Source: Sulfurimonas sp.
Lineage (GTDB): Bacteria > Campylobacterota > Campylobacteria > Campylobacterales > Sulfurimonadaceae
Direction: 5' to 3'
Assembly (NCBI RefSeq): GCF_028714655.1
Contig: NZ_JAQTLY010000002.1
Span: 186,001 to 250,000, forward strand
DNA length: 64,000 bases
In this document: positions 1 through 64,000 of the stretch, piece by piece
How the letters are laid out: each line of letters begins with the position of its first letter
How positions within the stretch are numbered: position 1 is the stretch's first letter
Made by a program: the position numbers and the translations under genes
Notes under the pieces: generated by a model
The model's database searches: none
Told to the model about the DNA's origin: nothing
The model's input: the letters and a program-made list of their open reading frames with translations, nothing else

Positions 1-2
1 AT

Positions 3-68
3 AGATTTCCAAAAAAAGATAACGATGAATATTCCTATGATTACCTACTGAGTTATATGATTAACTGA
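3..68 (+). CDS. 3' end of an unidentified gene (partial)
   Basis: An open frame enters from the left edge and ends with TGA at 66-68, giving a charged, tyrosine-rich tail of 21 residues that ends in SYMIN. The frame is favoured over its neighbours only because its composition looks protein-like. No family can be assigned from this length. It would converge with the minus-strand gene that follows. Confidence 0.3.
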   Translation, partial: RFPKKDNDEYSYDYLLSYMIN

Positions 69-73
69 GTAGT

Positions 74-171
74 TCTCGAAAAACTTGTTTTTCGTAGCTT
101 CAGGGGGATGTAGAGACTTTAGTCCATACCACTAAAACGGAGGCGTTCGTTTTAGTATGTGTCATCGGTAA
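74..171 (+). repeat. Three-hairpin intergenic element, copy 1
   Basis: Three consecutive inverted repeats are visible: CGAAAAAC/GTTTTTCG (77-84/87-94), a weaker AGACT-type pair around 111-126, and ACTAAAACG/CGTTTTAGT (131-139/148-156). They are joined by the linker AGCTTCAGGGGGATGTAG and followed by a tail ending CATCGGTA. The same architecture with different stem sequences lies at 53440-53537, and its last hairpin plus tail at 45832-45873. The tail overlaps the last codons of the minus-strand membrane-protein gene. Confidence 0.6.
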
Positions 172-685
172 TGAAATCTTTTGAAATAATATAACCTATT
201 ATTATACCTATAAGAAGAGACGGAAGATAAATAGGAATATCTAGAAGTTCATTGTTTTTAAGTGCAATAAAACCCAAAATCAAAAATAGATACGGAATGA
301 GCCTAAAGAGTGAAACACCCGCCTTAGCGCTTTTTTTAACATCCCCAAAATTAAAAATTTTTATCTTTTTCTTCTCTTCTTTAACTATTGTCTTTAAATC
401 AAGCTCCTCTGCGGGAGTTTCATTTATAGGCGTTTCATCATAAAGTTCATACGGGTCTTCCAACTCATCGTAAAAATCTCTTTTTTCATCTATATTTTGT
501 GCATTAACTTCACTTTTAACCATTTTTTGATATGCGTACATTGAACCTAGTATTATAATAAAACTACTTAGAAATGCTATTTGCAGATTTATAAAAAATT
601 TAAAAGAGATGAGATATGTGAGCAGAATAAAAATTTCTGCTACAACTATGAGTTTAAAAGTTTTTTTTGTTATCGTCATCATCAT
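152..685 (-). CDS. Conserved-looking membrane protein of unknown function
   Basis: No family is recognised. The protein of about 177 residues has two hydrophobic segments near the N-terminus, an acidic hydrophilic middle (EDPYELYDETPINETP and a lysine-rich stretch) and a second pair of hydrophobic segments at the C-terminus, suggesting four membrane spans with a cytosolic or periplasmic loop. The open frame extends upstream to 799, but that part lies inside atpZ. Clustered ATGs at 677-685 right at the atpZ end are the likely start, so the gene overlaps the acidic tail of atpZ and is probably translationally coupled to hemL-atpZ. Start certainty is low; that it is a gene is likely from the operon position and regular membrane pattern. 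Confidence 0.65.
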   Translation of the reverse strand: MMMTITKKTFKLIVVAEIFILLTYLISFKFFINLQIAFLSSFIIILGSMYAYQKMVKSEVNAQNIDEKRDFYDELEDPYELYDETPINETPAEELDLKTIVKEEKKKIKIFNFGDVKKSAKAGVSLFRLIPYLFLILGFIALKNNELLDIPIYLPSLLIGIIIGYIISKDFITDDTY

Positions 686-983
686 CTTCATCATCTTGAA
701 GCTGCTTTTTAATTGCATAACGAGGCTCTTTTGCCAACTCTTCGTAATCTTTATATTGTTTTGCATAAGCCTTGTAAACATTGAGTATGGCTGCTGCAAT
801 ACCGATAAAAACTCCTATCCATAGTGTCCAAGGAGTTTCTGTAATATTTTTTATCAATAAACCGATACCGACACCCATCAGAACTGCTACGACTATAGAA
901 ATCCCTAACGATAGGCTGTCCGCTGCTTCTATGATAGGCTTTATTCTTGGAGCTTTTTGCTCATGCTGTTCTTTATTTTGCAT
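654..983 (-). CDS. atpZ: AtpZ/AtpI-type F-ATPase accessory protein
   Basis: A small protein of 109 residues with two transmembrane helices (about 27-46 and 53-71) separated by a short ETPWTLW turn. This is the pattern of the AtpZ/AtpI family, thought to assist F0 assembly or Mg/Ca handling. The N-terminus is charged and the C-terminus ends in an unusual run of aspartates (DDEDDDDDN). The start codon overlaps the hemL stop by 11 bases, so it is cotranscribed with hemL although the functions are unrelated. No atp genes are nearby. Family assignment rests on size and topology. Confidence 0.75.
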
Positions 984-2268
984 CTGTTATAGCTTTAAAG
1001 ACTCTGGCACTAGCCGCAATAGTATCTTCAATCATCTCATCCGTAACGGCAGTTGAAATAAAGCCCGTTTCATAGAGTGAACATGCAAAGTAAAAGCCCT
1101 CTTTTAACATCATAGAGTGAAATTTCGCAAACAGCTTCTCATCTGAATTGCAGGCATCTGCAAAGTTTTTAACCGGTTTGTCGTTAAAGAAAAAGCCGAA
1201 CATACTTCCTCTCGTATCTATCTGCATAGTTATTCCACAGGCAGATGCCTCTTTTTGCATCCCCTCGACCAATCTTTTAGCGCGCTCGTTTAAGACTGAT
1301 ATAACTTGCGCATTTTTCTTCAGCTTAGAGATTGCCGCAAGTCCTGCCGCCATAGCAACCGGGTTACCGCTTAGCGTGCCTGCCTGATATACCGGACCTT
1401 CCGGTGAGAGTTTTGCCATAATATCCGATCTTGCTCCAAAAGCTCCAACAGGCATACCGCCGCCGATAACTTTACCAAGAGTTACGATGTCCGGTTTGAC
1501 TCCCGTAATTGATTCTGCACCATGAACCGTTGCACGAAAACCGCTCATAACTTCATCAAAAATAAGCAGTGTGCCGTTTGCGTCGCATAACTCTCTTAAC
1601 TCATGCAAAAATTCTTTATCAGCCGGAACAAGCCCCATATTGCCTGCAATCGGCTCTATAATTACACATGCGATATTTTTTGAGTCATTAAAACACTTCT
1701 TTACGCTCTTGATGTTGTTATACTCTGCCAAAAGAGTGTGCTTTGTAAAGTCGGCAGGAACACCCGGTGAACTTGGATTTCCAAAAGTTGCGGCTCCGCT
1801 TCCTGCTTGAACTAAAAGCGAATCACTATGACCGTGATAACATCCTGTAAACTTTACAATGTCATCACGGTTTGTATATCCGCGCGCAAGACGAATTGCG
1901 CTCATTACAGCTTCCGTTCCGCTGCTTACAAATCTTATTTTATCAATAGAGTCAAACATAGAAATAACAAGTTCTGCCAAATCACTCTCGGCTTGTGTCG
2001 GAGCGCCGAAGCTTAGACCGTGCTTTACGGCTTCTATCACGGCATTTTCTATTGATTCGTCTCTGTGTCCAAAAAGCAGCGGACCCCAGCTTTGTACAAA
2101 ATCTACATATTTGTTGCCGTCGATGTCTGTTAAATATGCACCGTTGCCCTCAGCAATGAATATAGGCGTTCCGCCCACGCTCTTAAATGCTCTAACAGGC
2201 GAGTTTACTCCGCCCGGGATTAAATTTTGTGCTTGTTTGAAAGCTTTTAATGAATTATCTATGCTCAT
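973..2268 (-). CDS. hemL: Glutamate-1-semialdehyde 2,1-aminomutase
   Basis: HemL converts glutamate-1-semialdehyde to 5-aminolevulinate, the first committed precursor of haem, in the C5 pathway. The 431-residue protein has the class-III aminotransferase fold: N-terminal VNSPVRAF, the SSGTEA phosphate-binding turn near 115-120, GCYHGHSD near 142-149, FDEVMSGFR near 237-245, and the PLP-binding lysine K266 in [15 protein letters not shown]. Length matches the family. It is the first gene of a minus-strand operon with atpZ and the membrane protein, from a TATAAT promoter just upstream. Confidence 0.97.
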
Positions 2269-2294
2269 AAAATAACCTTAATTTTTTTTATGTC

Positions 2295-2300
2295 ATTATA
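2295..2300 (-). promoter_or_regulatory. -10 box for hemL
   Basis: On the minus strand the sequence reads TTTGCTATAATGAC, 27 bases before the hemL ATG. A clear -10 with little -35 conservation is typical of Campylobacterota vegetative promoters. It is divergent from the tonB promoter about 30 bases away. Confidence 0.6.
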
Positions 2301-2326
2301 GCAAAGTAGTATTAATCTACATTGGT

Positions 2327-2332
2327 TATAAT
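2327..2332 (+). promoter_or_regulatory. -10 box for tonB
   Basis: GGTTATAATT is a near-perfect extended -10. It coincides with an upstream in-frame TTG at 2322, which rules that TTG out as a start codon and supports translation from the TTG at 2364. Confidence 0.6.
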
Positions 2333-2363
2333 TCCCAAAAATTTTATAACTAAACGGAACTGC

Positions 2364-3248
2364 TTGAATCGCTCATATTTTGCTCTATTTGTCGCACTTT
2401 TAATCCATCTTTTGTTTTTGCTCCTATTTTGGTTTCTTGGAACCGTTATGCCGGAGTTTAAAAAACCAGAAAAACCAAAAGAGAATAAAATCAAAGTTTC
2501 ACTCAAAGAGATGCCAAAAAAAATTGAACCGCTTAAAAATATGGAAGATACTCCTCAAAAACCTTTAGATATTGCTCCGCCTATGCCAAAAGGAAGCCAA
2601 CTTACAAAAATTGTAGAACCTATTAAAAGAGCACCGGTAAAATACGAACCTAAAAAAATCGAAGAGGAAAAAAGTGCTAAAAAAGAGCCGCATAATCTTG
2701 AAAAATCTCAAATAATACATCAGGAGACTACATCTAAACCTAAGATTGAGCCTCTTTTGCCGACTGAGCCGTATGTAAAATTGCCGCCGAAAGATAAAAA
2801 GAACAAAAGCGATACTCTTGACTGGATGTATGAAGATAAATCGGAACAAGATGTTAAAAAAGAGGATAGCAAAAAAATCAGCGGAAGCAGCGTAAATTCA
2901 GATTTAAAAGAGCTTTACGGAGATGAGTTTGGCAAGCTGACACCAGGGCAACAAAAATATTTAATTGACAATCAAGAAATTATGAGAAGAATTACTCAAG
3001 AGGTCTTAAACAGAGTTGCAAGTGTAAATCTTACAAGGGATATTAATGTAAACAGGGTAAATATCGTAGAGTTTTATCTTCATCCAAACGGAGATATGAC
3101 GGACTTCAAATTTCTCAAAAATAGCGGATATTATGTACTTGACGATACGACAAAAGAAACTATAGAATATGCCTACAGCAGATACCCGAGACCGAGTGAA
3201 AAGATACTAGTCAGATATAATGTCTATTATAATCTGGCTAGACATTAG
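2364..3248 (+). CDS. tonB: TonB-like energy-transducing protein
   Basis: TonB spans the periplasm and passes proton-motive energy from ExbBD to outer-membrane receptors. The protein has a single N-terminal membrane anchor (YFALFVALLIHLLFLLLFW), a long Pro/Lys/Glu-rich periplasmic spacer (about 40-160) and a C-terminal domain with the TonB pattern (VEFYLHPNGDMTDFKFLKNSG, then YPRPSEKILVRYNVYY). Start: an in-frame TTG at 2322 lies inside the -10 box, so TTG 2364 (LNRSYFALF) is preferred. No exbB/exbD is adjacent. A TonB-dependent receptor at 14 kb is a possible client. The C-terminus is divergent, so a TolA-like role is the main alternative. Confidence 0.75.
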   Translation: MNRSYFALFVALLIHLLFLLLFWFLGTVMPEFKKPEKPKENKIKVSLKEMPKKIEPLKNMEDTPQKPLDIAPPMPKGSQLTKIVEPIKRAPVKYEPKKIEEEKSAKKEPHNLEKSQIIHQETTSKPKIEPLLPTEPYVKLPPKDKKNKSDTLDWMYEDKSEQDVKKEDSKKISGSSVNSDLKELYGDEFGKLTPGQQKYLIDNQEIMRRITQEVLNRVASVNLTRDINVNRVNIVEFYLHPNGDMTDFKFLKNSGYYVLDDTTKETIEYAYSRYPRPSEKILVRYNVYYNLARH

Positions 3249-3263
3249 ACTTCATAACTAAAA

Positions 3264-3428
3264 AAATAGATTCCAAATCGAGTTTGGAATGACGAAGTTG
3301 TGAAATTTGGAATGACGAGATTGTGAAATTTGGAATGACGAAGTTGTAATTTGGAATGACGAGGTTGTGAAGTTTGTCAATGACGAGATTTTCGACTTTT
3401 CGTCATCCTGAACTTGATTCAGGATCTT
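3264..3428 (+). repeat. Composite palindromic repeat with 23-bp tandem units
   Basis: Begins with the palindrome ATTCCAAA/TTTGGAAT (3270-3277/3283-3290). This is followed by five tandem copies of a TTTGGAATGACGARRTTGTGAA unit starting at 3283, 3306, 3329, 3350 and 3373, and it ends with ATCCTGAA/TTCAGGAT (3405-3412/3418-3425). The same end palindromes recur near 11.5, 23.6, 39.3 and 61.8 kb. It fills the convergent gap between tonB and the CitE-like gene. Confidence 0.85.
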
Positions 3429-3443
3429 TGGTTTGCAAGTCTA

Positions 3444-4376
3444 TTAAATGTTTTTATTGAGTACGGCTAGTGCACCTTTATAAATCGGTTCGTCAATAAA
3501 ACCAAACTCCTCATCTTCAAAACCGGTTACGCCCTGCTCTTTGTAGAGTTCAAAGAGTTTGATTATATTTTTTGCTCTTTCAATCTCTTTTGCTTCATCC
3601 ACAAATTTTTTATTTACAAGCTCGGCTTGCGTAGGAGAGATACATCCTTTTGCGTCATATCCCATGGCTTTTTCCAAAGATATCCACTTCTCAAATAGAT
3701 CTAAATTTCTAAACTCCTGATATACAAAGGAGACGGGTTTTACACCGATAGTTTTGCATGTGACTAAAAAGTGTGACAAAATATATGTCACGGCAGGGTT
3801 TTCAATAGTAATCAAGCTCTGCGGGAGTTTCATATCTGCAAAAAGATCTAAAATACCGAGATAAAATGTAGTAACTCTTTTATCGATTTTAAGTGATGCA
3901 AGATTGCTCCAAGCTTCACTTGTTTCAATTGATAGGTGCAATTCAGTTCTTTCATCTAGGAGCTCATAAACAGATTCTATCTCTTGTGCATTTCTAACTT
4001 TTGGAACCCTGATGGCATCGGGCATAAATTGATTTAGGTAGGTAATCTCTTCATATCCGCCCTCATCAAGCGCATTGACTCGAACCACTAGTTTTTTATC
4101 GCATTTTTTATGATATGACAAAAATATAGCACATAAAACAAGTCCGAACGGCTTATCTTCTTTGCTTACTCCGTCTTCAAGGTTTAAAATAATGCAATCA
4201 GCCTCTACTTTATCTATTTTTGTCAAATGGTCTAAATTGTTGCATGAAAGCATTAAAGCCGAACGAAAATCTTTTCTAGGATTTACCATTCTATATGTCG
4301 GATTTGCCAATGCATCAAGTGCAGCTAAATCTCTATTTTCATAGGCGCTTTTAATCTGTTCTAAATTACTTAGCAT
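3444..4376 (-). CDS. HpcH/HpaI aldolase / CitE-like lyase family protein
   Basis: Resembles the citrate-lyase beta subunit (CitE) and malyl-CoA lyase family, TIM-barrel enzymes that split acyl-CoA thioesters with Mg2+. Visible motifs are CIILNLEDGVSKEDKP (metal and substrate loop), LVVRVNALDEGG, AIRVPKVRNAQEI, LHLSIETSEAW and FYLGILDLFADM. These match the family's LDLEDAV, RVN, PKV, IET and GxxDLxAD blocks. The open frame reaches 4409, but ATG 4374-4376 (MLSNLEQIK) has an AAGGAAAG ribosome site and is preferred. No citrate-lyase partners are nearby, so the substrate is unknown. It overlaps the end of the cytochrome gene. Confidence 0.75.
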   Translation of the reverse strand: MLSNLEQIKSAYENRDLAALDALANPTYRMVNPRKDFRSALMLSCNNLDHLTKIDKVEADCIILNLEDGVSKEDKPFGLVLCAIFLSYHKKCDKKLVVRVNALDEGGYEEITYLNQFMPDAIRVPKVRNAQEIESVYELLDERTELHLSIETSEAWSNLASLKIDKRVTTFYLGILDLFADMKLPQSLITIENPAVTYILSHFLVTCKTIGVKPVSFVYQEFRNLDLFEKWISLEKAMGYDAKGCISPTQAELVNKKFVDEAKEIERAKNIIKLFELYKEQGVTGFEDEEFGFIDEPIYKGALAVLNKNI

Positions 4377-4716
4377 TTGAAATACTTTCCTTCTTTTTTT
4401 CTTGCACATAAAAGTATAGCGCTTGAATCTCTTTTTGTGTCAAGAAATATCTAGGCATACCGTTTTTTCTGACATTGAGCGCAGTAAAAAAATCATTAAA
4501 GTTCATACTGTTTATCTCGGGACCGCTAAAGCTTTTTTTCTCGTTTTTATGTTCATATCTGGCCACGACTCTGCCTTCTCCCGAAACGCCGTGACAATTT
4601 TGACACCCTATCCCTCTTGGATTTTTATAAAGAGATGAAGCATACTCCATCGGCGTGATAAAACTAGCTTGGGCGAAGAGAGAAATAGGCAACAACAATA
4701 GTAATACATCTCTCAT
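4366..4716 (-). CDS. Small periplasmic c-type cytochrome
   Basis: A signal peptide (MRDVLLLLLPISLFAQA) is followed by one haem c site, CQNCH, and a methionine-containing stretch (KNGMPRYFLTQKEIQALYFYVQ) typical of the axial Met and C-terminal helix of class I cytochromes. Mature size is about 100 residues, fitting a soluble electron carrier in the periplasm. Start chosen at ATG 4714-4716, with AAAGGATGG upstream. The open frame continues to 4830, but that part overlaps folD and the promoters. Its 3' end overlaps the CitE-like gene by 11 bases, so the two are probably cotranscribed. Confidence 0.85.
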   Translation of the reverse strand: MRDVLLLLLPISLFAQASFITPMEYASSLYKNPRGIGCQNCHGVSGEGRVVARYEHKNEKKSFSGPEINSMNFNDFFTALNVRKNGMPRYFLTQKEIQALYFYVQEKKKESISNAK

Positions 4717-4741
4717 AAAGCCATCCTTTAATATATAAGTG

Positions 4742-4747
4742 TATAAT
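4742..4747 (+). promoter_or_regulatory. -10 box for folD
   Basis: GTATAATAAC lies 29 bases before the folD ATG, followed by the ribosome site GAGG. The divergent cytochrome gene starts 26 bases to the left, so the two promoters overlap. Confidence 0.5.
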
Positions 4748-4775
4748 AACAAAAAAATAATATTATGAGGTTTAA

Positions 4776-5633
4776 ATGCAACTTCTTGACGGTAAAGCAC
4801 TCTCTTCAAAAATAGAAGCGGATGTAGCAAACGAAGTAAAAAATCTGAAAAATAAAACAGGCATAGTTCCGGGATTGGCGGTGGTTTTGGTCGGTCAAGA
4901 TCCGGCTAGTGCGGCTTATGTAAATATGAAGAAAAAAGCATGTGACAGAGTCGGCTTTTACTCCGTAACACATGAAATGCCCGAAGATATCTCTCAAGAA
5001 GCAATCGAAAATACTATAAAGATGATGAACAACAACCCAAATATCGACGGGATTTTGATTCAGCTGCCTCTCCCTCCTCAAATAGATACGACAAAGATAC
5101 TCGAACTTGTAGACCCAAGCAAAGATGTAGACGGTTTTCATCCGTATAATGTAGGAAGACTTGCAACCGGACTTGACGGTTTTGTTCCATGTACTCCGCT
5201 TGGCGTTATGGAGCTTTTAAAAGAGTACGATATTGATGTTAAAGGCAAAAACTGCGTAGTCGTAGGAGCATCAAACATAGTCGGAAAACCGATGGCGGCT
5301 CTGCTTTTAAATGCTAATGCTACGGTTGAAATTTGCCATATTTTTACGGATAATCTTAAAAAACATACAATAAATGCGGATATGATTTTTGTAGGGGCAG
5401 GTGTAATAAACCTAATCAAAGAGGATATGGTTAAAGAAGGCGCAATAATCGTCGATATCGGTATCAACCGTGCCGATAACGGCAAACTGGTCGGTGATGT
5501 CGACTTTGATAAAGTTAGCAAAAAATGCTCATACATAACTCCGGTTCCCGGCGGCGTAGGTCCTATGACTATTTCTATGCTTCTAAGCAATACTTTAAAA
5601 GCAACAAAAGCTCATGCAAACGAAAGAGAATAA
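4776..5633 (+). CDS. folD: Bifunctional methylenetetrahydrofolate dehydrogenase/cyclohydrolase
   Basis: FolD interconverts 5,10-methylene-, methenyl- and 10-formyl-tetrahydrofolate in the cytosol, supplying one-carbon units for purines and formyl-Met. The 285-residue protein shows the family signatures: SAAYVNMKKKACDRVGF with the catalytic lysine, GILIQLPLPPQI, DVDGFHPYNVGRL, the Rossmann-type GASNIVGKPMAALLL, and PVPGGVGPMTISMLL. Length is standard. It is first in a plus-strand run; its TAA directly abuts the lepB ATG, so the two are coupled. Confidence 0.97.
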   Translation: MQLLDGKALSSKIEADVANEVKNLKNKTGIVPGLAVVLVGQDPASAAYVNMKKKACDRVGFYSVTHEMPEDISQEAIENTIKMMNNNPNIDGILIQLPLPPQIDTTKILELVDPSKDVDGFHPYNVGRLATGLDGFVPCTPLGVMELLKEYDIDVKGKNCVVVGASNIVGKPMAALLLNANATVEICHIFTDNLKKHTINADMIFVGAGVINLIKEDMVKEGAIIVDIGINRADNGKLVGDVDFDKVSKKCSYITPVPGGVGPMTISMLLSNTLKATKAHANERE

Positions 5634-6443
5634 ATGAAAGAGATTTTACACAAAACTTATAAGTTTTCAAACTCATGGACAGGGACTATCATCATAGTTC
5701 TTTTTGTTATTTTTTTTATTGCTCAGGCTTTTAGAATTCCAAGCGGTTCGATGAAAGACTCCCTGCTTATCGGAGATCATCTTTTTGCTAAAAAATTTGC
5801 ATACGGTATCCCTATGCCGCATCTTCCGTTTTTAGAAACTTCCATTATGCCGTGGAGTGACTCCCTTCGTTTAATGGACGGAGACAGACCCAAAAGAGGT
5901 GATATCGTAATATTTAGATATCCGCAAAATCCTAAGCAACACTTTGTAAAAAGATGTGTAGCACTCCCTGATGATGAACTTTTCGTTCTTAACAAAGATC
6001 TCTATCTTCATCATAATGAGGGTGATGAGTGGATTAAAAAGAATTTTAAAGAAGAGGATATTATTATTTTTGCCGGAAAACTTTGGGTTAAAAATCCGTA
6101 TATGAAAGAGCATCCCGGTATTCATCACGATGATAAAATCGTAGATAACGGCAAGTATCCAATGCCTATTTTTAACTTTGCTCCGATTAAAGTTGATAAG
6201 AACAACTACTTTATGATGGGTGACAATCGCGATCACTCAAACGACAGCCGTTTCTGGGGAGCCGTACCTTATGAAAATATAGAGGGGACTCCTTGGTTTG
6301 TTTATTTTAGCATAGATGACAATTGGGAAATCAGATGGGATAGGGTCGGCAAAACACCGACTGATTTAGAAGGCTCTTTTTATCTGAACAAAGCAATAGC
6401 AGAGAGAGTAAAAACAGATAAAGATGATCATGGAATCTATTGA
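5634..6443 (+). CDS. lepB: Signal peptidase I
   Basis: LepB cleaves signal peptides of exported proteins at the periplasmic face of the inner membrane. One N-terminal membrane helix (about 17-33) precedes box B, FRIPSGSM, with the nucleophile S39. The general base K106 is in QHFVKRCVALPDD, and box E reads MGDNRDHSNDSRFWGAVP. The domain between them is longer than in Gram-positive enzymes, as usual for Campylobacterota. It directly follows folD and overlaps the M50 protease gene by 20 bases. Confidence 0.96.
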   Translation: MKEILHKTYKFSNSWTGTIIIVLFVIFFIAQAFRIPSGSMKDSLLIGDHLFAKKFAYGIPMPHLPFLETSIMPWSDSLRLMDGDRPKRGDIVIFRYPQNPKQHFVKRCVALPDDELFVLNKDLYLHHNEGDEWIKKNFKEEDIIIFAGKLWVKNPYMKEHPGIHHDDKIVDNGKYPMPIFNFAPIKVDKNNYFMMGDNRDHSNDSRFWGAVPYENIEGTPWFVYFSIDDNWEIRWDRVGKTPTDLEGSFYLNKAIAERVKTDKDDHGIY

Positions 6444-7107
6444 TTTACTAAAACTCTTAGCTGCCGTTCTTGCTTTGGCAATAGCTATCATAGGGCATGA
6501 GATTATGCACGGATGGGTTGCTTACATATACGGTGACACGACTGCCAAAAATGCAGGCAGACTTACCGTAAATCCTGTTTCTCATGTAGATTTGGTCGGT
6601 ACTATTATTGTTCCTGCTGCTACTTACTTTTTACCCATGCTGCTCGGTGCTGACAGCGGATTTTTATTTGGATGGGCTAAGCCCGTACCTATCAATATGG
6701 CAACGGTAATAAGAAATGCCGGTTATAACGGTGCAATGCAGGTTGATTTGGCGGGAGTTGTTTATAATTTTACTTTGGCTGCGTTTGTTTCAATTGCTAT
6801 AATTAATATGAGCCAACCGAATACGGCAGATAGTTTGATTTATATTTTTACATATCTTCTTCTGTTTCAAATGCTTATCATAAATGTAGTTTTGGGTGTT
6901 TTTAACCTGCTGCCTATTCCTCAGTTTGACGGTGCGCATTTTCTTATACACCTCTCGCTTAAACATAAAATCAACTCTGTTGCAGAGTTCTTTTATAAAA
7001 ATGAAAAATATGGAATAATTATAGTTTTAATAATTCTGATGACGCCGTTAAAAAATTATATATTGCTTTTGCCGGTGCAGACGATTCTAAACCTTCTTAT
7101 ATCATAA
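6424..7107 (+). CDS. M50-family intramembrane zinc metalloprotease
   Basis: A site-2-protease-type polytopic protein of about 227 residues. The zinc motif HEIMH lies at 25-29 in the first helix, and the second conserved block NLLPIPQFDG (161-170) supplies the third ligand. No PDZ domain or RseP insertion is visible, so it belongs to the short SpoIVFB/YwhC-like group rather than RseP. Its substrate is unknown. The start at 6424 (MIMES) or 6430 (MES) lies inside the 3' end of lepB. Clustering with signal peptidase suggests a role in membrane protein quality control, but that is inference. Confidence 0.88.
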   Translation: MIMESIDLLKLLAAVLALAIAIIGHEIMHGWVAYIYGDTTAKNAGRLTVNPVSHVDLVGTIIVPAATYFLPMLLGADSGFLFGWAKPVPINMATVIRNAGYNGAMQVDLAGVVYNFTLAAFVSIAIINMSQPNTADSLIYIFTYLLLFQMLIINVVLGVFNLLPIPQFDGAHFLIHLSLKHKINSVAEFFYKNEKYGIIIVLIILMTPLKNYILLLPVQTILNLLIS

Positions 7108-7119
7108 CAAAGGGGAAAA

Positions 7120-7554
7120 ATGAAATTTTATATTGCAACAGACCATGCCGGGATTGATCTTAAAGACTATACGGTTGAATTGTTAAAAGAGAAAGGTCAT
7201 GAAGTCGTAGATTTGGGACCGTTTTCAAAGGATAGAGTCGATTATCCTGATTATGCTATAAAAGTATGCGAAGCGATTTTAGCCGATAAGAGTTCACAAG
7301 GTATACTTATATGCGGTTCAGGTATAGGTATGAGTATGGCTGCAAATCGCCATTCAGGGATTCGTGCGGCACTTTGTCATGATGCCTATACTGCAACCGT
7401 TGCACGCGGACATAACGATGCAAATGTATTGTGTCTCGGAGAGAGAGTCGTAGGAAAAGGCGTAGCAGAATCTATCTTGGATGCTTGGATAGAGGGTGGT
7501 TTTGATGGCGGTCGTCACATCGGACGAATAGCAAAAATCGAATCAATTCATTAA
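7120..7554 (+). CDS. rpiB: Ribose-5-phosphate isomerase B
   Basis: RpiB interconverts ribose 5-phosphate and ribulose 5-phosphate in the pentose phosphate pathway and the Calvin-type and nucleotide routes. The 144-residue protein has the RpiB/LacAB hallmarks: IATDHAGIDLKD, the catalytic cysteine in GILICGSGIGMSMAANR, and GHNDANVLCLGERV. An AAGGGG-type ribosome site precedes the ATG. Downstream apt uses PRPP derived from the same pentose pool. Confidence 0.96.
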   Translation: MKFYIATDHAGIDLKDYTVELLKEKGHEVVDLGPFSKDRVDYPDYAIKVCEAILADKSSQGILICGSGIGMSMAANRHSGIRAALCHDAYTATVARGHNDANVLCLGERVVGKGVAESILDAWIEGGFDGGRHIGRIAKIESIH

Positions 7555-7587
7555 TATATACGCAATTTTAAAAAAAAAAGGTTTGTT

Positions 7588-7920
7588 ATGTTTTGGGAAT
7601 GGTCACTTTTAACAACGCTATCTATTTTGTCAGTTTTTCTATTTGTTAAGATGTTTTACTTTAAAAGCATTACAAACAAAGAACAAAGAAGTAACGATTT
7701 GATGAAATTAACCCTTCAAGAAGCAGAGATACTTATTAGAAAGTATCAAATCCAACTTCAAAGAGCGCTTGGAAATGTTGATATCTTAAGCGACGAGTTA
7801 ACGAAATTAAGAAACGAACTTAAGGCGTTAAAACAGAGAAATACTAAACATAGACAAGAAACTGATCGTCTTAATAATAAAATCAAAGCACTAGAGAGTC
7901 GTATAGACGCTCTAATATAA
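7588..7920 (+). CDS. Small membrane-anchored coiled-coil protein
   Basis: Unknown function. The 110-residue protein has one N-terminal membrane segment (about 6-23) followed by a nearly continuous predicted coiled coil (about 35-108) rich in Leu, Lys, Glu and Asn, facing the cytosol by the positive-inside rule. It sits 33 bases after rpiB and 10 before apt, so it is operonic. The protein resembles small septum or scaffold proteins only in general form. Confidence 0.7.
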
Positions 7921-7930
7921 GGATAATAAT

Positions 7931-8479
7931 ATGACACTTAGTAATACTGAAAGAAGAATCATAGAAAGCTCTATAAGAGATGTAAAAGATTTTCCAAAAC
8001 CGGGAATCGTATTTAAAGATATCACGACTCTTCTTAACGATGCAGAAGCGTACGGCGTGCTTATGAACCACCTTTATCAAAGATATAAAGGGTATAACTT
8101 AAATTATATTGCCGGTATCGATGCCAGAGGATTTATTTTCGGTGCCGCACTTGCTCAGATGCTTGGAATCGGGTTTGTGCCTATTCGCAAAAAAGGGAAG
8201 TTGCCGTACACGACGATAAGTGAAAAATATTCGCTAGAGTACGGCATAGATGAAGTAGAGATTCATATCGATGCTTTTAGCAAAACTCAAAATGCGAGAG
8301 TGCTTCTTATAGATGATTTAATCGCTACGGGCGGAACGGCAAATGCGGCGGCAAGACTTATAAAGCAGGCAGGCGCTTCATGCGTAGAAGCTTGTTTTGT
8401 TGTAGCTCTTAACTTTTTAGACGGACAAAAAAATTTAAAAGAGATAACAGATGTGTACTCTTTGATAGAGGTAAACTAA
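7931..8479 (+). CDS. apt: Adenine phosphoribosyltransferase
   Basis: Apt salvages adenine with PRPP to AMP. The type I phosphoribosyltransferase fold is seen with [16 protein letters not shown] near the N-terminus, the [14 protein letters not shown] loop, RKKGKLPY, and the PRPP-binding motif [14 protein letters not shown] at about 123-136. Length 182 is normal. The stop TAA shares its last base with the trpB ATG (TAATG), showing translational coupling. Confidence 0.96.
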
Positions 8480-9681
8480 TGTATATCCCTTCTGCTTCAA
8501 AATTTGACCCTAACGAAAACGGTCATTTTGGAATATTTGGCGGCAGATATGTTCCTGAAACATTGATGCCGGCACTTTTAAAACTTGAAGAGGAGTACAA
8601 AAGTATCCGCTTTGATAAAGATTTTTGGGCGGAAGTTGACTACTACTTAAAAGATTATGTAGGTCGCCCTTCTCCACTCTACTATGCTAAAAATATCTCT
8701 GATGAACTGGGTGCAAAAATTTACCTCAAAAGAGAAGATTTAAACCATACGGGCGCACACAAAGTAAACAATGTTATAGCTCAAGGACTTATGGCAAAGC
8801 GACTCGGATACAAAAAAATCATAGCAGAAACAGGTGCAGGACAGCACGGTGTTGCAACTGCTACGATTTGCGCGTTGTTAGGTCTTGAGTGCGAAATATT
8901 TATGGGTGCCAAAGATGTAGCCCGTCAAGAGTTAAATGTTTTTCGTATGAAGCTTCTCGGTGCAAAAGTAAATGCGGTAGAGAGCGGAAGCAAGACTCTA
9001 AAAGATGCAATGAACGATGCAATTCGCCACTGGGTTACAAATGCCAGAGATACATTTTACATTATCGGAACGGTTGCGGGTCCTCATCCTTACCCTATGA
9101 TGGTTAGAGATTTTCAAGCGATTATCGGTTATGAAGCAAGAGCTCAGATACTTGAAAAAGAGGGTCGTCTGCCGAATCATGTTATAGCGTGCATCGGCGG
9201 CGGAAGCAATGCGATAGGAATGTTTCAACACTTTTTAGAAGATAAAGAGGTTGAGTGCATCGGTATAGAAGCAGGCGGAAAAGGTATAAGCTCCGGCGAA
9301 CACGGCTGTTCGCTAAATCAAGGTCGCCCCGGCGTACTGCACGGTCAGATGAGCTACCTGCTTCAAGACGAAGACGGACAGATACTAGAAGCCCACTCCA
9401 TCTCTGCAGGGCTTGACTATCCGGGTATAGGACCCGAACATGCCTTTCATCACGACAACAAATCCGTAAGCTACGGTTATGCAACGGATAAAGAAGCACT
9501 TGATGCCTTTGTATGGTTGTCACGCAAAGAGGGGATTATCCCCGCTTTTGAGAGTGCGCATGCAGTGGCATACCTTAAAAAAATACCCAATGTAAAAGAT
9601 AAACTAATCATTGTAAATATCTCCGGCAGAGGCGATAAAGATATGATACAAGCTAAAGAAATTTTAAAATTTGATAATTAA
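8479..9681 (+). CDS. trpB: Tryptophan synthase beta chain
   Basis: TrpB condenses indole with serine using PLP. The 400-residue protein includes [16 protein letters not shown] with the PLP lysine K95, [14 protein letters not shown], the phosphate loop [10 protein letters not shown], and [10 protein letters not shown] near the C-terminus. It is a TrpB1-type enzyme that normally pairs with TrpA, but no trpA or other trp gene is adjacent. It is instead coupled to apt upstream and close to pepA downstream. Confidence 0.96.
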
Positions 9682-9693
9682 AGCGAAGAAAAA

Positions 9694-11106
9694 ATGAACA
9701 TTAAACTAATAAACAAAGAAGTATACGAGGTTTCATCGGATGTAACGGTTATTTTTCTAAAAAAAGATGAGCTTGCGGAGTGTGAATATACGGATATTTT
9801 ACAAAAAGCCGGATTTAAAGCCGAGCAAGATACTACATGCTTTTTATATGAAAAAGGGTTGCTCTTTTGCGGGGTTGATAGCAAAAAAAGCGATGATTTA
9901 AGAAGTGCGTGCGCATGTGCTATGAAAACTCTAAAGACATCAAATTTCACATCGGCAAAAATGGAAGTGATTTCCAAATCAACGATTGGTGCATTGGTTG
10001 AGGGAATCGTTCTTGGCGGATATGAGTTTAACGAGTATAAATCAGAGCCGAAAAAGAGTGAATTTAAAGAGGTTCTTTTAACATCGAACGATATTGATTT
10101 CGGCAATTTAGAGTCGATTTTTAATGAAGCGCTCATTGTAGCACATGCTACAAATTTTACTCGCGATATCGTGAACAAAGCACCGCAAGAGATAAACCCT
10201 CAAACACTCTCACATGTAGCTCAAAAGTTGGCACAAGAGAACTCTTTAGAGTGCAAAATACTTCAAGAAGATGAGTTGGCAAAAGAGAATATGGGTGCGA
10301 TGCTTGCAGTCGGTCGCGCTTCCGTTCACGGAAGTACGCTCATCCATCTAAGCTACAAACCCGCAAATCCTAAAAAAGTGGTTACGCTTGTAGGCAAAGG
10401 TCTTACTTATGACAGCGGCGGATTAAGCCTAAAAGCTGCAACTTCGATGGTTACTATGAAGATGGATAAAGCCGGTGCATGTGCAGTGCTTGGAATCATA
10501 AAAGCGGTGAGTGAGCTAAAGCTTGATATTGAAGTTCACGCATTTATCGGTGCGGTTGAAAATATGGTCGGCGGAAATGCTTATAAACCTGATGATATTT
10601 TGGTCTCAAGAAGCAAAACCACGATAGAAGTAAGAAATACCGATGCTGAGGGTCGTCTGGTTCTAGCAGATGTTCTTGACTATGCGCAAGATAAAGTTAA
10701 GGCTGACTATATCTTTGATTTTGCAACGCTTACGGGCGCATGTATGATTGCTCTTGGGCAATATACAACAGGTTTGATGGGACACTCTCATAAGCTTAAA
10801 CATGATATAGGAAGAGCAGGAAGCGACTCAGGAGAGATGATAAGCTCGCTGCCGTTTAACAGACACCTTAAAAAACTTCTAAAGAGTGAAATTGCCGATA
10901 TAAGCAACACGGCTTCAAAACCTTACGGCGGAGCTATTACGGCGGGTCTGTTTTTGGATAAATTTATAAAAGATGAGAACAAAAATAAGTGGATGCACTT
11001 TGATATAGCAGGAACCGCTTACACTGAAACTCCGTGGGATTGCAATGTTTACGGTGCAACGGGTGCCGGAGTGCGTCTTATGACACAATTTTTAAGAGAT
11101 ATCTAA
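9694..11106 (+). CDS. pepA: Leucyl aminopeptidase (M17)
   Basis: Cytosolic dinuclear-metal exopeptidase of family M17. The N-terminal domain (1-150) is divergent. The catalytic C-terminal half contains GKGLTYDSGGLSLK, MKMDKAGACAVLG, the signature NTDAEGRL (about 315-322) and DFATLTGACMIALG. Metal ligands Lys, Asp and Glu of these motifs are all present, so it should be active. Length of 470 fits. In some Campylobacterota pepA neighbours ychF; here ychF is 33 kb away. Confidence 0.95.
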   Translation: MNIKLINKEVYEVSSDVTVIFLKKDELAECEYTDILQKAGFKAEQDTTCFLYEKGLLFCGVDSKKSDDLRSACACAMKTLKTSNFTSAKMEVISKSTIGALVEGIVLGGYEFNEYKSEPKKSEFKEVLLTSNDIDFGNLESIFNEALIVAHATNFTRDIVNKAPQEINPQTLSHVAQKLAQENSLECKILQEDELAKENMGAMLAVGRASVHGSTLIHLSYKPANPKKVVTLVGKGLTYDSGGLSLKAATSMVTMKMDKAGACAVLGIIKAVSELKLDIEVHAFIGAVENMVGGNAYKPDDILVSRSKTTIEVRNTDAEGRLVLADVLDYAQDKVKADYIFDFATLTGACMIALGQYTTGLMGHSHKLKHDIGRAGSDSGEMISSLPFNRHLKKLLKSEIADISNTASKPYGGAITAGLFLDKFIKDENKNKWMHFDIAGTAYTETPWDCNVYGATGAGVRLMTQFLRDI

Positions 11107-11116
11107 AAGGTAAAAG

Positions 11117-11440
11117 ATGTTAAGAGGGTTTGGCAAAAACTATTTTACGCTTGGTGCTATACAAGCATATAGTGCAAATGTAAAGCTTCATGCCATCTCT
11201 TGTGCATATTTGCATATTTTGTCAAATCCTCTGCTTTGCAAAAAACAAGAACAAGAAGATGAGCCGCCTACCCTTTTAGAATCTGTTTTACTACTTCAAA
11301 ATGACAAGCCTTGCCATTGCAATTTATTTTTTAAACTAAAAATAAGACTTATACTTCTGCTGAACCACTTTATCCCTAGATGTCCTTACTATACTACATA
11401 TTTTGCATTTAGACGCACAGGCGTACACCCTCCTCTTTAA
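11117..11440 (+). CDS. Hypothetical cysteine-containing small protein
   Basis: Not recognised. A 107-residue frame begins 10 bases after pepA with a plausible AAAAGG ribosome site. It contains several cysteines (SCAYLH, PLLCKKQEQEDEPP, KPCHCNLFF, PRCPYY), an acidic middle, a hydrophobic stretch near 75-85 and a basic C-terminus ending TGVHPPL. The composition would suit a metal-binding or regulatory peptide, but nothing proves translation. If it is not a gene, 11107-11656 is a 550-base non-coding stretch whose right part holds a palindromic repeat. Confidence 0.4.
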   Translation: MLRGFGKNYFTLGAIQAYSANVKLHAISCAYLHILSNPLLCKKQEQEDEPPTLLESVLLLQNDKPCHCNLFFKLKIRLILLLNHFIPRCPYYTTYFAFRRTGVHPPL

Positions 11441-11477
11441 TATACTTCTTTACAAAATCATTAAACATCTTTTATAA

Positions 11478-11605
11478 CTAAAAAATTAGATTCCAAATGA
11501 CCGAAGGAAATACCCTTGCGGTACGAGTTTGGAATGACGAGATTTTTGAGCTTTGTCATCCTGAACTTGTTTTGTCATCCTGAACTTGATTCAGGATCTA
11601 GGTTA
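11478..11605 (+). repeat. Dispersed palindromic repeat, copy with inserted inner palindrome
   Basis: ATTCCAAA/TTTGGAAT arms here enclose an extra loop, CCGAAGGAAATACCCTTGCGG, itself a palindrome. A partly duplicated TGTCATCCTGAACTTG and a complete ATCCTGAA/TTCAGGAT palindrome follow. The inner insert recurs almost unchanged at 61806-61840. Fills the gap before metE. Confidence 0.85.
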
Positions 11606-11656
11606 TAAAAAAGTTTATTACAAAAAAACAAAATAAAAAAACACAAGGATATTTCA

Positions 11657-13936
11657 ATGTCAAAAAATTACATAGTAGGTTTCCCAAGAATTGGGGAGCA
11701 AAGAGAGTTGAAAAGGGTTTTAGAGGAGTTTTGGGCAAAAAAATGCTCATTTGATGATGTTTTGGAAACGGCACATGAGCTAAAGGCGAGACATTGGGAG
11801 TATCAAAGAGATGCGGGAGCTGGTTTTATAAGCTCGAACGATTTTTCACTTTATGACAATATGCTCGATACCTCCATTATGCTCGATGCGATTCCAAAAA
11901 GATTTCGCCACCTAAAGAATGAAGAGCTTTACTTTGCAATGGCAAGGGGCAACGAGGAGTGCGTGGCTATGGAGATGACAAAGTGGTTTAACACAAACTA
12001 CCACTACATAGTTCCTGAACTAAGTCTTGAAGAGAGTTATGCACTTAATGCTTCTAAAATTATAGATGAGTACCGTGAGGCAAAAGCTCTTGGCATCCAA
12101 ACAAAGATAAATATCATCGGTCCTATAACATATCTGGGGCTTAGCAAAAGAGTTGACCGTGGCGATGTTTATGAGCTTTGGGGCAAAATAATTCCCCTTT
12201 ATGAAGAGCTTTTAAAAGTTATAAGCACTCTTGATGATGAGATAGTGGTGCAGATAGATGAGCCGATTTTTGCAAAAGAGCTTGAGATGAAAGTTCTTAG
12301 TCTTATAAAACCTACTTACGATAGACTTGCAAGAGTTTCGCCAAATATAAAAATTGCGGTTATAACCTATTTTGAGCACTCAAATGAGGCTACAAAGATT
12401 TTGGTACATACGCCTATCTGGGCTATCGGGCTTGACTTTTTGCATGGAGATGAAAATCTAAAATCTCTTGATATCATCGCCATGAGCGGCAAAAAGCTTA
12501 TAGCAGGCGTGGTTGACGGCAGAAATATATGGAGATGCAACATAGAAAAAACCACGCATCTTTTGGAGAGTATCTCAAATTTTGTAAGTAAAGAGAGGAT
12601 TTTGATTTCCTCTTCATGTTCGCTTCTTCATGTTCCTTTTACTCTGAAATATGAAGAAAAAATGAGCGGCGAGATAAAAGAGTGGCTAAGTTTTGCGCTT
12701 GAAAAACTCTATGAAATCTCACTAATATCAAAACTCTTTTTTGACGGAGAGGATAGTCTGGATGAGAGAGAAAAAGAGGCTCTCTCAAGCAATATAAAAG
12801 CAAATCAAAACAGAAAAAATTCGTTTCTTATTCATGACAAAACCGTACAGGAGAGAGTAAATAAGCATACAAAACTCCAAAGAGAGGGTGACGCAAAAGA
12901 GAGATTAACGCTTCAAAAAGAGATTTTAGGATACAGCGATTTGGTAACGACAACCATCGGCTCATTTCCGCAAACTCCACAGCTACGATGTGCCAGAAGC
13001 GATTTTAAAGCCGCTCTTATCTCAAAAGAGAGCTATGAGGCAGAGCTGAAAAAGTATATAGACGAGTGTGTGGAGTTTCAGGAGGAGTGCGGTTTGGAGA
13101 TTTTAGTCCACGGTGAGCCTGAGAGAAACGATATGGTAGAGTATTTCGGAGAACAGCTAAGTGGATACGGGTTTAGTCAAAACGGATGGGTGCAGAGTTA
13201 TGGAAGCAGATGCGTAAAACCGCCATTTATCTACGGAGATATCAGCAGACCAAAACCTATGACGGTGGAGTGGATAGCTTATGCACAGAGCAAAACAAAA
13301 CGCATCATGAAAGGGATGTTGACGGGTCCAGTTACGATTTTAAACTGGTCGTTTGTACGAGATGATATGCCAAGAGGCGAAGTTTCAAAGCAGATAGCAG
13401 TTGCACTCAGTGACGAGATAGATGATTTGCAAAATGCGGGTATCAAAATCATTCAAGTCGATGAAGCGGCGTTTAAAGAGGGATATCCTTTAAGAAGCGA
13501 GAAGATAAAAGCGTATGAAGCATGGGCGACAAGAGACTTCAAAATCGCCGTGAGCAGTGCAAAAAAAGAGACACAAATCCACACTCATATGTGCTATAGC
13601 GAGTTTAATGACATCATAAACACCATAGAAGATATGGATGCGGATGTTATCTCCATAGAAACAGCTAGAAGCGGCAACGAACTGCTAAAAATCTTTAAAA
13701 AAGTGGGCTACACAAAAGAGGTTGGGCCCGGGGTTTACGATATCCACTCACCAAGAATCCCGAGTGTAGAGGAGATAGTAAAACAGATAGAGCTTCTGCT
13801 TGAAGTATTGCCAAAAGAGCAGTTATGGATAAACCCTGATTGCGGACTAAAAACCAGAAAATGGGAGGAGGTAAAGCCCTCACTTCAAAATATGGTTGAA
13901 GCAGTTAGAATAGTAAGAAATAAGTTAAATAGATAA
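11657..13936 (+). CDS. metE: Cobalamin-independent methionine synthase
   Basis: MetE transfers a methyl group from methyltetrahydropteroyl-polyglutamate to homocysteine in the cytosol. Length 759 is close to the usual 750-765. The N-terminal barrel begins GFPRIGEQRELKRVLEEFW. The C-terminal catalytic barrel begins TTTIGSFPQT and holds HGEPERNDMVEYFGE and the zinc ligands in HTHMCYSEF and NPDCGLKTR. An ACAAGGATA ribosome site precedes the ATG. No cobalamin or SAM riboswitch could be recognised upstream. It is monocistronic, with a hairpin after the stop. Confidence 0.97.
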   Translation: MSKNYIVGFPRIGEQRELKRVLEEFWAKKCSFDDVLETAHELKARHWEYQRDAGAGFISSNDFSLYDNMLDTSIMLDAIPKRFRHLKNEELYFAMARGNEECVAMEMTKWFNTNYHYIVPELSLEESYALNASKIIDEYREAKALGIQTKINIIGPITYLGLSKRVDRGDVYELWGKIIPLYEELLKVISTLDDEIVVQIDEPIFAKELEMKVLSLIKPTYDRLARVSPNIKIAVITYFEHSNEATKILVHTPIWAIGLDFLHGDENLKSLDIIAMSGKKLIAGVVDGRNIWRCNIEKTTHLLESISNFVSKERILISSSCSLLHVPFTLKYEEKMSGEIKEWLSFALEKLYEISLISKLFFDGEDSLDEREKEALSSNIKANQNRKNSFLIHDKTVQERVNKHTKLQREGDAKERLTLQKEILGYSDLVTTTIGSFPQTPQLRCARSDFKAALISKESYEAELKKYIDECVEFQEECGLEILVHGEPERNDMVEYFGEQLSGYGFSQNGWVQSYGSRCVKPPFIYGDISRPKPMTVEWIAYAQSKTKRIMKGMLTGPVTILNWSFVRDDMPRGEVSKQIAVALSDEIDDLQNAGIKIIQVDEAAFKEGYPLRSEKIKAYEAWATRDFKIAVSSAKKETQIHTHMCYSEFNDIINTIEDMDADVISIETARSGNELLKIFKKVGYTKEVGPGVYDIHSPRIPSVEEIVKQIELLLEVLPKEQLWINPDCGLKTRKWEEVKPSLQNMVEAVRIVRNKLNR

Positions 13937-13953
13937 ATTTAGGCAACCATAAA

Positions 13954-13988
13954 AAATCAACTTCTAAAAAAATATTAGGAGTTGATTT
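13954..13988 (+). terminator. Hairpin terminator after metE
   Basis: AAATCAACT (13954-13962) pairs perfectly with AGTTGATTT (13980-13988), with a further CT/AG pair inside. It lies 18 bases beyond the metE stop and is followed by a T-rich stretch, so it probably acts in transcription termination. Confidence 0.6.
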
Positions 13989-14079
13989 CAGTTTCTATTA
14001 ATTATTATTTTAATATCATCTTTCCATTATCTGCTCTTATGTAAAAAACCAAAAATTGTTTAATAGTCGGAAAGAGAAT

Positions 14080-16155
14080 ATGATGTATAAAGCTTTAAAC
14101 AGACAAAAGAGACTCGGTTTTATTTTATTGCTCTTAACAAGCTTTTCTGATTTAAGTGCAAAAACAGACGAGCTGCTCAAATCTATCTCTAACGAACTTG
14201 CATATTATGATGAAATAGCAACCGCTACAAAGCAAAATGAACATTATCAGCCATATATTATCTCTGTATTTCAAGGCAAAGAGTTAGAAAAGCTTGGCGT
14301 ATCAAATCTCAAAGAGGCGTTGGGGCTTGTTCCCGGTGTAGATATGGCGACTGATAATTTAAACAATCAAACACCTATCTTTAGGGGTTCAAATACTTTG
14401 GCGTACGGTCAATCAAAACTTTTTATAGACGGTGTAGCGGTTAATAATCTATTTTTTGATTCTTATTTTGAATACCTCTCTTTCCCTATAGAAATGATTA
14501 AAAGAATAGAAGTAGTAAGAGGTCCCGGAAGTACGATTGGCGGTGTTAATGCATATGCAGGGTCTATAAATGTTATTACTTATGCGGAAGATTTTAAAGG
14601 GTTTGAATCAAGCGATAAATTAGTATTTAAGCATGGTTCGTATAATTATAATATGGGCGGATTTATAAAAACTTACAAGACGGATGATTTAAAAGTTTTT
14701 ATAGACTTTTTTTATCAAGAAGATAATAAAAAATTGCCTGTCGGTTTTGACGGTCTCTATCAAGGGGTATTCGGTGTTAACAATATACCGCTATCAAGAT
14801 CCGGTGACGCTCCTCTGTGGCTAAGGGATTATTCTCTTGGTTTAAACTTGGAGTATAAAGATTTTTCTATTAAAGCACGGACTCTTAATCACACCGGCGG
14901 AAGCGCTTACGGTGTCAATCTTGCACTGCCTCAAGAGGGTGATAGAGCAAAGTTGCCAAGCCACTATCTTGAGTTAGGTTATGACAAAAAAATTGCAGAT
15001 TATGCGTTTGATATAAAGGCAGGTGTTAAGTACGGCACTATCGACTCTAAGTCTAAATTGGCTCCCGATGGTTTAGTATTTGAAAATACTATTTTTGAAG
15101 ACGGAATGTATGGAGAGCATTACGCCGTGCAGCGAACGCTCTATCAATCCTCTTATATAAAATACAGCGGAATCAATCAACATAAACTTACCGCAGGTTA
15201 TCGCTTTAGCAAAGAAGAAACTATAGATATGACATCTAAGCTTTCAAATGTAGTGACGGGTGATGCAGGATTGGTCGACTATACCGAGACTATGCCTTTT
15301 TTTGATAAAAATGCAAAACGCAATATTTTAGCTTTCTCGTTGCAGGATGAGTTCCTTTTTAGCAGTGCCTTTAGTTTTATTTACGGCATAAATTATGAGC
15401 AAACATCGTATAAAGATGGCGGTTTTGATCCTAGGGTATCAATGGTTTATCAGCTTGATAGTAAAAATATCTTTAAAACTATGTATAGCCGCTCTCATAG
15501 AATTGCATCATGGCAAGAGATGTTTACTATGAACAATAATACCAGAGTAGGAAGTACCGATTTGGAGTCGGAGAGAGTAGATGCTTTTGAAGCTGCATAT
15601 ATCAAGAAATTTTCAAGTGATACCCATCTCTCAAGCAACCTTTTTTATCTGTGCAATAAAAATCAAATATATAACTCATTTATTGATCCAAGATATAGAA
15701 ATGTCGTAGATACGGATATTTACGGTTTGGAGCTTGAGTATAAAGGGTATGTATCATCTTTTGATCAGTTGTACCTGAATTACTCCTATGTAACAGGCAA
15801 ATCATCCACGCAAGATGAGGGTAAAAGCGAATCATTGCCAAATGTTGCACATCATTTGGCAAAAGGTTACTATATCTACAATTTAAGCAATGCGTTATCG
15901 CTTAGCGGTATTGCAAAATATGTTGGCTCAAAAGATAGAGTACCCACAGATACGCGCGGGAAAGCAGAAGCCTATTCAACCGTAGATACTTCACTTAGCT
16001 ACAAAGATAAAAAATATGACTATACTTTGACTTTTAGCATTAAAAATATATTTAACGCTAATGTTACTTTTCCGTCTCCGCCATATACCTATATAGATGA
16101 TTATGCGCAAGAGCGCAGAACTTTTCTTGCAACATTTATAAAGCCTTTTAAATGA
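14080..16155 (+). CDS. TonB-dependent outer-membrane receptor
   Basis: Takes up an unknown ligand (siderophore, haem, metal or vitamin) using TonB energy. A hydrophobic signal-like segment (RLGFILLLLTSFSDLSA) is followed by a plug domain: ISVFQGKELEKLGVSNLKEAL, PGVDMATDN, IFRGSNTL, IDGVAVNN, and IKRIEVVRGPGSTIGGVNAYAGSINVIT. A barrel of alternating aromatic strands runs to the C-terminus. The 5' frame opens at TTG 14056, but ATG 14080 follows a GGAAAGAG ribosome site and is preferred. Its 3' end overlaps the YfiR-like gene by 4 bases. The linkage to a c-di-GMP enzyme suggests sensing as well as transport. No signal is present that fixes the ligand. Confidence 0.9.
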   Translation: MMYKALNRQKRLGFILLLLTSFSDLSAKTDELLKSISNELAYYDEIATATKQNEHYQPYIISVFQGKELEKLGVSNLKEALGLVPGVDMATDNLNNQTPIFRGSNTLAYGQSKLFIDGVAVNNLFFDSYFEYLSFPIEMIKRIEVVRGPGSTIGGVNAYAGSINVITYAEDFKGFESSDKLVFKHGSYNYNMGGFIKTYKTDDLKVFIDFFYQEDNKKLPVGFDGLYQGVFGVNNIPLSRSGDAPLWLRDYSLGLNLEYKDFSIKARTLNHTGGSAYGVNLALPQEGDRAKLPSHYLELGYDKKIADYAFDIKAGVKYGTIDSKSKLAPDGLVFENTIFEDGMYGEHYAVQRTLYQSSYIKYSGINQHKLTAGYRFSKEETIDMTSKLSNVVTGDAGLVDYTETMPFFDKNAKRNILAFSLQDEFLFSSAFSFIYGINYEQTSYKDGGFDPRVSMVYQLDSKNIFKTMYSRSHRIASWQEMFTMNNNTRVGSTDLESERVDAFEAAYIKKFSSDTHLSSNLFYLCNKNQIYNSFIDPRYRNVVDTDIYGLELEYKGYVSSFDQLYLNYSYVTGKSSTQDEGKSESLPNVAHHLAKGYYIYNLSNALSLSGIAKYVGSKDRVPTDTRGKAEAYSTVDTSLSYKDKKYDYTLTFSIKNIFNANVTFPSPPYTYIDDYAQERRTFLATFIKPFK

Positions 16156-16709
16156 AAAAAATAATTCTCCTTTTTTTTATCTTTATAAATTTTGTTTATG
16201 CCTTTAGCTACAACGATATTTTACTAAAATCTCAAGCTTCCATCTTTCCTAAAATTATACTGCTTGATAAAAAACTAAACAACAAACTTATAGACGGTAA
16301 GATAGTTTATACAATCGTTTATGAAAAAGATGATTATGACACGGCATTAGAGATAAGTAAATTTATGGATGCATACTATAAAGGGTACTTTAATGAGTAT
16401 ATCTATAAGATAAACTTGGTAGAGTTTTCAAATTTGTCAAATGAGACGGAGGCGAGTGCAATATATGTATTAAACTCGGATAAATATATTAAAAAAACGG
16501 CAGAAGTTGCCAAACGCAAGGGTATTGTTACATTTGCTTACGATATAAATAACTTAAAAAACGGGTTGTTATTCTCTTTGATGTTAGAAAAATCAAGCGT
16601 ACTTTATCTAAATAAAGAGAGTCTAAATAATCAAGCAATAAATTTTGTCGATTCGCTATATCTGATTGTTAAGTTTATTGATGAAAGAAGCAATTATAAG
16701 CAATTATAA
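16152..16709 (+). CDS. Periplasmic YfiR-like (DUF4154-type) protein
   Basis: A signal peptide (MKKIILLFFIFINFVYA) precedes about 165 residues of alternating strands and helices: FPKIILLDKKL, KIVYTIVYEKDDYDTALEISKFM, SAIYVLNSDKYI, GIVTFAYDIN, GLLFSLMLEKSSVLYLN and a last helix NQAINFVDSLYLIVKFID. This order resembles the YfiR/DUF4154 family, periplasmic regulators of YfiN-type diguanylate cyclases. The assignment is by fold pattern and context, not strong motifs. ATGA overlap with the receptor and the following c-di-GMP gene support a three-part unit. Confidence 0.6.
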   Translation: MKKIILLFFIFINFVYAFSYNDILLKSQASIFPKIILLDKKLNNKLIDGKIVYTIVYEKDDYDTALEISKFMDAYYKGYFNEYIYKINLVEFSNLSNETEASAIYVLNSDKYIKKTAEVAKRKGIVTFAYDINNLKNGLLFSLMLEKSSVLYLNKESLNNQAINFVDSLYLIVKFIDERSNYKQL

Positions 16710-16718
16710 AAAAGCTGT

Positions 16719-16724
16719 TATAAT
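16719..16724 (+). promoter_or_regulatory. -10 box for the GGDEF-EAL gene
   Basis: GCTGTTATAATTC is an extended -10 placed 51 bases before the preferred ATG, giving this gene its own promoter in addition to read-through from the receptor operon. Confidence 0.5.
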
Positions 16725-16774
16725 TCATATGATAGAATGTTTTTTTACAAATATTGCAATACAGGGTCTTAGAT

Positions 16775-18724
16775 ATGAAAAAGGGGAATTTTAGATCTCT
16801 TTCTACCAAAATAGTAGCTTCTATCGCACTTATAGCACTCTTTGTTACCATCATTATTTTTACCGTTTTTGAAAAAATAAACAGAGAAGCTTTCCATAAA
16901 ATAGAGATAGAAAAAGCCGGTATAATCGCAAAAACGATAGAGCCGCTTATAGCGCTCAATATTTATCTTGATATGCAAGAGAGCGTCAATCAAATAGTAC
17001 TTCAGCTTTTAGAAAATCCAAATATATTATCCGTTAAGATTGAAGCAGCCAATAAGATAATAAACGAGGTAAAATCATCCGATTATCAAGATAATATCGA
17101 CAACTCGTTTGTAGTCCAAAATAGTATCTTCCAGCCTAGCTCTAAAAAAAAGATAGGTACTCTTACTCTTGTTTATTCAAATAAAGGTTATAGAGAGTTG
17201 GTAAACAAACATACCGCTTTAACCCTTGCACTGCTTTTAGCTATGTGTGTGCTATTTGTATTTTTTGGGCTGTATATAAAATATCTACTCTCTCCTCTTC
17301 GACAAATTTCCAAATCACTAAAAGATTATTCTCCCGACAATAAAGTAGAGATACCGTTCGTATCGCATAACAATGAAATTGGATTGATCTCAAATACGCT
17401 AAATAATATGCAGCAAAAAATTTTAGAGTACTCAAAAAAACAGAAAAATATTAGCCGCTATCTTGAAGAAAAGATAAATGAAAAAACCCAAGAACTTCGT
17501 GAGCAACTATACATAGATACTTTAACAGGGTTACCGAACAGGCTTAGTCTCCTTAGCACTATTTCAGATGTTAATGACGGGGCACTGCTTATTATAAATA
17601 TAGATGATTTTAGAGAAATAAACGACTTTTTTGGACATATTGCAGGAGATAAGATACTAAAAGAGTTTTCAAAAAATCTTAAAAGTATGTTTGAAGAGAA
17701 TGAGTACATTAAGCTAAAACGCCTCTCCGGCGATGAGTTTGCCCTGCTCTTTATTCAAAAACCGCCGATGGAAAATTTTACACAGATTATTCATAAGTTG
17801 ATTTTAGATATAGAAAAAATGATTTTTTTACATGATAATAATGAAATAAGCATAAGAGTTACGGTGGGGGTAGCATATCAAACGGATAAAGGATTGGAAA
17901 AAGCAGATATAGCCCTAAAATCGGCAAGAAAACAACAAAAGCCGTTTTTACTCTATGATGAAGAACTGCATATAGAAGAGCAGTATAAAGAGAATATGGA
18001 GTGGGTAAAAAAGCTTAAAAAAGCGATTAAACAAGATATGGTTGTTCCGTTTTTTCAGCCTATTTTTGACAATATTTCGGGTGAAATCGTCAGTTATGAG
18101 TGTTTGATTCGCTTAATTGATGACAACAGCAATATCATCAGTCCTTATCAATTTTTGACTATTGCTAAAAAAAGCAGGCAATATAGTACGCTGACTAAAA
18201 TTATGATTGAAAAGAGTTGCCGTTACTTTGAGTATCTTGAGAGTGATTTTTCAGTCAATTTATCGGTTGATGATATACTAAATAAAGATATAGTAGATTA
18301 TATCAAACAAAAAATCAAAAAATATAATGTCGCTAATAAAATTGTTTTTGAAATCCTAGAATCGGAAGGGATAGAAAACTACGAAGAAATAGCTATATTT
18401 ACAAAAGAGATGAAAGAACTCGGCTGTAAGATAGCTATAGATGATTTTGGAAGCGGATATTCAAATTTTGAACATCTTCTTAAACTAAATATCGACTACA
18501 TTAAAATAGACGGTACTCTCATAAAAAACCTTGATAAAGACGCAAATGCCCAAATGATTGTCGGAACAATCGTGGATTTTGCAAAAAGATTAAATATAAT
18601 AACCATAGCGGAATTTGTTCACGGCAAGGAAATTTTTGAAAAAGTAAAAGAGCTTTGTGTAGACCGCACGCAAGGATTTTTCCTTGCCGAGCCGCAACAA
18701 AATATAGCCCTTTTATCCTCTTGA
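16775..18724 (+). CDS. Membrane GGDEF-EAL cyclic-di-GMP protein with HAMP
   Basis: Order: membrane helix 1 (about 11-30), a periplasmic region of about 110 residues, helix 2 (about 146-166), HAMP (LSPLRQISKSLKDY...), coiled coil, GGDEF domain and EAL domain. The GGDEF signature reads LSGDEF and no RxxD inhibitory site is visible, so cyclase activity is doubtful. The EAL domain keeps its metal and catalytic residues (ECLIRL, FEILESEG, IDDFGSGYSNF, DYIKIDG, TQGFFLAEP), so phosphodiesterase activity is likely. The layout is YfiN-like with an added EAL. The upstream frame opens at TTG 16754; ATG 16775 with AGGG upstream is preferred. It ends in a 12-base convergent overlap with the SMR-like gene. 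Confidence 0.9.
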   Translation: MKKGNFRSLSTKIVASIALIALFVTIIIFTVFEKINREAFHKIEIEKAGIIAKTIEPLIALNIYLDMQESVNQIVLQLLENPNILSVKIEAANKIINEVKSSDYQDNIDNSFVVQNSIFQPSSKKKIGTLTLVYSNKGYRELVNKHTALTLALLLAMCVLFVFFGLYIKYLLSPLRQISKSLKDYSPDNKVEIPFVSHNNEIGLISNTLNNMQQKILEYSKKQKNISRYLEEKINEKTQELREQLYIDTLTGLPNRLSLLSTISDVNDGALLIINIDDFREINDFFGHIAGDKILKEFSKNLKSMFEENEYIKLKRLSGDEFALLFIQKPPMENFTQIIHKLILDIEKMIFLHDNNEISIRVTVGVAYQTDKGLEKADIALKSARKQQKPFLLYDEELHIEEQYKENMEWVKKLKKAIKQDMVVPFFQPIFDNISGEIVSYECLIRLIDDNSNIISPYQFLTIAKKSRQYSTLTKIMIEKSCRYFEYLESDFSVNLSVDDILNKDIVDYIKQKIKKYNVANKIVFEILESEGIENYEEIAIFTKEMKELGCKIAIDDFGSGYSNFEHLLKLNIDYIKIDGTLIKNLDKDANAQMIVGTIVDFAKRLNIITIAEFVHGKEIFEKVKELCVDRTQGFFLAEPQQNIALLSS

Positions 18725-19081
18725 AGTCAAAATAATGCCTAAAATAATAAAACAAAGACCTAGCAGTTTGTAGAGATTGAAGCTCTCTCCCATAAAAAAT
18801 ACGGAAAAAAGAAAAACCAAGACAAATGTAAGTCCCATAAAAGGGTAAGCATAGCTAAGTTCAAATTTTGTCATTGCCGCCATCCAGCACATGGAAGCCA
18901 AAAATGCACTTATAAATCCGCTAAAGATAAATGGGTCTAAAAAAAGTTTCATTATAAAAATAAGCTTTTCAAGAGATTCACTCGGCAAGGAACCGTAATT
19001 GCCGATTCTCATTTTTATGATAAGTTGTCCGTAAACAGTGAAAAATATAGTTCCGAAAATATATACATATCCCATAATCAT
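18713..19081 (-). CDS. Small four-helix transporter (EamA/SMR-like, ArnE/F type)
   Basis: A protein of 122 residues with four hydrophobic segments: YVYIFGTIFFTVYGQLIIK, FIFSGFISAFLASMCWMAAM, SYAYPFMGLTFVLVFLFSVFF and LLGLCFIILGIILTSRG. The size and the glycine/serine pattern fit half-size EamA or SMR proteins such as ArnE/ArnF, which flip undecaprenyl-phosphate sugars. Start ATG 19079-19081 overlaps the wecE stop as ATGA, so it belongs to the glycan cluster. A lipid-linked sugar flippase role is inferred from that context; a drug-efflux SMR is the alternative. Confidence 0.75.
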   Translation of the reverse strand: MIMGYVYIFGTIFFTVYGQLIIKMRIGNYGSLPSESLEKLIFIMKLFLDPFIFSGFISAFLASMCWMAAMTKFELSYAYPFMGLTFVLVFLFSVFFMGESFNLYKLLGLCFIILGIILTSRG

Positions 19082-20211
19082 CTGCCGTAGAATTTTTTTA
19101 TAACATTGCAAACGATATCTATCTCATCGTTGCTCAAACCGTAATACATCGGAAGTCGTACAAGTCTCTCACTCTCTTTTGTGGTAAACTCGTCAACCCC
19201 GTCAAATCTGCCGTACTTTAGTCCTGCGGGTGCAGAGTGTAGCGGAACATAGTGAAAAACTGCCCAAATATTTTCTTTTTTAAATTCTTCTAAAAGAGCC
19301 GTTCTTTCATCTAAATCTTTAACTTTAAAATAAAACATATGTGCATTTTGGATACAACCATCAGGTATGGTCGGTAGTTCAATCATACCTTCATGTTCGA
19401 ACGCTTGAAGTTTATCATGATATTTTTGCCAGCTACTCAGTCTGTTGTCGTTTATCTCATCAGCCTTTTCAAGTCCTCCCCAGAGGTAAGCGGCACTTAC
19501 ATCGTTTGGCAGATAACTGCTTCCGATGTCAACCCAAGAGTATTTGTCAACCATTCCGCGGAAGAAGAGACTTCTGTTTGTACCTTTTTCTCTTATGATT
19601 TCAGCTCTTTGGACAAACTTTTCATCATTGATGATAAGAAGTCCGCCCTCGCCGGCACTTGTGTAGTTTTTTGTCTCATGAAAGCTAAAAGCTCCAAAAT
19701 GCCCGATAGTTCCGAGGGCTTTGCCTTTATAACTGCTCATCATCCCTTGTGCCGCATCTTCAACTACAAACAAATTATATCTTGAAGCGATGTCCATGAT
19801 TGTATCCATCTCGCAACCGACACCCGCATAATGAACAGGTACTATAGCTCTTGTTTTTGTCGTTATGGCTTGTTCTATTTTTGTCTCGTCTATATTTAGA
19901 GTGTCCGGACGAATATCGACAAATACTATTTTCGCGCCTCTTAGAACAAAAGCATTTGCGGTACTTACGAAAGTATATGACGGCATAATTACTTCATCGC
20001 CCTCTTGTATGTCAAGAAGTATTGCAGCCATCTCAAGCGCATGTGTGCAGCTTGTAGTTAAAAGCGCTTTTTTACATCCAAGTCTCTCTTCAAACCACTT
20101 ATGACATCTTTTTGTGAATTCGCCGTCTCCGGAGATTTTTGAGCTCTTTATAGAACTTAATATGTATTGTTCTTCATTGCCTGTAAATGGCGGTTTATTA
20201 AATGGTATCAT
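19078..20211 (-). CDS. wecE: dTDP-4-amino-4,6-dideoxygalactose transaminase (WecE/RffA-like)
   Basis: PLP aminotransferase of the DegT/DnrJ/EryC1 family that aminates a dTDP-4-keto-6-deoxyhexose. The protein tracks WecE throughout: MIPFNKPPFTGNEEQYI, TTSCTHALEMAA, GDEVIMPSYTFVSTANAF, VEDAAQGMMSSYKG and the PLP lysine K181 in FSFHETKNYTSAGEGG. Length 377 matches. It overlaps both neighbours by 4 bases (wbqC upstream, SMR-like downstream), so the three are translated together. The dTDP-glucose synthesis genes are not in this window. The product should be an amino-deoxy sugar for a surface glycan. Confidence 0.9.
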   Translation of the reverse strand: MIPFNKPPFTGNEEQYILSSIKSSKISGDGEFTKRCHKWFEERLGCKKALLTTSCTHALEMAAILLDIQEGDEVIMPSYTFVSTANAFVLRGAKIVFVDIRPDTLNIDETKIEQAITTKTRAIVPVHYAGVGCEMDTIMDIASRYNLFVVEDAAQGMMSSYKGKALGTIGHFGAFSFHETKNYTSAGEGGLLIINDEKFVQRAEIIREKGTNRSLFFRGMVDKYSWVDIGSSYLPNDVSAAYLWGGLEKADEINDNRLSSWQKYHDKLQAFEHEGMIELPTIPDGCIQNAHMFYFKVKDLDERTALLEEFKKENIWAVFHYVPLHSAPAGLKYGRFDGVDEFTTKESERLVRLPMYYGLSNDEIDIVCNVIKKFYGR

Positions 20212-20909
20212 TTTGCTTCCTTAAAACTTTTCATAAATTTTGCAGCATTGCCGCCTTCATTAAATATCAAATCGATTATGCTTACGCCGTGAACAAACGG
20301 CGGGTACATCTGCTCGTACTCTTTATATCCGCTATAGTCCATCCACTCTACTTTAATGCCCTCTGCTTCAAACAAACTCTCATCAAGATAATCTTTCGCA
20401 GCAGGACCGCTTAGATAGTGTGTTGCACCCGCATCTTTACAGATTTGAACCAATCTTGAAGTTTGTCCCTCTATAAGATTGAAATCTTCGCATTTTGAGA
20501 TTTTTGTCCCTATGCCTAAAATATGATTTATGGCAGTAATAAACTTGTAGTTTATATTGCTAAGCAGCTCTTCGTTAGCTACTTCTTTGTAAAGATTTTC
20601 AAAAATCTCTCTATACTCTTTGAAGTGTTTTGCCTTAGAGTAGTTTTGAACAATAGTTTTAAAATGTTTGCCGGCCCATAGCTTATCTGTTATTTTTGTT
20701 TCGTTTATCTTTTGGTTTAGCGACTCAAAACGGCATGGAATAGTGATCCACTGCACGCCGCTTGGTGTTTTGATCTGGTTTCTGTTGCGCCAATCATTTT
20801 TTGTGTATTGGACGCAGTCATACAACACGAATTCATCAACCATATTTATCATATCGAAATACCCTTTCCAAGGTATATAGTTTGATTGTAAAATAGCCAC
20901 TTTTTTCAT
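20208..20909 (-). CDS. WbqC-like protein
   Basis: Begins KKVAILQSNYIPWKGYFDMI, followed by VLYDCVQYTKNDWRNRNQIK and WITIPC, the opening block of the WbqC family found in O-antigen and other glycan clusters. Mid-protein FNLIEGQTSRLVQICKDAGATHYLSGPAAKDYL is also typical. The biochemical role of the family is poorly known; sugar N-modification has been suggested from gene context. Its neighbour wecE makes an amino sugar, which is consistent. No signal peptide or membrane segment; cytosolic. ATGA overlap with wecE. Confidence 0.85.
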   Translation of the reverse strand: MKKVAILQSNYIPWKGYFDMINMVDEFVLYDCVQYTKNDWRNRNQIKTPSGVQWITIPCRFESLNQKINETKITDKLWAGKHFKTIVQNYSKAKHFKEYREIFENLYKEVANEELLSNINYKFITAINHILGIGTKISKCEDFNLIEGQTSRLVQICKDAGATHYLSGPAAKDYLDESLFEAEGIKVEWMDYSGYKEYEQMYPPFVHGVSIIDLIFNEGGNAAKFMKSFKEAK

Positions 20910-20929
20910 TAACTGAGCCTTGTTTTTAT

Positions 20930-20967
20930 ATTACCGCGCTTCTGGCGAAGCTCGTAATTACGGTAAT
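20930..20967 (-). repeat. Intercistronic hairpin between GT2 and wbqC
   Basis: Nested inverted repeat: ATTACCG (20930-20936) pairs with CGGTAAT (20961-20967), and GCTTC (20938-20942) pairs with GAAGC (20947-20951). It lies in the 78-base gap between the GT2 and wbqC genes and could attenuate or stabilise the transcript. Confidence 0.5.
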
Positions 20968-20987
20968 TCTATATTTAATCGGCACAT

Positions 20988-21905
20988 TCAATTTATTATC
21001 TCATCTACTATATAAAGAGGTCTGTTTTTTACCTGATCAAAGATTTTGCCTATATATAGCCCAATCGTTCCTAAAATGCCAAACAGTATCCCAAATAGGA
21101 AAAACATAGAAACCATTAGACTTGTCCATCCCTCAACGCTAAAACCGTATGTGTAATGCGCAATCGTTAACCCTACTGCAACGAAAAAAGAGAGCACAGA
21201 TACGAGCAGCCCGAGTTGAATAATGAGTTTTAGGGGTTTGTTTGAGTGAGATATTATCGAATCTATTGCCAGATTTATCATTTTTGAGAGGGTGTATGAT
21301 GATTCGCCGTAAGCTCTCGCATCATGTTCTACATCAATTTCGGTTTTTTTAAATCCCACTATTTTAACAAGCAGTAAAAAATCTCGGCTCTTTTCTTTTA
21401 ACCCTTTTATGGCTTCTATAACTTTTTTTGAGTATACCCCGAAATTTCCTATTGTATAATCATGCTCCGTATCAGTAAAATACTCTAAAGTTTTGTAAAA
21501 TAGTTTCGATGAAAAAGATTTAAAAAAACTGTCTTGTCTCTGGACTCTTCTGCCGTGAACTATATCATAACCCTCTAACGCTTTTTTATAAAGCTTTTCT
21601 ATCTCTTGGGGTTTGTCTTGCAAGTCGCAATCCATTACGACTACATAATTACCGCTACAGTGGTCAATTCCGGCAGTTATCGCGTAATGTTGTCCGAAAT
21701 TTCTTGATAATTTGATGGCTTTTACATTTTTATCATTTTTTGCAATATGTGATACTACTTCCCAAGAGTTTTGAGGGCAGTTGTCGTTTACAAATATGAT
21801 TTCATAACTGCTGCAAATTTTTTGCAAAGTAAAAGTCACTTTTTCATAAAGTTCTTGTATAGATTCTCTGCATCCGTAAATAGGCGAGATTACACTAATT
21901 TCCAT
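20988..21905 (-). CDS. Family-2 glycosyltransferase, GtrB/ArnC-like
   Basis: Transfers a sugar from a nucleotide donor to polyprenyl phosphate at the cytosolic membrane face. The GT-A domain has ISVISPIYGCRESI, IIFVNDNCPQNSWE, KAIKLSRNFGQHYAITAGIDH and the metal-binding MDCDLQDKPQEI. Two C-terminal membrane helices follow (about 229-253 and 262-288), ending with NRPLYIVDEIIN. This is the standard plan of DPM1/GtrB/ArnC proteins of about 300-325 residues. It sits between the GT-C gene and wbqC. Confidence 0.92.
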   Translation of the reverse strand: MEISVISPIYGCRESIQELYEKVTFTLQKICSSYEIIFVNDNCPQNSWEVVSHIAKNDKNVKAIKLSRNFGQHYAITAGIDHCSGNYVVVMDCDLQDKPQEIEKLYKKALEGYDIVHGRRVQRQDSFFKSFSSKLFYKTLEYFTDTEHDYTIGNFGVYSKKVIEAIKGLKEKSRDFLLLVKIVGFKKTEIDVEHDARAYGESSYTLSKMINLAIDSIISHSNKPLKLIIQLGLLVSVLSFFVAVGLTIAHYTYGFSVEGWTSLMVSMFFLFGILFGILGTIGLYIGKIFDQVKNRPLYIVDEIIN

Positions 21906-21922
21906 AAATTTTAAACCTTTAA

Positions 21923-23488
21923 TTATTTTTTATTATTAATAGGGTTTTGATCAAATATATATACATTGTATCTATTAAGTTCAATTTTTTTTGTTGCCTC
22001 TGTTGAATTGTACTCTTTTGAAGCTTTTTCAAACTCTTTTATTTTTTCTTTCGGGATAAGAATAAAAGAGTTTTTATCTATATATGTTTTATCGTACCAA
22101 TTACTGCTTGTAAGCCACTTGCCGGCTTCTCTTTTATTGTTTTCATCTTCAATAGGTCTTATCTCTATTTTATTGTCACTTAAAACCGTAAAAATATGTG
22201 AATGCCAATAAGGTGCATACCCTTTTGTCAACCCGTTTTGTAGTAAAGTTTGTATCACTTCTTCTCTATTTTCAATCTCTTTTTGAGATATCTCTCTTTG
22301 GAGTGTATTTGAGATAGAGATGTATGATAAAAGTATTGATAAAATTAATAAAAATTTGACTCTTTTTGAGAAAAACTTCCAAACAATACCGTTTGCTATT
22401 GAAATCATCAATACAAATGGAATTATATATCTAATATTTTCTTTTGCGGCATATAAACCGTTAAAATGTAAAGAAGTGATGCAATAAATCCCAAAAACTA
22501 TAAAAAAAGCTATATATCCGATACCGATGGTATATATTTCAAATGGATTTAGGGACTCTCTTCTCTTTATGGCATAAAAAAGAGGAGCAAAAAATGCAAC
22601 GGGAAAGAGCAGTGATTTTAACATATAAGCTATACCGTTAAATGATGCAAAGGCGGTTCTCTCCCCCCAGTCGCCTCCGTAAAGATTTACAAGTCCTATA
22701 AAAGATCTCCAGATATGAGTCGGCAGTTCGTCATATGATATTAAAAATGTCTTTTCTACCCCTATTTGCATCTGAATATGCCCGAGTATAGAGTATCTAT
22801 ATGCTAAGCCTAAGAGTATGCCCAGCGTAAAATAAAGAGCAATTTTTTTATATTTTATATTGATATATTGATAAAGTAAAAAAAGAGGTACAAAGAGTGC
22901 GGCTATAAAATATATAGCAAATCGGCTTGGATTTTCAGCAAAAAGACCGATAGTTAAAATAATGACAAAAAGACCTGCAATCCAAATCTTTTTCTCTTTT
23001 TCTTTTTCTTGACTCAGGATGTAAAAAAAATACAAATATGAAATTATTGCCGTGTAGTACCAAATATAGGCACTTTCTCCAAAAACTTCTCTCGCATACA
23101 TCGGCGAATAGAGAGTCGATATACCGATAAATGCTACTAATATCCCTATTGTATCGGTGCCGATTTTTTTTAGGTACAGGTATGTTACACAAAGTGAAAA
23201 AGCAAAAAAGCTTATAACTACGATAGTATGAACATCATACGCCCCAAACCCGAGTAAATTTAATGGAATAGCTAAAGTATGTTTAAAAACAGTCCAAATA
23301 TCACCGTTAACATACCACCAGCTATTTGGATAGTAAGAGCCTTGATTGATTATCTCTTGCGCCAATATATTTGCAATAGCCGCATCAGAGCTAAAAAAGG
23401 CTTTGTATATAAAAGATTGATAGTAAAATATAAAGAAAAGATTAGTAATTAAAATTACGCTAAAAAATATCTTGGGTTTTAAATTCAT
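21923..23488 (-). CDS. Polytopic GT-C-type glycosyltransferase
   Basis: The 521-residue protein has about ten hydrophobic segments and a soluble C-terminal part of about 110 residues. After the first helix a periplasmic loop carries FFSSDAAIANILAQEI, an acidic motif where GT-C enzymes (ArnT, PMT, GtrC-type) place the catalytic carboxylate. It would use the lipid-linked sugar made by the GT2 enzyme 17 bases downstream and transfer it to a glycan or protein. Family membership is by topology and context, as overall similarity to named members is not obvious by eye. Confidence 0.75.
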   Translation of the reverse strand: MNLKPKIFFSVILITNLFFIFYYQSFIYKAFFSSDAAIANILAQEIINQGSYYPNSWWYVNGDIWTVFKHTLAIPLNLLGFGAYDVHTIVVISFFAFSLCVTYLYLKKIGTDTIGILVAFIGISTLYSPMYAREVFGESAYIWYYTAIISYLYFFYILSQEKEKEKKIWIAGLFVIILTIGLFAENPSRFAIYFIAALFVPLFLLYQYINIKYKKIALYFTLGILLGLAYRYSILGHIQMQIGVEKTFLISYDELPTHIWRSFIGLVNLYGGDWGERTAFASFNGIAYMLKSLLFPVAFFAPLFYAIKRRESLNPFEIYTIGIGYIAFFIVFGIYCITSLHFNGLYAAKENIRYIIPFVLMISIANGIVWKFFSKRVKFLLILSILLSYISISNTLQREISQKEIENREEVIQTLLQNGLTKGYAPYWHSHIFTVLSDNKIEIRPIEDENNKREAGKWLTSSNWYDKTYIDKNSFILIPKEKIKEFEKASKEYNSTEATKKIELNRYNVYIFDQNPINNKK

Positions 23489-23622
23489 ATTTGTAACTCT
23501 TTTGATTTGTAATTTTTATAAAATTATCTAATAATAATGACACTATGCATAAAATCAGCTAAATTTGGACGATAGGTTGGTTAAAATTTTTGATAAAAAT
23601 CATTATACTTCTTTCAAACCAA

Positions 23623-23697
23623 AGATCCTGAATCAAGTTCAGGATGACAAAAACTCATAAATATCGTCATTCCAAAATTGCTTTGGAATCTATTTTA
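23623..23697 (-). repeat. Dispersed palindromic repeat (minus orientation)
   Basis: AGATCCTGAATCAAGTTCAG and, after a short spacer, CGTCATTCCAAAATTGCTTTGGAATCTA, the reverse complement of the elements at 3.3 and 11.5 kb with a shorter spacer. It marks the boundary between the glycan cluster and glgB. Confidence 0.85.
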
Positions 23698-23725
23698 TGT
23701 TATTAAAGAAGTCTATTGAGTACAT

Positions 23726-25633
23726 TTAAACCCTCTTCAAAAAAATAACGCTCAGAGCCGGAAGTGTGACAAGTAGTCTGTTTTTTCTTCCATGATGCTC
23801 TTTTGCTACGGTTTTTATAGGTACTATGTTCGTTTCGCCCCATCCCTCAAACTCTTTTGATTGGGAGTTGAAAATCTCTTTATATATTCCTTTTTGGGAA
23901 ATACCTATGGGATAATTTTCTCTTTGGCAGTCCGAAAAATTGCATATAACTATGATCGGCTCATCTTTACAATCGCCTTTACGGATAAAAGTTATAACAT
24001 TTGCTTCGTAATCCCTCTCGTCTATCCACTCAAAACCAAGCGTGTCTGTATCGAATCTATGAAGAGAAGGCTCCTCTTTATAGAGTTTGTTTAGCTCTTT
24101 GATGAGTTTTTGCACTCCTTTATGCATAGGAAATTCCAAAACATTCCAATCAAGGCTTTTTTCATAGTTCCACTCTGAAAATTGCGCTATTTCACAGCCC
24201 ATAAATAGAAGTTTTTTACCCGGATGAGCTATCATAAAACTGTATAGCGCTCTTAGATTTGCAAATTTTTGATTGTAATCTCCTGCCATTTTATTGATAA
24301 GCGAACCTTTCATATGTACGACTTCATCGTGGCTAAGCGGGAGTATGTAGTTTTCGTTATACATATAGACAAAACTAAATGTAAGTTCATGGTGATGATG
24401 TTTTCGCGCTACGGGATCATTTTTCATATATTTTAGAGTATCGTGCATCCAGCCCATGTTCCACTTAAAACCAAATCCGAGTCCGCCGACATCTACGGGA
24501 GCGCTTACCAGCGGATACGCCGTAGACTCCTCTGCAAACATCATAATATCATCAAAAGCACCATAAACAGAAGTGTTAAGATCCCTTAAAAATTGGATAG
24601 CTCCGAGATTTTCGTTTCCGCCAAATTTATTCGGTATCCATTCGCCCTCTTCTCTCGCGTAGTTTAGATATAGCATTGAAGATACCGCATCGACGCGGAT
24701 ACCGTCAAGATGATACTTCTCTAGCCAAAACATTGCAGAACTTATGAGAAATGATCTTACTTCATCTCTATCGTAGTTAAATATGGCGCTTCCCCACTGC
24801 GGATGATACCCAAGTCTTGGGTCTTTATGCTCATAAAGGCAAGTTCCGTCAAAGTTCATAAGAGCGTGTCCGTCCATGACGAAATGAGACGGCACCCAAT
24901 CCAGAATAACGCCGATACCAGCCTGATGCATAATGTCTACAAACTCCATAAATTCATCCGGATTTCCGTATCTGGCAGTCGGGGCAAAATAACCGCTTAC
25001 CTGATATCCCCAAGAGCCGTCGAATGGGTACTCTGTTATGGGAAGCAGTTCCACATGCGTAAAGTTCATCTCGACTAGATATTTTGAGAGTTCGCGTGCG
25101 GCTTTTGTGTATGTTAAAAATCCACCCTCGTTCGCCCTTTTCCAAGAACCTAAATGAACTTCATAGACGCAAATCGGCGCGTTATGGGAGTTATGCTTTT
25201 TTCGATTATGCATCCAAGATTTATCTTGCCACTTATAAGAGTTGAGTGAGTAGACTTTTGATGCGGAAGCGGGAGCTGTTTCGGCATAAAATGCAAAAGG
25301 GTCCGCTTTGTCGGGATTTGCGTTGTGCTCGTTTGTATGAATATGATATTTGTAGGTCATTCCGACATCGATACCCTCGATAAACCCTTCCCAGATTCCC
25401 GACTCGTCATCCCTTTTTTTTAGGTGATACGAGTTTATATCGTAACCGTTAAAATCTCCTCTTACCGATACATGAGCTGCATTTGGAGCCCAAAGCGCAA
25501 AATAGACGCCTTGTTTGCCGCCACGGTGCATCAAGTGAGCGCCAAAGTGATTGTAAAGCTTTGTATGCTTCCCCTCTCTAAAGAGATAAATATCATATTC
25601 GCTAAATCTGCTTACATCATAAAAAACACTCAT
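23726..25633 (-). CDS. glgB: 1,4-alpha-glucan branching enzyme (GH13)
   Basis: GlgB introduces alpha-1,6 branches into glycogen. An N-terminal CBM48-like domain (about 25-120, HLMHRGGKQGVYFALWAPNA) precedes the GH13 barrel with VELLPITEYPFDGSWGYQVSGYFAPTARYG, the nucleophile region DGIRVDAVSSMLY, the acid MMFAEEST and LSHDEVVHMKGSL. All three catalytic carboxylates are present. Length 635 fits the shorter bacterial branching enzymes. It is last in the minus-strand run GH57-galT-glgA-ROK-glgA-glgB, 9 bases after glgA. Confidence 0.96.
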   Translation of the reverse strand: MSVFYDVSRFSEYDIYLFREGKHTKLYNHFGAHLMHRGGKQGVYFALWAPNAAHVSVRGDFNGYDINSYHLKKRDDESGIWEGFIEGIDVGMTYKYHIHTNEHNANPDKADPFAFYAETAPASASKVYSLNSYKWQDKSWMHNRKKHNSHNAPICVYEVHLGSWKRANEGGFLTYTKAARELSKYLVEMNFTHVELLPITEYPFDGSWGYQVSGYFAPTARYGNPDEFMEFVDIMHQAGIGVILDWVPSHFVMDGHALMNFDGTCLYEHKDPRLGYHPQWGSAIFNYDRDEVRSFLISSAMFWLEKYHLDGIRVDAVSSMLYLNYAREEGEWIPNKFGGNENLGAIQFLRDLNTSVYGAFDDIMMFAEESTAYPLVSAPVDVGGLGFGFKWNMGWMHDTLKYMKNDPVARKHHHHELTFSFVYMYNENYILPLSHDEVVHMKGSLINKMAGDYNQKFANLRALYSFMIAHPGKKLLFMGCEIAQFSEWNYEKSLDWNVLEFPMHKGVQKLIKELNKLYKEEPSLHRFDTDTLGFEWIDERDYEANVITFIRKGDCKDEPIIVICNFSDCQRENYPIGISQKGIYKEIFNSQSKEFEGWGETNIVPIKTVAKEHHGRKNRLLVTLPALSVIFLKRV

Positions 25634-25642
25634 TTTATTGCC

Positions 25643-27127
25643 TTATTGGAGTTTAGAGACTCTTTTTTTATATATTGCATATCTGTAAACATCGTCGTAT
25701 GATTTTGCGGCATCATCCCATCCAAAGTGCATACTCATCGCTCTTTTTTGCATCTTTTTAAATGCTTTTGGATTGTTGTAGTAAGTTTGGACTGCCCACA
25801 TTATAGTATTATAAAGTGCGTGAGGCGAAGCGTGTTCAAATTTAAAACCGACTCCGCTCTCTGCCGTCTCGTCAAAATTCTCTATCGTATCGTCAAGTCC
25901 CCCTGTTTTGCGAACAATCGGGAGAGTACCGTATGCAAGCGAATATATCTGGTTAAGTCCGCACGGTTCAAAGAGTGATGGCATCAAAAAGAGATCGGAT
26001 CCTGCTTCTATCTTATGTGCCAAATTATCGCTATACCCGACATGGAGGGCAAATTTAGAGCCGTTACGGGAGGCAATATGGCTAAAATAGCCCTCAGCCC
26101 ATTTCTCTCCAGTTCCAAGCATAACTATCTGCACATCATGACCGAGCACCCATTCGATAATCTCTGCTATCAGCTCTATCCCTTTTTGTTTTGCAAATCT
26201 CCCCACAAAACCGATAAGTACGACATCGTCTCTTTGCTCAAGATTGAAATATTTTTGAATATCTCTTTTGCAAAGGAGTTTTCCTTTCATATCTTTAGCA
26301 CTGAATTTTGAAGCGATTTTATCATCGCACTTTGGACTCCACTCAGCATAATCAACTCCGTTTAAAATCCCAAAGAGTTTATACGAATGTGCTCTTATAT
26401 GATTTTCCAAACCAAATCCGAACTCGCTTGTTTTTATCTCGTTTGCATATTTTTTTGAGACTGTCGTTACTGCATCGGCATAAGCAATACCGCCTTTTAA
26501 CATATTGATATACCCAACGCTCTCATACGCTTCTGGATTAAAATGTTCCCATCCACACTCTAAAATATCCATTGCACCTTTAAAAACAGTTCCTTGATGT
26601 TCTAAGTTGTGAAGCGTTAAAACGGTAGCAACATCACCGAAATCGTGCGCAAATCTGCTCTTTGCCAAAAGCGGAACAGCCGCCGTGTGCCAATCGTTTG
26701 CATGGATGATGTCGGGTTTAAAATCTATCATTTTGCAAAGAGAAAAAACAGATTTACTAAAGAAGATAAAGCGGTTGTCGTTATCCGCGAAAGCTTCTCC
26801 GTAATGGTCGTACAATCCGCCTCTTCCGAAAAACTCTTCATAATCTATAAAGTAGACCAAAACATCGCTGTTTGGAAGTTTTGAGCTGTAAACTCCTGCC
26901 CAAAGTTCTCCCATATAGCCCATCGGCACGCCTAAAGAACCCTCTATATGCGTTAGTTTTGCCTTGTCTATCGCATAGTATCTCGGCATAACGACTATGA
27001 CATTGTGTCCCATCTCCCTAAGAGCCTTTGGAAGCGAGAGTGCAACATCGGCTAAACCGCCTGTTTTTGCAAAAGGTGCAACCTCTGAGGCTGCAAATAA
27101 GATATTTAAACTCTTTTTAATCATCAA
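25643..27127 (-). CDS. glgA: Glycogen synthase (GT5), first copy
   Basis: GT5 enzyme that extends alpha-1,4-glucan chains from ADP- or UDP-glucose. Begins LNILFAASEVAPFAKTGGLADV with the donor-binding KTGGL, has DIIHANDWHTAAVPLL, VLIGFVGRFAKQKGIELI, and the C-terminal EPCGLNQIYSLAYGTLPIVRKTGGL with the catalytic glutamate. Length of 494 is normal. It overlaps the ROK gene by 11 bases. A second, diverged synthase is two genes upstream, so the pair may differ in donor or acceptor. Confidence 0.95.
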   Translation of the reverse strand: MMIKKSLNILFAASEVAPFAKTGGLADVALSLPKALREMGHNVIVVMPRYYAIDKAKLTHIEGSLGVPMGYMGELWAGVYSSKLPNSDVLVYFIDYEEFFGRGGLYDHYGEAFADNDNRFIFFSKSVFSLCKMIDFKPDIIHANDWHTAAVPLLAKSRFAHDFGDVATVLTLHNLEHQGTVFKGAMDILECGWEHFNPEAYESVGYINMLKGGIAYADAVTTVSKKYANEIKTSEFGFGLENHIRAHSYKLFGILNGVDYAEWSPKCDDKIASKFSAKDMKGKLLCKRDIQKYFNLEQRDDVVLIGFVGRFAKQKGIELIAEIIEWVLGHDVQIVMLGTGEKWAEGYFSHIASRNGSKFALHVGYSDNLAHKIEAGSDLFLMPSLFEPCGLNQIYSLAYGTLPIVRKTGGLDDTIENFDETAESGVGFKFEHASPHALYNTIMWAVQTYYNNPKAFKKMQKRAMSMHFGWDDAAKSYDDVYRYAIYKKRVSKLQ

Positions 27128-27950
27128 AATCCTTTAGTAGAAGTGCGCCGCTAAGAGAGGCGTTTTGCAGTCTGCTTTTGCAAATCTTTACGCCGTCAAG
27201 ACTATTTGAGAGAGCATAATCTTTGATATTTTTTAATATAAGCTCTTCCAGATAAGGATTTGCTTCTATTATTCCGCCTCCTAAAACCAAAACTTGCGGG
27301 TTGAAAAGTGTGAGCGTTGTTCCTGCGGCAACTAAGAGCGCTTCTTGAAACATCTCTACTATTTCTATCTCGCCTGCACGCTCAAGTTCTTTTAATGTAG
27401 TGCCGCATAACGCTTTTTTATGCTCTATCTGTTTTGCAATGCCCGAACCTGAGGCGTAAAGCTCTAAACAGTTATCACGGGAGCATCCGCATCTAAGGGG
27501 AGTTTTTTTGTAGGGAATATGTCCTATCTCGGTTGCGACATTTTTAAAACCTCTTATAACTCTTCCGCTCTCCACTACTCCAAGACCAAGTCCCGTTCCT
27601 ACATAGAGTGCGCAAATGTTTTTTACTCCAAACTCTTTTGCCTCAGCTAAAATCGCACAATTTAAGTCATTTTCTATTTTAAGCGTCACACGGTATTTTG
27701 ACTCAATCCTCTCTTTTATATTATGCTCATCTATCAAGATATTTGGTGCCGAGATGATTTTGCCGCCCTCTACCTGCCCCGCAAAAGAGATACCGATGGT
27801 TTTTATCTCTCTATATTGCGTCAGCAGAGTCTCTATCCACGCATAAAGCCCAATACCGCCGCTCTTTGCCTCTGCGGCGGCAATGAAATTGTTATTATGC
27901 CAAATTTGCGCTCTTAGATTTGTTCCGCCGGCATCTATTGCAAGATTCAA
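27117..27950 (-). CDS. ROK-family sugar kinase, probable glucokinase
   Basis: Phosphorylates a hexose, most likely glucose freed by the amylase-type enzymes of the cluster. The ATP site reads AIDAGGTNLRAQIW, the sugar and catalytic-Asp region IENDLNCAILAEA, and the ROK zinc block is CGCSRDNCLELYASGSG. No N-terminal helix-turn-helix is present, so it is a kinase rather than a ROK repressor. It overlaps both neighbouring glgA genes, indicating tight coexpression. Glucose specificity is inferred from context. Confidence 0.88.
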   Translation of the reverse strand: MNLAIDAGGTNLRAQIWHNNNFIAAAEAKSGGIGLYAWIETLLTQYREIKTIGISFAGQVEGGKIISAPNILIDEHNIKERIESKYRVTLKIENDLNCAILAEAKEFGVKNICALYVGTGLGLGVVESGRVIRGFKNVATEIGHIPYKKTPLRCGCSRDNCLELYASGSGIAKQIEHKKALCGTTLKELERAGEIEIVEMFQEALLVAAGTTLTLFNPQVLVLGGGIIEANPYLEELILKNIKDYALSNSLDGVKICKSRLQNASLSGALLLKDFDD

Positions 27951-29344
27951 GATAGCAGCTTTTTGTAAAGTTCAAAGTAAGCGGCAGCGCTCTTTTCGAA
28001 GGAGAAATCACACTTCATATTAAAAGATATAAATTCATTAAATCTTTTTTCGTCTTTTTTAAGTTTTAACGCTCTTTTTATAGCCAAAAGAAGTGCTTTT
28101 TTAGTCGGCTGCAAAAAGACGATACCTTTTGCGCATTTTATCTTTTTCTCGTGTACGCTGTCTTTTAGACCGCCCACGCTATGCACAATCGGTATAGTTC
28201 CGTATCTTGCGGCTATCATCTGATTTAGCCCGCAAGGCTCAAAGAGCGATGGCATAAGCAAAAAGTCACCGGAGGCATAAATGCGGTGGGAAAGAGCCTC
28301 GTCATAACCGGATAAAAGCTTAAAATTTTTATATTTTTGTGCATAAGGCTCCAAAGCCTGCTTGTAACCGTCTTCTCCGTTTGCAAGAAGTAAAAAGTTT
28401 ATATCCTCTTTTAAAAAATCATCAAGCGACTCTATGAGGATATCGAACCCTTTTTGATGTACTAAACGACTAATCATTATAAAAAGCGGTTTTTTAACAT
28501 CTTTTAAACCGACCTCTTTTTGAAGCTCTTTTTTGTTTTCATACTTTTTTTGGAGTGTTTCGTAACTGTATGTGTTATAGAGAGCAGTATCGTTTTGAGG
28601 GTTAAAAACGCTCTCGTCTATACCGTTAAGTATACCCGTAAGTTTGGTTTTGTGTGCCTCTAAAAGCCCCTCCAAACCGCAGCCGAACTCTTTTGTCAAT
28701 ATCTCTTTTGCATAGGTCGGACTTACCGTAGTTACGGCATCACCGTAGATAATTCCGGCTTTTAAAAAGTTTACTTTCCCGTAAAACTCCAAAGCATCCA
28801 TATGAAAATATTTATTTTCCAGTCCGAGTCTGCCGAGTGAACTTTTGTCAAAAATACCCTGATATGCCAAGTTGTGGATAGTAAAGAGCGTTTTTATATT
28901 TGATTTTGCTCTTTTTATAAAAAGCGGTATGAGTGCCGTGTGCCAATCGTTTGCATGAATAATATCTGCTTTAAGTATTGTGGCTAACTCTACAACAGCT
29001 GCGCAAAAGATACCGAAACGGATATCGTTGTTTGTGTATTCGCCTTTTTCATCACCGTACATAAATTTTGTAGAGCTTAAAATCGAAGAGTTTATAAAAT
29101 ATGTTTTTACGCTCTGGGTCATTGCTTCGTATATAGCTATTTTATACTCTATGCCGCCTAAGGTAACGCTAAATTTTATACTTGATTTTTGATAAGATTT
29201 TTTATCCATAAAAGCGTAAAGAGGCATAACGCTAAATATCTCTGCATCTTTGCTTAAAGCTTGTGTAAGAGAGTGTCCGACATCCGCCAACCCTCCGCTT
29301 TTTGCATATCCGTAAATCTCACTCGCACAAAAAAGCACTCTCAT
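27947..29344 (-). CDS. glgA: Glycogen synthase-like GT5 enzyme, second copy
   Basis: Second GT5 protein, 465 residues, clearly diverged from the other copy. MRVLFCASEIYGYAKSGGLADVGHSL carries KSGGL, DIIHANDWHTALIPLF is present, and the catalytic block is EPCGLNQMIAARYGTIPIVHSVGGL. All residues usually needed for synthesis are kept. It overlaps galT upstream and the ROK gene downstream by 4 bases each. Two synthases in one operon suggest division of labour, for example priming versus elongation or different nucleotide donors. Confidence 0.94.
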   Translation of the reverse strand: MRVLFCASEIYGYAKSGGLADVGHSLTQALSKDAEIFSVMPLYAFMDKKSYQKSSIKFSVTLGGIEYKIAIYEAMTQSVKTYFINSSILSSTKFMYGDEKGEYTNNDIRFGIFCAAVVELATILKADIIHANDWHTALIPLFIKRAKSNIKTLFTIHNLAYQGIFDKSSLGRLGLENKYFHMDALEFYGKVNFLKAGIIYGDAVTTVSPTYAKEILTKEFGCGLEGLLEAHKTKLTGILNGIDESVFNPQNDTALYNTYSYETLQKKYENKKELQKEVGLKDVKKPLFIMISRLVHQKGFDILIESLDDFLKEDINFLLLANGEDGYKQALEPYAQKYKNFKLLSGYDEALSHRIYASGDFLLMPSLFEPCGLNQMIAARYGTIPIVHSVGGLKDSVHEKKIKCAKGIVFLQPTKKALLLAIKRALKLKKDEKRFNEFISFNMKCDFSFEKSAAAYFELYKKLLS

Positions 29345-30366
29345 TTGTTATCCATTGAGTTAAGCAATGCCGCGCACTCTTCCGGCGCTACGGGATTTAT
29401 CGTCATATTTGTGGCTATCTCAAATCCGCCCAAGTGGTAGATTCTAGGGATTATACGGATGCAAAAACGATAGTTTTTATGAAGATACGGTACATAACTC
29501 TCATTTTCAAAGTTTGTGTTTATCGGCGGAAGAGAAAAGTAGATATTGTAGTCAAAATCATCGAGTTGAGCGCTCAATTTTTCAAATACGCTTTTTATGC
29601 ACTGGCTAAGTGAGACTATGTCGTCCCGTGAACATTTCTCAAGGCTTACGATGTTTTTTTTAGGCGCAATCATAACTTCAAACGGATAGCCGCTGGCATA
29701 AGGACAAAAAGCGGCAAAGTTTCCTTCGTTATAGATGACTCTTTCTTGGGCTTCAATCTCGTTATAAACTATATCTTCGATTTTTCCTCTGCCGTGACGA
29801 TGGTAATATCTCATGTTTTGTTCTAAAAAATTTTGTTCGCTCTGCGGCGTTATAGGAAGAGCGAGTATCTGTGTATGCGGATGATCTTGCGTAGCTCCGG
29901 CATTTGCCCCGCTGTTTTTAAAAATACTAAGATAGATAAGTCTTCTGTCTTTTTTAAGATCATCGATGCGTATAATCATACTTCTTAGCCAATTCTCGAT
30001 ATCGGATACTTCAAGATTTTCTATTCTGCAATCATGACATGGAGAATCAATTAAAATCTCATGCGCACCGACTCCGGGAATATACTCAAAAAGCCCGTCT
30101 CTTAGAGAAATGTCTTCAAGTTCAACTTGTACGGCTTTGTACAGATTTGGAACTACTCTTGTTTTCCAACCGTTGCTATTTGGCTCATTATTTCTTATGG
30201 CATAAAGTTCTTTTGGCGTGAGAGACTCGTTTCCCTCGCAAAACGGACATTTTGTTTTGGAGCCTTTTTGTTTTTGACATTTGGTATGCAGATCCGGTCT
30301 GCGAAGCCTCTCGGGGGCGATTAAGACATACTCGTTGTGAATACGATCCCTTCTTATCTCAGACAT
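29341..30366 (-). CDS. galT: GalT-like hexose-1-phosphate uridylyltransferase
   Basis: HIT-fold nucleotidyltransferase of the GalT family. An N-terminal RRDRIHNEYVLIAPERLRRP, a zinc-type CPFCEGNESLTP, HEILIDSP, and the active-site HPHTQILALP with the nucleotidyl-accepting His are visible. Length 341 fits. No galE, galK or galM is nearby, and all neighbours act on glucans, so the true reaction may be glucose-1-phosphate/nucleotide exchange (ADP-glucose phosphorylase-like) rather than galactose use. It overlaps glgA by 4 and the GH57 gene by 8 bases. Confidence 0.88.
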   Translation of the reverse strand: MSEIRRDRIHNEYVLIAPERLRRPDLHTKCQKQKGSKTKCPFCEGNESLTPKELYAIRNNEPNSNGWKTRVVPNLYKAVQVELEDISLRDGLFEYIPGVGAHEILIDSPCHDCRIENLEVSDIENWLRSMIIRIDDLKKDRRLIYLSIFKNSGANAGATQDHPHTQILALPITPQSEQNFLEQNMRYYHRHGRGKIEDIVYNEIEAQERVIYNEGNFAAFCPYASGYPFEVMIAPKKNIVSLEKCSRDDIVSLSQCIKSVFEKLSAQLDDFDYNIYFSLPPINTNFENESYVPYLHKNYRFCIRIIPRIYHLGGFEIATNMTINPVAPEECAALLNSMDNK

Positions 30367-32392
30367 CGCAAACCTCCAGTGATATGTTTAAATCCAGCGA
30401 ACTCAAAAACGGTATAGAAAAAAGCAGCGATATCTGTTGCGCGGTCAGTTCAAAGCCGCTCTCATTTTGTGAAAGCGTATTTAAGATATAAGCGTACACG
30501 GTGCATTTTTTATCCAAAGAGATTTTTAGAGATTTTTGCGTGTAATCATCTTCTAAAACTATACTCTCTATATCCTTTAAAACGACTCCGCTGCCTAGTG
30601 CTTGAGAATTTATAAGCACTTTATGGTGGTGTGCAAAGTGAAAATTAAACTCTGTGCCGTAGTGAAGTTTATGGGTAAAATCACTCACCGTGCTTAAATC
30701 CAGAGATAAACTGCTTTTGCTAAATCCATACTTTTTAGTAAGAGAGGTATCATATTTTTTATCCAAATATACTCCGCCCTCTCTTTTAAATGTCATTTTC
30801 TCTTCATCAAACTCAAAGGGTTGATTTGCAAAATCGCCCACTTCATTGAAGCTCGCTCTCTTAAAACTGTCAAAAGAGAACTCATCACTGCATATATGAT
30901 CTACAAATGAGTATTTCGGATGCCAATCATAAATAAGCTCATCTTTGAAATTTTCATTAATGGCAACCTCATCGTTATGTATGGTGGCTATCTCATCTTC
31001 GCCGCCGCTCTCTTTATGAATTTTTGGCGTCGGATGTAAAATCTTCTCATGATACGCTTCATGGCGGCGCATCAGTGTATTTTGCCAGTTAAAGAGCTTT
31101 TGGAGTGAGCCAAACTCTATAAGCTGCGCGCCGTATTTTGATGAAAAAACAAGGCTTAAACTCTTGGTTAAAACCTTTAGCTCCTCATACCCGTCTTTGT
31201 CTATATCAAAAAATGAAAAAGCAGGCTTCTCTTTTGCAAGTGACGCTTCTATCTCCAAAAGATACCTATACGCGTTATCCCTGAGATTTGGAAGGTACAA
31301 TCCTCCAAAAACACCATGCCATAAAACATCATTGGTTTGGAGTTTGTAAAGACTCTCAAGAGCATCTTTTTTAAGTCTCTCTTGATGCAGGGAGTGATGC
31401 ATCATTCTTTTATGGATATGGTTGCTCTCACGGTATTTGATAAAAAAGTTTTTCCATATACCGCCTTTGATAAGAGCCACACCCTCTTTTTTAAAGTACT
31501 CTTCCCCCACGCTTTTTTTTAAAGACTCTAACGCTAGATTTTGATGACTTTTTAGGCTCCACTCTCCCATCTCAAAGTATGATGTGTTATTTAGATATGC
31601 CAAACCTTTTGAACGGTTTGTATGAAGATACTCTTTGTAGTGCATTGTAGTAATTCTCTCATCAGCCAAAACTGCCTCTACAAATCTCTCAAGCCACTTT
31701 TTCTCATAAACCCACTCATGTGTTTTTGGCCAAAGTCCAAATTTCTCCATGTCGTCAAATATGACAGCGGCGCTATTATCGCTTTTTGCGCAATTTAAAA
31801 TCGCCTCAATTGAACGCTCAACGCTAAAAAACGGGAGTGCGTATCTAAGAGCTGCAGAGATAGGAAACAGAGCTATTTTCTCTCCGCCCTCCTCGCTCTC
31901 ATAGTATCCATCCATCGCACTGTTATCAAAACCGCTGCTTAAGAAGTGATAATCATCAACCACTACATATTCTAAGCCGCATGCTGCCAAATCAGGTACG
32001 ATTGAGCTTTCCCAAACTCTCTCCGTAAGCCAAGCGCCTCTCGGAGCTGATTTTAGATTTTTCTTAAGATATACGCTAAGTTTATCTATCTGCGCTCTTC
32101 TGTCTTTTGAGCCAATGGCACTTAGTACCGGTTCATAGTACCCTGCACCCACCCACTCTATGGAGCCTTTTTTTGTTAGATACTCCATATCTTGAAATAT
32201 TTTTGGATGTTTTGTTTTTATCTCATTTAAGAGCCATCCGCTTGCATGCACTGCAAATTTAAAATCAGGGTAGTTTCTCATCGTCGCAAAAAAAGGAGCA
32301 TAACACAACTCTATCGCCTCATCTACGGCATCGCCGAAATTATCGACGGGCTGATGCATATGTACGCCAAAGAGTAATTTTACTTTTTTCAT
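30359..32392 (-). CDS. GH57 4-alpha-glucanotransferase-like enzyme
   Basis: Family GH57 with the layout of Thermococcus-type 4-alpha-glucanotransferase: a catalytic (beta/alpha)7 barrel in the first 300 residues, then regions like DUF1925 and DUF1926 (C-terminal beta sandwich from about 400). Conserved blocks include GVHMHQP, VGAGYYEPVL, the nucleophile block WLTERVWE and the acid block FDDMEKFGLWP. It probably rearranges alpha-1,4 chains or releases oligosaccharides from glycogen. It is first in a five-overlap operon ending with glgB. Cytosolic, no signal peptide. Confidence 0.9.
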   Translation of the reverse strand: MKKVKLLFGVHMHQPVDNFGDAVDEAIELCYAPFFATMRNYPDFKFAVHASGWLLNEIKTKHPKIFQDMEYLTKKGSIEWVGAGYYEPVLSAIGSKDRRAQIDKLSVYLKKNLKSAPRGAWLTERVWESSIVPDLAACGLEYVVVDDYHFLSSGFDNSAMDGYYESEEGGEKIALFPISAALRYALPFFSVERSIEAILNCAKSDNSAAVIFDDMEKFGLWPKTHEWVYEKKWLERFVEAVLADERITTMHYKEYLHTNRSKGLAYLNNTSYFEMGEWSLKSHQNLALESLKKSVGEEYFKKEGVALIKGGIWKNFFIKYRESNHIHKRMMHHSLHQERLKKDALESLYKLQTNDVLWHGVFGGLYLPNLRDNAYRYLLEIEASLAKEKPAFSFFDIDKDGYEELKVLTKSLSLVFSSKYGAQLIEFGSLQKLFNWQNTLMRRHEAYHEKILHPTPKIHKESGGEDEIATIHNDEVAINENFKDELIYDWHPKYSFVDHICSDEFSFDSFKRASFNEVGDFANQPFEFDEEKMTFKREGGVYLDKKYDTSLTKKYGFSKSSLSLDLSTVSDFTHKLHYGTEFNFHFAHHHKVLINSQALGSGVVLKDIESIVLEDDYTQKSLKISLDKKCTVYAYILNTLSQNESGFELTAQQISLLFSIPFLSSLDLNISLEVCDV

Positions 32393-32490
32393 CTTTTCTC
32401 CCTAAAGCTTGTGGCTCTTTTTGAGTTTACTCTGTATTCTAATCCGGTTGTTTAGTTCATTTGTCATTTTACTTTATTTGTTCCATTTTT

Positions 32491-33381
32491 TTATATCTGT
32501 TTTTCCAATTTTTTTAAAATCTCTAAAGCACCCATATCAAACTTAGAAAAAGCAAACCATTTTTTACCCAAATCTTTCAAACTAGCTCCTATATGATACA
32601 CTTCTTTGTTGTCAAGTATCATAAATCTGTCATGTGCATTTTTGAACTCTTGAAGCTCTATGTTTTGATATTGTGCTTGATATTTTTGGTAGTCAAGTTT
32701 TAGATGTTTTGAGATAGTCTGAGTGTAGATTTTTATTTTTAACGCCGGATATTTGCTAAAAAGTGTAAAAACGGTGTCGTCGATGTAGTTATCTATCAGC
32801 ACTACCTCATTTTTTGCACTACGAAACAAATCATTAATAAAAGCATAGGCATCATAAATTTGTCCATCGAAGAATACCCCCTCATCTAGTTTTTGCGTTT
32901 TCTCCTCAAGAGCATTTAAAACATAATCTATCTTTGTGTCGGTTTTTATTTCGTATGAAATTTGTCGTTTTTCTAAAGCTTCCATTTTTGAAAATAGCAG
33001 ACTATTTGAACTGATGATTTTTCTCATCTCTACAAAAGCTCTGATGATTTTTATGTGTATTTCCACTGCTATTTTACTGGATAAAACAGCTGAAAGAGAT
33101 GAGACGCCTTGCTCTGTAAAAACAAATGGTCTTGCACCTCCAAAAGATTTTTTAGATGGTATCACAGATTGTGATACCAAAAAATTCATCTCTTCATCAG
33201 TCAGTTCAAACATAAAATCATTAGGAAATCTATCAATATTTCTTTTAACTGCTTGTTTTAATGCCCTAGTTTCTACTCCATAAAGCTCTGCCAAGTCTCT
33301 ATCAAGCATCACGATAAGCCCATGGATGGTGTGTATTTTGTTTGAGATATTTTCTTTGTCCATTGTTACAAGGTTGTTCAT
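32491..33381 (-). CDS. ORF6N-domain protein with PLD-like C-terminus
   Basis: The N-terminal block (KIHTIHGLIVMLDRDLAELYGVETRALKQAVKRN...FPNDFMFELT, then GGARPFVFTEQGVSSLSAVL) is the ORF6N DNA-binding domain of phage antirepressors and RhuM-like proteins. The C-terminal third (EVVLIDNYIDDTVFTLFSKYP, then HDRFMILDNKEVYHIGASLKDLGKKW) resembles a single PLD-like half-site, suggesting a nuclease or DNA-damage or defence-type function. It lies alone between two GH57 genes, with 98 and 211 bases of flanking DNA, so it looks like an insertion into the glucan cluster. An AAGGAAAT ribosome site precedes the ATG. Confidence 0.85.
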   Translation of the reverse strand: MNNLVTMDKENISNKIHTIHGLIVMLDRDLAELYGVETRALKQAVKRNIDRFPNDFMFELTDEEMNFLVSQSVIPSKKSFGGARPFVFTEQGVSSLSAVLSSKIAVEIHIKIIRAFVEMRKIISSNSLLFSKMEALEKRQISYEIKTDTKIDYVLNALEEKTQKLDEGVFFDGQIYDAYAFINDLFRSAKNEVVLIDNYIDDTVFTLFSKYPALKIKIYTQTISKHLKLDYQKYQAQYQNIELQEFKNAHDRFMILDNKEVYHIGASLKDLGKKWFAFSKFDMGALEILKKLEKQI

Positions 33382-33592
33382 AATATTTCCTTGAAAATTT
33401 TATTTATCTTAACATTTAGAACTGTTTTTATGAAAAAATATGTCATTTTGCAATATTTTTAAACTTTTTTAGATTTTTTCCAGTTATTATCAAGCATTAT
33501 GGTGAGTTTTTTGGATAGAGTCATTTGATAAAATACTTAAACTCTTAAAAAAATGAAAAAATCATAGTTTTTACTTCTTTTATCCCATCCCT

Positions 33593-35623
33593 CTACACAA
33601 ACCATCTATCGCTAAAATCGCTGTCCATATCTATCTCAAGCACTCCAAAACCCGGCAGTGTCTGTATAACGGTACCGCCGCTTGAGAGTTCAAAACGAAA
33701 ATCGAGCTTTTGCTTTTTTATGGAGCTTTTATCTATCCTAATCTCAATTCGATCTTCATACGCAACTTCATAAGTAATATCAGCGTGGCTGCTTAAATAG
33801 TGCTTTTTATCGCAGATATCTATCTCTTCGTTAAAACCGATAGGATCTATGATAAGGCGGAGCATATTGCAGCTCTTCATTATCTGCTCATCTGCATCAA
33901 AAGCAAAGTATATATTTTCATCATCCTGCCCGTACAATATCTTCATAACAGGGCTTTTTGGCATATCCATAGTTGATGAGGTTCTATTTTCGTGTACTAC
34001 GCCGCTGCCTATCCACTCAAAAAACGAACCGTGTGTTCCGTTTATTTGAGGAGATATGTATGATTGCGGTTTTAGTAAAAAATCTACGGAACTTCTGTTT
34101 TGTATAATCGGTTCAAAGAGATCCGATGGAGGAGCTATTTTCATAAGGTTGTATATAGAGATAAGGTGGGATCTAAAAAGTGCGTCAAATTCTAAACCAA
34201 ACTCCGTAAAGTGGTCATCCCCATACCACCAAAACCAATCAGAACACTCGGAGGCTAAAAAATGCTCCGTAATCTTGGCTTTCGTATCATCATCAAGTGA
34301 ATCTTTGTGATGCTCATAATCTCTTTTGGTTATAAATATCATCTCCCAGCCGCGGCTCTTCTCTTTATGCCCTACCCAAGTATTGAACTCTCCGTGTATC
34401 CAGCTGCCTGCATGGAGTTTGCTTAATTTTTTTCTAGGAAGCCTATAAACATCTTGCATATGAAGTATATTTAGCCAAGAGAGAGCAGTTAGGTTTTTGT
34501 AAAGTTCGTCAAAAAAGTCAAAGGCGTTATTGTCATAAAACTCCCAAGCATTCTCACCGTCAAGGATTATAAAAACGGTAGCGTCCTCGTTTTGATCACT
34601 TATCATCCATAAATGAGACACAAAATCTTTGGCAGCTCTTTGTGGTTCCCAAAATTTATATGTAAAACCTATAAGATCGCTTAAGTGATGGTCTCTAAAA
34701 GCTATGCACATATCTTGATACTCATACGGAGTGTAAAGAGATGCTCTGTCTCTTGAATTTATTGAGCGAAAGAGTATCTCTTCATCGGTTGCTATCCATT
34801 TGACTCCGCACTCGCTAAGCAGTGCTACGCTATTCTCATCCACCGCACCCTCGGCAGGCCAAAAACCGTCGGGAAGAAACCCAAAAGTATCCGTAAACAG
34901 CTCTTTGGCTCTTGTGATTTGCAATAGCGCATCATCTTTTAGGCTTAAATGGTATTTTGGGATATTTGTAGAGGGATTTGCGATTTTTGCGCTATTCATA
35001 TCAAGCAGAAGCGGCAGAATCGGGTGATTTAGCGGAGTTGTAGAGATAGAGATAATATCTCTGTTTTTTAACTCTGCATAATAATCAAAAATACCTTTTA
35101 CAAAGTGGGTCAGCTCGCGCAATAAAGAGAGTTTATCTTCGTAGACAAAACCGCTCTCTCTTTTGAGCATCTCTTTTACGACTGTATTGTTTGTTCTAAG
35201 ATAAACACCGCACCATGAGAGCAGAAATAAAATCTCCAAATCAAAAAACTCTTGATTTGTGTAGCTATCTTTTTTGTACAGCTCATCATAATAGGCTATC
35301 TTAGATACCATAGTTTCATAAGGGGTGCTTTTACAGATTTTTATCATCCAGCGATATTCGGTTCTGTTTAGTGAACTTATATCTCTTAGCCAAAGGTTTA
35401 AAAATTTATCGTTATTTTGCGGATTTTCATAGTAGAGTTTCAGTTGTCGTATTAGAGGCGGAGTTATATTAAAAGTAGCCTTAAGACCGCTGTGTCTCGT
35501 TAGCATCCAAGGCATATCATAGTAATCTTTTATAGCATGTAAAAATACCCACGGCATTTGTATAATGCCAAATTCGTCTCGATAATCCGGTTGGTGCATA
35601 TGCCATATAAAACTTAGATTCAC
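33593..35623 (-). CDS. GH57 alpha-amylase / amylopullulanase-like enzyme
   Basis: Second GH57 enzyme, only distantly similar to the first. It starts SFIWHMHQPDYRD, has ISISTTPLNHPILPLL, the nucleophile block GFWPAEGAVDE near 240-250 and the acid block FIILDGENAWEFY. This set resembles amylopullulanase and related alpha-amylases of GH57. The C-terminal 150 residues form a beta-rich accessory region. No signal peptide is present, so it should act on internal glucan. Its start overlaps the end of the nucleotidyltransferase fusion by 4 bases (ATGA), so those two are coupled. Confidence 0.88.
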   Translation of the reverse strand: MNLSFIWHMHQPDYRDEFGIIQMPWVFLHAIKDYYDMPWMLTRHSGLKATFNITPPLIRQLKLYYENPQNNDKFLNLWLRDISSLNRTEYRWMIKICKSTPYETMVSKIAYYDELYKKDSYTNQEFFDLEILFLLSWCGVYLRTNNTVVKEMLKRESGFVYEDKLSLLRELTHFVKGIFDYYAELKNRDIISISTTPLNHPILPLLLDMNSAKIANPSTNIPKYHLSLKDDALLQITRAKELFTDTFGFLPDGFWPAEGAVDENSVALLSECGVKWIATDEEILFRSINSRDRASLYTPYEYQDMCIAFRDHHLSDLIGFTYKFWEPQRAAKDFVSHLWMISDQNEDATVFIILDGENAWEFYDNNAFDFFDELYKNLTALSWLNILHMQDVYRLPRKKLSKLHAGSWIHGEFNTWVGHKEKSRGWEMIFITKRDYEHHKDSLDDDTKAKITEHFLASECSDWFWWYGDDHFTEFGLEFDALFRSHLISIYNLMKIAPPSDLFEPIIQNRSSVDFLLKPQSYISPQINGTHGSFFEWIGSGVVHENRTSSTMDMPKSPVMKILYGQDDENIYFAFDADEQIMKSCNMLRLIIDPIGFNEEIDICDKKHYLSSHADITYEVAYEDRIEIRIDKSSIKKQKLDFRFELSSGGTVIQTLPGFGVLEIDMDSDFSDRWFV

Positions 35624-38127
35624 GCTATATCTTTTGCATAGTTTTGAATTTTCTGGGTATAACTCTCAAGTAAAGCAACTCCGTTCTCCTCGCTGCTTGC
35701 TTGTATGTAGAGATTTAGGTGGTCATTGTACTGATCGGGAATCATCAAAATCCAATCCGTCTCATTTTCCCAAATTTTTACGCCGTCTTGGTTAGATGAC
35801 TTTTTGCCTTTTGCATCTTTTAGAAATTTTCTCATTATTTTGCCTTTTAAAGCCTGCGTGCAATCAATTTTCTCTTGTGCATAGTAAAAACTCTCAATCA
35901 TTTTTGATATCTCTGAGAGTTTTAAGTGGCTACAGCTAAGCATCTCCATAACTTTTAAACTGGCATAAATGGCATCTCTTGATACGCCAAACTCGGTAAA
36001 AGCAAAGTTGCCGTCAACCGTTGCTACCAAAGAGTACTCCCTCATTTGTGCAGCTTTAAAATTGGCATATTTTCCTCTTTGAATATCAAGATTCTCAAAA
36101 CGGATAATATCAGGCGCCCAAGTAGGTAAAAAGACTCTTTTTTTCTCATCATTTGAGTACATATTAAGCAGATGTAAAACTACCAATAGCCCTTTTACCA
36201 TATCCAAAACTTCGCCTTCGTCGGTTACGAAACATATAGTTTGTGCATTTGGATATATCATCAATCCCATATTGTAGTTTAGACTTGATACTATTTTTGA
36301 AATATTTTCATCCGAGCGTTTTTTTAAAGCAGCGAAATTTGACAGTTTATGTTCGTCATAGTAAGCATTTAGCACAATATTTTCGACACCGATATCATTT
36401 AAAATATTTGGAAATATATCCCCCGTTGAGCCGTGCATCAAATCAACCGCAACTTTAAATGTGCCGCACTTTATAATGTTTTGGTTTATTTTGCTCTCTA
36501 TTGCAGATTTGTAGTTAAGGCACTCTTTAAAGTGTATAGTCTCTTTTATCTCTCCGATTTGTGAAAAATCAACCCTTCGGAACTTCTCCGTAAAAAACGC
36601 TTTTTCTATGTTTTTTGCACTGTTTGAGTCGATGCGGATAGATTCTTCGTTAAAAAGAGTAATCTCTGAGTTTGCAGGATTGAAAACATCCTGTTTAAAG
36701 TGTGCACCGCCGGCTAATTTAGGGCTGTTTGCAAGCGTGTAGCGTAAAATGGAGATAGGCGCATTTTTTAGATCCAAAACATCGATTCCGGCAGATAAAA
36801 GTCCTCCTAAAAATGCCCTTTTTAACATTCTGGAACTTTTGTTATAATCCCTCCCTACTACTACTTTTACGCCCATAGGAAGCTGTGCGGCAAAAGCTTC
36901 GGCTAATTTGGTAGCCATTTCGCATGAGAGTTCGACATTGCTCTTGCCCGATACCGTTCCGTTTTCAAAAATGGAGTTTTTATATCTGCTTCCCCATACA
37001 AGATTGTGGCTGACGATTGAAGCCGCTTCTATCTTTTTGTCAGGCCAGATAGTGACATCCTGTTCAAAAGAGGCAAGTTCCCCCACTTCACAACCCTCGG
37101 CAAGAATAAGTCCTGCTTTTGCGGTTACATTTTTATCGATTATGTTATTACTGCATATAACGGCATTATCAAGTTTTACACCGCTTTTGATTTTGACATC
37201 TTCCCAAATGACGCTATTTGAGATACAGCAATTGTTACTTATGGTTACATTGTCCCCGATTACCACATTGTTTAGTTTAACGCTGTCCTTTATTTTTACA
37301 TTTTTTCCAAGGACGACGGTTCCCAAAATTTTGACGGTAGAGCTTAGATTATACTCCTCATCGCTATATAAAACGCCGTCCGCATAATTTTTTATTATGC
37401 CCTCAATCTTAAAATTTACTCTTGAGTTTAAAATATCATCATATACTTCGCGGTAACTCTCCGGATTTCCTACATCTCTCCAGTACCCTTCCAAGTTATA
37501 TCCCATCAAATCAATACCTCTGCTCATCAGCAACGGAAAGAGATTTTTGGCAAAATCAAAATTCTCTCCCTTGGGAATATAGTTTAATATTTCAGGCTCG
37601 ATTATATAGATGCCGGTATTGATAGTGTCGCTAAAGACCTCTCCCCAGCTCGGTTTTTCTAAAAATTTCTCTATAATATTATCTTCATTGGCTATTACCA
37701 CGCCGAATTGAAGCGGATTTTCGACGGATGTCAGACCGATAGAGAGTTTTGAGTTTTTTTGCTTATGAAATTCAAATATTTTTTCAAAATCAAAATCCGT
37801 AACCAAATCACCGCTTATAACTATAAAATTTTCATCTCCGATATACTCGGCGGCAAGTCTAACGGCACCGGCAGTTCCGTAATCGTCATCAGGAACCACA
37901 TAAGTTATTTTTATGCCCAAATCACTGCCGTCACCGAAGTAATTTTGAATAATCTCAGGTTTAAAATAGAGTAAAACTATAAATTCAGAGATGCCTAAAT
38001 CTCTTAACATCATCATAGTGTGTTGCATCATCGGTCTATTTACTATCGGTAACATGGGTTTTGGTCTTGAATGTGTCAAAGGCTGGATTCTTGTTCCGAA
38101 TCCGCCCGCCATAACTACAGCTTTCAT
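35620..38127 (-). CDS. Sugar-phosphate nucleotidyltransferase fused to a degenerate phosphomannomutase-like domain
   Basis: Residues 1-230: nucleotidyltransferase with AVVMAGGFGTRIQPLT, RPKPMLPI and SGDLVTDF. Residues about 250-370: left-handed beta-helix hexapeptide repeats. Residues about 380-835: alpha-D-phosphohexomutase fold, recognisable at GRDYNKSSRMLKRAFLGG (425-442). In the mutase part the phosphoserine loop (TASHNP in active enzymes) reads GAHFKQDVFNP (474-484), and the metal loop (DGDxDR) reads YPNAQTICF (625-633), so mutase activity is not expected. The first domain probably makes NDP-glucose or GDP-mannose. With no glgC here it is a candidate donor supplier for GlgA, with the dead domain as regulator or scaffold. 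Confidence 0.88.
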   Translation of the reverse strand: MKAVVMAGGFGTRIQPLTHSRPKPMLPIVNRPMMQHTMMMLRDLGISEFIVLLYFKPEIIQNYFGDGSDLGIKITYVVPDDDYGTAGAVRLAAEYIGDENFIVISGDLVTDFDFEKIFEFHKQKNSKLSIGLTSVENPLQFGVVIANEDNIIEKFLEKPSWGEVFSDTINTGIYIIEPEILNYIPKGENFDFAKNLFPLLMSRGIDLMGYNLEGYWRDVGNPESYREVYDDILNSRVNFKIEGIIKNYADGVLYSDEEYNLSSTVKILGTVVLGKNVKIKDSVKLNNVVIGDNVTISNNCCISNSVIWEDVKIKSGVKLDNAVICSNNIIDKNVTAKAGLILAEGCEVGELASFEQDVTIWPDKKIEAASIVSHNLVWGSRYKNSIFENGTVSGKSNVELSCEMATKLAEAFAAQLPMGVKVVVGRDYNKSSRMLKRAFLGGLLSAGIDVLDLKNAPISILRYTLANSPKLAGGAHFKQDVFNPANSEITLFNEESIRIDSNSAKNIEKAFFTEKFRRVDFSQIGEIKETIHFKECLNYKSAIESKINQNIIKCGTFKVAVDLMHGSTGDIFPNILNDIGVENIVLNAYYDEHKLSNFAALKKRSDENISKIVSSLNYNMGLMIYPNAQTICFVTDEGEVLDMVKGLLVVLHLLNMYSNDEKKRVFLPTWAPDIIRFENLDIQRGKYANFKAAQMREYSLVATVDGNFAFTEFGVSRDAIYASLKVMEMLSCSHLKLSEISKMIESFYYAQEKIDCTQALKGKIMRKFLKDAKGKKSSNQDGVKIWENETDWILMIPDQYNDHLNLYIQASSEENGVALLESYTQKIQNYAKDIA

Positions 38128-38198
38128 TACTACCTCTTATAGAAATTTTTCTAATTGCGCGTTAATTCTAGTACTATATTGTTAAATTAATGTTAAAA

Positions 38199-38279
38199 GC
38201 ACCTTTAAAAACTCATTTTTAGATTGTCACGCTTGTCATTGCGAGGCTCTGTCCGTGGCAATCTATTTTTTAAAGGTGC
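38199..38279 (-). terminator. Long nested inverted repeat after pfkA
   Basis: GCACCTTTAAAAA (38199-38211) is complementary to TTTTTAAAGGTGC (38267-38279), enclosing a second palindrome AGATTGTCACG/CGTGGCAATCT (38221-38231/38254-38264). The inner part also belongs to the GATTGC...GCAATGAC repeat family. On the minus strand it follows the pfkA stop by 2 bases and ends AAAGGTGCTTTTAAC, so it probably terminates pfkA transcription. Confidence 0.6.
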
Positions 38280-38281
38280 AC

Positions 38282-39241
38282 TTAATCAAGTAAATTTAGA
38301 GCATCAAGATAGTGTTTCGGCAGCTGATATTTATTTGAGACGACATCTTCTATCTCCATCAAACCGAATTCGCCTTTTTTGTAAACAGCAATTTTATTTG
38401 AATTGTTATTGACAAGCAGGTGATCCACCGCGATAATCGTAAAATCAAACGCCATAAGTCTATCATAAACGGTCGGGTTTCCGCCTCTTTGGATATGACC
38501 GAGTATGCTTACCCTTGTCTCCATACCTATATCATCTTGAAGCCAATTAAAAACTTCAGTTGTTTTTTTGCTACCCTCGGCAACGATGGCTAAGATGTAG
38601 TTTCTGCCGTTTTGCACTTCATCTTTTAATCTTTTTGTAAGTTCTTTCGGCTCAAAGGCAACTTCAGGCACGACGCAAACTTCCGCACCGCTTATCATAG
38701 AAGATACGATAGCCAGATACCCGCAATCCCTGCCCATCACCTCAACCAAAAAAGCGCGGCTAAATGAAGATGCCGTATCTCGAATCTTGTCAAGCGCATC
38801 TCGTATAACATTAAGAGCGGTATCTACGCCTAAACAATAATCCGTTCCGTAAATATCATTATCTATAGTTGAAGGAATTCCGACAAAATTAAGTTCAAAC
38901 TCCGAGCTAAATATTTGCATCGCTCTAAAAGAGCCGTCCCCTCCAAGTACGACAAGCTTTGTTATGCCAAACTCTTTAAGGTTATAGTATGCCTGCATCC
39001 TGTAGCTATGTTCAAAAAATCTCTTAGACCTAGAAGAGCGGATGATGGTTCCTCCATTATGAAGTATTCCCGATACATCCGAATGAGTCGCTTTTTTGAT
39101 TTTTTTATCTATCAATCCCTCTAATCCGTCATAGATTAGATAAGGAGTAGAGCCTTTTTTGTAAACATAATCTACAAACTTTTTTATAGCCGGATTCATA
39201 CCGGGTGCATCGCCGCCTGAACACATAATTGCAAATGACAT
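38282..39241 (-). CDS. pfkA: ATP-dependent 6-phosphofructokinase
   Basis: Phosphorylates fructose 6-phosphate, committing carbon to glycolysis. SFAIMCSGGDAPGMN, VVLGGDGSFRAM and PSTIDNDIYGTDYCLGVDTAL are present. The Gly in GGDGS and the small residue in PSTID point to ATP rather than pyrophosphate as donor. VEVMGRDCGYLA and ILGHIQRGGNPTVYDR complete the active site. Many Campylobacterota, including Campylobacter jejuni, lack Pfk. Its place in the glucan cluster fits catabolism of stored glycogen. Confidence 0.93.
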   Translation of the reverse strand: MSFAIMCSGGDAPGMNPAIKKFVDYVYKKGSTPYLIYDGLEGLIDKKIKKATHSDVSGILHNGGTIIRSSRSKRFFEHSYRMQAYYNLKEFGITKLVVLGGDGSFRAMQIFSSEFELNFVGIPSTIDNDIYGTDYCLGVDTALNVIRDALDKIRDTASSFSRAFLVEVMGRDCGYLAIVSSMISGAEVCVVPEVAFEPKELTKRLKDEVQNGRNYILAIVAEGSKKTTEVFNWLQDDIGMETRVSILGHIQRGGNPTVYDRLMAFDFTIIAVDHLLVNNNSNKIAVYKKGEFGLMEIEDVVSNKYQLPKHYLDALNLLD

Positions 39242-39287
39242 AACATAACCCCTTTTTGTTTAATAGACTTCTTTTTTCTATACCCCC

Positions 39288-39370
39288 GAGATCCTGAATC
39301 AAGTTCAGGATGACGAAAGCTCAAGAATCTCGTCACTCCAAATTTGATTTAGAATCTAATTTTTTAGTTA
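39288..39370 (-). repeat. Dispersed palindromic repeat upstream of pfkA
   Basis: AGATCCTGAATCAAGTTCAG followed by CGTCACTCCAAATTTGATTTAGAATCTA and TTTTTTAGTTAT, the reverse complement of the 3.3 and 11.5 kb elements including their outer AACTAAAAAATTAG flank. The left arm carries substitutions that weaken pairing. Confidence 0.8.
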
Positions 39371-39413
39371 TGTAAAAGAGTCTAATATTATTTAATACAA
39401 ACTAAGTAATTTC

Positions 39414-41057
39414 CTAACGGTTAAACATTCTTTCATAATACTCAATCGCCAAGCGACCTGAATCAAACGCAACCTCTACATCATTCATAGCACTCTTCAT
39501 AATAGCTACCCACTCTTTTGGTTTGTCATAATAGGTAGGAATAACGCTATTTTCCAAAATATCCATCATATTTTTATTGTCAATCCTATCTTGCTCTACG
39601 ATAGACAATCTATAATCAAGAGGAGGAATGGTAAAAGCGTTTTTACCGTTTTTTGCAAATTCAGGATTCCAACCGTCATCTATGGAAAAATGGATTGAAC
39701 CGTTCATGCTTGCACTCATTCCGCTTGTTCCGCTTGCTTCGCGAGTAATTCTAGGGGTATTTAGCCAAATATCGCTCCCCTGTTTTAGAAGTTTTGAGAG
39801 AGTAAGCTCATATCCTATGAGAACTGCTATATTTTTAAATCTATGACTTAACTGTATCAGTTCATTAAACATCTCGATAGCTCCGTAATCTGCAGGATAC
39901 GGTTTCCCCGCCCATATAATCTGAACGGGTCTTTGAGTATCGGTTATTAGTTTTACAAATCTATCATAGTCATATTTAAGCAGACCGGGTCTTTTATACT
40001 CCGCAAATCTTCTTGCCCAAACGATTGTTAAAACTTCAGGATCAAACATCTTTCCCGTTTGATTTGCAACAACATGAAAAAGTATCTTCTTTAGATGCTT
40101 TTTTCTTGACAAAAGTTCATAATCCTCATGTTCGTCAAGTGCGCGAATAAGGGTTTTATCCGTCCAATACTTCTTGTTTTGAGCATTTGTAATGGAGATA
40201 ATTTCACATCTCCCTTCAACACCCGCCCACATCTCGTTTGCAATCATTCCATGTATTTTTGATACTGCATTTGCTATTTTAGCACTTCTTAGTGCGCCCA
40301 CCGTAAGGCTGAAATTATCATTGTTTTCATAGCCGCTTATAGCTCTTGCTTGTACCAAATCCAAGTTGCCGAAAAATCCCATTTCATGCAAAAAATTTAT
40401 ATTGTGCATCTCATTTCCCGCAGCTTCGGGTGTATGCGTCGTAAAGACGACATGTTTTTTTACTTCACTCATATCTTTAAATCTATCGTAAAGTTCATAA
40501 ACAAGCGGAAGTGCATGTCCTTCATTCATGTGGTAGATATCTATTTTATGATTGATGGCTTGGAGCATCTTTGCTCCGCCGATGCCTAAGACTATCTCTT
40601 GAGCTACCCTTGTTCTTTCGTTTGAGTCATATAGCTTATGTGTAATAGTTCGAGAGAGGTAGTCGTTCTCATCCGTATCGGTCGAGAGTAAAATCATAGG
40701 AGCGGTACCAAAAACATCGCAGCGAAGCAAAAAGCCTTTTACTACTACATCTACATTATTGATTTTTACCGTTACTTTTATATCAAGCTCTTCTAAAAAG
40801 TAGTAGACTTTTCTTGTGTAGTGCGGTTTTAGCGTTCTATCCTCATTGCGTGACTGGTCATAGTAGCCAAAACTCCATAAAATCCCTACTCCAACCACAT
40901 TTTGCTTGAGATCGTATACGCTTCTCATATGAGAACCGGCTAAAAAACCGAGTCCTCCCGAGTATATTTTAAGCGACTGATCTATTGCAAACTCCATCGA
41001 AAAGTAGGCAACACTTTTTGTAAACTTCTCACTTATATCGTACGAAAACAGATTCAT
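39414..41057 (-). CDS. GT35 alpha-glucan phosphorylase homologue lacking the PLP lysine
   Basis: Short-type (547 residues) glycogen/starch phosphorylase homologue: VAYFSMEFAI, IYSGGLGFLAGSH, IYHMNEGHA, VVFTTHTPEAAGN, WARRFAEYKR and EASGTSGM are all where expected. Active phosphorylases have Lys right after this last Met, bound to PLP; here the residue is Ser448 (codon AGT at 39714-39716), two base changes from either lysine codon. The Arg/Lys phosphate pocket looks kept. It may be inactive, PLP-free, or have a changed reaction. It stands between gap and pfkA, with repeat-filled gaps on both sides. Confidence 0.85.
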   Translation of the reverse strand: MNLFSYDISEKFTKSVAYFSMEFAIDQSLKIYSGGLGFLAGSHMRSVYDLKQNVVGVGILWSFGYYDQSRNEDRTLKPHYTRKVYYFLEELDIKVTVKINNVDVVVKGFLLRCDVFGTAPMILLSTDTDENDYLSRTITHKLYDSNERTRVAQEIVLGIGGAKMLQAINHKIDIYHMNEGHALPLVYELYDRFKDMSEVKKHVVFTTHTPEAAGNEMHNINFLHEMGFFGNLDLVQARAISGYENNDNFSLTVGALRSAKIANAVSKIHGMIANEMWAGVEGRCEIISITNAQNKKYWTDKTLIRALDEHEDYELLSRKKHLKKILFHVVANQTGKMFDPEVLTIVWARRFAEYKRPGLLKYDYDRFVKLITDTQRPVQIIWAGKPYPADYGAIEMFNELIQLSHRFKNIAVLIGYELTLSKLLKQGSDIWLNTPRITREASGTSGMSASMNGSIHFSIDDGWNPEFAKNGKNAFTIPPLDYRLSIVEQDRIDNKNMMDILENSVIPTYYDKPKEWVAIMKSAMNDVEVAFDSGRLAIEYYERMFNR

Positions 41058-41080
41058 CTTTTTCCTTATACTTATTTTGA

Positions 41081-41214
41081 TAGATTGCTACAAAGTTATT
41101 TTGCATAGATTGCTTCGCTTTGCTCGCAATGACAGTGACAAAGAGATTTTATGGATTGTTTCGCTCTGTTCTCAACGATTGTCATTGCGAGGAGGAACGA
41201 CGAAGCAATCTCGG
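41081..41214. repeat. GATTGC/GCAATGAC-type repeat cluster
   Basis: Contains AGATTGCTTCGCTTTGCTCG with CAATGAC (41107-41133) and, in the opposite orientation, GTCATTGCGAGGAGGAACGA with CGAAGCAATCT (41180-41212). Similar sequence is common between genes in many bacteria. Short open frames over it are not genes. It fills the gap between gap and the GT35 gene. Confidence 0.8.
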
Positions 41215-41231
41215 TTATGCAAAAAACTCTA

Positions 41232-42227
41232 CTACCTATTCCCTACAAATACGCACATATCAACCAAGCGGCTGCTGTATCCCCATTCGTTATCATACCA
41301 TGCCAAAACTTTTACACATCGCTTATCCACGACGCTTGTCATATCAGGGATGTAAGTTGAACTGTAAGTAGAGCCTATAAAATCGCTTGAGACTCTCTTC
41401 TCATTATCTACTTCTAAAAGACCTCTAAATGCTCCCTCCGAAGCTTTTGTAAATGCCTCGTTAATCTCATCTTTTGTCACATCTTTGTTTAAGTTTAGAG
41501 TCAAATCCACAACTGAAACATCGGGCGTCGGAACACGCATCGCATAACCGTTTAGTTTGCCTTGAAGTTGCGGCATAACCAAACCTATGGCTTTTGCCGC
41601 ACCGGTCGTAGTAGGAATCATATTTATAGCTGCTGCACGCGCTCTGCGCATATCAGAGCTGTGTTTTACATCTAAAATATTTTGGTCGTTCGTATATGAG
41701 TGGATAGTAGTCATAAGACCGTTTTGGATTCCAAATGCATCGTCTAAAACTTTGCAAAGAGGTGCGAGAGCGTTTGTCGTACAGCTTGCATTTGAGATGA
41801 TTGATTCGCCTTTGTAGCCGTCCGTATTGATATTTAAAACATAAGTAGGAGTGTCATCTTTTGCAGGCGCGCTCATGACAACTTTTTTTACGCCGTTTTT
41901 TAGATATTTTTGCGCTTTTTGCGTTGTTAAAAATGAACCGGTACACTCAACGACAAGCTCAGCGCCAACGGAACCGAAATCCAACTCGTCAAGAGAACGG
42001 GTAGCAAAGAGTGCTACTTTTTTACCGCCGATTTCTATAGTTTTATCATCAATTATCTTTGCATCTATGCCTTTATGCACGCTGTCAAATTTAAAAAGAT
42101 ACTCAAGCATCTCCGGAGTCGCCGTCGTGTTAATCGCTACCAGCTCAATATCGTCTCTTGAAGCAATTATCTTTGCTACTATCATACCTATTCTACCCGT
42201 CCCGTTTATCGCCGCTTTTACTGCCAT
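41232..42227 (-). CDS. gap: Glyceraldehyde-3-phosphate dehydrogenase
   Basis: Oxidises glyceraldehyde 3-phosphate, or runs in reverse for gluconeogenesis. AINGTGRIGMIVAKI opens the Rossmann domain. The catalytic Cys lies in SNASCTTNALAPL, and HSYTNDQNILD, RRARAAAINMIPTTTGAAKA, and WYDNEWGYSSRLVDM are typical. At the end of the second strand the usual NAD-selecting Asp (AINDL) is replaced, giving AINTTATPEML, which may loosen or switch cofactor use toward NADP. Length 331 is standard. It is the first minus-strand gene of the glucan region, with its own promoter. Confidence 0.95.
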   Translation of the reverse strand: MAVKAAINGTGRIGMIVAKIIASRDDIELVAINTTATPEMLEYLFKFDSVHKGIDAKIIDDKTIEIGGKKVALFATRSLDELDFGSVGAELVVECTGSFLTTQKAQKYLKNGVKKVVMSAPAKDDTPTYVLNINTDGYKGESIISNASCTTNALAPLCKVLDDAFGIQNGLMTTIHSYTNDQNILDVKHSSDMRRARAAAINMIPTTTGAAKAIGLVMPQLQGKLNGYAMRVPTPDVSVVDLTLNLNKDVTKDEINEAFTKASEGAFRGLLEVDNEKRVSSDFIGSTYSSTYIPDMTSVVDKRCVKVLAWYDNEWGYSSRLVDMCVFVGNR

Positions 42228-42252
42228 TGATTACTCCTTTTTTCTTAACTTC

Positions 42253-42258
42253 ATTATA
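42253..42258 (-). promoter_or_regulatory. -10 box for gap
   Basis: The minus strand reads CACTTATAATGAAG about 26 bases before the ATG, followed by a GGAG ribosome site. It is a good match to the local -10 type. Confidence 0.5.
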
Positions 42259-42311
42259 AGTGCATAATAACATAATGTAGCAAAATTTTATTTCAAAAAT
42301 AAAAAATTAGC

Positions 42312-42317
42312 TATAAT
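42312..42317 (+). promoter_or_regulatory. -10 box for the RNase H-like gene
   Basis: AGCTATAATCAC lies 55 bases before the ATG at 42372. GGAAAG serves as a ribosome site. It is divergent from the gap promoter. Confidence 0.45.
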
Positions 42318-42371
42318 CACTAAATATAAGAGTTGTAATGATAATATTTAGCAAAGGAAAGTATATTTTAT

Positions 42372-42872
42372 ATGTATGTTGATATAAAAAAACCTACGCT
42401 CTTTATGTTTACGGATGCAAGCGTAAATCCGCAGACAAATATCGGTTACGGGGCTTATCTGCTCTTAGGCGAGTATGAGTTGGAAGCGCCTCTATCTAAG
42501 CATAAGATAAAAGTCAAAAGATTTGAAAATACAAATTCATCTAAACTAGAGTTGGAAGCTTTTTTGTGGGCGCTAAGTATGGTACCGACAAAAAATTCTA
42601 AAATCATAGTTTATACGGATTGCCAAAATATTATAACTCTAAAAGATAGGCAAGAGCGAATCGTAAAGAACAACTATATGACTAAAAAAAATACTATTAT
42701 AAAAAATTATGAACTCTACAAAAAATTTTATGATATGACGAATTTTTATGATTGTGATTTTATCAAGGTAAAGGGTCATAAAAAAACCGAAGATAAAGAT
42801 ATAGCAGATATTTTTTTTACTCTTGTCGACAAAGCATCAAGAGAAGCTCTAAGGGAAAACAAATCGCCTTAA
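42372..42872 (+). CDS. RNase H-like domain protein
   Basis: The four acidic residues of an RNase HI-type active site are seen in order: TDAS near 14, the Glu in SSKLELEAF near 57, the Asp in IVYTDCQN near 78, and a late Asp in DKDIADIFFTLVD. The spacing agrees with RNase H folds. The family also includes reverse-transcriptase and uncharacterised RNase H-like proteins. Size 166 fits a stand-alone domain. It might cut RNA in RNA-DNA hybrids, but it is divergent from housekeeping RnhA. It stands alone with its own promoter. Confidence 0.7.
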   Translation: MYVDIKKPTLFMFTDASVNPQTNIGYGAYLLLGEYELEAPLSKHKIKVKRFENTNSSKLELEAFLWALSMVPTKNSKIIVYTDCQNIITLKDRQERIVKNNYMTKKNTIIKNYELYKKFYDMTNFYDCDFIKVKGHKKTEDKDIADIFFTLVDKASREALRENKSP

Positions 42873-42950
42873 AATTTACTCAAAGTTTGTTTGATGTGTG
42901 AATTTTTAAGAAGTATAAAAAAATTAAATCTTTGTTTTAGTAAAATAGTG

Positions 42951-42956
42951 TACAAT
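42951..42956 (+). promoter_or_regulatory. -10-like box for motA
   Basis: GTGTACAATTAG lies 55 bases before the GTG start of motA. No sigma-28 or sigma-54 box was clear, so flagellar-class control cannot be confirmed. Confidence 0.35.
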
Positions 42957-43010
42957 TAGTCAGGCAAATACTATAAAAATAGTAAAATTACAAAAAAAGA
43001 AGAGGGCTCC

Positions 43011-43784
43011 GTGGATTTAACAGTTGTTTTAGGAATACTAGGAGCGATAGCCTCTATTTCTATCGGTGACTTAATGGAGGGCGGAAACCCCGTTCATGTC
43101 GTCCATATTACCTCGCTAATCATTATTATGCCGACTACTCTGTTGGCATCAATGGTAAGTACCGATCCTGAGTACATCAGCGGTGCATTTAAAAGTGTCG
43201 GTATGATTTTTAAAAAATCTCCGGTTGACCTTCACGCTCGAATCAAACAAATCGTAGAACTGTCTTCGCTAGCCAGAAAAAATGGCATACTCTCGCTTGA
43301 GAAGGAAATTGCACAACTAGACAGCCCGTTTTTGAAACAAGGTTTAAGCATGGCAGTTGACGGAAATGAGATAGATGCGATTGTTGAGAGTTTAGAACTA
43401 ACGATTGAAGAGACGGAGCACTATTATCACGGATGCGCGCACTATTGGATTTTAGCAGGGGAGACATCTCCCGTTCTCGGTCTTGTCGGAGCGGTTTTGG
43501 GTCTTATTTTGGCACTTCAAAAGCTTGATAATCCTGCAGAAATGGCAAAAGGTATTGCAGGAGCGTTTACTGCTACCGTAACAGGAATTTTCAGTGCGTA
43601 TGTTTTATTCGGTCCTATGGGAGCAAAGCTAAAAGCGAAAGCTCATCACATAGTAAAAGAGCAAAAACTGATGCTAGAGGGGATAATCGGAATTGCTAAC
43701 GGCGACAATCCTCGTTCCCTTGAAGCTAAACTGCTAAATTTCCTCTCTCCTGCAGAAGACAAGCATAGTCAATTTAGCAAATAA
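43011..43784 (+). CDS. motA: Flagellar motor stator protein MotA
   Basis: MotA forms the ion channel of the flagellar stator with MotB. The 257-residue protein has four membrane segments, opens MDLTVVLGILGAIASISIGDLMEGG, and has the conserved ETSPVLGLVGAVLGLILALQKLDNP and GIAGAFTATVTGIFSAYVLFGPMGAKLK blocks of helices 3 and 4. The start is a GTG (43011) preceded by AGAAGAGGG. It is 10 bases upstream of motB, so the pair is an operon. Confidence 0.96.
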   Translation: MDLTVVLGILGAIASISIGDLMEGGNPVHVVHITSLIIIMPTTLLASMVSTDPEYISGAFKSVGMIFKKSPVDLHARIKQIVELSSLARKNGILSLEKEIAQLDSPFLKQGLSMAVDGNEIDAIVESLELTIEETEHYYHGCAHYWILAGETSPVLGLVGAVLGLILALQKLDNPAEMAKGIAGAFTATVTGIFSAYVLFGPMGAKLKAKAHHIVKEQKLMLEGIIGIANGDNPRSLEAKLLNFLSPAEDKHSQFSK

Positions 43785-43794
43785 GTAGATAAAA

Positions 43795-44646
43795 ATGGGC
43801 AAAAAGCATAAATGTAAAAAGACAGAGTGTCCGCCGAGTGAAAAGTGGGCGGTTCCGACGGCCGACTTTTTCAGCTTGCTTCTTGCACTCTTTATTGCAC
43901 TTTACGCTATTGCATCCACAAATAAAGAAAAAATGAAAGCGGTAAAAGAGGAATTTGTAAAAATTTATGATTTTGCCCCTGTTCCGGAAACTATGACTCC
44001 CGTTGTAGATATGGTTACGGAGAGCAAACCGACGCCTGAGTCAACGGCAAATCCTGCGGGAGCGGTTCCGGTTCAAGACGGAGGTTCGCTTTTAGTTGAT
44101 TCACCGCCGAGTGAAACAACTGCCAAAACAGTATCCGAAGTTGTTGAAAAAATTCAAAAAGAGTTAAAGAGTGCCTCATTAAATAACGGTCCGCTAGAAC
44201 AAACTATTGACGGTGTATTACTTAAGCTACCTGCTTTTGTTCCTTTTCATGGAGCAAGCGCAAATATAAACAATCAAGAAATAGAGCTTTTTATCAGACG
44301 CATTGCCGATATTATCAATATGCTTCCATCAAATGTCGATATCTCTATAAGAGGTTATACGGATAATCAGCCTTTACCGAAAGGTTCGATATTTAAAGAC
44401 AATATGGAACTCTCTTATTATAGAGCTGATGCGGTGATGCGAGAGTTGGTTAAAGACGGCGTTTCTCCGGAGAGACTTTCAATTGCCGGTTTTGGTGCCG
44501 CAAAACCTCTTGTTCAAAACGATACGGAAGAGAACCGCGCTAAAAATAGAAGAGTAGAATTTTTTATGTTTATATCCAGCAATACTCCTTTGGATAAAGC
44601 AAAGCAAAAAAATATACTTGATGCTCTTAATGAGTTGAAAAAATAA
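43795..44646 (+). CDS. motB: Flagellar motor stator protein MotB
   Basis: MotB anchors the stator to peptidoglycan and carries the ion-binding Asp. A basic N-terminus (MGKKHKCKK) is followed by WAVPTADFFSLLLALFIALYA, with the key Asp in TADFF at the start of the single membrane helix. A Pro/Thr/Ser-rich plug and linker and a C-terminal OmpA-type domain follow (ISIRGYTDNQPL, YYRADAVMREL, IAGFGAAKPLVQNDT, NRRVEFFM). The domain should bind peptidoglycan. The residues do not reveal proton versus sodium use. Confidence 0.96.
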   Translation: MGKKHKCKKTECPPSEKWAVPTADFFSLLLALFIALYAIASTNKEKMKAVKEEFVKIYDFAPVPETMTPVVDMVTESKPTPESTANPAGAVPVQDGGSLLVDSPPSETTAKTVSEVVEKIQKELKSASLNNGPLEQTIDGVLLKLPAFVPFHGASANINNQEIELFIRRIADIINMLPSNVDISIRGYTDNQPLPKGSIFKDNMELSYYRADAVMRELVKDGVSPERLSIAGFGAAKPLVQNDTEENRAKNRRVEFFMFISSNTPLDKAKQKNILDALNELKK

Positions 44647-44694
44647 AATCTGATTTTGCTTGTCCCTATACTAAGCAACCATTTGATATCATTT

Positions 44695-44700
44695 TACAAT
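44695..44700 (+). promoter_or_regulatory. -10 box for ychF
   Basis: TTTTACAATTTATATAAAT lies just upstream of AAAAAGG and the ATG at 44724. It has a TACAAT -10 like that of motA. Confidence 0.4.
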
Positions 44701-44723
44701 TTATATAAATAAAAAGGTCAATT

Positions 44724-45824
44724 ATGGGTTTAAGCATCGGTCTTGTAGGACTTCCAAATGTAGGTAAATCAACAACTTTCAACGCACTCACAAAAGCACA
44801 AAATGCAGAAGCGGCAAACTACCCGTTTTGTACGATCGAGCCAAACAAAGCAGTAGTTCCTGTTCCGGATATAAGATTGCAAGAACTTGCTAAGATAGTA
44901 AATCCTGAGCGAATTCAGTACTCAACACTTGATTTTGTGGATATAGCAGGTCTAGTTAAAGGTGCAAGCAAAGGTGAGGGTTTAGGAAACAAATTTTTAT
45001 CAAACATTCGTGAGACCGAAGTTATTTTACATATAGTTAGATGTTTTGAAGATGATAATATCGTACATACGGAAACAAGCATAGATCCGCTTAGAGATGT
45101 TGAAATCATCGAGGGTGAACTTATTTTAGCCGATATCGAAGTTTTGCAAAACAGAGCCGACAGACTGAAAAAACAGGCAAAAACCGATAAAACCGCAGCT
45201 GCGGTTTTAGCTTTGGCAGAAGAACTTTTGGAGTTTTTGGCTGATGGTAATTTGGCTAGAAACTTTCCTAAAGCAGACAGCGATGAGTACAAGCAGCTTA
45301 ACCATGAAGTAAGACTTTTAACGGGCAAAGAGATTATGTACGGTGCCAATGTAGATGAAGACGGTCTGCTTGAAGATAGCGAATTTGTTATAAAACTCAA
45401 AGAACACGCTGCTAAAAACAACTGCGAACTCATAAAACTTTGTGCAAAAATCGAAGAGGAGTTGATAGGTCTTGAAGACGAAGAGGCTGCCGAATTTTTA
45501 AGTTCTCTCGGAGTACAAGAGTCGGGACTAAATCAGATTATCCAAAAAGGGTTTGACAAACTAGGACTTATGAGCTACTTTACGGCAGGCGTAAAAGAGG
45601 TTCGCGCATGGACTATTCGCAAAAATACGACGGCACCAAAAGCTGCAGCGGTAATTCACAACGACTTTGAAAAAGGCTTTATCCGTGCAGAAGTTATCGC
45701 TTATAACGATTATATTGCATGCGGCGGTGAAAACAAAGCAAAAGAAGCAGGTAAAATGAGACTTGAGGGTAAAGAGTATATTGTTGCAGATGGTGATATA
45801 ATGCACTTTAGGTTTAATGTTTAA
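44724..45824 (+). CDS. ychF: Redox-regulated ATPase YchF (Obg-like)
   Basis: TRAFAC-class P-loop protein of the Obg family that binds ATP and associates with ribosomes. G1 is GLPNVGKSTTFNAL, G3 is VDIAGLVKGASKGEGLGNKFL, an internal coiled-coil arm covers about 125-200, and the C-terminal TGS domain includes GVKEVRAWTIRKNTTAPKAAAVIHNDFEKGFIRAEVI. Length 366 matches. It is monocistronic, with a palindromic element right after the stop. Confidence 0.96.
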   Translation: MGLSIGLVGLPNVGKSTTFNALTKAQNAEAANYPFCTIEPNKAVVPVPDIRLQELAKIVNPERIQYSTLDFVDIAGLVKGASKGEGLGNKFLSNIRETEVILHIVRCFEDDNIVHTETSIDPLRDVEIIEGELILADIEVLQNRADRLKKQAKTDKTAAAVLALAEELLEFLADGNLARNFPKADSDEYKQLNHEVRLLTGKEIMYGANVDEDGLLEDSEFVIKLKEHAAKNNCELIKLCAKIEEELIGLEDEEAAEFLSSLGVQESGLNQIIQKGFDKLGLMSYFTAGVKEVRAWTIRKNTTAPKAAAVIHNDFEKGFIRAEVIAYNDYIACGGENKAKEAGKMRLEGKEYIVADGDIMHFRFNV

Positions 45825-45831
45825 ATAACAG

Positions 45832-45873
45832 ATAGAATGGGCATTGCTCATTTTAGCGTGTAATATCAGATAA
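45832..45873 (+). repeat. Three-hairpin element, third hairpin and tail only (copy 3)
   Basis: TAGAATGGGC/GCTCATTTTA forms the hairpin and the tail reads GCGTGTAATATCAGATA, closely matching the end of the element at 53496-53537. Placed 8 bases after ychF, it could act as its terminator. Confidence 0.6.
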
Positions 45874-45885
45874 AAAGGATTTAAA

Positions 45886-46485
45886 ATGGATTTAAAATAC
45901 GCCGGTCCAAAGCCTATCATATCGCACACGGGCATAGAGTTTGATAACAATAAAGAAGATAAGTATGTTTACATAAATATTGCTACCCAAATTTTAAAAT
46001 CTATAAATCACGAGTATGTTAATAATAAGGTTTATAGTTATGATATAAAAGCTTCCAGATTTTCAGGCGATGATTTGCTTTTTGAGTTAAAAAATATCTG
46101 TCCAAACATTACTGAAGCCATGAAACTTCAAAATCATAATGTCGAAGATGAGATAAATCATAACATTAAAAGAGTACATGAAAGTATGGTTCTTAGCGAA
46201 GCCAATAAGATTGCTTTAGAAAACAACATAAAACTTATGCATGACTATATGATTCAAAGATCTATAAACAAAAAAGTTTACTATTGTGTAATAGACAGGC
46301 TTTCGGATATAGTACATGAAACAAAAATCAGCTATATTATAGTTCCGATGTTTCAAACTTTTCTTCATACTCTCCATTCACTACAGGGAAGCCTTAGAAA
46401 AAGAAAACAACCGATTGATAGCGATATAGAGATATATAAAGAAAATGATAAACTGTTTATAAAATTAAAAATTAAACATCTTTAA
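45886..46485 (+). CDS. Hypothetical protein, probably Campylobacterota-specific
   Basis: Not recognised. The 199-residue soluble protein begins MDLKYAGPKPIISHTGIEFDNNKEDKY. It is predicted mostly helical, with a central stretch (about 85-130) of heptad-like spacing and a C-terminal basic SLRKRKQ segment. There is no signal peptide or membrane segment. An AAAAGGA ribosome site and codon use like its neighbours support a real gene. It converges with the PAS-GGDEF gene 5 bases away. Confidence 0.7.
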   Translation: MDLKYAGPKPIISHTGIEFDNNKEDKYVYINIATQILKSINHEYVNNKVYSYDIKASRFSGDDLLFELKNICPNITEAMKLQNHNVEDEINHNIKRVHESMVLSEANKIALENNIKLMHDYMIQRSINKKVYYCVIDRLSDIVHETKISYIIVPMFQTFLHTLHSLQGSLRKRKQPIDSDIEIYKENDKLFIKLKIKHL

Positions 46486-46490
46486 AAACT

Positions 46491-47774
46491 CTATTTTACG
46501 GCTACTCTGTTGCGACCGCCATTTTTTGCTTCATAAAGGGCGTCGTCTACTCTTTTAAAAGTTTCTTTGGTGTCTTCTCCGATAATGTACTTTGTAAGAC
46601 CAAAAGAGGCGGTGACGCTGATATTATTATTTATTTTATTTTTTTGTACGCTCTCTCTTGCTTTTTCCATAATCATTTTTGCTTCATCCAAAGTTACATT
46701 TTTAAGCATTATTACAAACTCTTCGCCACCCCATCTAGCTACTAAATCATCTTCTCTTAATGAGTTTTTCAGACTGTTTGCAACAGATACTAGAGCCTCG
46801 TCTCCTACTTGATGACCGTATTTATCGTTAATAGATTTAAAGTAATCAACATCGACAATTGCTAAAATAAAATCAGTATCCGCTTTTCTTTGATGCTTTA
46901 CGATAAAATTTATAACTTCATCAAAACGGGCGCGATTATAAAGTTTAGTAAGCGGATCTGTAATATATAGTTGGGCGAGAAGTTTCTCATTTGTTATATC
47001 ATGATAAACGGCGCTAAACTCGGATAGTTCACCGTTTTCATCCATGATAGGTGTCACCCTTGTTTGAACCCATTTTTCCACTCCGCCAGAAGTTTTATTT
47101 TTTAACTCACCGCTCCAAGATTTTTTGTTTTTTACACTCCACCACAGCTCTTTATATGTAGCTTCGGGAATATCCGGCGACTTAAATATTGATATATTTT
47201 TTCCTAAAAGAAAATCTTTTTCAAATTCGAAAAACTGGCAAAAAAGCGTGCTTACATCGATTATTATACCGTCGAACGATGTTTTTATCATCATAATATT
47301 TTTATCGATTATCTCTTTTTCTGCTTCTAATTTGTCATTAAGCCTGCTTACTTTTACTATCTCTTTTTTAATCAAAAGTTTTGCTTCAAAGAGTTCGCTT
47401 ATATCGTATATTGAGACCATTACTTTGTTCTCATGAAGTATATACGGAGAAATTGTAACTTGCTGCTGCATAAGTTTTAGCGATGAAGTAGTAACTTTAT
47501 TTCTGTTCATTGATATAAATTTAGTACTGCTGTTTGTATCATAAAAAGTAGGTGTGCCGATTACCAATGCGGTTCTTATCTTTCTGTAGAGAACTTTATA
47601 GTTTATTTCCGGATAAAATTCCTTCAAACTTTTGCCGATTATTTCCTCTTTTTGTATTTGAGTGTTTATAGCAAGCCATCTGTTCCAGTAACTAATTATA
47701 AACTTGTCGTCAATTATCATATGACCGTTTTCAAGCGAATCTAGCAATATATCAGGATATTTTATAGCTATCAT
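46491..47774 (-). CDS. PAS-PAS-GGDEF diguanylate cyclase
   Basis: A soluble 427-residue sensor: PAS 1 (about 5-130, including MIIDDKFIISYWNRWLA), PAS 2 with PAC motif (about 155-265, KSWSGELKNKTSGG, FSAVYHDITNEK), then GGDEF (270-427). The signature ARWGGEEF is intact, and REDD five residues before it is the RxxD product-inhibition site. LTKLYNRARFDEVI is also present, so it should make c-di-GMP and be feedback-inhibited. It overlaps the cheC-like gene by 4 bases, in a three-gene operon with a CheY-like protein. Confidence 0.93.
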   Translation of the reverse strand: MIAIKYPDILLDSLENGHMIIDDKFIISYWNRWLAINTQIQKEEIIGKSLKEFYPEINYKVLYRKIRTALVIGTPTFYDTNSSTKFISMNRNKVTTSSLKLMQQQVTISPYILHENKVMVSIYDISELFEAKLLIKKEIVKVSRLNDKLEAEKEIIDKNIMMIKTSFDGIIIDVSTLFCQFFEFEKDFLLGKNISIFKSPDIPEATYKELWWSVKNKKSWSGELKNKTSGGVEKWVQTRVTPIMDENGELSEFSAVYHDITNEKLLAQLYITDPLTKLYNRARFDEVINFIVKHQRKADTDFILAIVDVDYFKSINDKYGHQVGDEALVSVANSLKNSLREDDLVARWGGEEFVIMLKNVTLDEAKMIMEKARESVQKNKINNNISVTASFGLTKYIIGEDTKETFKRVDDALYEAKNGGRNRVAVK

Positions 47775-48385
47775 CCGTAAATCTCTTCTATTCTTCTGTC
47801 TATCAATATTTTTAGGCTTTCTATTGCTTCATCTTTTGTGAGTATATAAATATTGCCGTTGATTTTTTGATCTTTAAAGTCTAAAATCGTACTGATTATT
47901 ATAATTTTAGAGTAGTCGGAAACATCTTCACTGTTTACGATAGAATTTGCATCTATAAACTGTGACGACGGTACGAAAAATTGTACCTGAGTGTTTAGTT
48001 CCTGTGTCAATCTGCTGACAATAGTAGATGTCAATATATTTGTAAGTTCTATTACCGCATCGTTTATATCATCCCTTGAGGGAGTTGTTACATTATATAG
48101 GTGTCTGCCCAAGTTTTTTGCAGAATCTTCGCTTATAATAAACATACACTCTCCTCCGAATTTACCGGTAAAAAGCTGTTTTGTAGCGTAGTACATTGAT
48201 TTTAGATCTATAGTCAATTCAATTTTTTGAGCCAACTCGTTAGAGTTGCATATCTCGATTTTTGGGATATGCATCGTTCCGAACGCATCCAAAAGATTTG
48301 CCAAACTTGCAGTAGCTGCACCCATAGATATGTTTATAAACTCTCTTAGTGCATCAATTTGATCTTCATTAAATTCTAAATTCAA
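47771..48385 (-). CDS. CheC/CheX-like phosphatase domain protein
   Basis: A 204-residue protein with two copies of the CheC active-site pattern, each a Glu and an Asn one helical turn apart: LREFINISMGAATASLANLL (about 13-32) and DAVIELTNILTSTIVSRL (about 108-125). Both E/N pairs are kept, so CheY-P phosphatase activity is plausible. The likely partner is the CheY-like protein encoded 11 bases upstream. Which pathway it damps (chemotaxis or the c-di-GMP module itself) is unknown. Confidence 0.82.
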   Translation of the reverse strand: MNLEFNEDQIDALREFINISMGAATASLANLLDAFGTMHIPKIEICNSNELAQKIELTIDLKSMYYATKQLFTGKFGGECMFIISEDSAKNLGRHLYNVTTPSRDDINDAVIELTNILTSTIVSRLTQELNTQVQFFVPSSQFIDANSIVNSEDVSDYSKIIIISTILDFKDQKINGNIYILTKDEAIESLKILIDRRIEEIYG

Positions 48386-48396
48386 TATTTTGCCTT

Positions 48397-48759
48397 TTAT
48401 AACGATAAATCTTGCTCAAAAATTTGTAACATCTTTTCATCATTAATAGGTTTTGGATAGAGATTTTTTGCTCCGGATGCTAAAACTCTTAGTTTTGCTT
48501 CACTTTGAATATCTGCACTCACAATTATTACTTGAGCATTTTTATCTATTTCTATTATCTGTTTTAGTGCTTCATATCCGTCCATGACAGGCATCGTTAA
48601 ATCCAAAAAAACGGCATCGGGACGCTCTTGTTTAAAAATCTCTACAGCTTCAAGACCGTTTATTGCCTGAAGCACCTCTGCATCAGGTTTAATTGTTTCA
48701 AGGCTTTTTATAACGGTCATGCGACCGATTTTTGAGTCATCAACTACCAAAATTTTCAA
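48397..48759 (-). CDS. CheY-like single-domain response regulator
   Basis: Receiver domain only, 120 residues. The acidic pair is in KILVVDDSKIGR, the phosphoacceptor D53 in AVFLDLTMPVMDG, the switch Ser in VIIVSADIQSEA and the conserved Lys in LYPKPINDEK. There is no output domain. With the CheC-like and PAS-GGDEF genes downstream it probably forms a phospho-relay that feeds c-di-GMP synthesis. The cognate kinase is not in the window. Confidence 0.92.
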   Translation of the reverse strand: MKILVVDDSKIGRMTVIKSLETIKPDAEVLQAINGLEAVEIFKQERPDAVFLDLTMPVMDGYEALKQIIEIDKNAQVIIVSADIQSEAKLRVLASGAKNLYPKPINDEKMLQIFEQDLSL

Positions 48760-48814
48760 CTCGCACCCCTTTTATCTTATAAGAAATTATAATATATTAT
48801 TTATAAAGCCGTCT

Positions 48815-51475
48815 TTAATATATATTTTTTTTGTAAAACTCATGACTGACAAAAAGTACAATCGGAAAAGGCAATAATATCCAAAGATCGCTTAGCGGTA
48901 TATCAGCCGTATGAAAAATTTTCTGAACAGGTTCATACTTAAGCAACATCCAAATCCAAAAAAATTCCAATGCAGTTGCGCCTATAAGCAGTTGATTGCT
49001 GTTCCATCCGATGTTCCATGCGGAAAACTCCCAACTGCGCATAGTCCAAGCGTTTACCATCTGACAGCTAACGGCACCCAAGAGCGTCATAGTCATAGCC
49101 TGAGAGTGTAAAAGAGGGTCTAAATTCACTGTGCCGTATTCCCACCCGTGAAGCGATAAAAAACTTATAAAAGCCGTCATTGCAGCAGTCGCTTCAATAA
49201 GACCTATAAAAAAGTAGCCGCGTTTAAATACTTCCCAGTCTAATATCTTCTCATTTATCCCGACTGGGGGTCGCTTCATAATATTTTTTTCAGGCTTTTC
49301 GCTTCCAAGCGCCAATCCAGGCAACATATCGGAGCCTAAGTCGATGGAAAGTATCTGAATAACAGAAAGAGGCAGCGGGATTTTCAAGAAAAAATGAAGT
49401 ATATAGGGTACTATTTCCGGTACATTTGAAGAGAGAATATATGTAACAAATTTTTTAATATTAAAATAGACCGCTCTACCCTCTTCAATGGCAGAAACAA
49501 TCGATTTAAAATTATCATCTAGCAAAATCATATCGGCAGCTTCCTTTGCTACATCCGTACCTGTTCCCATGGCAATTCCGATATTGGCACGCTTGAGTGC
49601 AGGAGCATCGTTTGCGCCGTCGCCGGTCATAGCTACAATCTCGCCGCAATTTTGAAGGGCAACGGCAATTTTTAATTTTTGACTGCTTGCCATTCGAGCA
49701 AAAAGTATCGTCTCGTTTTTAAGACGAATACTAAGTTTTTCATCGCTTAAAAGCTCAACTTCCTCTCCTGTTAAAACTCCGTCATAATCCAAGCCGATTT
49801 TTTTAGCTACAGCTTGTGCCGTTTTATGATTGTCCCCCGTAATCATCATAGTACGGATACCTGCCGTCTTGCACTGCTCTATTGCCTCTTTAACCTCTTC
49901 TCTTGGCAGATCCATAATAGCCACTAAACCTAATAGCGTTAATTCCTCTTCTTTCGCGCTTAAATTTTTTGCTATCGCCAAAACGCGGTAAGCTTCATTT
50001 TCAAAAGCTTCGGCACTGCTTTGCATTCGTTTTTTTGCCTCTTCGTCAAAAGGCAGTATAGCTCCTTTGCCGTCTATATAAGTAGAGGATTTATCAAATA
50101 TTATCTCTGCTGCTCCCTTGGCATAGAGTATCTTTATATCATTTTTTTCATAGATTAAAGACATCATCTTTCTATTGTCGGTAAATGGAATCTCATCTAT
50201 TTTTTTGTAAGCGCCTATATCTATACGGCGTTTGTTTGATGCATCGACAATAGCTAACTCCGTAGGATCTTTAAAAAGTTTTTCCTCTTTGATAGCTGTA
50301 CGGCAACTCAGCGCTCCTGCAAGAAGAAGTTCATCAAGACGGATGTCAGTTGTATCGTTGCTTTTATCGAAACTAAACTTCCACTCACTGCCATACTCTT
50401 CTTTGTTTAAGGTTATATTTTCTCCGCCTGCCAATACTATCTCTTTTAGTGACATCTCGTTGCGTGTAAGCGTTCCCGTCTTATCCGTGCATATAACCGT
50501 CACGCTTCCCAAAGTTTGTACCGAATCAAGATTTTTGATAAGTGCGTTTCGTTTTGCCATACGCTGACCGGCGAGCGACAAAGAGAGTGTTATGGTCGGC
50601 AGAAGTCCTTCGGGAACATTCGCTACTATCAAAGAGAGAGCAAAAATGGCAGCAGTCAAAAGAGTTTGACCAAAAAATATACCAAGCATAAAAAATATAA
50701 CACCCATTGCCAAAGCAATTACGGTAAAAATACGAACGATACGAATCACCTCTTTTTGTATCGGGGTAAGAGTTTTTACTATATTTTTTGTTAAAGTTGC
50801 GATTTTTCCGAACTCTGTCGCATAAGCAGCGGCGATTACTACGGCTACACCGCTTCCAAAGACAACGGAAGTTCCTGCATAAACCATATTTTTAGCATCC
50901 AGTGTTCTGGTTATACTGTTTTTACACTCCAACTCGCGCCGAGACGGCATTGACTCTCCGTTTAAGGCCGATGTGTTTATATAAAGAGCGTTGTTTTGGA
51001 TTAAAACTGCATCGGCAGCAATCTTTTCTCCCTCTTCAAGGATTACTATGTCGCCGATAACCAACTCTTTTGCATCGATTATTTCTACACGGGAGTCACG
51101 CATAACCTTAACTTTTGTAGGCATTAACCTCAAAAGCGCTTCCATGGCTTTGTCGGCTTTGTACTCCTGCCAAAAAGAAAAAGTCGCATTTATAAAAACA
51201 GCGACAAGAATCGCATATGCCAAGATGTCATTACCCGTATTCGGCGCATATATATCAGCTATAAAGGCCAAAAATGCTGCTGTTTCAAGCAATATTGCAA
51301 AAAAATGTATATACTGTTTTATATACTCTTTTAAGTAGTTTTTCTTGTTTGCATCTTGAACTTCGTTTAAACCGAACTTTGCAAGTCGTGCATTGGCTTC
51401 TTTAGTGCTTAATCCATTTTCGCAAGTATTGAACTTTTCAAAAAGTTGTGATTTGTTTAGCTTAAATATATGCAT
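48815..51475 (-). CDS. P-type cation ATPase, Na,K-ATPase-like (P2C type)
   Basis: The 886-residue protein has the P2-type architecture: N-terminal cation-ATPase domain, TGES-like LNGES in the actuator, phosphorylated D331 in DKTGTLT, FARMASSQK, and MTGDGANDAP (616-625), with about 10 membrane helices. The ion-site helices read VANVPEGLL (E289), SNVPEIVPY (E687) and IDLGSDM (D712, D716). These are the signatures of the Na,K/H,K-ATPase branch rather than the Ca-pump branch (VAAIPEGL). Bacterial members lack a beta subunit, and none is visible here. The ion is inferred to be monovalent (Na+, K+ or H+). Confidence 0.9.
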   Translation of the reverse strand: MHIFKLNKSQLFEKFNTCENGLSTKEANARLAKFGLNEVQDANKKNYLKEYIKQYIHFFAILLETAAFLAFIADIYAPNTGNDILAYAILVAVFINATFSFWQEYKADKAMEALLRLMPTKVKVMRDSRVEIIDAKELVIGDIVILEEGEKIAADAVLIQNNALYINTSALNGESMPSRRELECKNSITRTLDAKNMVYAGTSVVFGSGVAVVIAAAYATEFGKIATLTKNIVKTLTPIQKEVIRIVRIFTVIALAMGVIFFMLGIFFGQTLLTAAIFALSLIVANVPEGLLPTITLSLSLAGQRMAKRNALIKNLDSVQTLGSVTVICTDKTGTLTRNEMSLKEIVLAGGENITLNKEEYGSEWKFSFDKSNDTTDIRLDELLLAGALSCRTAIKEEKLFKDPTELAIVDASNKRRIDIGAYKKIDEIPFTDNRKMMSLIYEKNDIKILYAKGAAEIIFDKSSTYIDGKGAILPFDEEAKKRMQSSAEAFENEAYRVLAIAKNLSAKEEELTLLGLVAIMDLPREEVKEAIEQCKTAGIRTMMITGDNHKTAQAVAKKIGLDYDGVLTGEEVELLSDEKLSIRLKNETILFARMASSQKLKIAVALQNCGEIVAMTGDGANDAPALKRANIGIAMGTGTDVAKEAADMILLDDNFKSIVSAIEEGRAVYFNIKKFVTYILSSNVPEIVPYILHFFLKIPLPLSVIQILSIDLGSDMLPGLALGSEKPEKNIMKRPPVGINEKILDWEVFKRGYFFIGLIEATAAMTAFISFLSLHGWEYGTVNLDPLLHSQAMTMTLLGAVSCQMVNAWTMRSWEFSAWNIGWNSNQLLIGATALEFFWIWMLLKYEPVQKIFHTADIPLSDLWILLPFPIVLFVSHEFYKKNIY

Positions 51476-51509
51476 TACTCATCTCTCTTTATAAAGAAAT
51501 CGTAAAAAT

Positions 51510-52328
51510 TTAACTGATTTTTGCTATCGTTTGTCCGTATTTAACATTTTCACCTGACTTTATGCATAACTCAAGCATATCTTTTTGAGCTAGTATGACG
51601 ATGGTTGAACCCATCTCAAAACAACCGAAATCATCGCCTTTGTTAAGATATAGATTGTCATAGCTATAAGCACTGCTTTGGAGTGCATCGGCATTCGTCT
51701 TTATTTTCGGTTCAAATACAACTTGCATTACGCCGACATTTAAAGCACTTACAAGCACCATATAAAATTTCTGTTTAGATTCAGTTTCGCATAACAAAAC
51801 AACTCTCTCATTTTCGATAAAAAGATTTAATCTTTTTTTGAGCGACGGTATATTTACGGGATAAAATCTACCGGGGATATGAACAGCCTTTAACACTTTT
51901 AAGTTTGTAGGTATATGGTAGCGGTGATAATCTTTTGGAGAGAGATAAAAGTTTATAAATGTACCGCTATTTACTATCTCTTTTTCCTCTTTTGTAAAAT
52001 TCTCACCCAGCAAATCGTAACTTCTATATCTCATCCCTTTGATTTGAAGCGCAACTTCGTTGTTTAAAGCTCCACATTCGGAAATCAAAGAGTCACACGG
52101 CGATATAAAATCATTTGCGTCAAGCGAATAAGCTCTATCCTCTCTTAGCTTTCTGGTAAAAAGCGCATTTAAACTGTGGTATGTAGCAGGAGCATGAAAT
52201 TCCTGCATATCCAAACCCATAATATTTACATAAGAGTTGTTTATAAAATCTTGAATCGGTTTGGGAAACTCTTTATTTGCAAATTTTCCAAAAATTTGTG
52301 AAATCGCCGAAGTTATATGTCTACTCAT
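51510..52328 (-). CDS. psd: Phosphatidylserine decarboxylase proenzyme
   Basis: Makes phosphatidylethanolamine in the inner membrane. The self-cleavage site is MGST near the C-terminus (GDDFGCFEMGSTIVIL), giving the pyruvoyl group from Ser; most enzymes have LGST, and Met is an accepted variant. FTRKLRED, SPCDSLIS and the DYHRYHIP block are present. Length 272 fits the short type. Its start overlaps the truD stop by 8 bases. Confidence 0.94.
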   Translation of the reverse strand: MSRHITSAISQIFGKFANKEFPKPIQDFINNSYVNIMGLDMQEFHAPATYHSLNALFTRKLREDRAYSLDANDFISPCDSLISECGALNNEVALQIKGMRYRSYDLLGENFTKEEKEIVNSGTFINFYLSPKDYHRYHIPTNLKVLKAVHIPGRFYPVNIPSLKKRLNLFIENERVVLLCETESKQKFYMVLVSALNVGVMQVVFEPKIKTNADALQSSAYSYDNLYLNKGDDFGCFEMGSTIVILAQKDMLELCIKSGENVKYGQTIAKIS

Positions 52329-53397
52329 TAATTTTCCTTTTTGCTATTTCTTCAATCAGAACAGTTGCATAAGAGCCTTTTGGAAGATAAAAATTCAGTT
52401 CATATTGCGCCTCTTCGCTTCTGTATCTTCCGTCTATCTCTTTTGGAAAAACCCAAGCATATCTTCTTGAGCCGTCTTCGTCTATGGTATCGTCAAAATC
52501 TTTTTCAATCTCTCTTGCAATCCCCGAAGCGAGTCTTGTTTTTTTACCGCATAAAAGCCCCGTAACCGAGATATCTTTTTCGTTAAATCTAGTAAAATCG
52601 TTCTCATCTGAGCAAAATTCAAAGAGTCTTCCGTGCGGATAGTGTTCCATTATATCACCGCTTATTAACTTAAAAGGATGTTTTTGCGCTTTCATCTTTA
52701 TTAGTTCGTCTTTTGGCATATTTAAAAGCGGCTCCAGCTCTTTTACATCAAAATTTTGAATAAGAGTGTTTATTTCTAATCGTCTGCTCAACCATAAGTT
52801 AAAAAGATGACTTTGATACGCACTGATTAGAAGCTGTTTTACCTTTGGATTTCGCTCTTTTTTTTCACCCTTTGCTATTTTTTCGCCGTCTATATGGTTG
52901 TTGCCGTCTGTTCCGAAGCGTTGATATCCAAAGTAGTTTGGCATCCCGTAAGCAGCTATATTTTTCAGTGCCTCATCTATCTTTCTACCTGAAGTAGGGT
53001 TTACTTTTTTTAGTTTTATGTAAAACTTATTACCGCTTAAATGCCCTATTCTAATCTTATTGTTATGATAAGTTTTAGATAAAATTTTAACATCTTCATG
53101 TTCAAACTCATCCATTTTTGCTTCATACTTTTTATGCAGCGAGATATACTGTTTCGTCATAGCATGCTTGTCTTTCAGTCCTGCGTAACCTATCTCTTTG
53201 TTTTTAATCCCCAAATATTTGGCAATCATCGAAACAAGTTCAAGAGTAGAGATTCCTTTTTTTCTAACACATAAAACAAGGTGTTCACCCTCCCCGCAAA
53301 ACTCATAAAGAGGCACCTCTTCGACTACGAAATCTCTTGGAGTCTGTTTAAAATGAAAATCTATACTTGAGTGAGAGAGCGAATAAAATCTATCCAT
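52321..53397 (-). CDS. truD: tRNA pseudouridine(13) synthase
   Basis: Converts U13 of tRNA-Glu to pseudouridine. The catalytic Asp76 is in GYAGLKDKHAMTKQY, the N-terminal FKQTPRDFVVEEVPLY is typical, and the TruD insertion domain follows GMPNYFGYQRFG. Length 358 is standard. It is coupled to psd by overlap. Between it and the upstream thiL lies the three-hairpin element. Confidence 0.95.
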   Translation of the reverse strand: MDRFYSLSHSSIDFHFKQTPRDFVVEEVPLYEFCGEGEHLVLCVRKKGISTLELVSMIAKYLGIKNKEIGYAGLKDKHAMTKQYISLHKKYEAKMDEFEHEDVKILSKTYHNNKIRIGHLSGNKFYIKLKKVNPTSGRKIDEALKNIAAYGMPNYFGYQRFGTDGNNHIDGEKIAKGEKKERNPKVKQLLISAYQSHLFNLWLSRRLEINTLIQNFDVKELEPLLNMPKDELIKMKAQKHPFKLISGDIMEHYPHGRLFEFCSDENDFTRFNEKDISVTGLLCGKKTRLASGIAREIEKDFDDTIDEDGSRRYAWVFPKEIDGRYRSEEAQYELNFYLPKGSYATVLIEEIAKRKINE

Positions 53398-53439
53398 GTG
53401 AATCCTGTTTATCTTTAATTTTAATAATCCTCTTAATCT

Positions 53440-53537
53440 CCCGCATTTATGCGGGTAGCTTTAGGGGGTTGTAGGGACAAGATTTGTCCCTGCCGCTATA
53501 GATGGGCTTTGCTCATTTATAGCGTATAACATCAGTA
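53440..53537 (+). repeat. Three-hairpin intergenic element, copy 2
   Basis: Hairpins CCCGCAT/ATGCGGG (53440-53446/53449-53455), AGGGACAA/TTGTCCCT (53473-53480/53484-53491) and CTATAGATGGGC/GCTCATTTATAG (53496-53507/53511-53522). They are joined by AGCTTTAGGGGGTTGTAG and end GCGTATAACATCAGTA. Linker and tail match copy 1 at 74-171, while the stems differ but still pair. The tail overlaps the thiL stop. Confidence 0.7.
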
Positions 53538-54353
53538 AAAGTGATGTGCTTTGCACATATTTTTGTAATTTTTTCTTACACACTCTCCGATAATATTTAT
53601 CGGAGTTCTGTTTAACTTAGCTAGTTTTAAAAGAGCTTTTTTGTATCTTCTGTCAAAACCGAAAAGCATTTCATACTCTTCGCCGCTGCAACCGATACTC
53701 TTTGGAATCTTTTTATAAAATCGAAATCCGACTCTATTTGCGGATGAGAGTTTACCCAAATCACTAAAAAGACCGTCTGATATATCCATACCGCAACTTA
53801 AAAAACGAGCGCTCTTTGAGATAAATTTATCTCTTAGCTTTATGTTTACAAACTTGGATTTTTCATGAATCTTGCCTAAGTTCATCAACTTTTTCAGATC
53901 TTTAGCGCTTCTTCCAAGCTCTCCGCTGTAAGCGATCAGATGCCCTCTTTTTAAACCTTTTCTTCTTAAAGGTCTAGTCGTTTTTGAGATAATCGTTACG
54001 GTAATGTCAAGCTTTACATTGGCAATGGTATCCCCGCCGATTATCTCAACCCCGTATGTTGAAGCACTATCTTTAAACCCGTCCGCCAGCTCTTTTGCCT
54101 GAGATTTCGTTATACTACTCGGCATAGCAACGCTTAAAAGCGCATATTTCGGTTTTGCATTCATAGCGATTGCATCCGAGATATTTACCGTCATTGCTTT
54201 TGTTGCTATCTGATAATAACTCATCCATTTGGTTTTAAAATGGATATCTTCAAAAAATGCATCTTTTGAGTAAACCGTGCCGTTTATCAATGCGCCGTCA
54301 TCGCCGATATGACTATTTTTAAACTGCGATATAAAATAATTTTCTAAATTCAA
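53532..54353 (-). CDS. thiL: Thiamine-monophosphate kinase
   Basis: Phosphorylates thiamine monophosphate to the active diphosphate cofactor. Recognised by HIGDDGALI, KDAFFEDIHF, KAMTVNISDAIAMNAKPKYALL, GGDTIAN, YSGELGRSAKDLKKL and CGMDISDGLFSDLGKLS. Length 273 is at the short end of the family (about 270-330), as in other Campylobacterota. No thiamine riboswitch was seen. It is separated from truD by the three-hairpin element. Confidence 0.92.
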   Translation of the reverse strand: MNLENYFISQFKNSHIGDDGALINGTVYSKDAFFEDIHFKTKWMSYYQIATKAMTVNISDAIAMNAKPKYALLSVAMPSSITKSQAKELADGFKDSASTYGVEIIGGDTIANVKLDITVTIISKTTRPLRRKGLKRGHLIAYSGELGRSAKDLKKLMNLGKIHEKSKFVNIKLRDKFISKSARFLSCGMDISDGLFSDLGKLSSANRVGFRFYKKIPKSIGCSGEEYEMLFGFDRRYKKALLKLAKLNRTPINIIGECVRKNYKNMCKAHHFY

Positions 54354-54438
54354 ATAAACTTCTTATAATGCCTTAAGTTATAATTAAAGCTAATATATAT
54401 AAAATAGATGGTTATTATATCATCTATATAGGAAACTT

Positions 54439-55644
54439 TTGATGAAGCACTCAATAAAAAAAATCTTTAGAAATCTCTCTTTTTTTCTTTTAGCACTTGT
54501 TATATTTGCTGGGTTAGCCCTTCTGTCCGTGTTTAATCAATTAAATTCTTATAAAAAAATCGATAATTTAAATAATCAAAAAGAGATTGTCTCCTCTTTA
54601 TCAAATTTATCAAAAGATAATTTAGAGTTAATGTTTATTGAGCTAAACGGTAAAAGCAAACAGCTTCATATTGAAATTGAGAAACTTCGTACTCTTTATG
54701 ATTATAACTTTGCGGAAAAATATATACTATCAAATTCAAAAGAGTATCTATCCGACTTAGACAAACTAAGCTCTCTTGCGACTGCATTTAACAAAGAAGC
54801 TTACAACTACTTCTATTATGAAAAAGATAAAAACGCAACGGCAACAAAAGAGGAGTTGGAAAAAAAATCATCCTCACTTAAAGGACAGATTGATTCTATA
54901 ATATTTAAAGATATAACATACAGCCAGAGGAAGTTTAATATCCATAAAAATGCTACGATTTTAGTGTTTATTATAACTTTGTTCGGTTTTATTTGGTACA
55001 AAAAAAGACTCGATATGATATATAAAGATTTACAATTTCTATTTCATGTAAATCATAAAAAGCACACCATTTTTTCTCAAGAAGTCGGTGCTATCTCGGT
55101 TAGGATGAACAGAAAACCGTTAGTTACGGAAAATCCTATACTGCTTGACCCGGTAACGGGGATAAATAATCTAAAAGGGCTTATGAGTGCTTATATTGAA
55201 AAAAAAGGGATGAAAGAGGATAATTTTACATCCGTAAGCGTACTTGAAATTGATAATTTTTCAAAAACAAATAAAGTATACTCTCAAGAGCTAACGCAAG
55301 CCATACTTAAAAAAATTGCATTTACGATATCTCTACACGAACAGGTCGCCGATGTTATTGCTCGAACCGATTATAATCAATTTACTATTATCCTATCAAG
55401 ACCGAAAAAAGAGGACTCATTTAAAGAGATGGAAAATATCCGCAAAAGTATCTCCGAGTTAAAACTCAGTTCGGCAGAGCTTGGGGAAATCAACATAACG
55501 GTAAGCGGCGGGTATGTCATAAAGCCGAACAATATCTCGCTGGAAGAGTCAATCAGACAAGCTAAAAAAGTTCTGCTTCATGCTCAAAACAGCGGTAAAA
55601 ACAAAATTTCCCAAATAAAAGATTTAGCTCACTCCGAATTATAA
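54439..55644 (+). CDS. Membrane protein with degenerate GGDEF domain
   Basis: Two membrane helices (about 12-32 and 173-190) flank a helical, probably periplasmic domain of about 140 residues, followed by a GGDEF-fold domain (about 235-390). The catalytic block GGDEF is replaced by TDYNQF (in IARTDYNQFTIIL), and LDPVTGINNLKGL replaces the usual LTGLxNR. Diguanylate cyclase activity is therefore unlikely; it may bind GTP or c-di-GMP or act through protein contacts. The distal half still shows VSGGYVIKP and LEESIRQAKKVLLHAQNSGKNKI, as in active domains. It is followed by a strong terminator. Confidence 0.85.
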   Translation: MMKHSIKKIFRNLSFFLLALVIFAGLALLSVFNQLNSYKKIDNLNNQKEIVSSLSNLSKDNLELMFIELNGKSKQLHIEIEKLRTLYDYNFAEKYILSNSKEYLSDLDKLSSLATAFNKEAYNYFYYEKDKNATATKEELEKKSSSLKGQIDSIIFKDITYSQRKFNIHKNATILVFIITLFGFIWYKKRLDMIYKDLQFLFHVNHKKHTIFSQEVGAISVRMNRKPLVTENPILLDPVTGINNLKGLMSAYIEKKGMKEDNFTSVSVLEIDNFSKTNKVYSQELTQAILKKIAFTISLHEQVADVIARTDYNQFTIILSRPKKEDSFKEMENIRKSISELKLSSAELGEINITVSGGYVIKPNNISLEESIRQAKKVLLHAQNSGKNKISQIKDLAHSEL

Positions 55645-55648
55645 ATAT

Positions 55649-55672
55649 CGCCTCTAAAGCACTTTAGAGGCG
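55649..55672 (+). terminator. Strong hairpin terminator after the GGDEF gene
   Basis: CGCCTCTAAAG (55649-55659) and CTTTAGAGGCG (55662-55672) form a perfect 11-bp stem 5 bases after the stop codon. The T-tract is weak, but stem strength favours termination. Confidence 0.7.
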
Positions 55673-55775
55673 TTAATGTGTAAATTCTACACTGCTAATT
55701 ATCTGCAAATGAGTGAATACGGAACACTCTTTACATTTATAACAACTTTTTATCATTCACAAAGGCTAAAAATTG

Positions 55776-55781
55776 TAAAAT
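55776..55781 (+). promoter_or_regulatory. -10 box for sdhA
   Basis: AATTGTAAAATCC, 37 bases before the sdhA ATG, with a GGAAAG ribosome site. It should drive the sdhABE operon. Confidence 0.45.
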
Positions 55782-55817
55782 CCCCCATATTTTATTCTTA
55801 AAAACAAAGGAAAGCTA

Positions 55818-57530
55818 ATGGGTATTCCTATTTATACTTACGATGCCATTGTTGTCGGTGCCGGTTTAGCCGGTTGTGCCGCTGCAAGAGAGTTACAAAT
55901 TGCAGGGAAAAAAGTTGCGGTTATTACGAAACTTCATCCGCTTAGAAGTCACTCAGGAGCTGCACAAGGCGGCGTAAATGCTGCTTTTAGCGACAAAGAC
56001 AGCGTAGAGCTGCATGAGTTTGATACGGTAAAAGGAAGTGACTATTTAGCTGATCAGGATGCTGTCGAGTTTATGTGTAAAAATGCACCTGAGACTATTC
56101 GCTGGGCTGAGAGAATGGGCGCGGCATTTAGCAGAACGGCAGACGGCAAAATCGCTCAAAGACCTTTTGGCGGACAGTCATCTCCAAGAGCATGTTATGC
56201 AAAAGACAGAACCGGTTTAACGCTTCTTCAAACCATATATGAGCAGGCTTTTCGCGTAGGTGTAAAATTTTGGGATGAGTGGTATGTTGCGGATCTTATC
56301 TACAAAGAGGGCAAAGTTTCAGGCGTAGTAGCATTTAATATTAGAGATATGCAAGTAGCGATTTTCAACGCAAAATCGGTAATGTTTGCAACCGGCGGAT
56401 ATGCAAGAAGCTATAAAATCAACTCAAATGCTCATGCAAATACGGGTGACGGTCTCTCAATCGTTGCAAGACACGGTCTTCCGCTTGAAGATATGGAGTT
56501 TGTTCAGTTCCACCCGTCAGGTCTCTCAGGAAACGGCGTTTTAATCTCTGAAGCAGCAAGAGGAGAAGGCGGACGCCTTTTTAACTCTCTTGGCGAGAGA
56601 TTTATGGAGAAGTATGCTCCAAATGCAATGGAACTAGCTTCAAGAGATGTCGTAAGCCGTGCGATTTTAAATGAAATCAGAGAAGGTCGCGGAGTCGGAC
56701 CTAGAAAAGATGCGGTTTTCATTGATGTAACGCATTTAGGAAAAGATTTGATTATGGAGAGATTGCCTGAACTTCGTGATTTGGCTATCACTTTCTTGGG
56801 GCTTGATATGATTAAAGAGCCGATTCTTATCTCTGCAACTGCACACTATTCAATGGGCGGAATTCCTGTAAATATCGCAGGAAATGTCCGTAAAAACAAT
56901 ACCGAGTTTGTAGAAGGTTTTTATGCCGCAGGCGAGTGTTCTTGTGTTTCAGTTCACGGAGCGAACCGCTTAGGTGCAAACTCTGTTCTTGAAGCGCTTC
57001 TTTTTGGTCGCTTTGTCGGTAAAACAATGGTAGCAGAGATAGACAACATCCCTCTTCGTCCTGCAACTGCAGATGATGCACAAAGAGCTTTAGCCGAGAT
57101 AAATTTTGTACTAAATAACAACGGTGCGGAGACAATTACAAATCTAAGAGAAGAACTGCAACAGTGTATGACTGCCAATGCAGGTGCTTTTAGAACAAAA
57201 GAGACTTTAGAGCTTGCAGTTAGCAAAATCAAAGAACTTAGAGAAAAATTTAAAAATATCCGCATAAAAGACAAATCAAAAGTGTTCAACACGGAGATGC
57301 AAGAGGCTATCGAGTTTGGACATATGATTGACTACTCTGCATTTATAGTTGAGAGTGCGATTGCAAGAAATGAGAGCCGCGGGGCGCACTATAGAGAAGA
57401 TTTTACCGTTCGCGATGATGAAAACTTTCTAAAACACACTATGGCGTATATGGATAAAGAGGGCAATATTTCGCTTGACTACATGGATGTCGTACTCGGC
57501 AAACATGAACTAAAAGCTAGAAATTACTAA
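55818..57530 (+). CDS. sdhA: Succinate dehydrogenase/fumarate reductase flavoprotein subunit
   Basis: Catalytic FAD subunit, 570 residues. TYDAIVVGAGLAGCAAARELQ binds FAD, and the His of RSHSGAAQGGVNAAF is the usual covalent FAD site. QFHPSGLSGNGVLISEAARGEGG and SVHGANRLGANSVLEALLFG form the active site. It starts without a twin-arginine or other signal peptide, so it acts in the cytosol, unlike the periplasmic MfrA of Wolinella and Campylobacter. The operon sdhABE with a CCG-type third subunit defines a type-E complex using the quinone pool. Reaction direction cannot be read from the sequence. Confidence 0.95.
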   Translation: MGIPIYTYDAIVVGAGLAGCAAARELQIAGKKVAVITKLHPLRSHSGAAQGGVNAAFSDKDSVELHEFDTVKGSDYLADQDAVEFMCKNAPETIRWAERMGAAFSRTADGKIAQRPFGGQSSPRACYAKDRTGLTLLQTIYEQAFRVGVKFWDEWYVADLIYKEGKVSGVVAFNIRDMQVAIFNAKSVMFATGGYARSYKINSNAHANTGDGLSIVARHGLPLEDMEFVQFHPSGLSGNGVLISEAARGEGGRLFNSLGERFMEKYAPNAMELASRDVVSRAILNEIREGRGVGPRKDAVFIDVTHLGKDLIMERLPELRDLAITFLGLDMIKEPILISATAHYSMGGIPVNIAGNVRKNNTEFVEGFYAAGECSCVSVHGANRLGANSVLEALLFGRFVGKTMVAEIDNIPLRPATADDAQRALAEINFVLNNNGAETITNLREELQQCMTANAGAFRTKETLELAVSKIKELREKFKNIRIKDKSKVFNTEMQEAIEFGHMIDYSAFIVESAIARNESRGAHYREDFTVRDDENFLKHTMAYMDKEGNISLDYMDVVLGKHELKARNY

Positions 57531-57539
57531 GGAGAATTT

Positions 57540-58517
57540 ATGAGTACAAATAGTATCACTACACAAAAAGTAAACTTCAAAGTATTTCGCTTCAATGCAG
57601 ATGAGGATTATCTTCCGTACTACGAAAACTACACTATGGATATTACTTCCGAAGAGGTTGTTTTAGATGTTTTAAACAGAATAAAATGGGATCACGACGG
57701 TAGTTTTTCATATAGAAGAAGCTGCCGTCACGGTATATGCGGAGCTTGTGCCATTAAAGTAAACGGCAGAAGCACTCTTGCGTGTAAAGAGAGTATGACG
57801 ACTATGATAGAGTATTTCGGAAACGAGATAACGCTAGAGCCGCTAAGTACAAAAAGAGCCGTAAAAGATATGATAATCGATAAAGCAGACTTTTGGGATA
57901 AGCATGCAAGCGTTACTCCATACCTTGTTGCAGATATTGACGAATGTCCGTCTTGTGAAAATCTCGTATCTCCTCATGATGCCGAAGAGCTAAATGAAGC
58001 CGACTTATGTATCCAGTGCGGCGCATGTCACTATGCATGTCCGGCAGTTGAGATAAACAGCGATTTCTTCGGTCCTGCTGCATTTGTTGCGGCATATCGT
58101 TTTGAGTCTGATGTTCGTGACAGTGACGCCGAGAGACTTATAAATGTAAATGAAGAGAGACAAGGCGTTTGGGACTGTGTTAAATGTTACGAGTGTGCGG
58201 AAGTGTGTCCAAAAGATATAAATCCAATAGATAAAATCACAAAACTTCATCAAATGGCATTTAAAAGAGGGGTTGCAAAAAACAATGTTGCAACTCGCCA
58301 TGCGGTCGGTTTCCTGCACTCAATCAAAAAACACGGTATGCTTGATGAGGGCGGCTTAGTGCTATATTCTGAGGGTGTACACATCGTTAAACATATTCCT
58401 GTGGCTCTTGCTATGTTTAAAAAAGGCAAAATCGTCCTTCCTTGGAATATGCCAAAATCCGATAAACTTGATGAGATTCAAAAACTTATCAAATCATCAT
58501 CAACAGTAAAGTTCTAG
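57540..58517 (+). CDS. sdhB: Succinate dehydrogenase/fumarate reductase iron-sulfur subunit
   Basis: Electron-transfer subunit. The 2Fe-2S motif is CRHGICGACAIKVNGRSTLAC. The two cubane-type cluster motifs are CIQCGACHYACP and CVKCYECAEVCPKDINP. The second set has the full CxxCxxC...CP pattern with an extra Cys (CVKCYEC), as in type-E or thiol:fumarate-like enzymes. At 325 residues it is longer than classical SdhB (about 240), with an added C-terminal tail of about 70 residues. An AAGGAGAA ribosome site precedes the ATG, 9 bases after sdhA. Confidence 0.95.
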   Translation: MSTNSITTQKVNFKVFRFNADEDYLPYYENYTMDITSEEVVLDVLNRIKWDHDGSFSYRRSCRHGICGACAIKVNGRSTLACKESMTTMIEYFGNEITLEPLSTKRAVKDMIIDKADFWDKHASVTPYLVADIDECPSCENLVSPHDAEELNEADLCIQCGACHYACPAVEINSDFFGPAAFVAAYRFESDVRDSDAERLINVNEERQGVWDCVKCYECAEVCPKDINPIDKITKLHQMAFKRGVAKNNVATRHAVGFLHSIKKHGMLDEGGLVLYSEGVHIVKHIPVALAMFKKGKIVLPWNMPKSDKLDEIQKLIKSSSTVKF

Positions 58518-58529
58518 GAGAAAAGTTAA

Positions 58530-59411
58530 ATGAAAAAATTAAAATACGCACTTTTTACGGGATGTACTGCAAAACAGAGTACTCCGGAACAGATGATGTC
58601 AACTATGGCAGTAGCTAGAAAATTAAATATCGAGATGATAGAGCTTACCGAAGCTTCATGCTGTGGAGCCTCTCACTTGCAAGATTACGATGACTTTTTA
58701 TCGCTTGTACTAAACGCTAGAAATATCGCTTATGCAGAAAAACATGGTTTGACAATGGTAACAATATGCAATACTTGTCAGCTAAATACCGCTATGACGA
58801 AACATAGACTAGATAACAATGCAGAGCTAAAAGCAAAAGTAAACGAAAAGCTTGCAGAAATAGGTCTTGAGTATAAAGGTACTTCAAATGTTATCCATTT
58901 CTTATATGCCATCATTGATGATTTCGGCTTAGATAAAATCAAAGAGATGGTTGTAAAACCTCTAAGCCAGTTCAACATCGCTCCATTTTACGGCTGCCAC
59001 AACATCCGCCCATCAGAGCTTCATGACGAGTCTCATAAACAAAAAGAGAACCCATACAACCCTACTTCACTAGATGACCTTATCATCGCATGCGGTGGAA
59101 AAAATGTTGACTATGAAGAGAAAAACAAATGCTGCGGCTTCCATGTCGAACTTCAAGCACCTCACACTGCAGCAGTTTTAACCGGAACTGCAATTGCCGG
59201 AGCAACCGACCAAAATGCCGACATGATGGTAACGCCATGTCCTCTTTGTCATCTTAAACTAGATACTCAAACAAAAAGTGCTTCAGAGGCAATAGGAAGA
59301 GAAGTCTCACTCCCAGTTCTTCATATGCAGCAAATGGTAGGTCTTGCACTCGGATGTACTCCTGCAGAACTTGGACTAAAGCACCATGTTACTGAGGTTA
59401 ATTTTATTTAA
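58530..59411 (+). CDS. sdhE: CCG-domain subunit of type-E succinate dehydrogenase (SdhE/MfrE-like)
   Basis: Replaces the haem-containing membrane anchor in type-E complexes, and binds iron-sulfur and possibly quinone. Two CCG modules are visible, each with C, CC and CxxC: TGCTAK, SCCGAS, CNTC in the first half, and YGCHN, KCCGFH, CPLC in the second. This is the HdrB-like fold also seen in heterodisulfide reductase. Length 293. There is no membrane helix, so attachment would be by amphipathic helices. It is 12 bases after sdhB. Confidence 0.93.
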   Translation: MKKLKYALFTGCTAKQSTPEQMMSTMAVARKLNIEMIELTEASCCGASHLQDYDDFLSLVLNARNIAYAEKHGLTMVTICNTCQLNTAMTKHRLDNNAELKAKVNEKLAEIGLEYKGTSNVIHFLYAIIDDFGLDKIKEMVVKPLSQFNIAPFYGCHNIRPSELHDESHKQKENPYNPTSLDDLIIACGGKNVDYEEKNKCCGFHVELQAPHTAAVLTGTAIAGATDQNADMMVTPCPLCHLKLDTQTKSASEAIGREVSLPVLHMQQMVGLALGCTPAELGLKHHVTEVNFI

Positions 59412-59423
59412 GCTATGATATGA

Positions 59424-59456
59424 GTATGCATTCCACCTCGGGAGAGGTGGAACGAG
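59424..59456 (+). repeat. REP palindrome linked to the RAYT, copy A
   Basis: GTATGCA, then TTCCACCTC-GGGA-GAGGTGGAA (59431-59452) and CGAG. The 9-bp stem is perfect with a GGGA loop. Copies recur on both sides of the transposase gene in the same or opposite orientation. Confidence 0.9.
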
Positions 59457-59459
59457 AAA

Positions 59460-59723
59460 ATGAATGATTATATGTCTATGCATGGTATTGACCTAAATGC
59501 GAAGTATTTTAAAAAATACTGCAAAATTTTATCAAGCAAATATAAATCTATCGTCGTTCCTAATCAAAATGCTTATAATGAATTTGAGTCTCGTAAAGCT
59601 AAAATACAAGATTTGAAAGATAAAGATTATCCAGAATGGAAAAAAAATCATACTAAACAAGAAGTATTTGATTTGCTAAAACCTATTTTAGCTGATGACA
59701 TCAATCAGACAAATGATAATTAA
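59460..59723 (+). CDS. Hypothetical small protein next to the RAYT
   Basis: Not recognised. The 87-residue, highly charged protein (KIQDLKDKDYPEWKKNHTKQE) has no membrane segment and seems helical in its second half. It starts 3 bases after a REP palindrome, without a convincing ribosome site, and ends just before the next palindromes. It may be a passenger gene of the element or a remnant. If not real, 59412-59921 holds only REP-type repeats. Confidence 0.4.
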   Translation: MNDYMSMHGIDLNAKYFKKYCKILSSKYKSIVVPNQNAYNEFESRKAKIQDLKDKDYPEWKKNHTKQEVFDLLKPILADDINQTNDN

Positions 59724-59730
59724 TCTACTT

Positions 59731-59918
59731 GTTCCTCGTTCCACCTTTCCTGAGACTGCTTCCTCGTTCCACCTCTCCCGAGGTGGAATGCATATATACG
59801 CTTCATATAACACATTAAGCCAAACCAAACTACAATACTTCCTCGTTCCACCTCTCCCGAGGTGGAATGCATATATACGCTTCATATAACACATTAAGCC
59901 AAACCAAACTACAATACT
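59731..59918 (-). repeat. REP palindromes in a 79-bp tandem duplication upstream of the RAYT
   Basis: A degenerate palindrome (59731-59757) is followed by two nearly identical 79-bp units (59759-59837 and 59838-59918). Each contains CCTCGTTCCACCTCTCCCG and its pairing arm AGGTGGAATGC, plus an AT-rich spacer with CATATAACACATTAAGCC. The units end 3 bases before the transposase ATG, so they make up its 5' region and possibly promoter. Confidence 0.9.
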
Positions 59919-59921
59919 CTC

Positions 59922-60455
59922 ATGGGAAGAAGCAGATATAAAATATACGAAACGACGCATCCGCATTTTGTGACATGTACCGTACTTCATTGGTTGCCGC
60001 TTTTTACAAGACAAGAGAGCGTTGCAATCATTATAGAGTGCCTAAAATATTTACAAGAAAAAGACAATCTGAAACTTTATGCCTATGTTATTTTGGAAAA
60101 TCATTTGCATATGGTTCTCTCAAGTGACGACCTACATAAAACTATGCAATCTTTCAAGCAATACACTGCAAAAAAACTTCTTGAACTTCTCAAAAAAGAG
60201 AATGTAACAACTATTTTAGACCAACTTGCCTTTTATAAAAAAGCACACCATAAAGAAAAAAGTTATCAGGTTTGGGAAGAAGGATATCATCCTAAACTCA
60301 TCCAAGATGAGATAATGATGAAAATAAAAGTAGATTACATCCACAACAATCCTGTAAAAAGAGGCTATGTGGATGAAGCTGTTCATTGGAGATACAGTAG
60401 TGCTAGGGATTATAGCGGTATGGTTGGGTTGGTGGATATTGAGAGGTTGTGGTGA
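59922..60455 (+). CDS. REP-associated tyrosine transposase (RAYT, Y1/TnpA-REP family)
   Basis: A single-strand-specific HUH endonuclease related to IS200/IS605 TnpA. The 177-residue protein opens MGRSRYKIYETTHPHFVTCTV, has the HUH motif NHLHMV (H61, H63) and the catalytic-Tyr helix VDYIHNNPVKRGYV (Y139), ending HWRYSSARDYSG. RAYTs are usually single-copy domesticated proteins that recognise adjacent REP hairpins. Here perfect or near-perfect REPs sit just upstream and downstream. All catalytic residues are present, so it appears active. Confidence 0.93.
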   Translation: MGRSRYKIYETTHPHFVTCTVLHWLPLFTRQESVAIIIECLKYLQEKDNLKLYAYVILENHLHMVLSSDDLHKTMQSFKQYTAKKLLELLKKENVTTILDQLAFYKKAHHKEKSYQVWEEGYHPKLIQDEIMMKIKVDYIHNNPVKRGYVDEAVHWRYSSARDYSGMVGLVDIERLW

Positions 60456-60460
60456 TGGAA

Positions 60461-60591
60461 AATTTTAGATTAGAGTATGCATTCCTCCTCGGGAGAGGTG
60501 GAACGAGGAGAGTATGTATTCCACCTCAGGAGAGATGTAAATTTTAGATTAGAGTATGCATTCCACCTCAGGAGAGGTGGAACGAGGAAAT
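60461..60591 (+). repeat. REP palindromes downstream of the RAYT, repeated at 79-bp spacing
   Basis: AATTTTAGATTAGAGTATGC occurs at 60461 and again at 60540 (79 bases apart). Each is followed by a TTCCNCCTC...GAGGTGGAA palindrome (60482-60503 and near 60561-60582), with a degenerate one between at about 60508-60538. Orientation is opposite to the upstream set. The last ends just before the toxin gene stop. Confidence 0.9.
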
Positions 60592-60595
60592 ATAG

Positions 60596-60886
60596 CTATT
60601 TATAAATATCTCCTCTAAAACCTATATCTTCAATAATTGCTTCAATGATAATCTCATCATTCACAACTTGTACAATGATTCTTATATTGCCTTTTCTGAT
60701 TCTATAATAATTTTTGTTATATCCTTGAAGTGACTTATAATCAATATTTTGCTCGATATTATAAAACCTACTTTTGACAAATTTTATTATCAGCTCGTCA
60801 ATTTCACTTTCACAAATAGTATCTTTGTGTTTATCTAAAAATTTTTTAGATTTTTTCAGATAGGTAAGTTTGAGTTCTTTTTTCAT
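60596..60886 (-). CDS. RelE/ParE-family toxin
   Basis: A 96-residue basic protein with the RelE/ParE pattern: LTYLKKSKKFLDKH at the N-terminus, a helical linker, then YRIRKGNIRIIVQVVNDEIIIEAIIEDIGFRGDIYK, the central beta sheet that in RelE-type toxins cuts mRNA on the ribosome. The Arg-rich RIRKGNIRI strand is typical. Its ATG directly abuts the antitoxin TAG, so the two are coupled. Target (ribosome or gyrase) is not decided by sequence. Confidence 0.85.
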   Translation of the reverse strand: MKKELKLTYLKKSKKFLDKHKDTICESEIDELIIKFVKSRFYNIEQNIDYKSLQGYNKNYYRIRKGNIRIIVQVVNDEIIIEAIIEDIGFRGDIYK

Positions 60887-61162
60887 CTAAATTTCTATTG
60901 AAATAGTTTTTGAGTGTGATACTTCCAAATCCTCTTTAGTTCTTTGTTCCAATATGCGTTTTATCTCATTTTCTTCAAACATATCATAAACTCTCTGTAG
61001 TTTTTCATACTCTTCTATATCGAGGATTACTGCCTCTAGCTTGTTGTTTCTTGATATGGCAAGCCTATCGTTTGTATGATTTATGATATTGTTTAAAATA
61101 GTAGAAAAACCTCTTGCAACATCACTTGCAGATACTATTTCATCTCTTTTATAAGCAACCAT
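60887..61162 (-). CDS. Phd/YefM-family antitoxin
   Basis: A 91-residue protein whose N-terminal half (VSASDVARGFSTILNNI, LAISRNNKLEAVILDIEEYEKLQ) matches the Phd/YefM DNA-binding fold. The C-terminal half is a charged, probably disordered toxin-neutralising tail. It precedes the toxin gene in the order usual for autoregulated modules. The upstream region at 61163-61231 is AT-rich and would hold the operator. Confidence 0.88.
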   Translation of the reverse strand: MVAYKRDEIVSASDVARGFSTILNNIINHTNDRLAISRNNKLEAVILDIEEYEKLQRVYDMFEENEIKRILEQRTKEDLEVSHSKTISIEI

Positions 61163-61231
61163 GAAATTCCTTTTAATACATTAAATTTTACATATTATAT
61201 TACATATTTTTTTAAAATAAATTTATAAAAT

Positions 61232-61762
61232 TTAGCTTTTCGGTCTAAAAACCTTAATAATATCCTCGTTTGTCTCTATATATGGACCCTCTATCAAATC
61301 TATGCAGTATGGAACGGCAGGAAAAACTGCATCAAGACATTCACGGATAGATTTTGGTTTACCCGGTAGATTTATGATAAGGCTTTTGCCTCTTATGCCA
61401 GCCGTCTGGCGAGATAAAATCGCCGTTGGAACATATTTTAAACTTACTTGACGCATAAGTTCGCCAAATCCCGGCATCATCTTTTGGCATACATTCTCTG
61501 TTGCTTCGGGAGTAACATCACGGAGTGCGGGTCCTGTTCCGCCTGTAGTTACCACCAAACAACAGCCCTCTTCATCGCAAAGTTCTATCATCGTAGTTTC
61601 TAAGATGTCCTGCTCATCAGGGATACATCTGTAAACTATCTCAAACTTACTAGTTAGATACTCTTTCATGGTGTCTTGGATAGCAACGCCTGAAATATCC
61701 TCATATATCCCTTTGCTTGCTCTGTCACTTGCCGTTATTACGCCTATTTTTATTTTACTCAT
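61232..61762 (-). CDS. mogA: Molybdopterin adenylyltransferase (MogA-like)
   Basis: Activates molybdopterin by adenylylation before molybdate insertion. IGVITASDRASKGIYEDISG, VTTGGTGPALRDVTPEAT, and GFGELMRQVSLKYVPTAILSRQTAGIRGKSLIINLPGKP are the MoaB/MogA family blocks. Length 176 fits MogA. Other moa/moe genes are not in the window. It follows the toxin-antitoxin island and is transcribed the same way. Confidence 0.94.
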   Translation of the reverse strand: MSKIKIGVITASDRASKGIYEDISGVAIQDTMKEYLTSKFEIVYRCIPDEQDILETTMIELCDEEGCCLVVTTGGTGPALRDVTPEATENVCQKMMPGFGELMRQVSLKYVPTAILSRQTAGIRGKSLIINLPGKPKSIRECLDAVFPAVPYCIDLIEGPYIETNEDIIKVFRPKS

Positions 61763-61799
61763 ATTGTATATTTCCTTTGTATATTAGTTGAATAGAAAA

Positions 61800-61892
61800 T
61801 AGATTCCAAATGACCGAAGGAAATACCCTTGCGGTACAAGTTTGGAATGACGATGGTGGAGGAGTCGTCATCCTGAACTTGATTCAGGATCT
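61800..61892 (+). repeat. Dispersed palindromic repeat with inner palindrome
   Basis: ATTCCAAA/TTTGGAAT arms enclose CCGAAGGAAATACCCTTGCGG, as in the 11.5 kb copy. It ends GTCATCCTGAACTTGATTC-AGGATCTAG. Located between mogA and bioV. Confidence 0.85.
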
Positions 61893-61897
61893 AGTTT

Positions 61898-62419
61898 TTA
61901 GTTTGTTAATAAAAAATGATTTGCTTCTTTGATATATGTCACGGTTGCAACCTCCAAGAAGAACTCTCTTGCACCCTCAACATCTATGATTTTATCTTCG
62001 CTGCCGAGATAAACCTCTATCTTTACCCCTTTTTTGGCAAGAATTTTCAACTCCTCCATATTCCACTTAAAATATAGCAGCTCTTCCAGCTCTTGGGTAC
62101 TATTTTCTTCTCGTTCTATGCTTTTCTCAAGATACGGCAAAAAGCATGATTTTATAAACTCTCTTAGGTATAAATCTTTACTTTTTCTATATGCCATAAG
62201 TTGAATTTTTTTAAATTTATCATCTTTTGTCTGAAAAAATGCAGGAGAGAAGAGTTGTAAGGTATCTACTCTTTTTTTAAGCTCCAACTGCTCTTTAACA
62301 TATAAAAAAGCCTTTATTGCCCCGTAGCTGAAACCGCATACAGAGTAATCAGAAAAGTTTGTGTACTCTTTGAAAAAATGCTGCTCGTTTTTTAAAGAAA
62401 ATCCGCTATAAAACTTCAT
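61898..62419 (-). CDS. bioV: Pimeloyl-ACP methyl ester esterase, BioV-type
   Basis: BioV-type alpha/beta hydrolases of Helicobacter and relatives free pimeloyl-ACP for biotin synthesis. The 173-residue protein begins MKFYSGFSLKNEQHFF, has the nucleophile S31 in GFSYGAIKA, DTLQLFSPAFFQTK, GVKIEVYLGSEDKIID with the likely Asp, and His169 in EANHFLLTN. This compact layout, shorter than BioH, matches BioV. No other bio genes are adjacent. Its start overlaps the FtsH-like gene by 14 bases, so they are coupled. Confidence 0.85.
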   Translation of the reverse strand: MKFYSGFSLKNEQHFFKEYTNFSDYSVCGFSYGAIKAFLYVKEQLELKKRVDTLQLFSPAFFQTKDDKFKKIQLMAYRKSKDLYLREFIKSCFLPYLEKSIEREENSTQELEELLYFKWNMEELKILAKKGVKIEVYLGSEDKIIDVEGAREFFLEVATVTYIKEANHFLLTN

Positions 62420-64000
62420 CTAACCGCTTTTTAACTTCTGCTTTTGTAATGCTTTCTCTCTCATTTAAAACATTTTCTACAAATGCCATAACACTCTGCA
62501 GAGACTCCAAGAGGTTTCTTGTCTCATCGTAGAGCTTTTTCATTAAAATCTCTTTTTCATTCTCGCTTGGAATAAGAGATGAACCCATCCCGTAATCTTG
62601 AATCATTTTATCGACTATCTCTTTTGCTTCGTCCAAATCACCTTTGGCACTGCTGGCATGCTCACGATACTTAATAGCACATGCCACCATACCTGCCAAA
62701 AGCATTTTGACTCTTGATTCTAACTCATGTTTTATAAGAGGTTCATCCGTTGCCGGAGTAAGTTTTTCATTTGATAGAAGCAATTTTTCAAAAGGAAGAT
62801 CAAAATAGGTCGCACAGATAACTTTTGCGGCTTGATATGTAACGCGATACTGTTTTTGCTTTGGGCTAAGTATCTGCAGCTTCTTTTTACCGAACATTAC
62901 TTTATCTTTTACATGATGAAAGTGTTCAATAGTTACTTGAAAATCATGCCCTCTTATGGCAAGAAGCGATGCCTCGTTGACGAGTGCCGCTAAAGATGCG
63001 CCGTTAAATCCGACCGTCATATTTGCGATACTGTTTACATCAACATCATGCGGAACTTTCTCTAAATATTTCGACAAGATGGAAGCTCTCTCTTTGTTTG
63101 TAGGAAGTTCTACAAAAATGCGTCTGTCAAATCTTCCTGCACGCAAAAGTGCAGAGTCTAAAACATCTATCTTGTTCGTAGCCGCAATGACTATCACTCC
63201 GCTTGAGTTTTCAAAACCGTCCATCTCCGTCAGTAGCTGATTTAGCGTTGCTTCTCGCTCATCGTTTCTCTGTCCGTCTCTTTTTTTACCGACTGCATCT
63301 ATCTCGTCGATAAAAATAATGGAAGGCGAGTTGTTTTTTGCGGCAACAAAAAGTTCATGCACTCTTTTTGCACCCATACCCACATATATCTGAACGAAAG
63401 AGGCGCCGCTTTGATAAAAAAACGGTACTCCTGCGGCATTTGCAACTGCTTTTGCTATCATAGTTTTTCCGACACCCGGAGGACCTACTAAAAGTACGCC
63501 ACGAGGCATTCTCGCACCGAAACTTTTATATCGTTTGGGTTTTTTCATAAAGTCGATTATCTCTTCAAGTTCGCTTTTTACATCGCTTATCCCGCCGATA
63601 TCGCTAAATGTTACATCACTTTTTATAGATTCAATAGGGTAAGCTTTATCTGATAAAGATTTATACTCGCTCTCTCTTTTGCTCTCTGCGCTAAGAAGCA
63701 GCGGTCTCTTTTTTTGAAGCCATCTAAAAGCAAGTGCCCCAAGACCTAAAAAAAGTACCAAAAAGAGAAAATAGACAACTATGCTTGAGTCGCTTTTTAC
63801 TTGAACTTTATAGTCCGTAAACATATCGGGAGTGACTTGCGAGGATACAATTTTATATAAATCTTTTTCTGTTTTTAAATATACGAAATCTTCAGAAGCA
63901 ACTACACTTTTTACGCTTCTATTTTTTAAAATCTCTTTTGCCTCTTTTAAAGTAATAATATCCGCATTGTCTCTTAAAATTGCAAAAAGGACTAAAATAA
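62406..64000 (-). CDS. FtsH-like AAA protein with inactivated protease site (partial at right edge)
   Basis: The frame is open through the right edge. The part beyond the Met at 63824 continues upstream with no stop (ILVLFAILRDNADIITLKE...), reading like the first FtsH membrane helix and periplasmic domain, so the start is outside the window. Seen in order: periplasmic domain, second helix, AAA domain with Walker A GPPGVGKT, Walker B IIFIDEID, arginine finger GRFDRR, then an FtsH-type helical C-terminal region. The zinc motif HEXXH is replaced by YQAAK (62823-62837), and no other HEXXH exists. The later DLDEA...GMGSSLIP block is recognisable. It should unfold or chaperone membrane proteins without proteolysis. 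Confidence 0.9.
   Translation of the reverse strand, partial: ILVLFAILRDNADIITLKEAKEILKNRSVKSVVASEDFVYLKTEKDLYKIVSSQVTPDMFTDYKVQVKSDSSIVVYFLFLVLFLGLGALAFRWLQKKRPLLLSAESKRESEYKSLSDKAYPIESIKSDVTFSDIGGISDVKSELEEIIDFMKKPKRYKSFGARMPRGVLLVGPPGVGKTMIAKAVANAAGVPFFYQSGASFVQIYVGMGAKRVHELFVAAKNNSPSIIFIDEIDAVGKKRDGQRNDEREATLNQLLTEMDGFENSSGVIVIAATNKIDVLDSALLRAGRFDRRIFVELPTNKERASILSKYLEKVPHDVDVNSIANMTVGFNGASLAALVNEASLLAIRGHDFQVTIEHFHHVKDKVMFGKKKLQILSPKQKQYRVTYQAAKVICATYFDLPFEKLLLSNEKLTPATDEPLIKHELESRVKMLLAGMVACAIKYREHASSAKGDLDEAKEIVDKMIQDYGMGSSLIPSENEKEILMKKLYDETRNLLESLQSVMAFVENVLNERESITKAEVKKRLDEVL

Follow-up and report, generated by a model that had tools for sequence, protein, structure and literature searches.

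To our knowledge, glycogen phosphorylase is a textbook case of an unusual role of PLP and is treated as PLP-requiring throughout family GT35; in characterised phosphorylases the cofactor is considered essential. The described systems closest to the locus reported here are the TIGR02094 alpha-glucan family phosphorylases (GT35), such as Segatella copri GlgP (9l6i) and the Thermococcales maltodextrin phosphorylase, with which it shares the sequence family, the fold, the catalytic and phosphate-clamp residues, and a glycogen gene context. These relatives have the PLP-binding lysine (Lys-type) and many are 700–880 aa long, whereas the proteins considered here (the short clade) lack it, are about 550 aa long, and have many near-invariant residues of their own. 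The canonical phosphorylases (TIGR02093; rabbit GP, E. coli GlgP and MalP) resemble the short enzyme in the GT-B fold and the active-site layout (Z about 29–31), but are about 20% identical to it, and their EASGTGNMK corresponds to EASGTSGM(S/T) in the short clade. The GT5 glycogen synthase GlgA has a similar GT-B fold (Z 30.8), an R...K phosphate clamp at the same spacing, and a Glu at the same place, but its profile does not match the short enzyme. The GT4 trehalose phosphorylases, which are PLP-independent, are also retaining GT-B phosphorylases; they belong to a different family with a different substrate, and are likened here as a mechanistic analogy. Both GT4 and GT35 are listed as retaining phosphorylase families with a front-face mechanism (PMC8950772).

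The lysine site in the window

The window is the whole stretch of 64,000 nucleotides of Sulfurimonas sp. DNA that was analysed. The gene under study and the sites discussed below are as follows.

39414..41057, minus strand: GT35-family protein of 547 aa (short) that lacks the PLP lysine; ATG start; TIGR02094 425.2 bits (curated cut-off 191.7), PF00343 55.6 bits (cut-off 27)
40947..40970, minus strand: K30-IYSGGLG glycine loop, residues 30–37; K30 in 96/97 short-clade members, Pro in 26/32 Lys-types (Lys in 1, Arg in 1)
39990..40013, minus strand: RRFAEYKR, residues 349–356, with R350 and K355 (both in 129/129 sequences)
39717..39740, minus strand: EASGTSGM motif, residues 440–447, with the catalytic-site Glu440 and the GTSG phosphate-binding turn; E440, G443, T444, S445, and G446 present in all 97 short and all 32 Lys-type proteins
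39714..39716, minus strand: AGT codon of Ser448, where Lys-type enzymes have the PLP-binding lysine; the short clade has Thr in 70 members, Ser in 25, Ala in 2, and Lys in none, against Lys in 32/32 other TIGR02094 proteins

Both profile scores place the protein in the GT35 sequence family. The motif of the ORF reads NTPRITREASGTSGMSASMNG, within the longer stretch ...NTPRITREASGTSGMSASMNGSIHFSIDDGW..., and residue 448 is a Ser encoded by AGT at 39716..39714. PLP-dependent glycogen phosphorylases (EC 2.4.1.1) have the PLP-binding lysine after E-A-S-G-T-x-x-x, and this lysine is missing here. In a region aligned without gaps, the residue matching S448 is Lys in all 32 Lys-type TIGR02094 proteins and likewise in two canonical glycogen phosphorylases, whose motif reads GTGNMK, and we take the site to be equivalent by position to K680 of rabbit GP. 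A preliminary description of this DNA had reported EASGTSGM followed by Ser448 (AGT) in place of the lysine, and the reading of the ORF and the gap-free alignment both bear this out; AGT is indeed two changes away from AAA or AAG. It had also held that a single sequencing error could not explain the Ser, and we agree, because this site is Thr (ACT) in the nearest orthologue (96% identical) and Ser in the next (90%), and the clade is without any Lys. An error or a strain-specific change at residue 448 is thus ruled out, and the lysine-lacking site of this ORF is real.

A discrete subfamily in three phyla

The short clade is a discrete subfamily of TIGR02094, with members of ~550 aa in Campylobacterota, Bacteroidota, and Verrucomicrobiota. 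The residues around the site were taken from 80 loci on named genome contigs, together with loci of further genomes from these three phyla; clustering at 85% identity gave 97 non-redundant members, and 32 other TIGR02094 proteins served as the comparison set. Residue 448 was Thr in 70 members, Ser in 25, and Ala in two, i.e., never the Lys that occupies the site in 32 of the 32 others. The absence of Lys is therefore a trait of the whole subfamily and not of one strain. To the question raised earlier, whether Ser is conserved among homologues, the answer is divided: Lys is consistently absent, but Ser is the minority residue beside Thr. A role of Ser/Thr448 as a covalent catalyst is unlikely, since two members have Ala. 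The BLAST scores against the query also fall into two groups separated by a gap: every match of at least 560 bits lacked Lys and every match of 358 bits or less had it, except for a single truncated copy with internal stops, whose motif was unreadable.

In the tree, the short clade forms one side of a branch with an SH-aLRT support of 100; its stem measures 1.34 changes per column. A quick tree nested it inside the Lys-types, but a tree with all the Lys-types together was equally good (p-AU 0.546); the nesting was therefore dropped, and we claim a single clade rather than an exact placement. Since Lys is the residue found in the canonical outgroup, its loss rather than its gain is the simpler history, with the polarity inferred. 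No relative was found in the viral contigs searched, and phage records gave only more distant matches (28–30% identity). Plasmid-borne members occur in Runella rosea (WP_114070759.1) and Pontibacter actiniarum (WP_025603925.1); both have Thr at the site, and both are named “alpha-glucan family phosphorylase” in RefSeq. On the Runella rosea plasmid, a pyridoxamine 5'-phosphate oxidase family gene (L278:10648-11088) follows the short-clade gene, a single case that is possibly coincidental. The label “alpha-glucan family phosphorylase” (TIGR02094) in the three phyla, Akkermansiaceae included, thus conveys only a putative cofactor and activity.

The other mapped catalytic residues are retained. 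R350, K355, E440, H208, and N291, i.e., the Arg...Lys phosphate clamp and the catalytic Glu, His, and Asn of EC 2.4.1.1 enzymes, were present in 129 of 129 sequences (97 short and 32 Lys-type), in accordance with the earlier remark that neighbouring motifs, including RRFAEYKR, are kept. Y354, W298, and the GTSG turn were invariant in both groups, and Y416 nearly so. We take R350 and K355 to be R569 and K574 of GP, which hold the substrate phosphate, and the further equivalents are presumably E440 = E672, H208 = H377, N291 = N484, W298 = W491, and Y416 = Y648. Other positions, among them S42, Q52, W61, Y66, Q293, N294, D300, V346-W347, P386-Y387, E417, S421, K425, and R439, are near-invariant in the short clade yet different in the Lys-types, and K30, K319, and K425 are new near-invariant lysines. 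Because so many positions are near-invariant in the clade and different in the Lys-types, the surroundings of the active site are, as judged from the alignment, rebuilt rather than decaying. The dN/dS values among Sulfurimonas-type orthologues (0.03–0.08) indicate strong purifying selection, and the short enzyme is probably a maintained, active enzyme.

The AlphaFold model of the short enzyme (pLDDT 88.8) has the GT-B phosphorylase fold. Its best PDB match was the Segatella copri glycogen phosphorylase 9l6i (Z 33.8 over 535 residues; Foldseek E 9e-43), followed by E. coli GlgA with ADP (3cop, Z 30.8) and MalP (Z 30.6); these Z values come from the short-enzyme model alone, and the GlgA match is of limited weight. 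In the sequence search against solved structures, the best match was again 9l6i, a Lys-type protein (241.8 bits), and no short-clade structure was found. Among the GT5 glycogen synthase profiles, TIGR02095 gave no match and PF08323 reached 21.2 bits against a cut-off of 22.7; the GT4 Pfam domains gave no match.

Gene neighbourhood and distribution among genomes

In the window, the short gene lies among genes for glycogen metabolism and glycolysis.

41232..42227, minus strand: glyceraldehyde-3-phosphate dehydrogenase, conserved operon neighbour (PF02800, PF00044)
38282..39241, minus strand: 6-phosphofructokinase, conserved operon neighbour (PF00365)
35620..38127, minus strand: sugar nucleotidyltransferase-phosphoglucomutase fusion (PF00483 and PGM_PMM domains); family at 33 loci
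33593..35623, minus strand: GH57 glycoside hydrolase/glucanotransferase (PF03065); family at 33 loci
30359..32392, minus strand: GH57 alpha-amylase/4-alpha-glucanotransferase (PF09095, PF03065)
29341..30366, minus strand: GalT-like hexose-1-phosphate uridylyltransferase homologue (PF01087, PF02744); 26 loci
27947..29344, minus strand: glycogen synthase GlgA (GT5), first copy (TIGR02095, 510.9 bits)
27117..27950, minus strand: ROK-family sugar kinase, likely glucokinase (PF00480)
25643..27127, minus strand: glycogen synthase GlgA (GT5), second copy (TIGR02095, 532.1 bits)
23726..25633, minus strand: glycogen branching enzyme GlgB (TIGR01515, 832.9 bits)

The conserved Campylobacterota glycogen-glycolysis operon has the order GAPDH-PGI-SHORT-PGK-PFK-NTPT/PGM-GH57-GH57-GalT-GlgA-ROK-GlgA-GlgB. 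In four Campylobacterota genomes with the Lys-type only, the Lys-type enzyme is encoded in the same operon, adjoining PGM-PGI or before NTPT/PGM-GH57-GH57-GalT-ROK-GlgA, and in three genomes with both types the gene order is Lys-type, PGM, PGI, short, NTPT/PGM, GH57. Because the two types occupy the same slot, this arrangement suggests, short of proof, that both serve one pathway step, and it speaks for glucose-1-phosphate as the product. The neighbourhoods of the short gene in Bacteroidota and Verrucomicrobiota were mostly uninformative.

Several neighbours deserve a separate remark. The nucleotidyltransferase-phosphoglucomutase fusion, operonic with glycogen genes at its 33 loci, scores below the cut-off for E. 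coli-type GlgC. The GalT-like homologue, a regular member of the Campylobacterota operon, may act as a phosphorylase of ADP-glucose or UDP-glucose. Inside the glycogen operon, the two GH57 genes are separated by the gene for an ORF6N-domain protein whose C-terminus shows a weak VPA1262-like match (32491-33381, minus strand); its family occurs at only three loci of the set, and it looks like a recent insertion. Intergenic repeats of the ATTGCTTCGCTTTGCTCGCAATGAC and CCTGAATCAAGTTCAGGATGACG types flank the phosphorylase gene (41100-41220 and 39290-39340), and the second type occurs in tandem at 11552-11588. Elsewhere in the window, positions 59759-59918 hold a perfect two-copy tandem repeat of 79 bp with an inverted-repeat core (CCTCGTTCCACCTCTCCCGAGGTGGAATGC), and related repeats lie nearby (60460-60588).

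The ORF at 39414-41057 is the single phosphorylase homologue in the genome from which the window comes; no second one was found there, which settles a check proposed in the preliminary description. All PF00343 matches in the 37 Bacteroidota and 23 Verrucomicrobiota carriers examined were short-clade genes, i.e., the short gene was the only GT35 homologue in 60 of 60. Lys-type TIGR02094 genes were found in 0/37 carriers and 192/308 non-carriers in Bacteroidota (Fisher p 6e-15) and in 0/23 carriers and 71/217 non-carriers in Verrucomicrobiota (p 4e-4), both tests ignoring kinship; these counts were tallied by hand from match listings. Outside the sample of 60, two genomes (G393 and G398) carry the short gene plus a longer or canonical phosphorylase, and so does the Campylobacterota carrier G404. 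Among the 44 Campylobacterota genomes with a match, 28 had the short type only, 10 had both types, five had the Lys-type only, and one had a broken Lys-type copy. A Lys-type TIGR02094 gene with several stop codons (G168:C1:456702-458231) is apparently decaying.

Regarding the synthesis of glycogen, 26 of the 60 carriers had a full GT5 GlgA that scored above the cut-off of its family, and three more had a GlgA-like protein below it. GT3 was found in seven of the remaining 31, and 23 of the 24 carriers with neither GT5 nor GT3 (20 Verrucomicrobiota and four Bacteroidota) had a GT4 GlgA-like protein, which was 77–100% identical to that of locus L260 in Verrucomicrobiota and 41–42% identical in Bacteroidota. 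A branching-enzyme homologue was present in 36 of 38 genomes checked. We had strongly considered the short enzyme as the missing glycogen synthase of these 24 carriers, and the GT4 enzyme in 23 of them weakened this idea. Because the type of synthase varies (GT5, GT3, or GT4) while the short gene stays, a degradative role of the short enzyme is favoured. The GT4 GlgA-like protein (L260:2681-3979, minus strand; L100:10793-12118, plus strand) is itself a likely unrecognised glycogen synthase, and a relative directly follows the short gene in three Cytophagales-type loci (L100, L102, and L107). Many of the Bacteroidota genomes checked for GlgA (e.g., G455, G399, and G481) also have free-standing proteins of ~270 aa whose match to GlgA is confined to its N-terminal half.

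The reaction of the short enzyme

The explanation that we consider best, and whose chances we would put at about even on the comparative evidence, is that the short enzyme, being of GT35 descent, is an active retaining GT-B glucosyltransferase and would serve its lineage as alpha-glucan (glycogen) phosphorylase without Lys-linked PLP. This reading is favoured by the absence of Lys in all 97 members while the other mapped catalytic residues are invariant, the many clade-specific near-invariant positions, the low dN/dS, the status of the gene as the only GT35 homologue in all 60 Bacteroidota and Verrucomicrobiota carriers, where the Lys-type is absent, the conserved glycogen operon, in which the Lys-type takes the same slot in Campylobacterota lacking the short gene, and the fold, which is closest to the Segatella copri glycogen phosphorylase. 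Nearly all carriers checked have some synthase, so the degradative slot is left for the short enzyme. However, both types coexist in 10 of the 44 Campylobacterota genomes, sometimes in one operon, and may therefore not do the same thing; the long stem of the clade and its many changed active-site neighbours could mean a new reaction; and the fold likeness to GlgA equals that to MalP, so that structure alone leaves room for a nucleotide-sugar enzyme. Of the two alternatives offered in the preliminary description, a PLP-independent glucan enzyme in a glycogen cluster and a dead regulatory paralogue, the former is favoured, with the amendment that the loss of Lys belongs to the whole subfamily.

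In the proposed phosphorolysis without Lys-linked PLP, R350, K355, and the glycine loop would position inorganic phosphate for an attack on C1 of the terminal glucosyl residue from the same face in an SNi-like manner, giving glucose-1-phosphate, which could pass to the adjacent phosphoglucomutase, PGI, and PFK. The reaction would either do without the 5'-phosphate of PLP or have another anion in its place in the GTSG site, with GT4 trehalose phosphorylase as a precedent. The wider claim, which falls a little short of an even prospect, is that an ancient and widespread GT35 branch degrades glycogen with no PLP, using inorganic phosphate (perhaps with a second anion or a nucleotide) instead, and that many Bacteroidota, Verrucomicrobiota, and Campylobacterota have no other phosphorylase. 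Storage sugar may thus be broken down without the usual cofactor in these bacteria, where the short clade sits in the place of the normal enzyme, and a conserved subfamily without the cofactor lysine is a natural test of the chemical need for PLP. A bolder version of the wider claim would make the short clade a relic of GT35 from before the capture of PLP; the tree is compatible with this, but midpoint rooting is against it. Among open-licence papers, we found none describing a Lys-less GT35 clade.

We consider it unlikely that the enzyme depends on NDP-glucose, with the PLP pocket returned to a nucleotide, and either elongates glucan from ADP- or UDP-glucose or runs in reverse, making NDP-glucose for the GalT-like neighbour. 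A review proposes that PLP entered a proto-GT35 NDP-sugar enzyme and replaced a nucleoside monophosphate (PMC11046441), an idea that speaks for NDP-glucose dependence and on which the Lys-less clade bears. The fit of the model to GlgA with ADP, which is as good as that to MalP, the positive charge added by the clade-specific K30 and R439, and the GalT-like gene in the operon agree with it, but nearly all carriers have another glycogen synthase (GT5, GT3, or GT4) and the window has two, TIGR02095 gives no match and PF08323 only one below the cut-off, and Lys-type phosphorylases replace the short enzyme in the same operon slot.

PLP might still be the cofactor, either through non-covalent binding at the conserved site or through a Schiff base with another lysine (e.g., the clade-invariant K425 or K30), which we regard as improbable. 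The GP residues that line the PLP ring and phosphate (W491, Y648, K574, and the GTG turn) are kept as W298, Y416, K355, and GTSG, the near-invariant K30, K319, and K425 are new in the clade, and GP remains active when its Schiff base is reduced, so the covalent link is not catalytic. However, one member has Arg in place of K30, and two Lys-type relatives already have Lys or Arg there, which suits a need for charge better than a Schiff base; K425, to judge from an alignment to GP and GlgA, would sit on a helix at the end remote from the PLP site.

A different retaining reaction on alpha-glucans, such as transglucosylation, hydrolysis, or phosphorolysis of another glucoside, would account for the large re-specialisation of the active site and for the Lys-type phosphorylase that coexists in one operon in some genomes, but seems distinctly improbable given that the phosphate-binding R350, K355, and glycine loop are invariant and that the short enzyme stands alone in Bacteroidota and Verrucomicrobiota. 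Finally, although characterised phosphorylases are considered to need the residue that is lost here, it is very improbable that the short enzyme is a catalytically dead paralogue with a regulatory or scaffold role, because the short gene is the only GT35 homologue in the genome of the window and in the 60 carriers of two other phyla, its other mapped catalytic residues are invariant in the 97 members, and it is under strong purifying selection.
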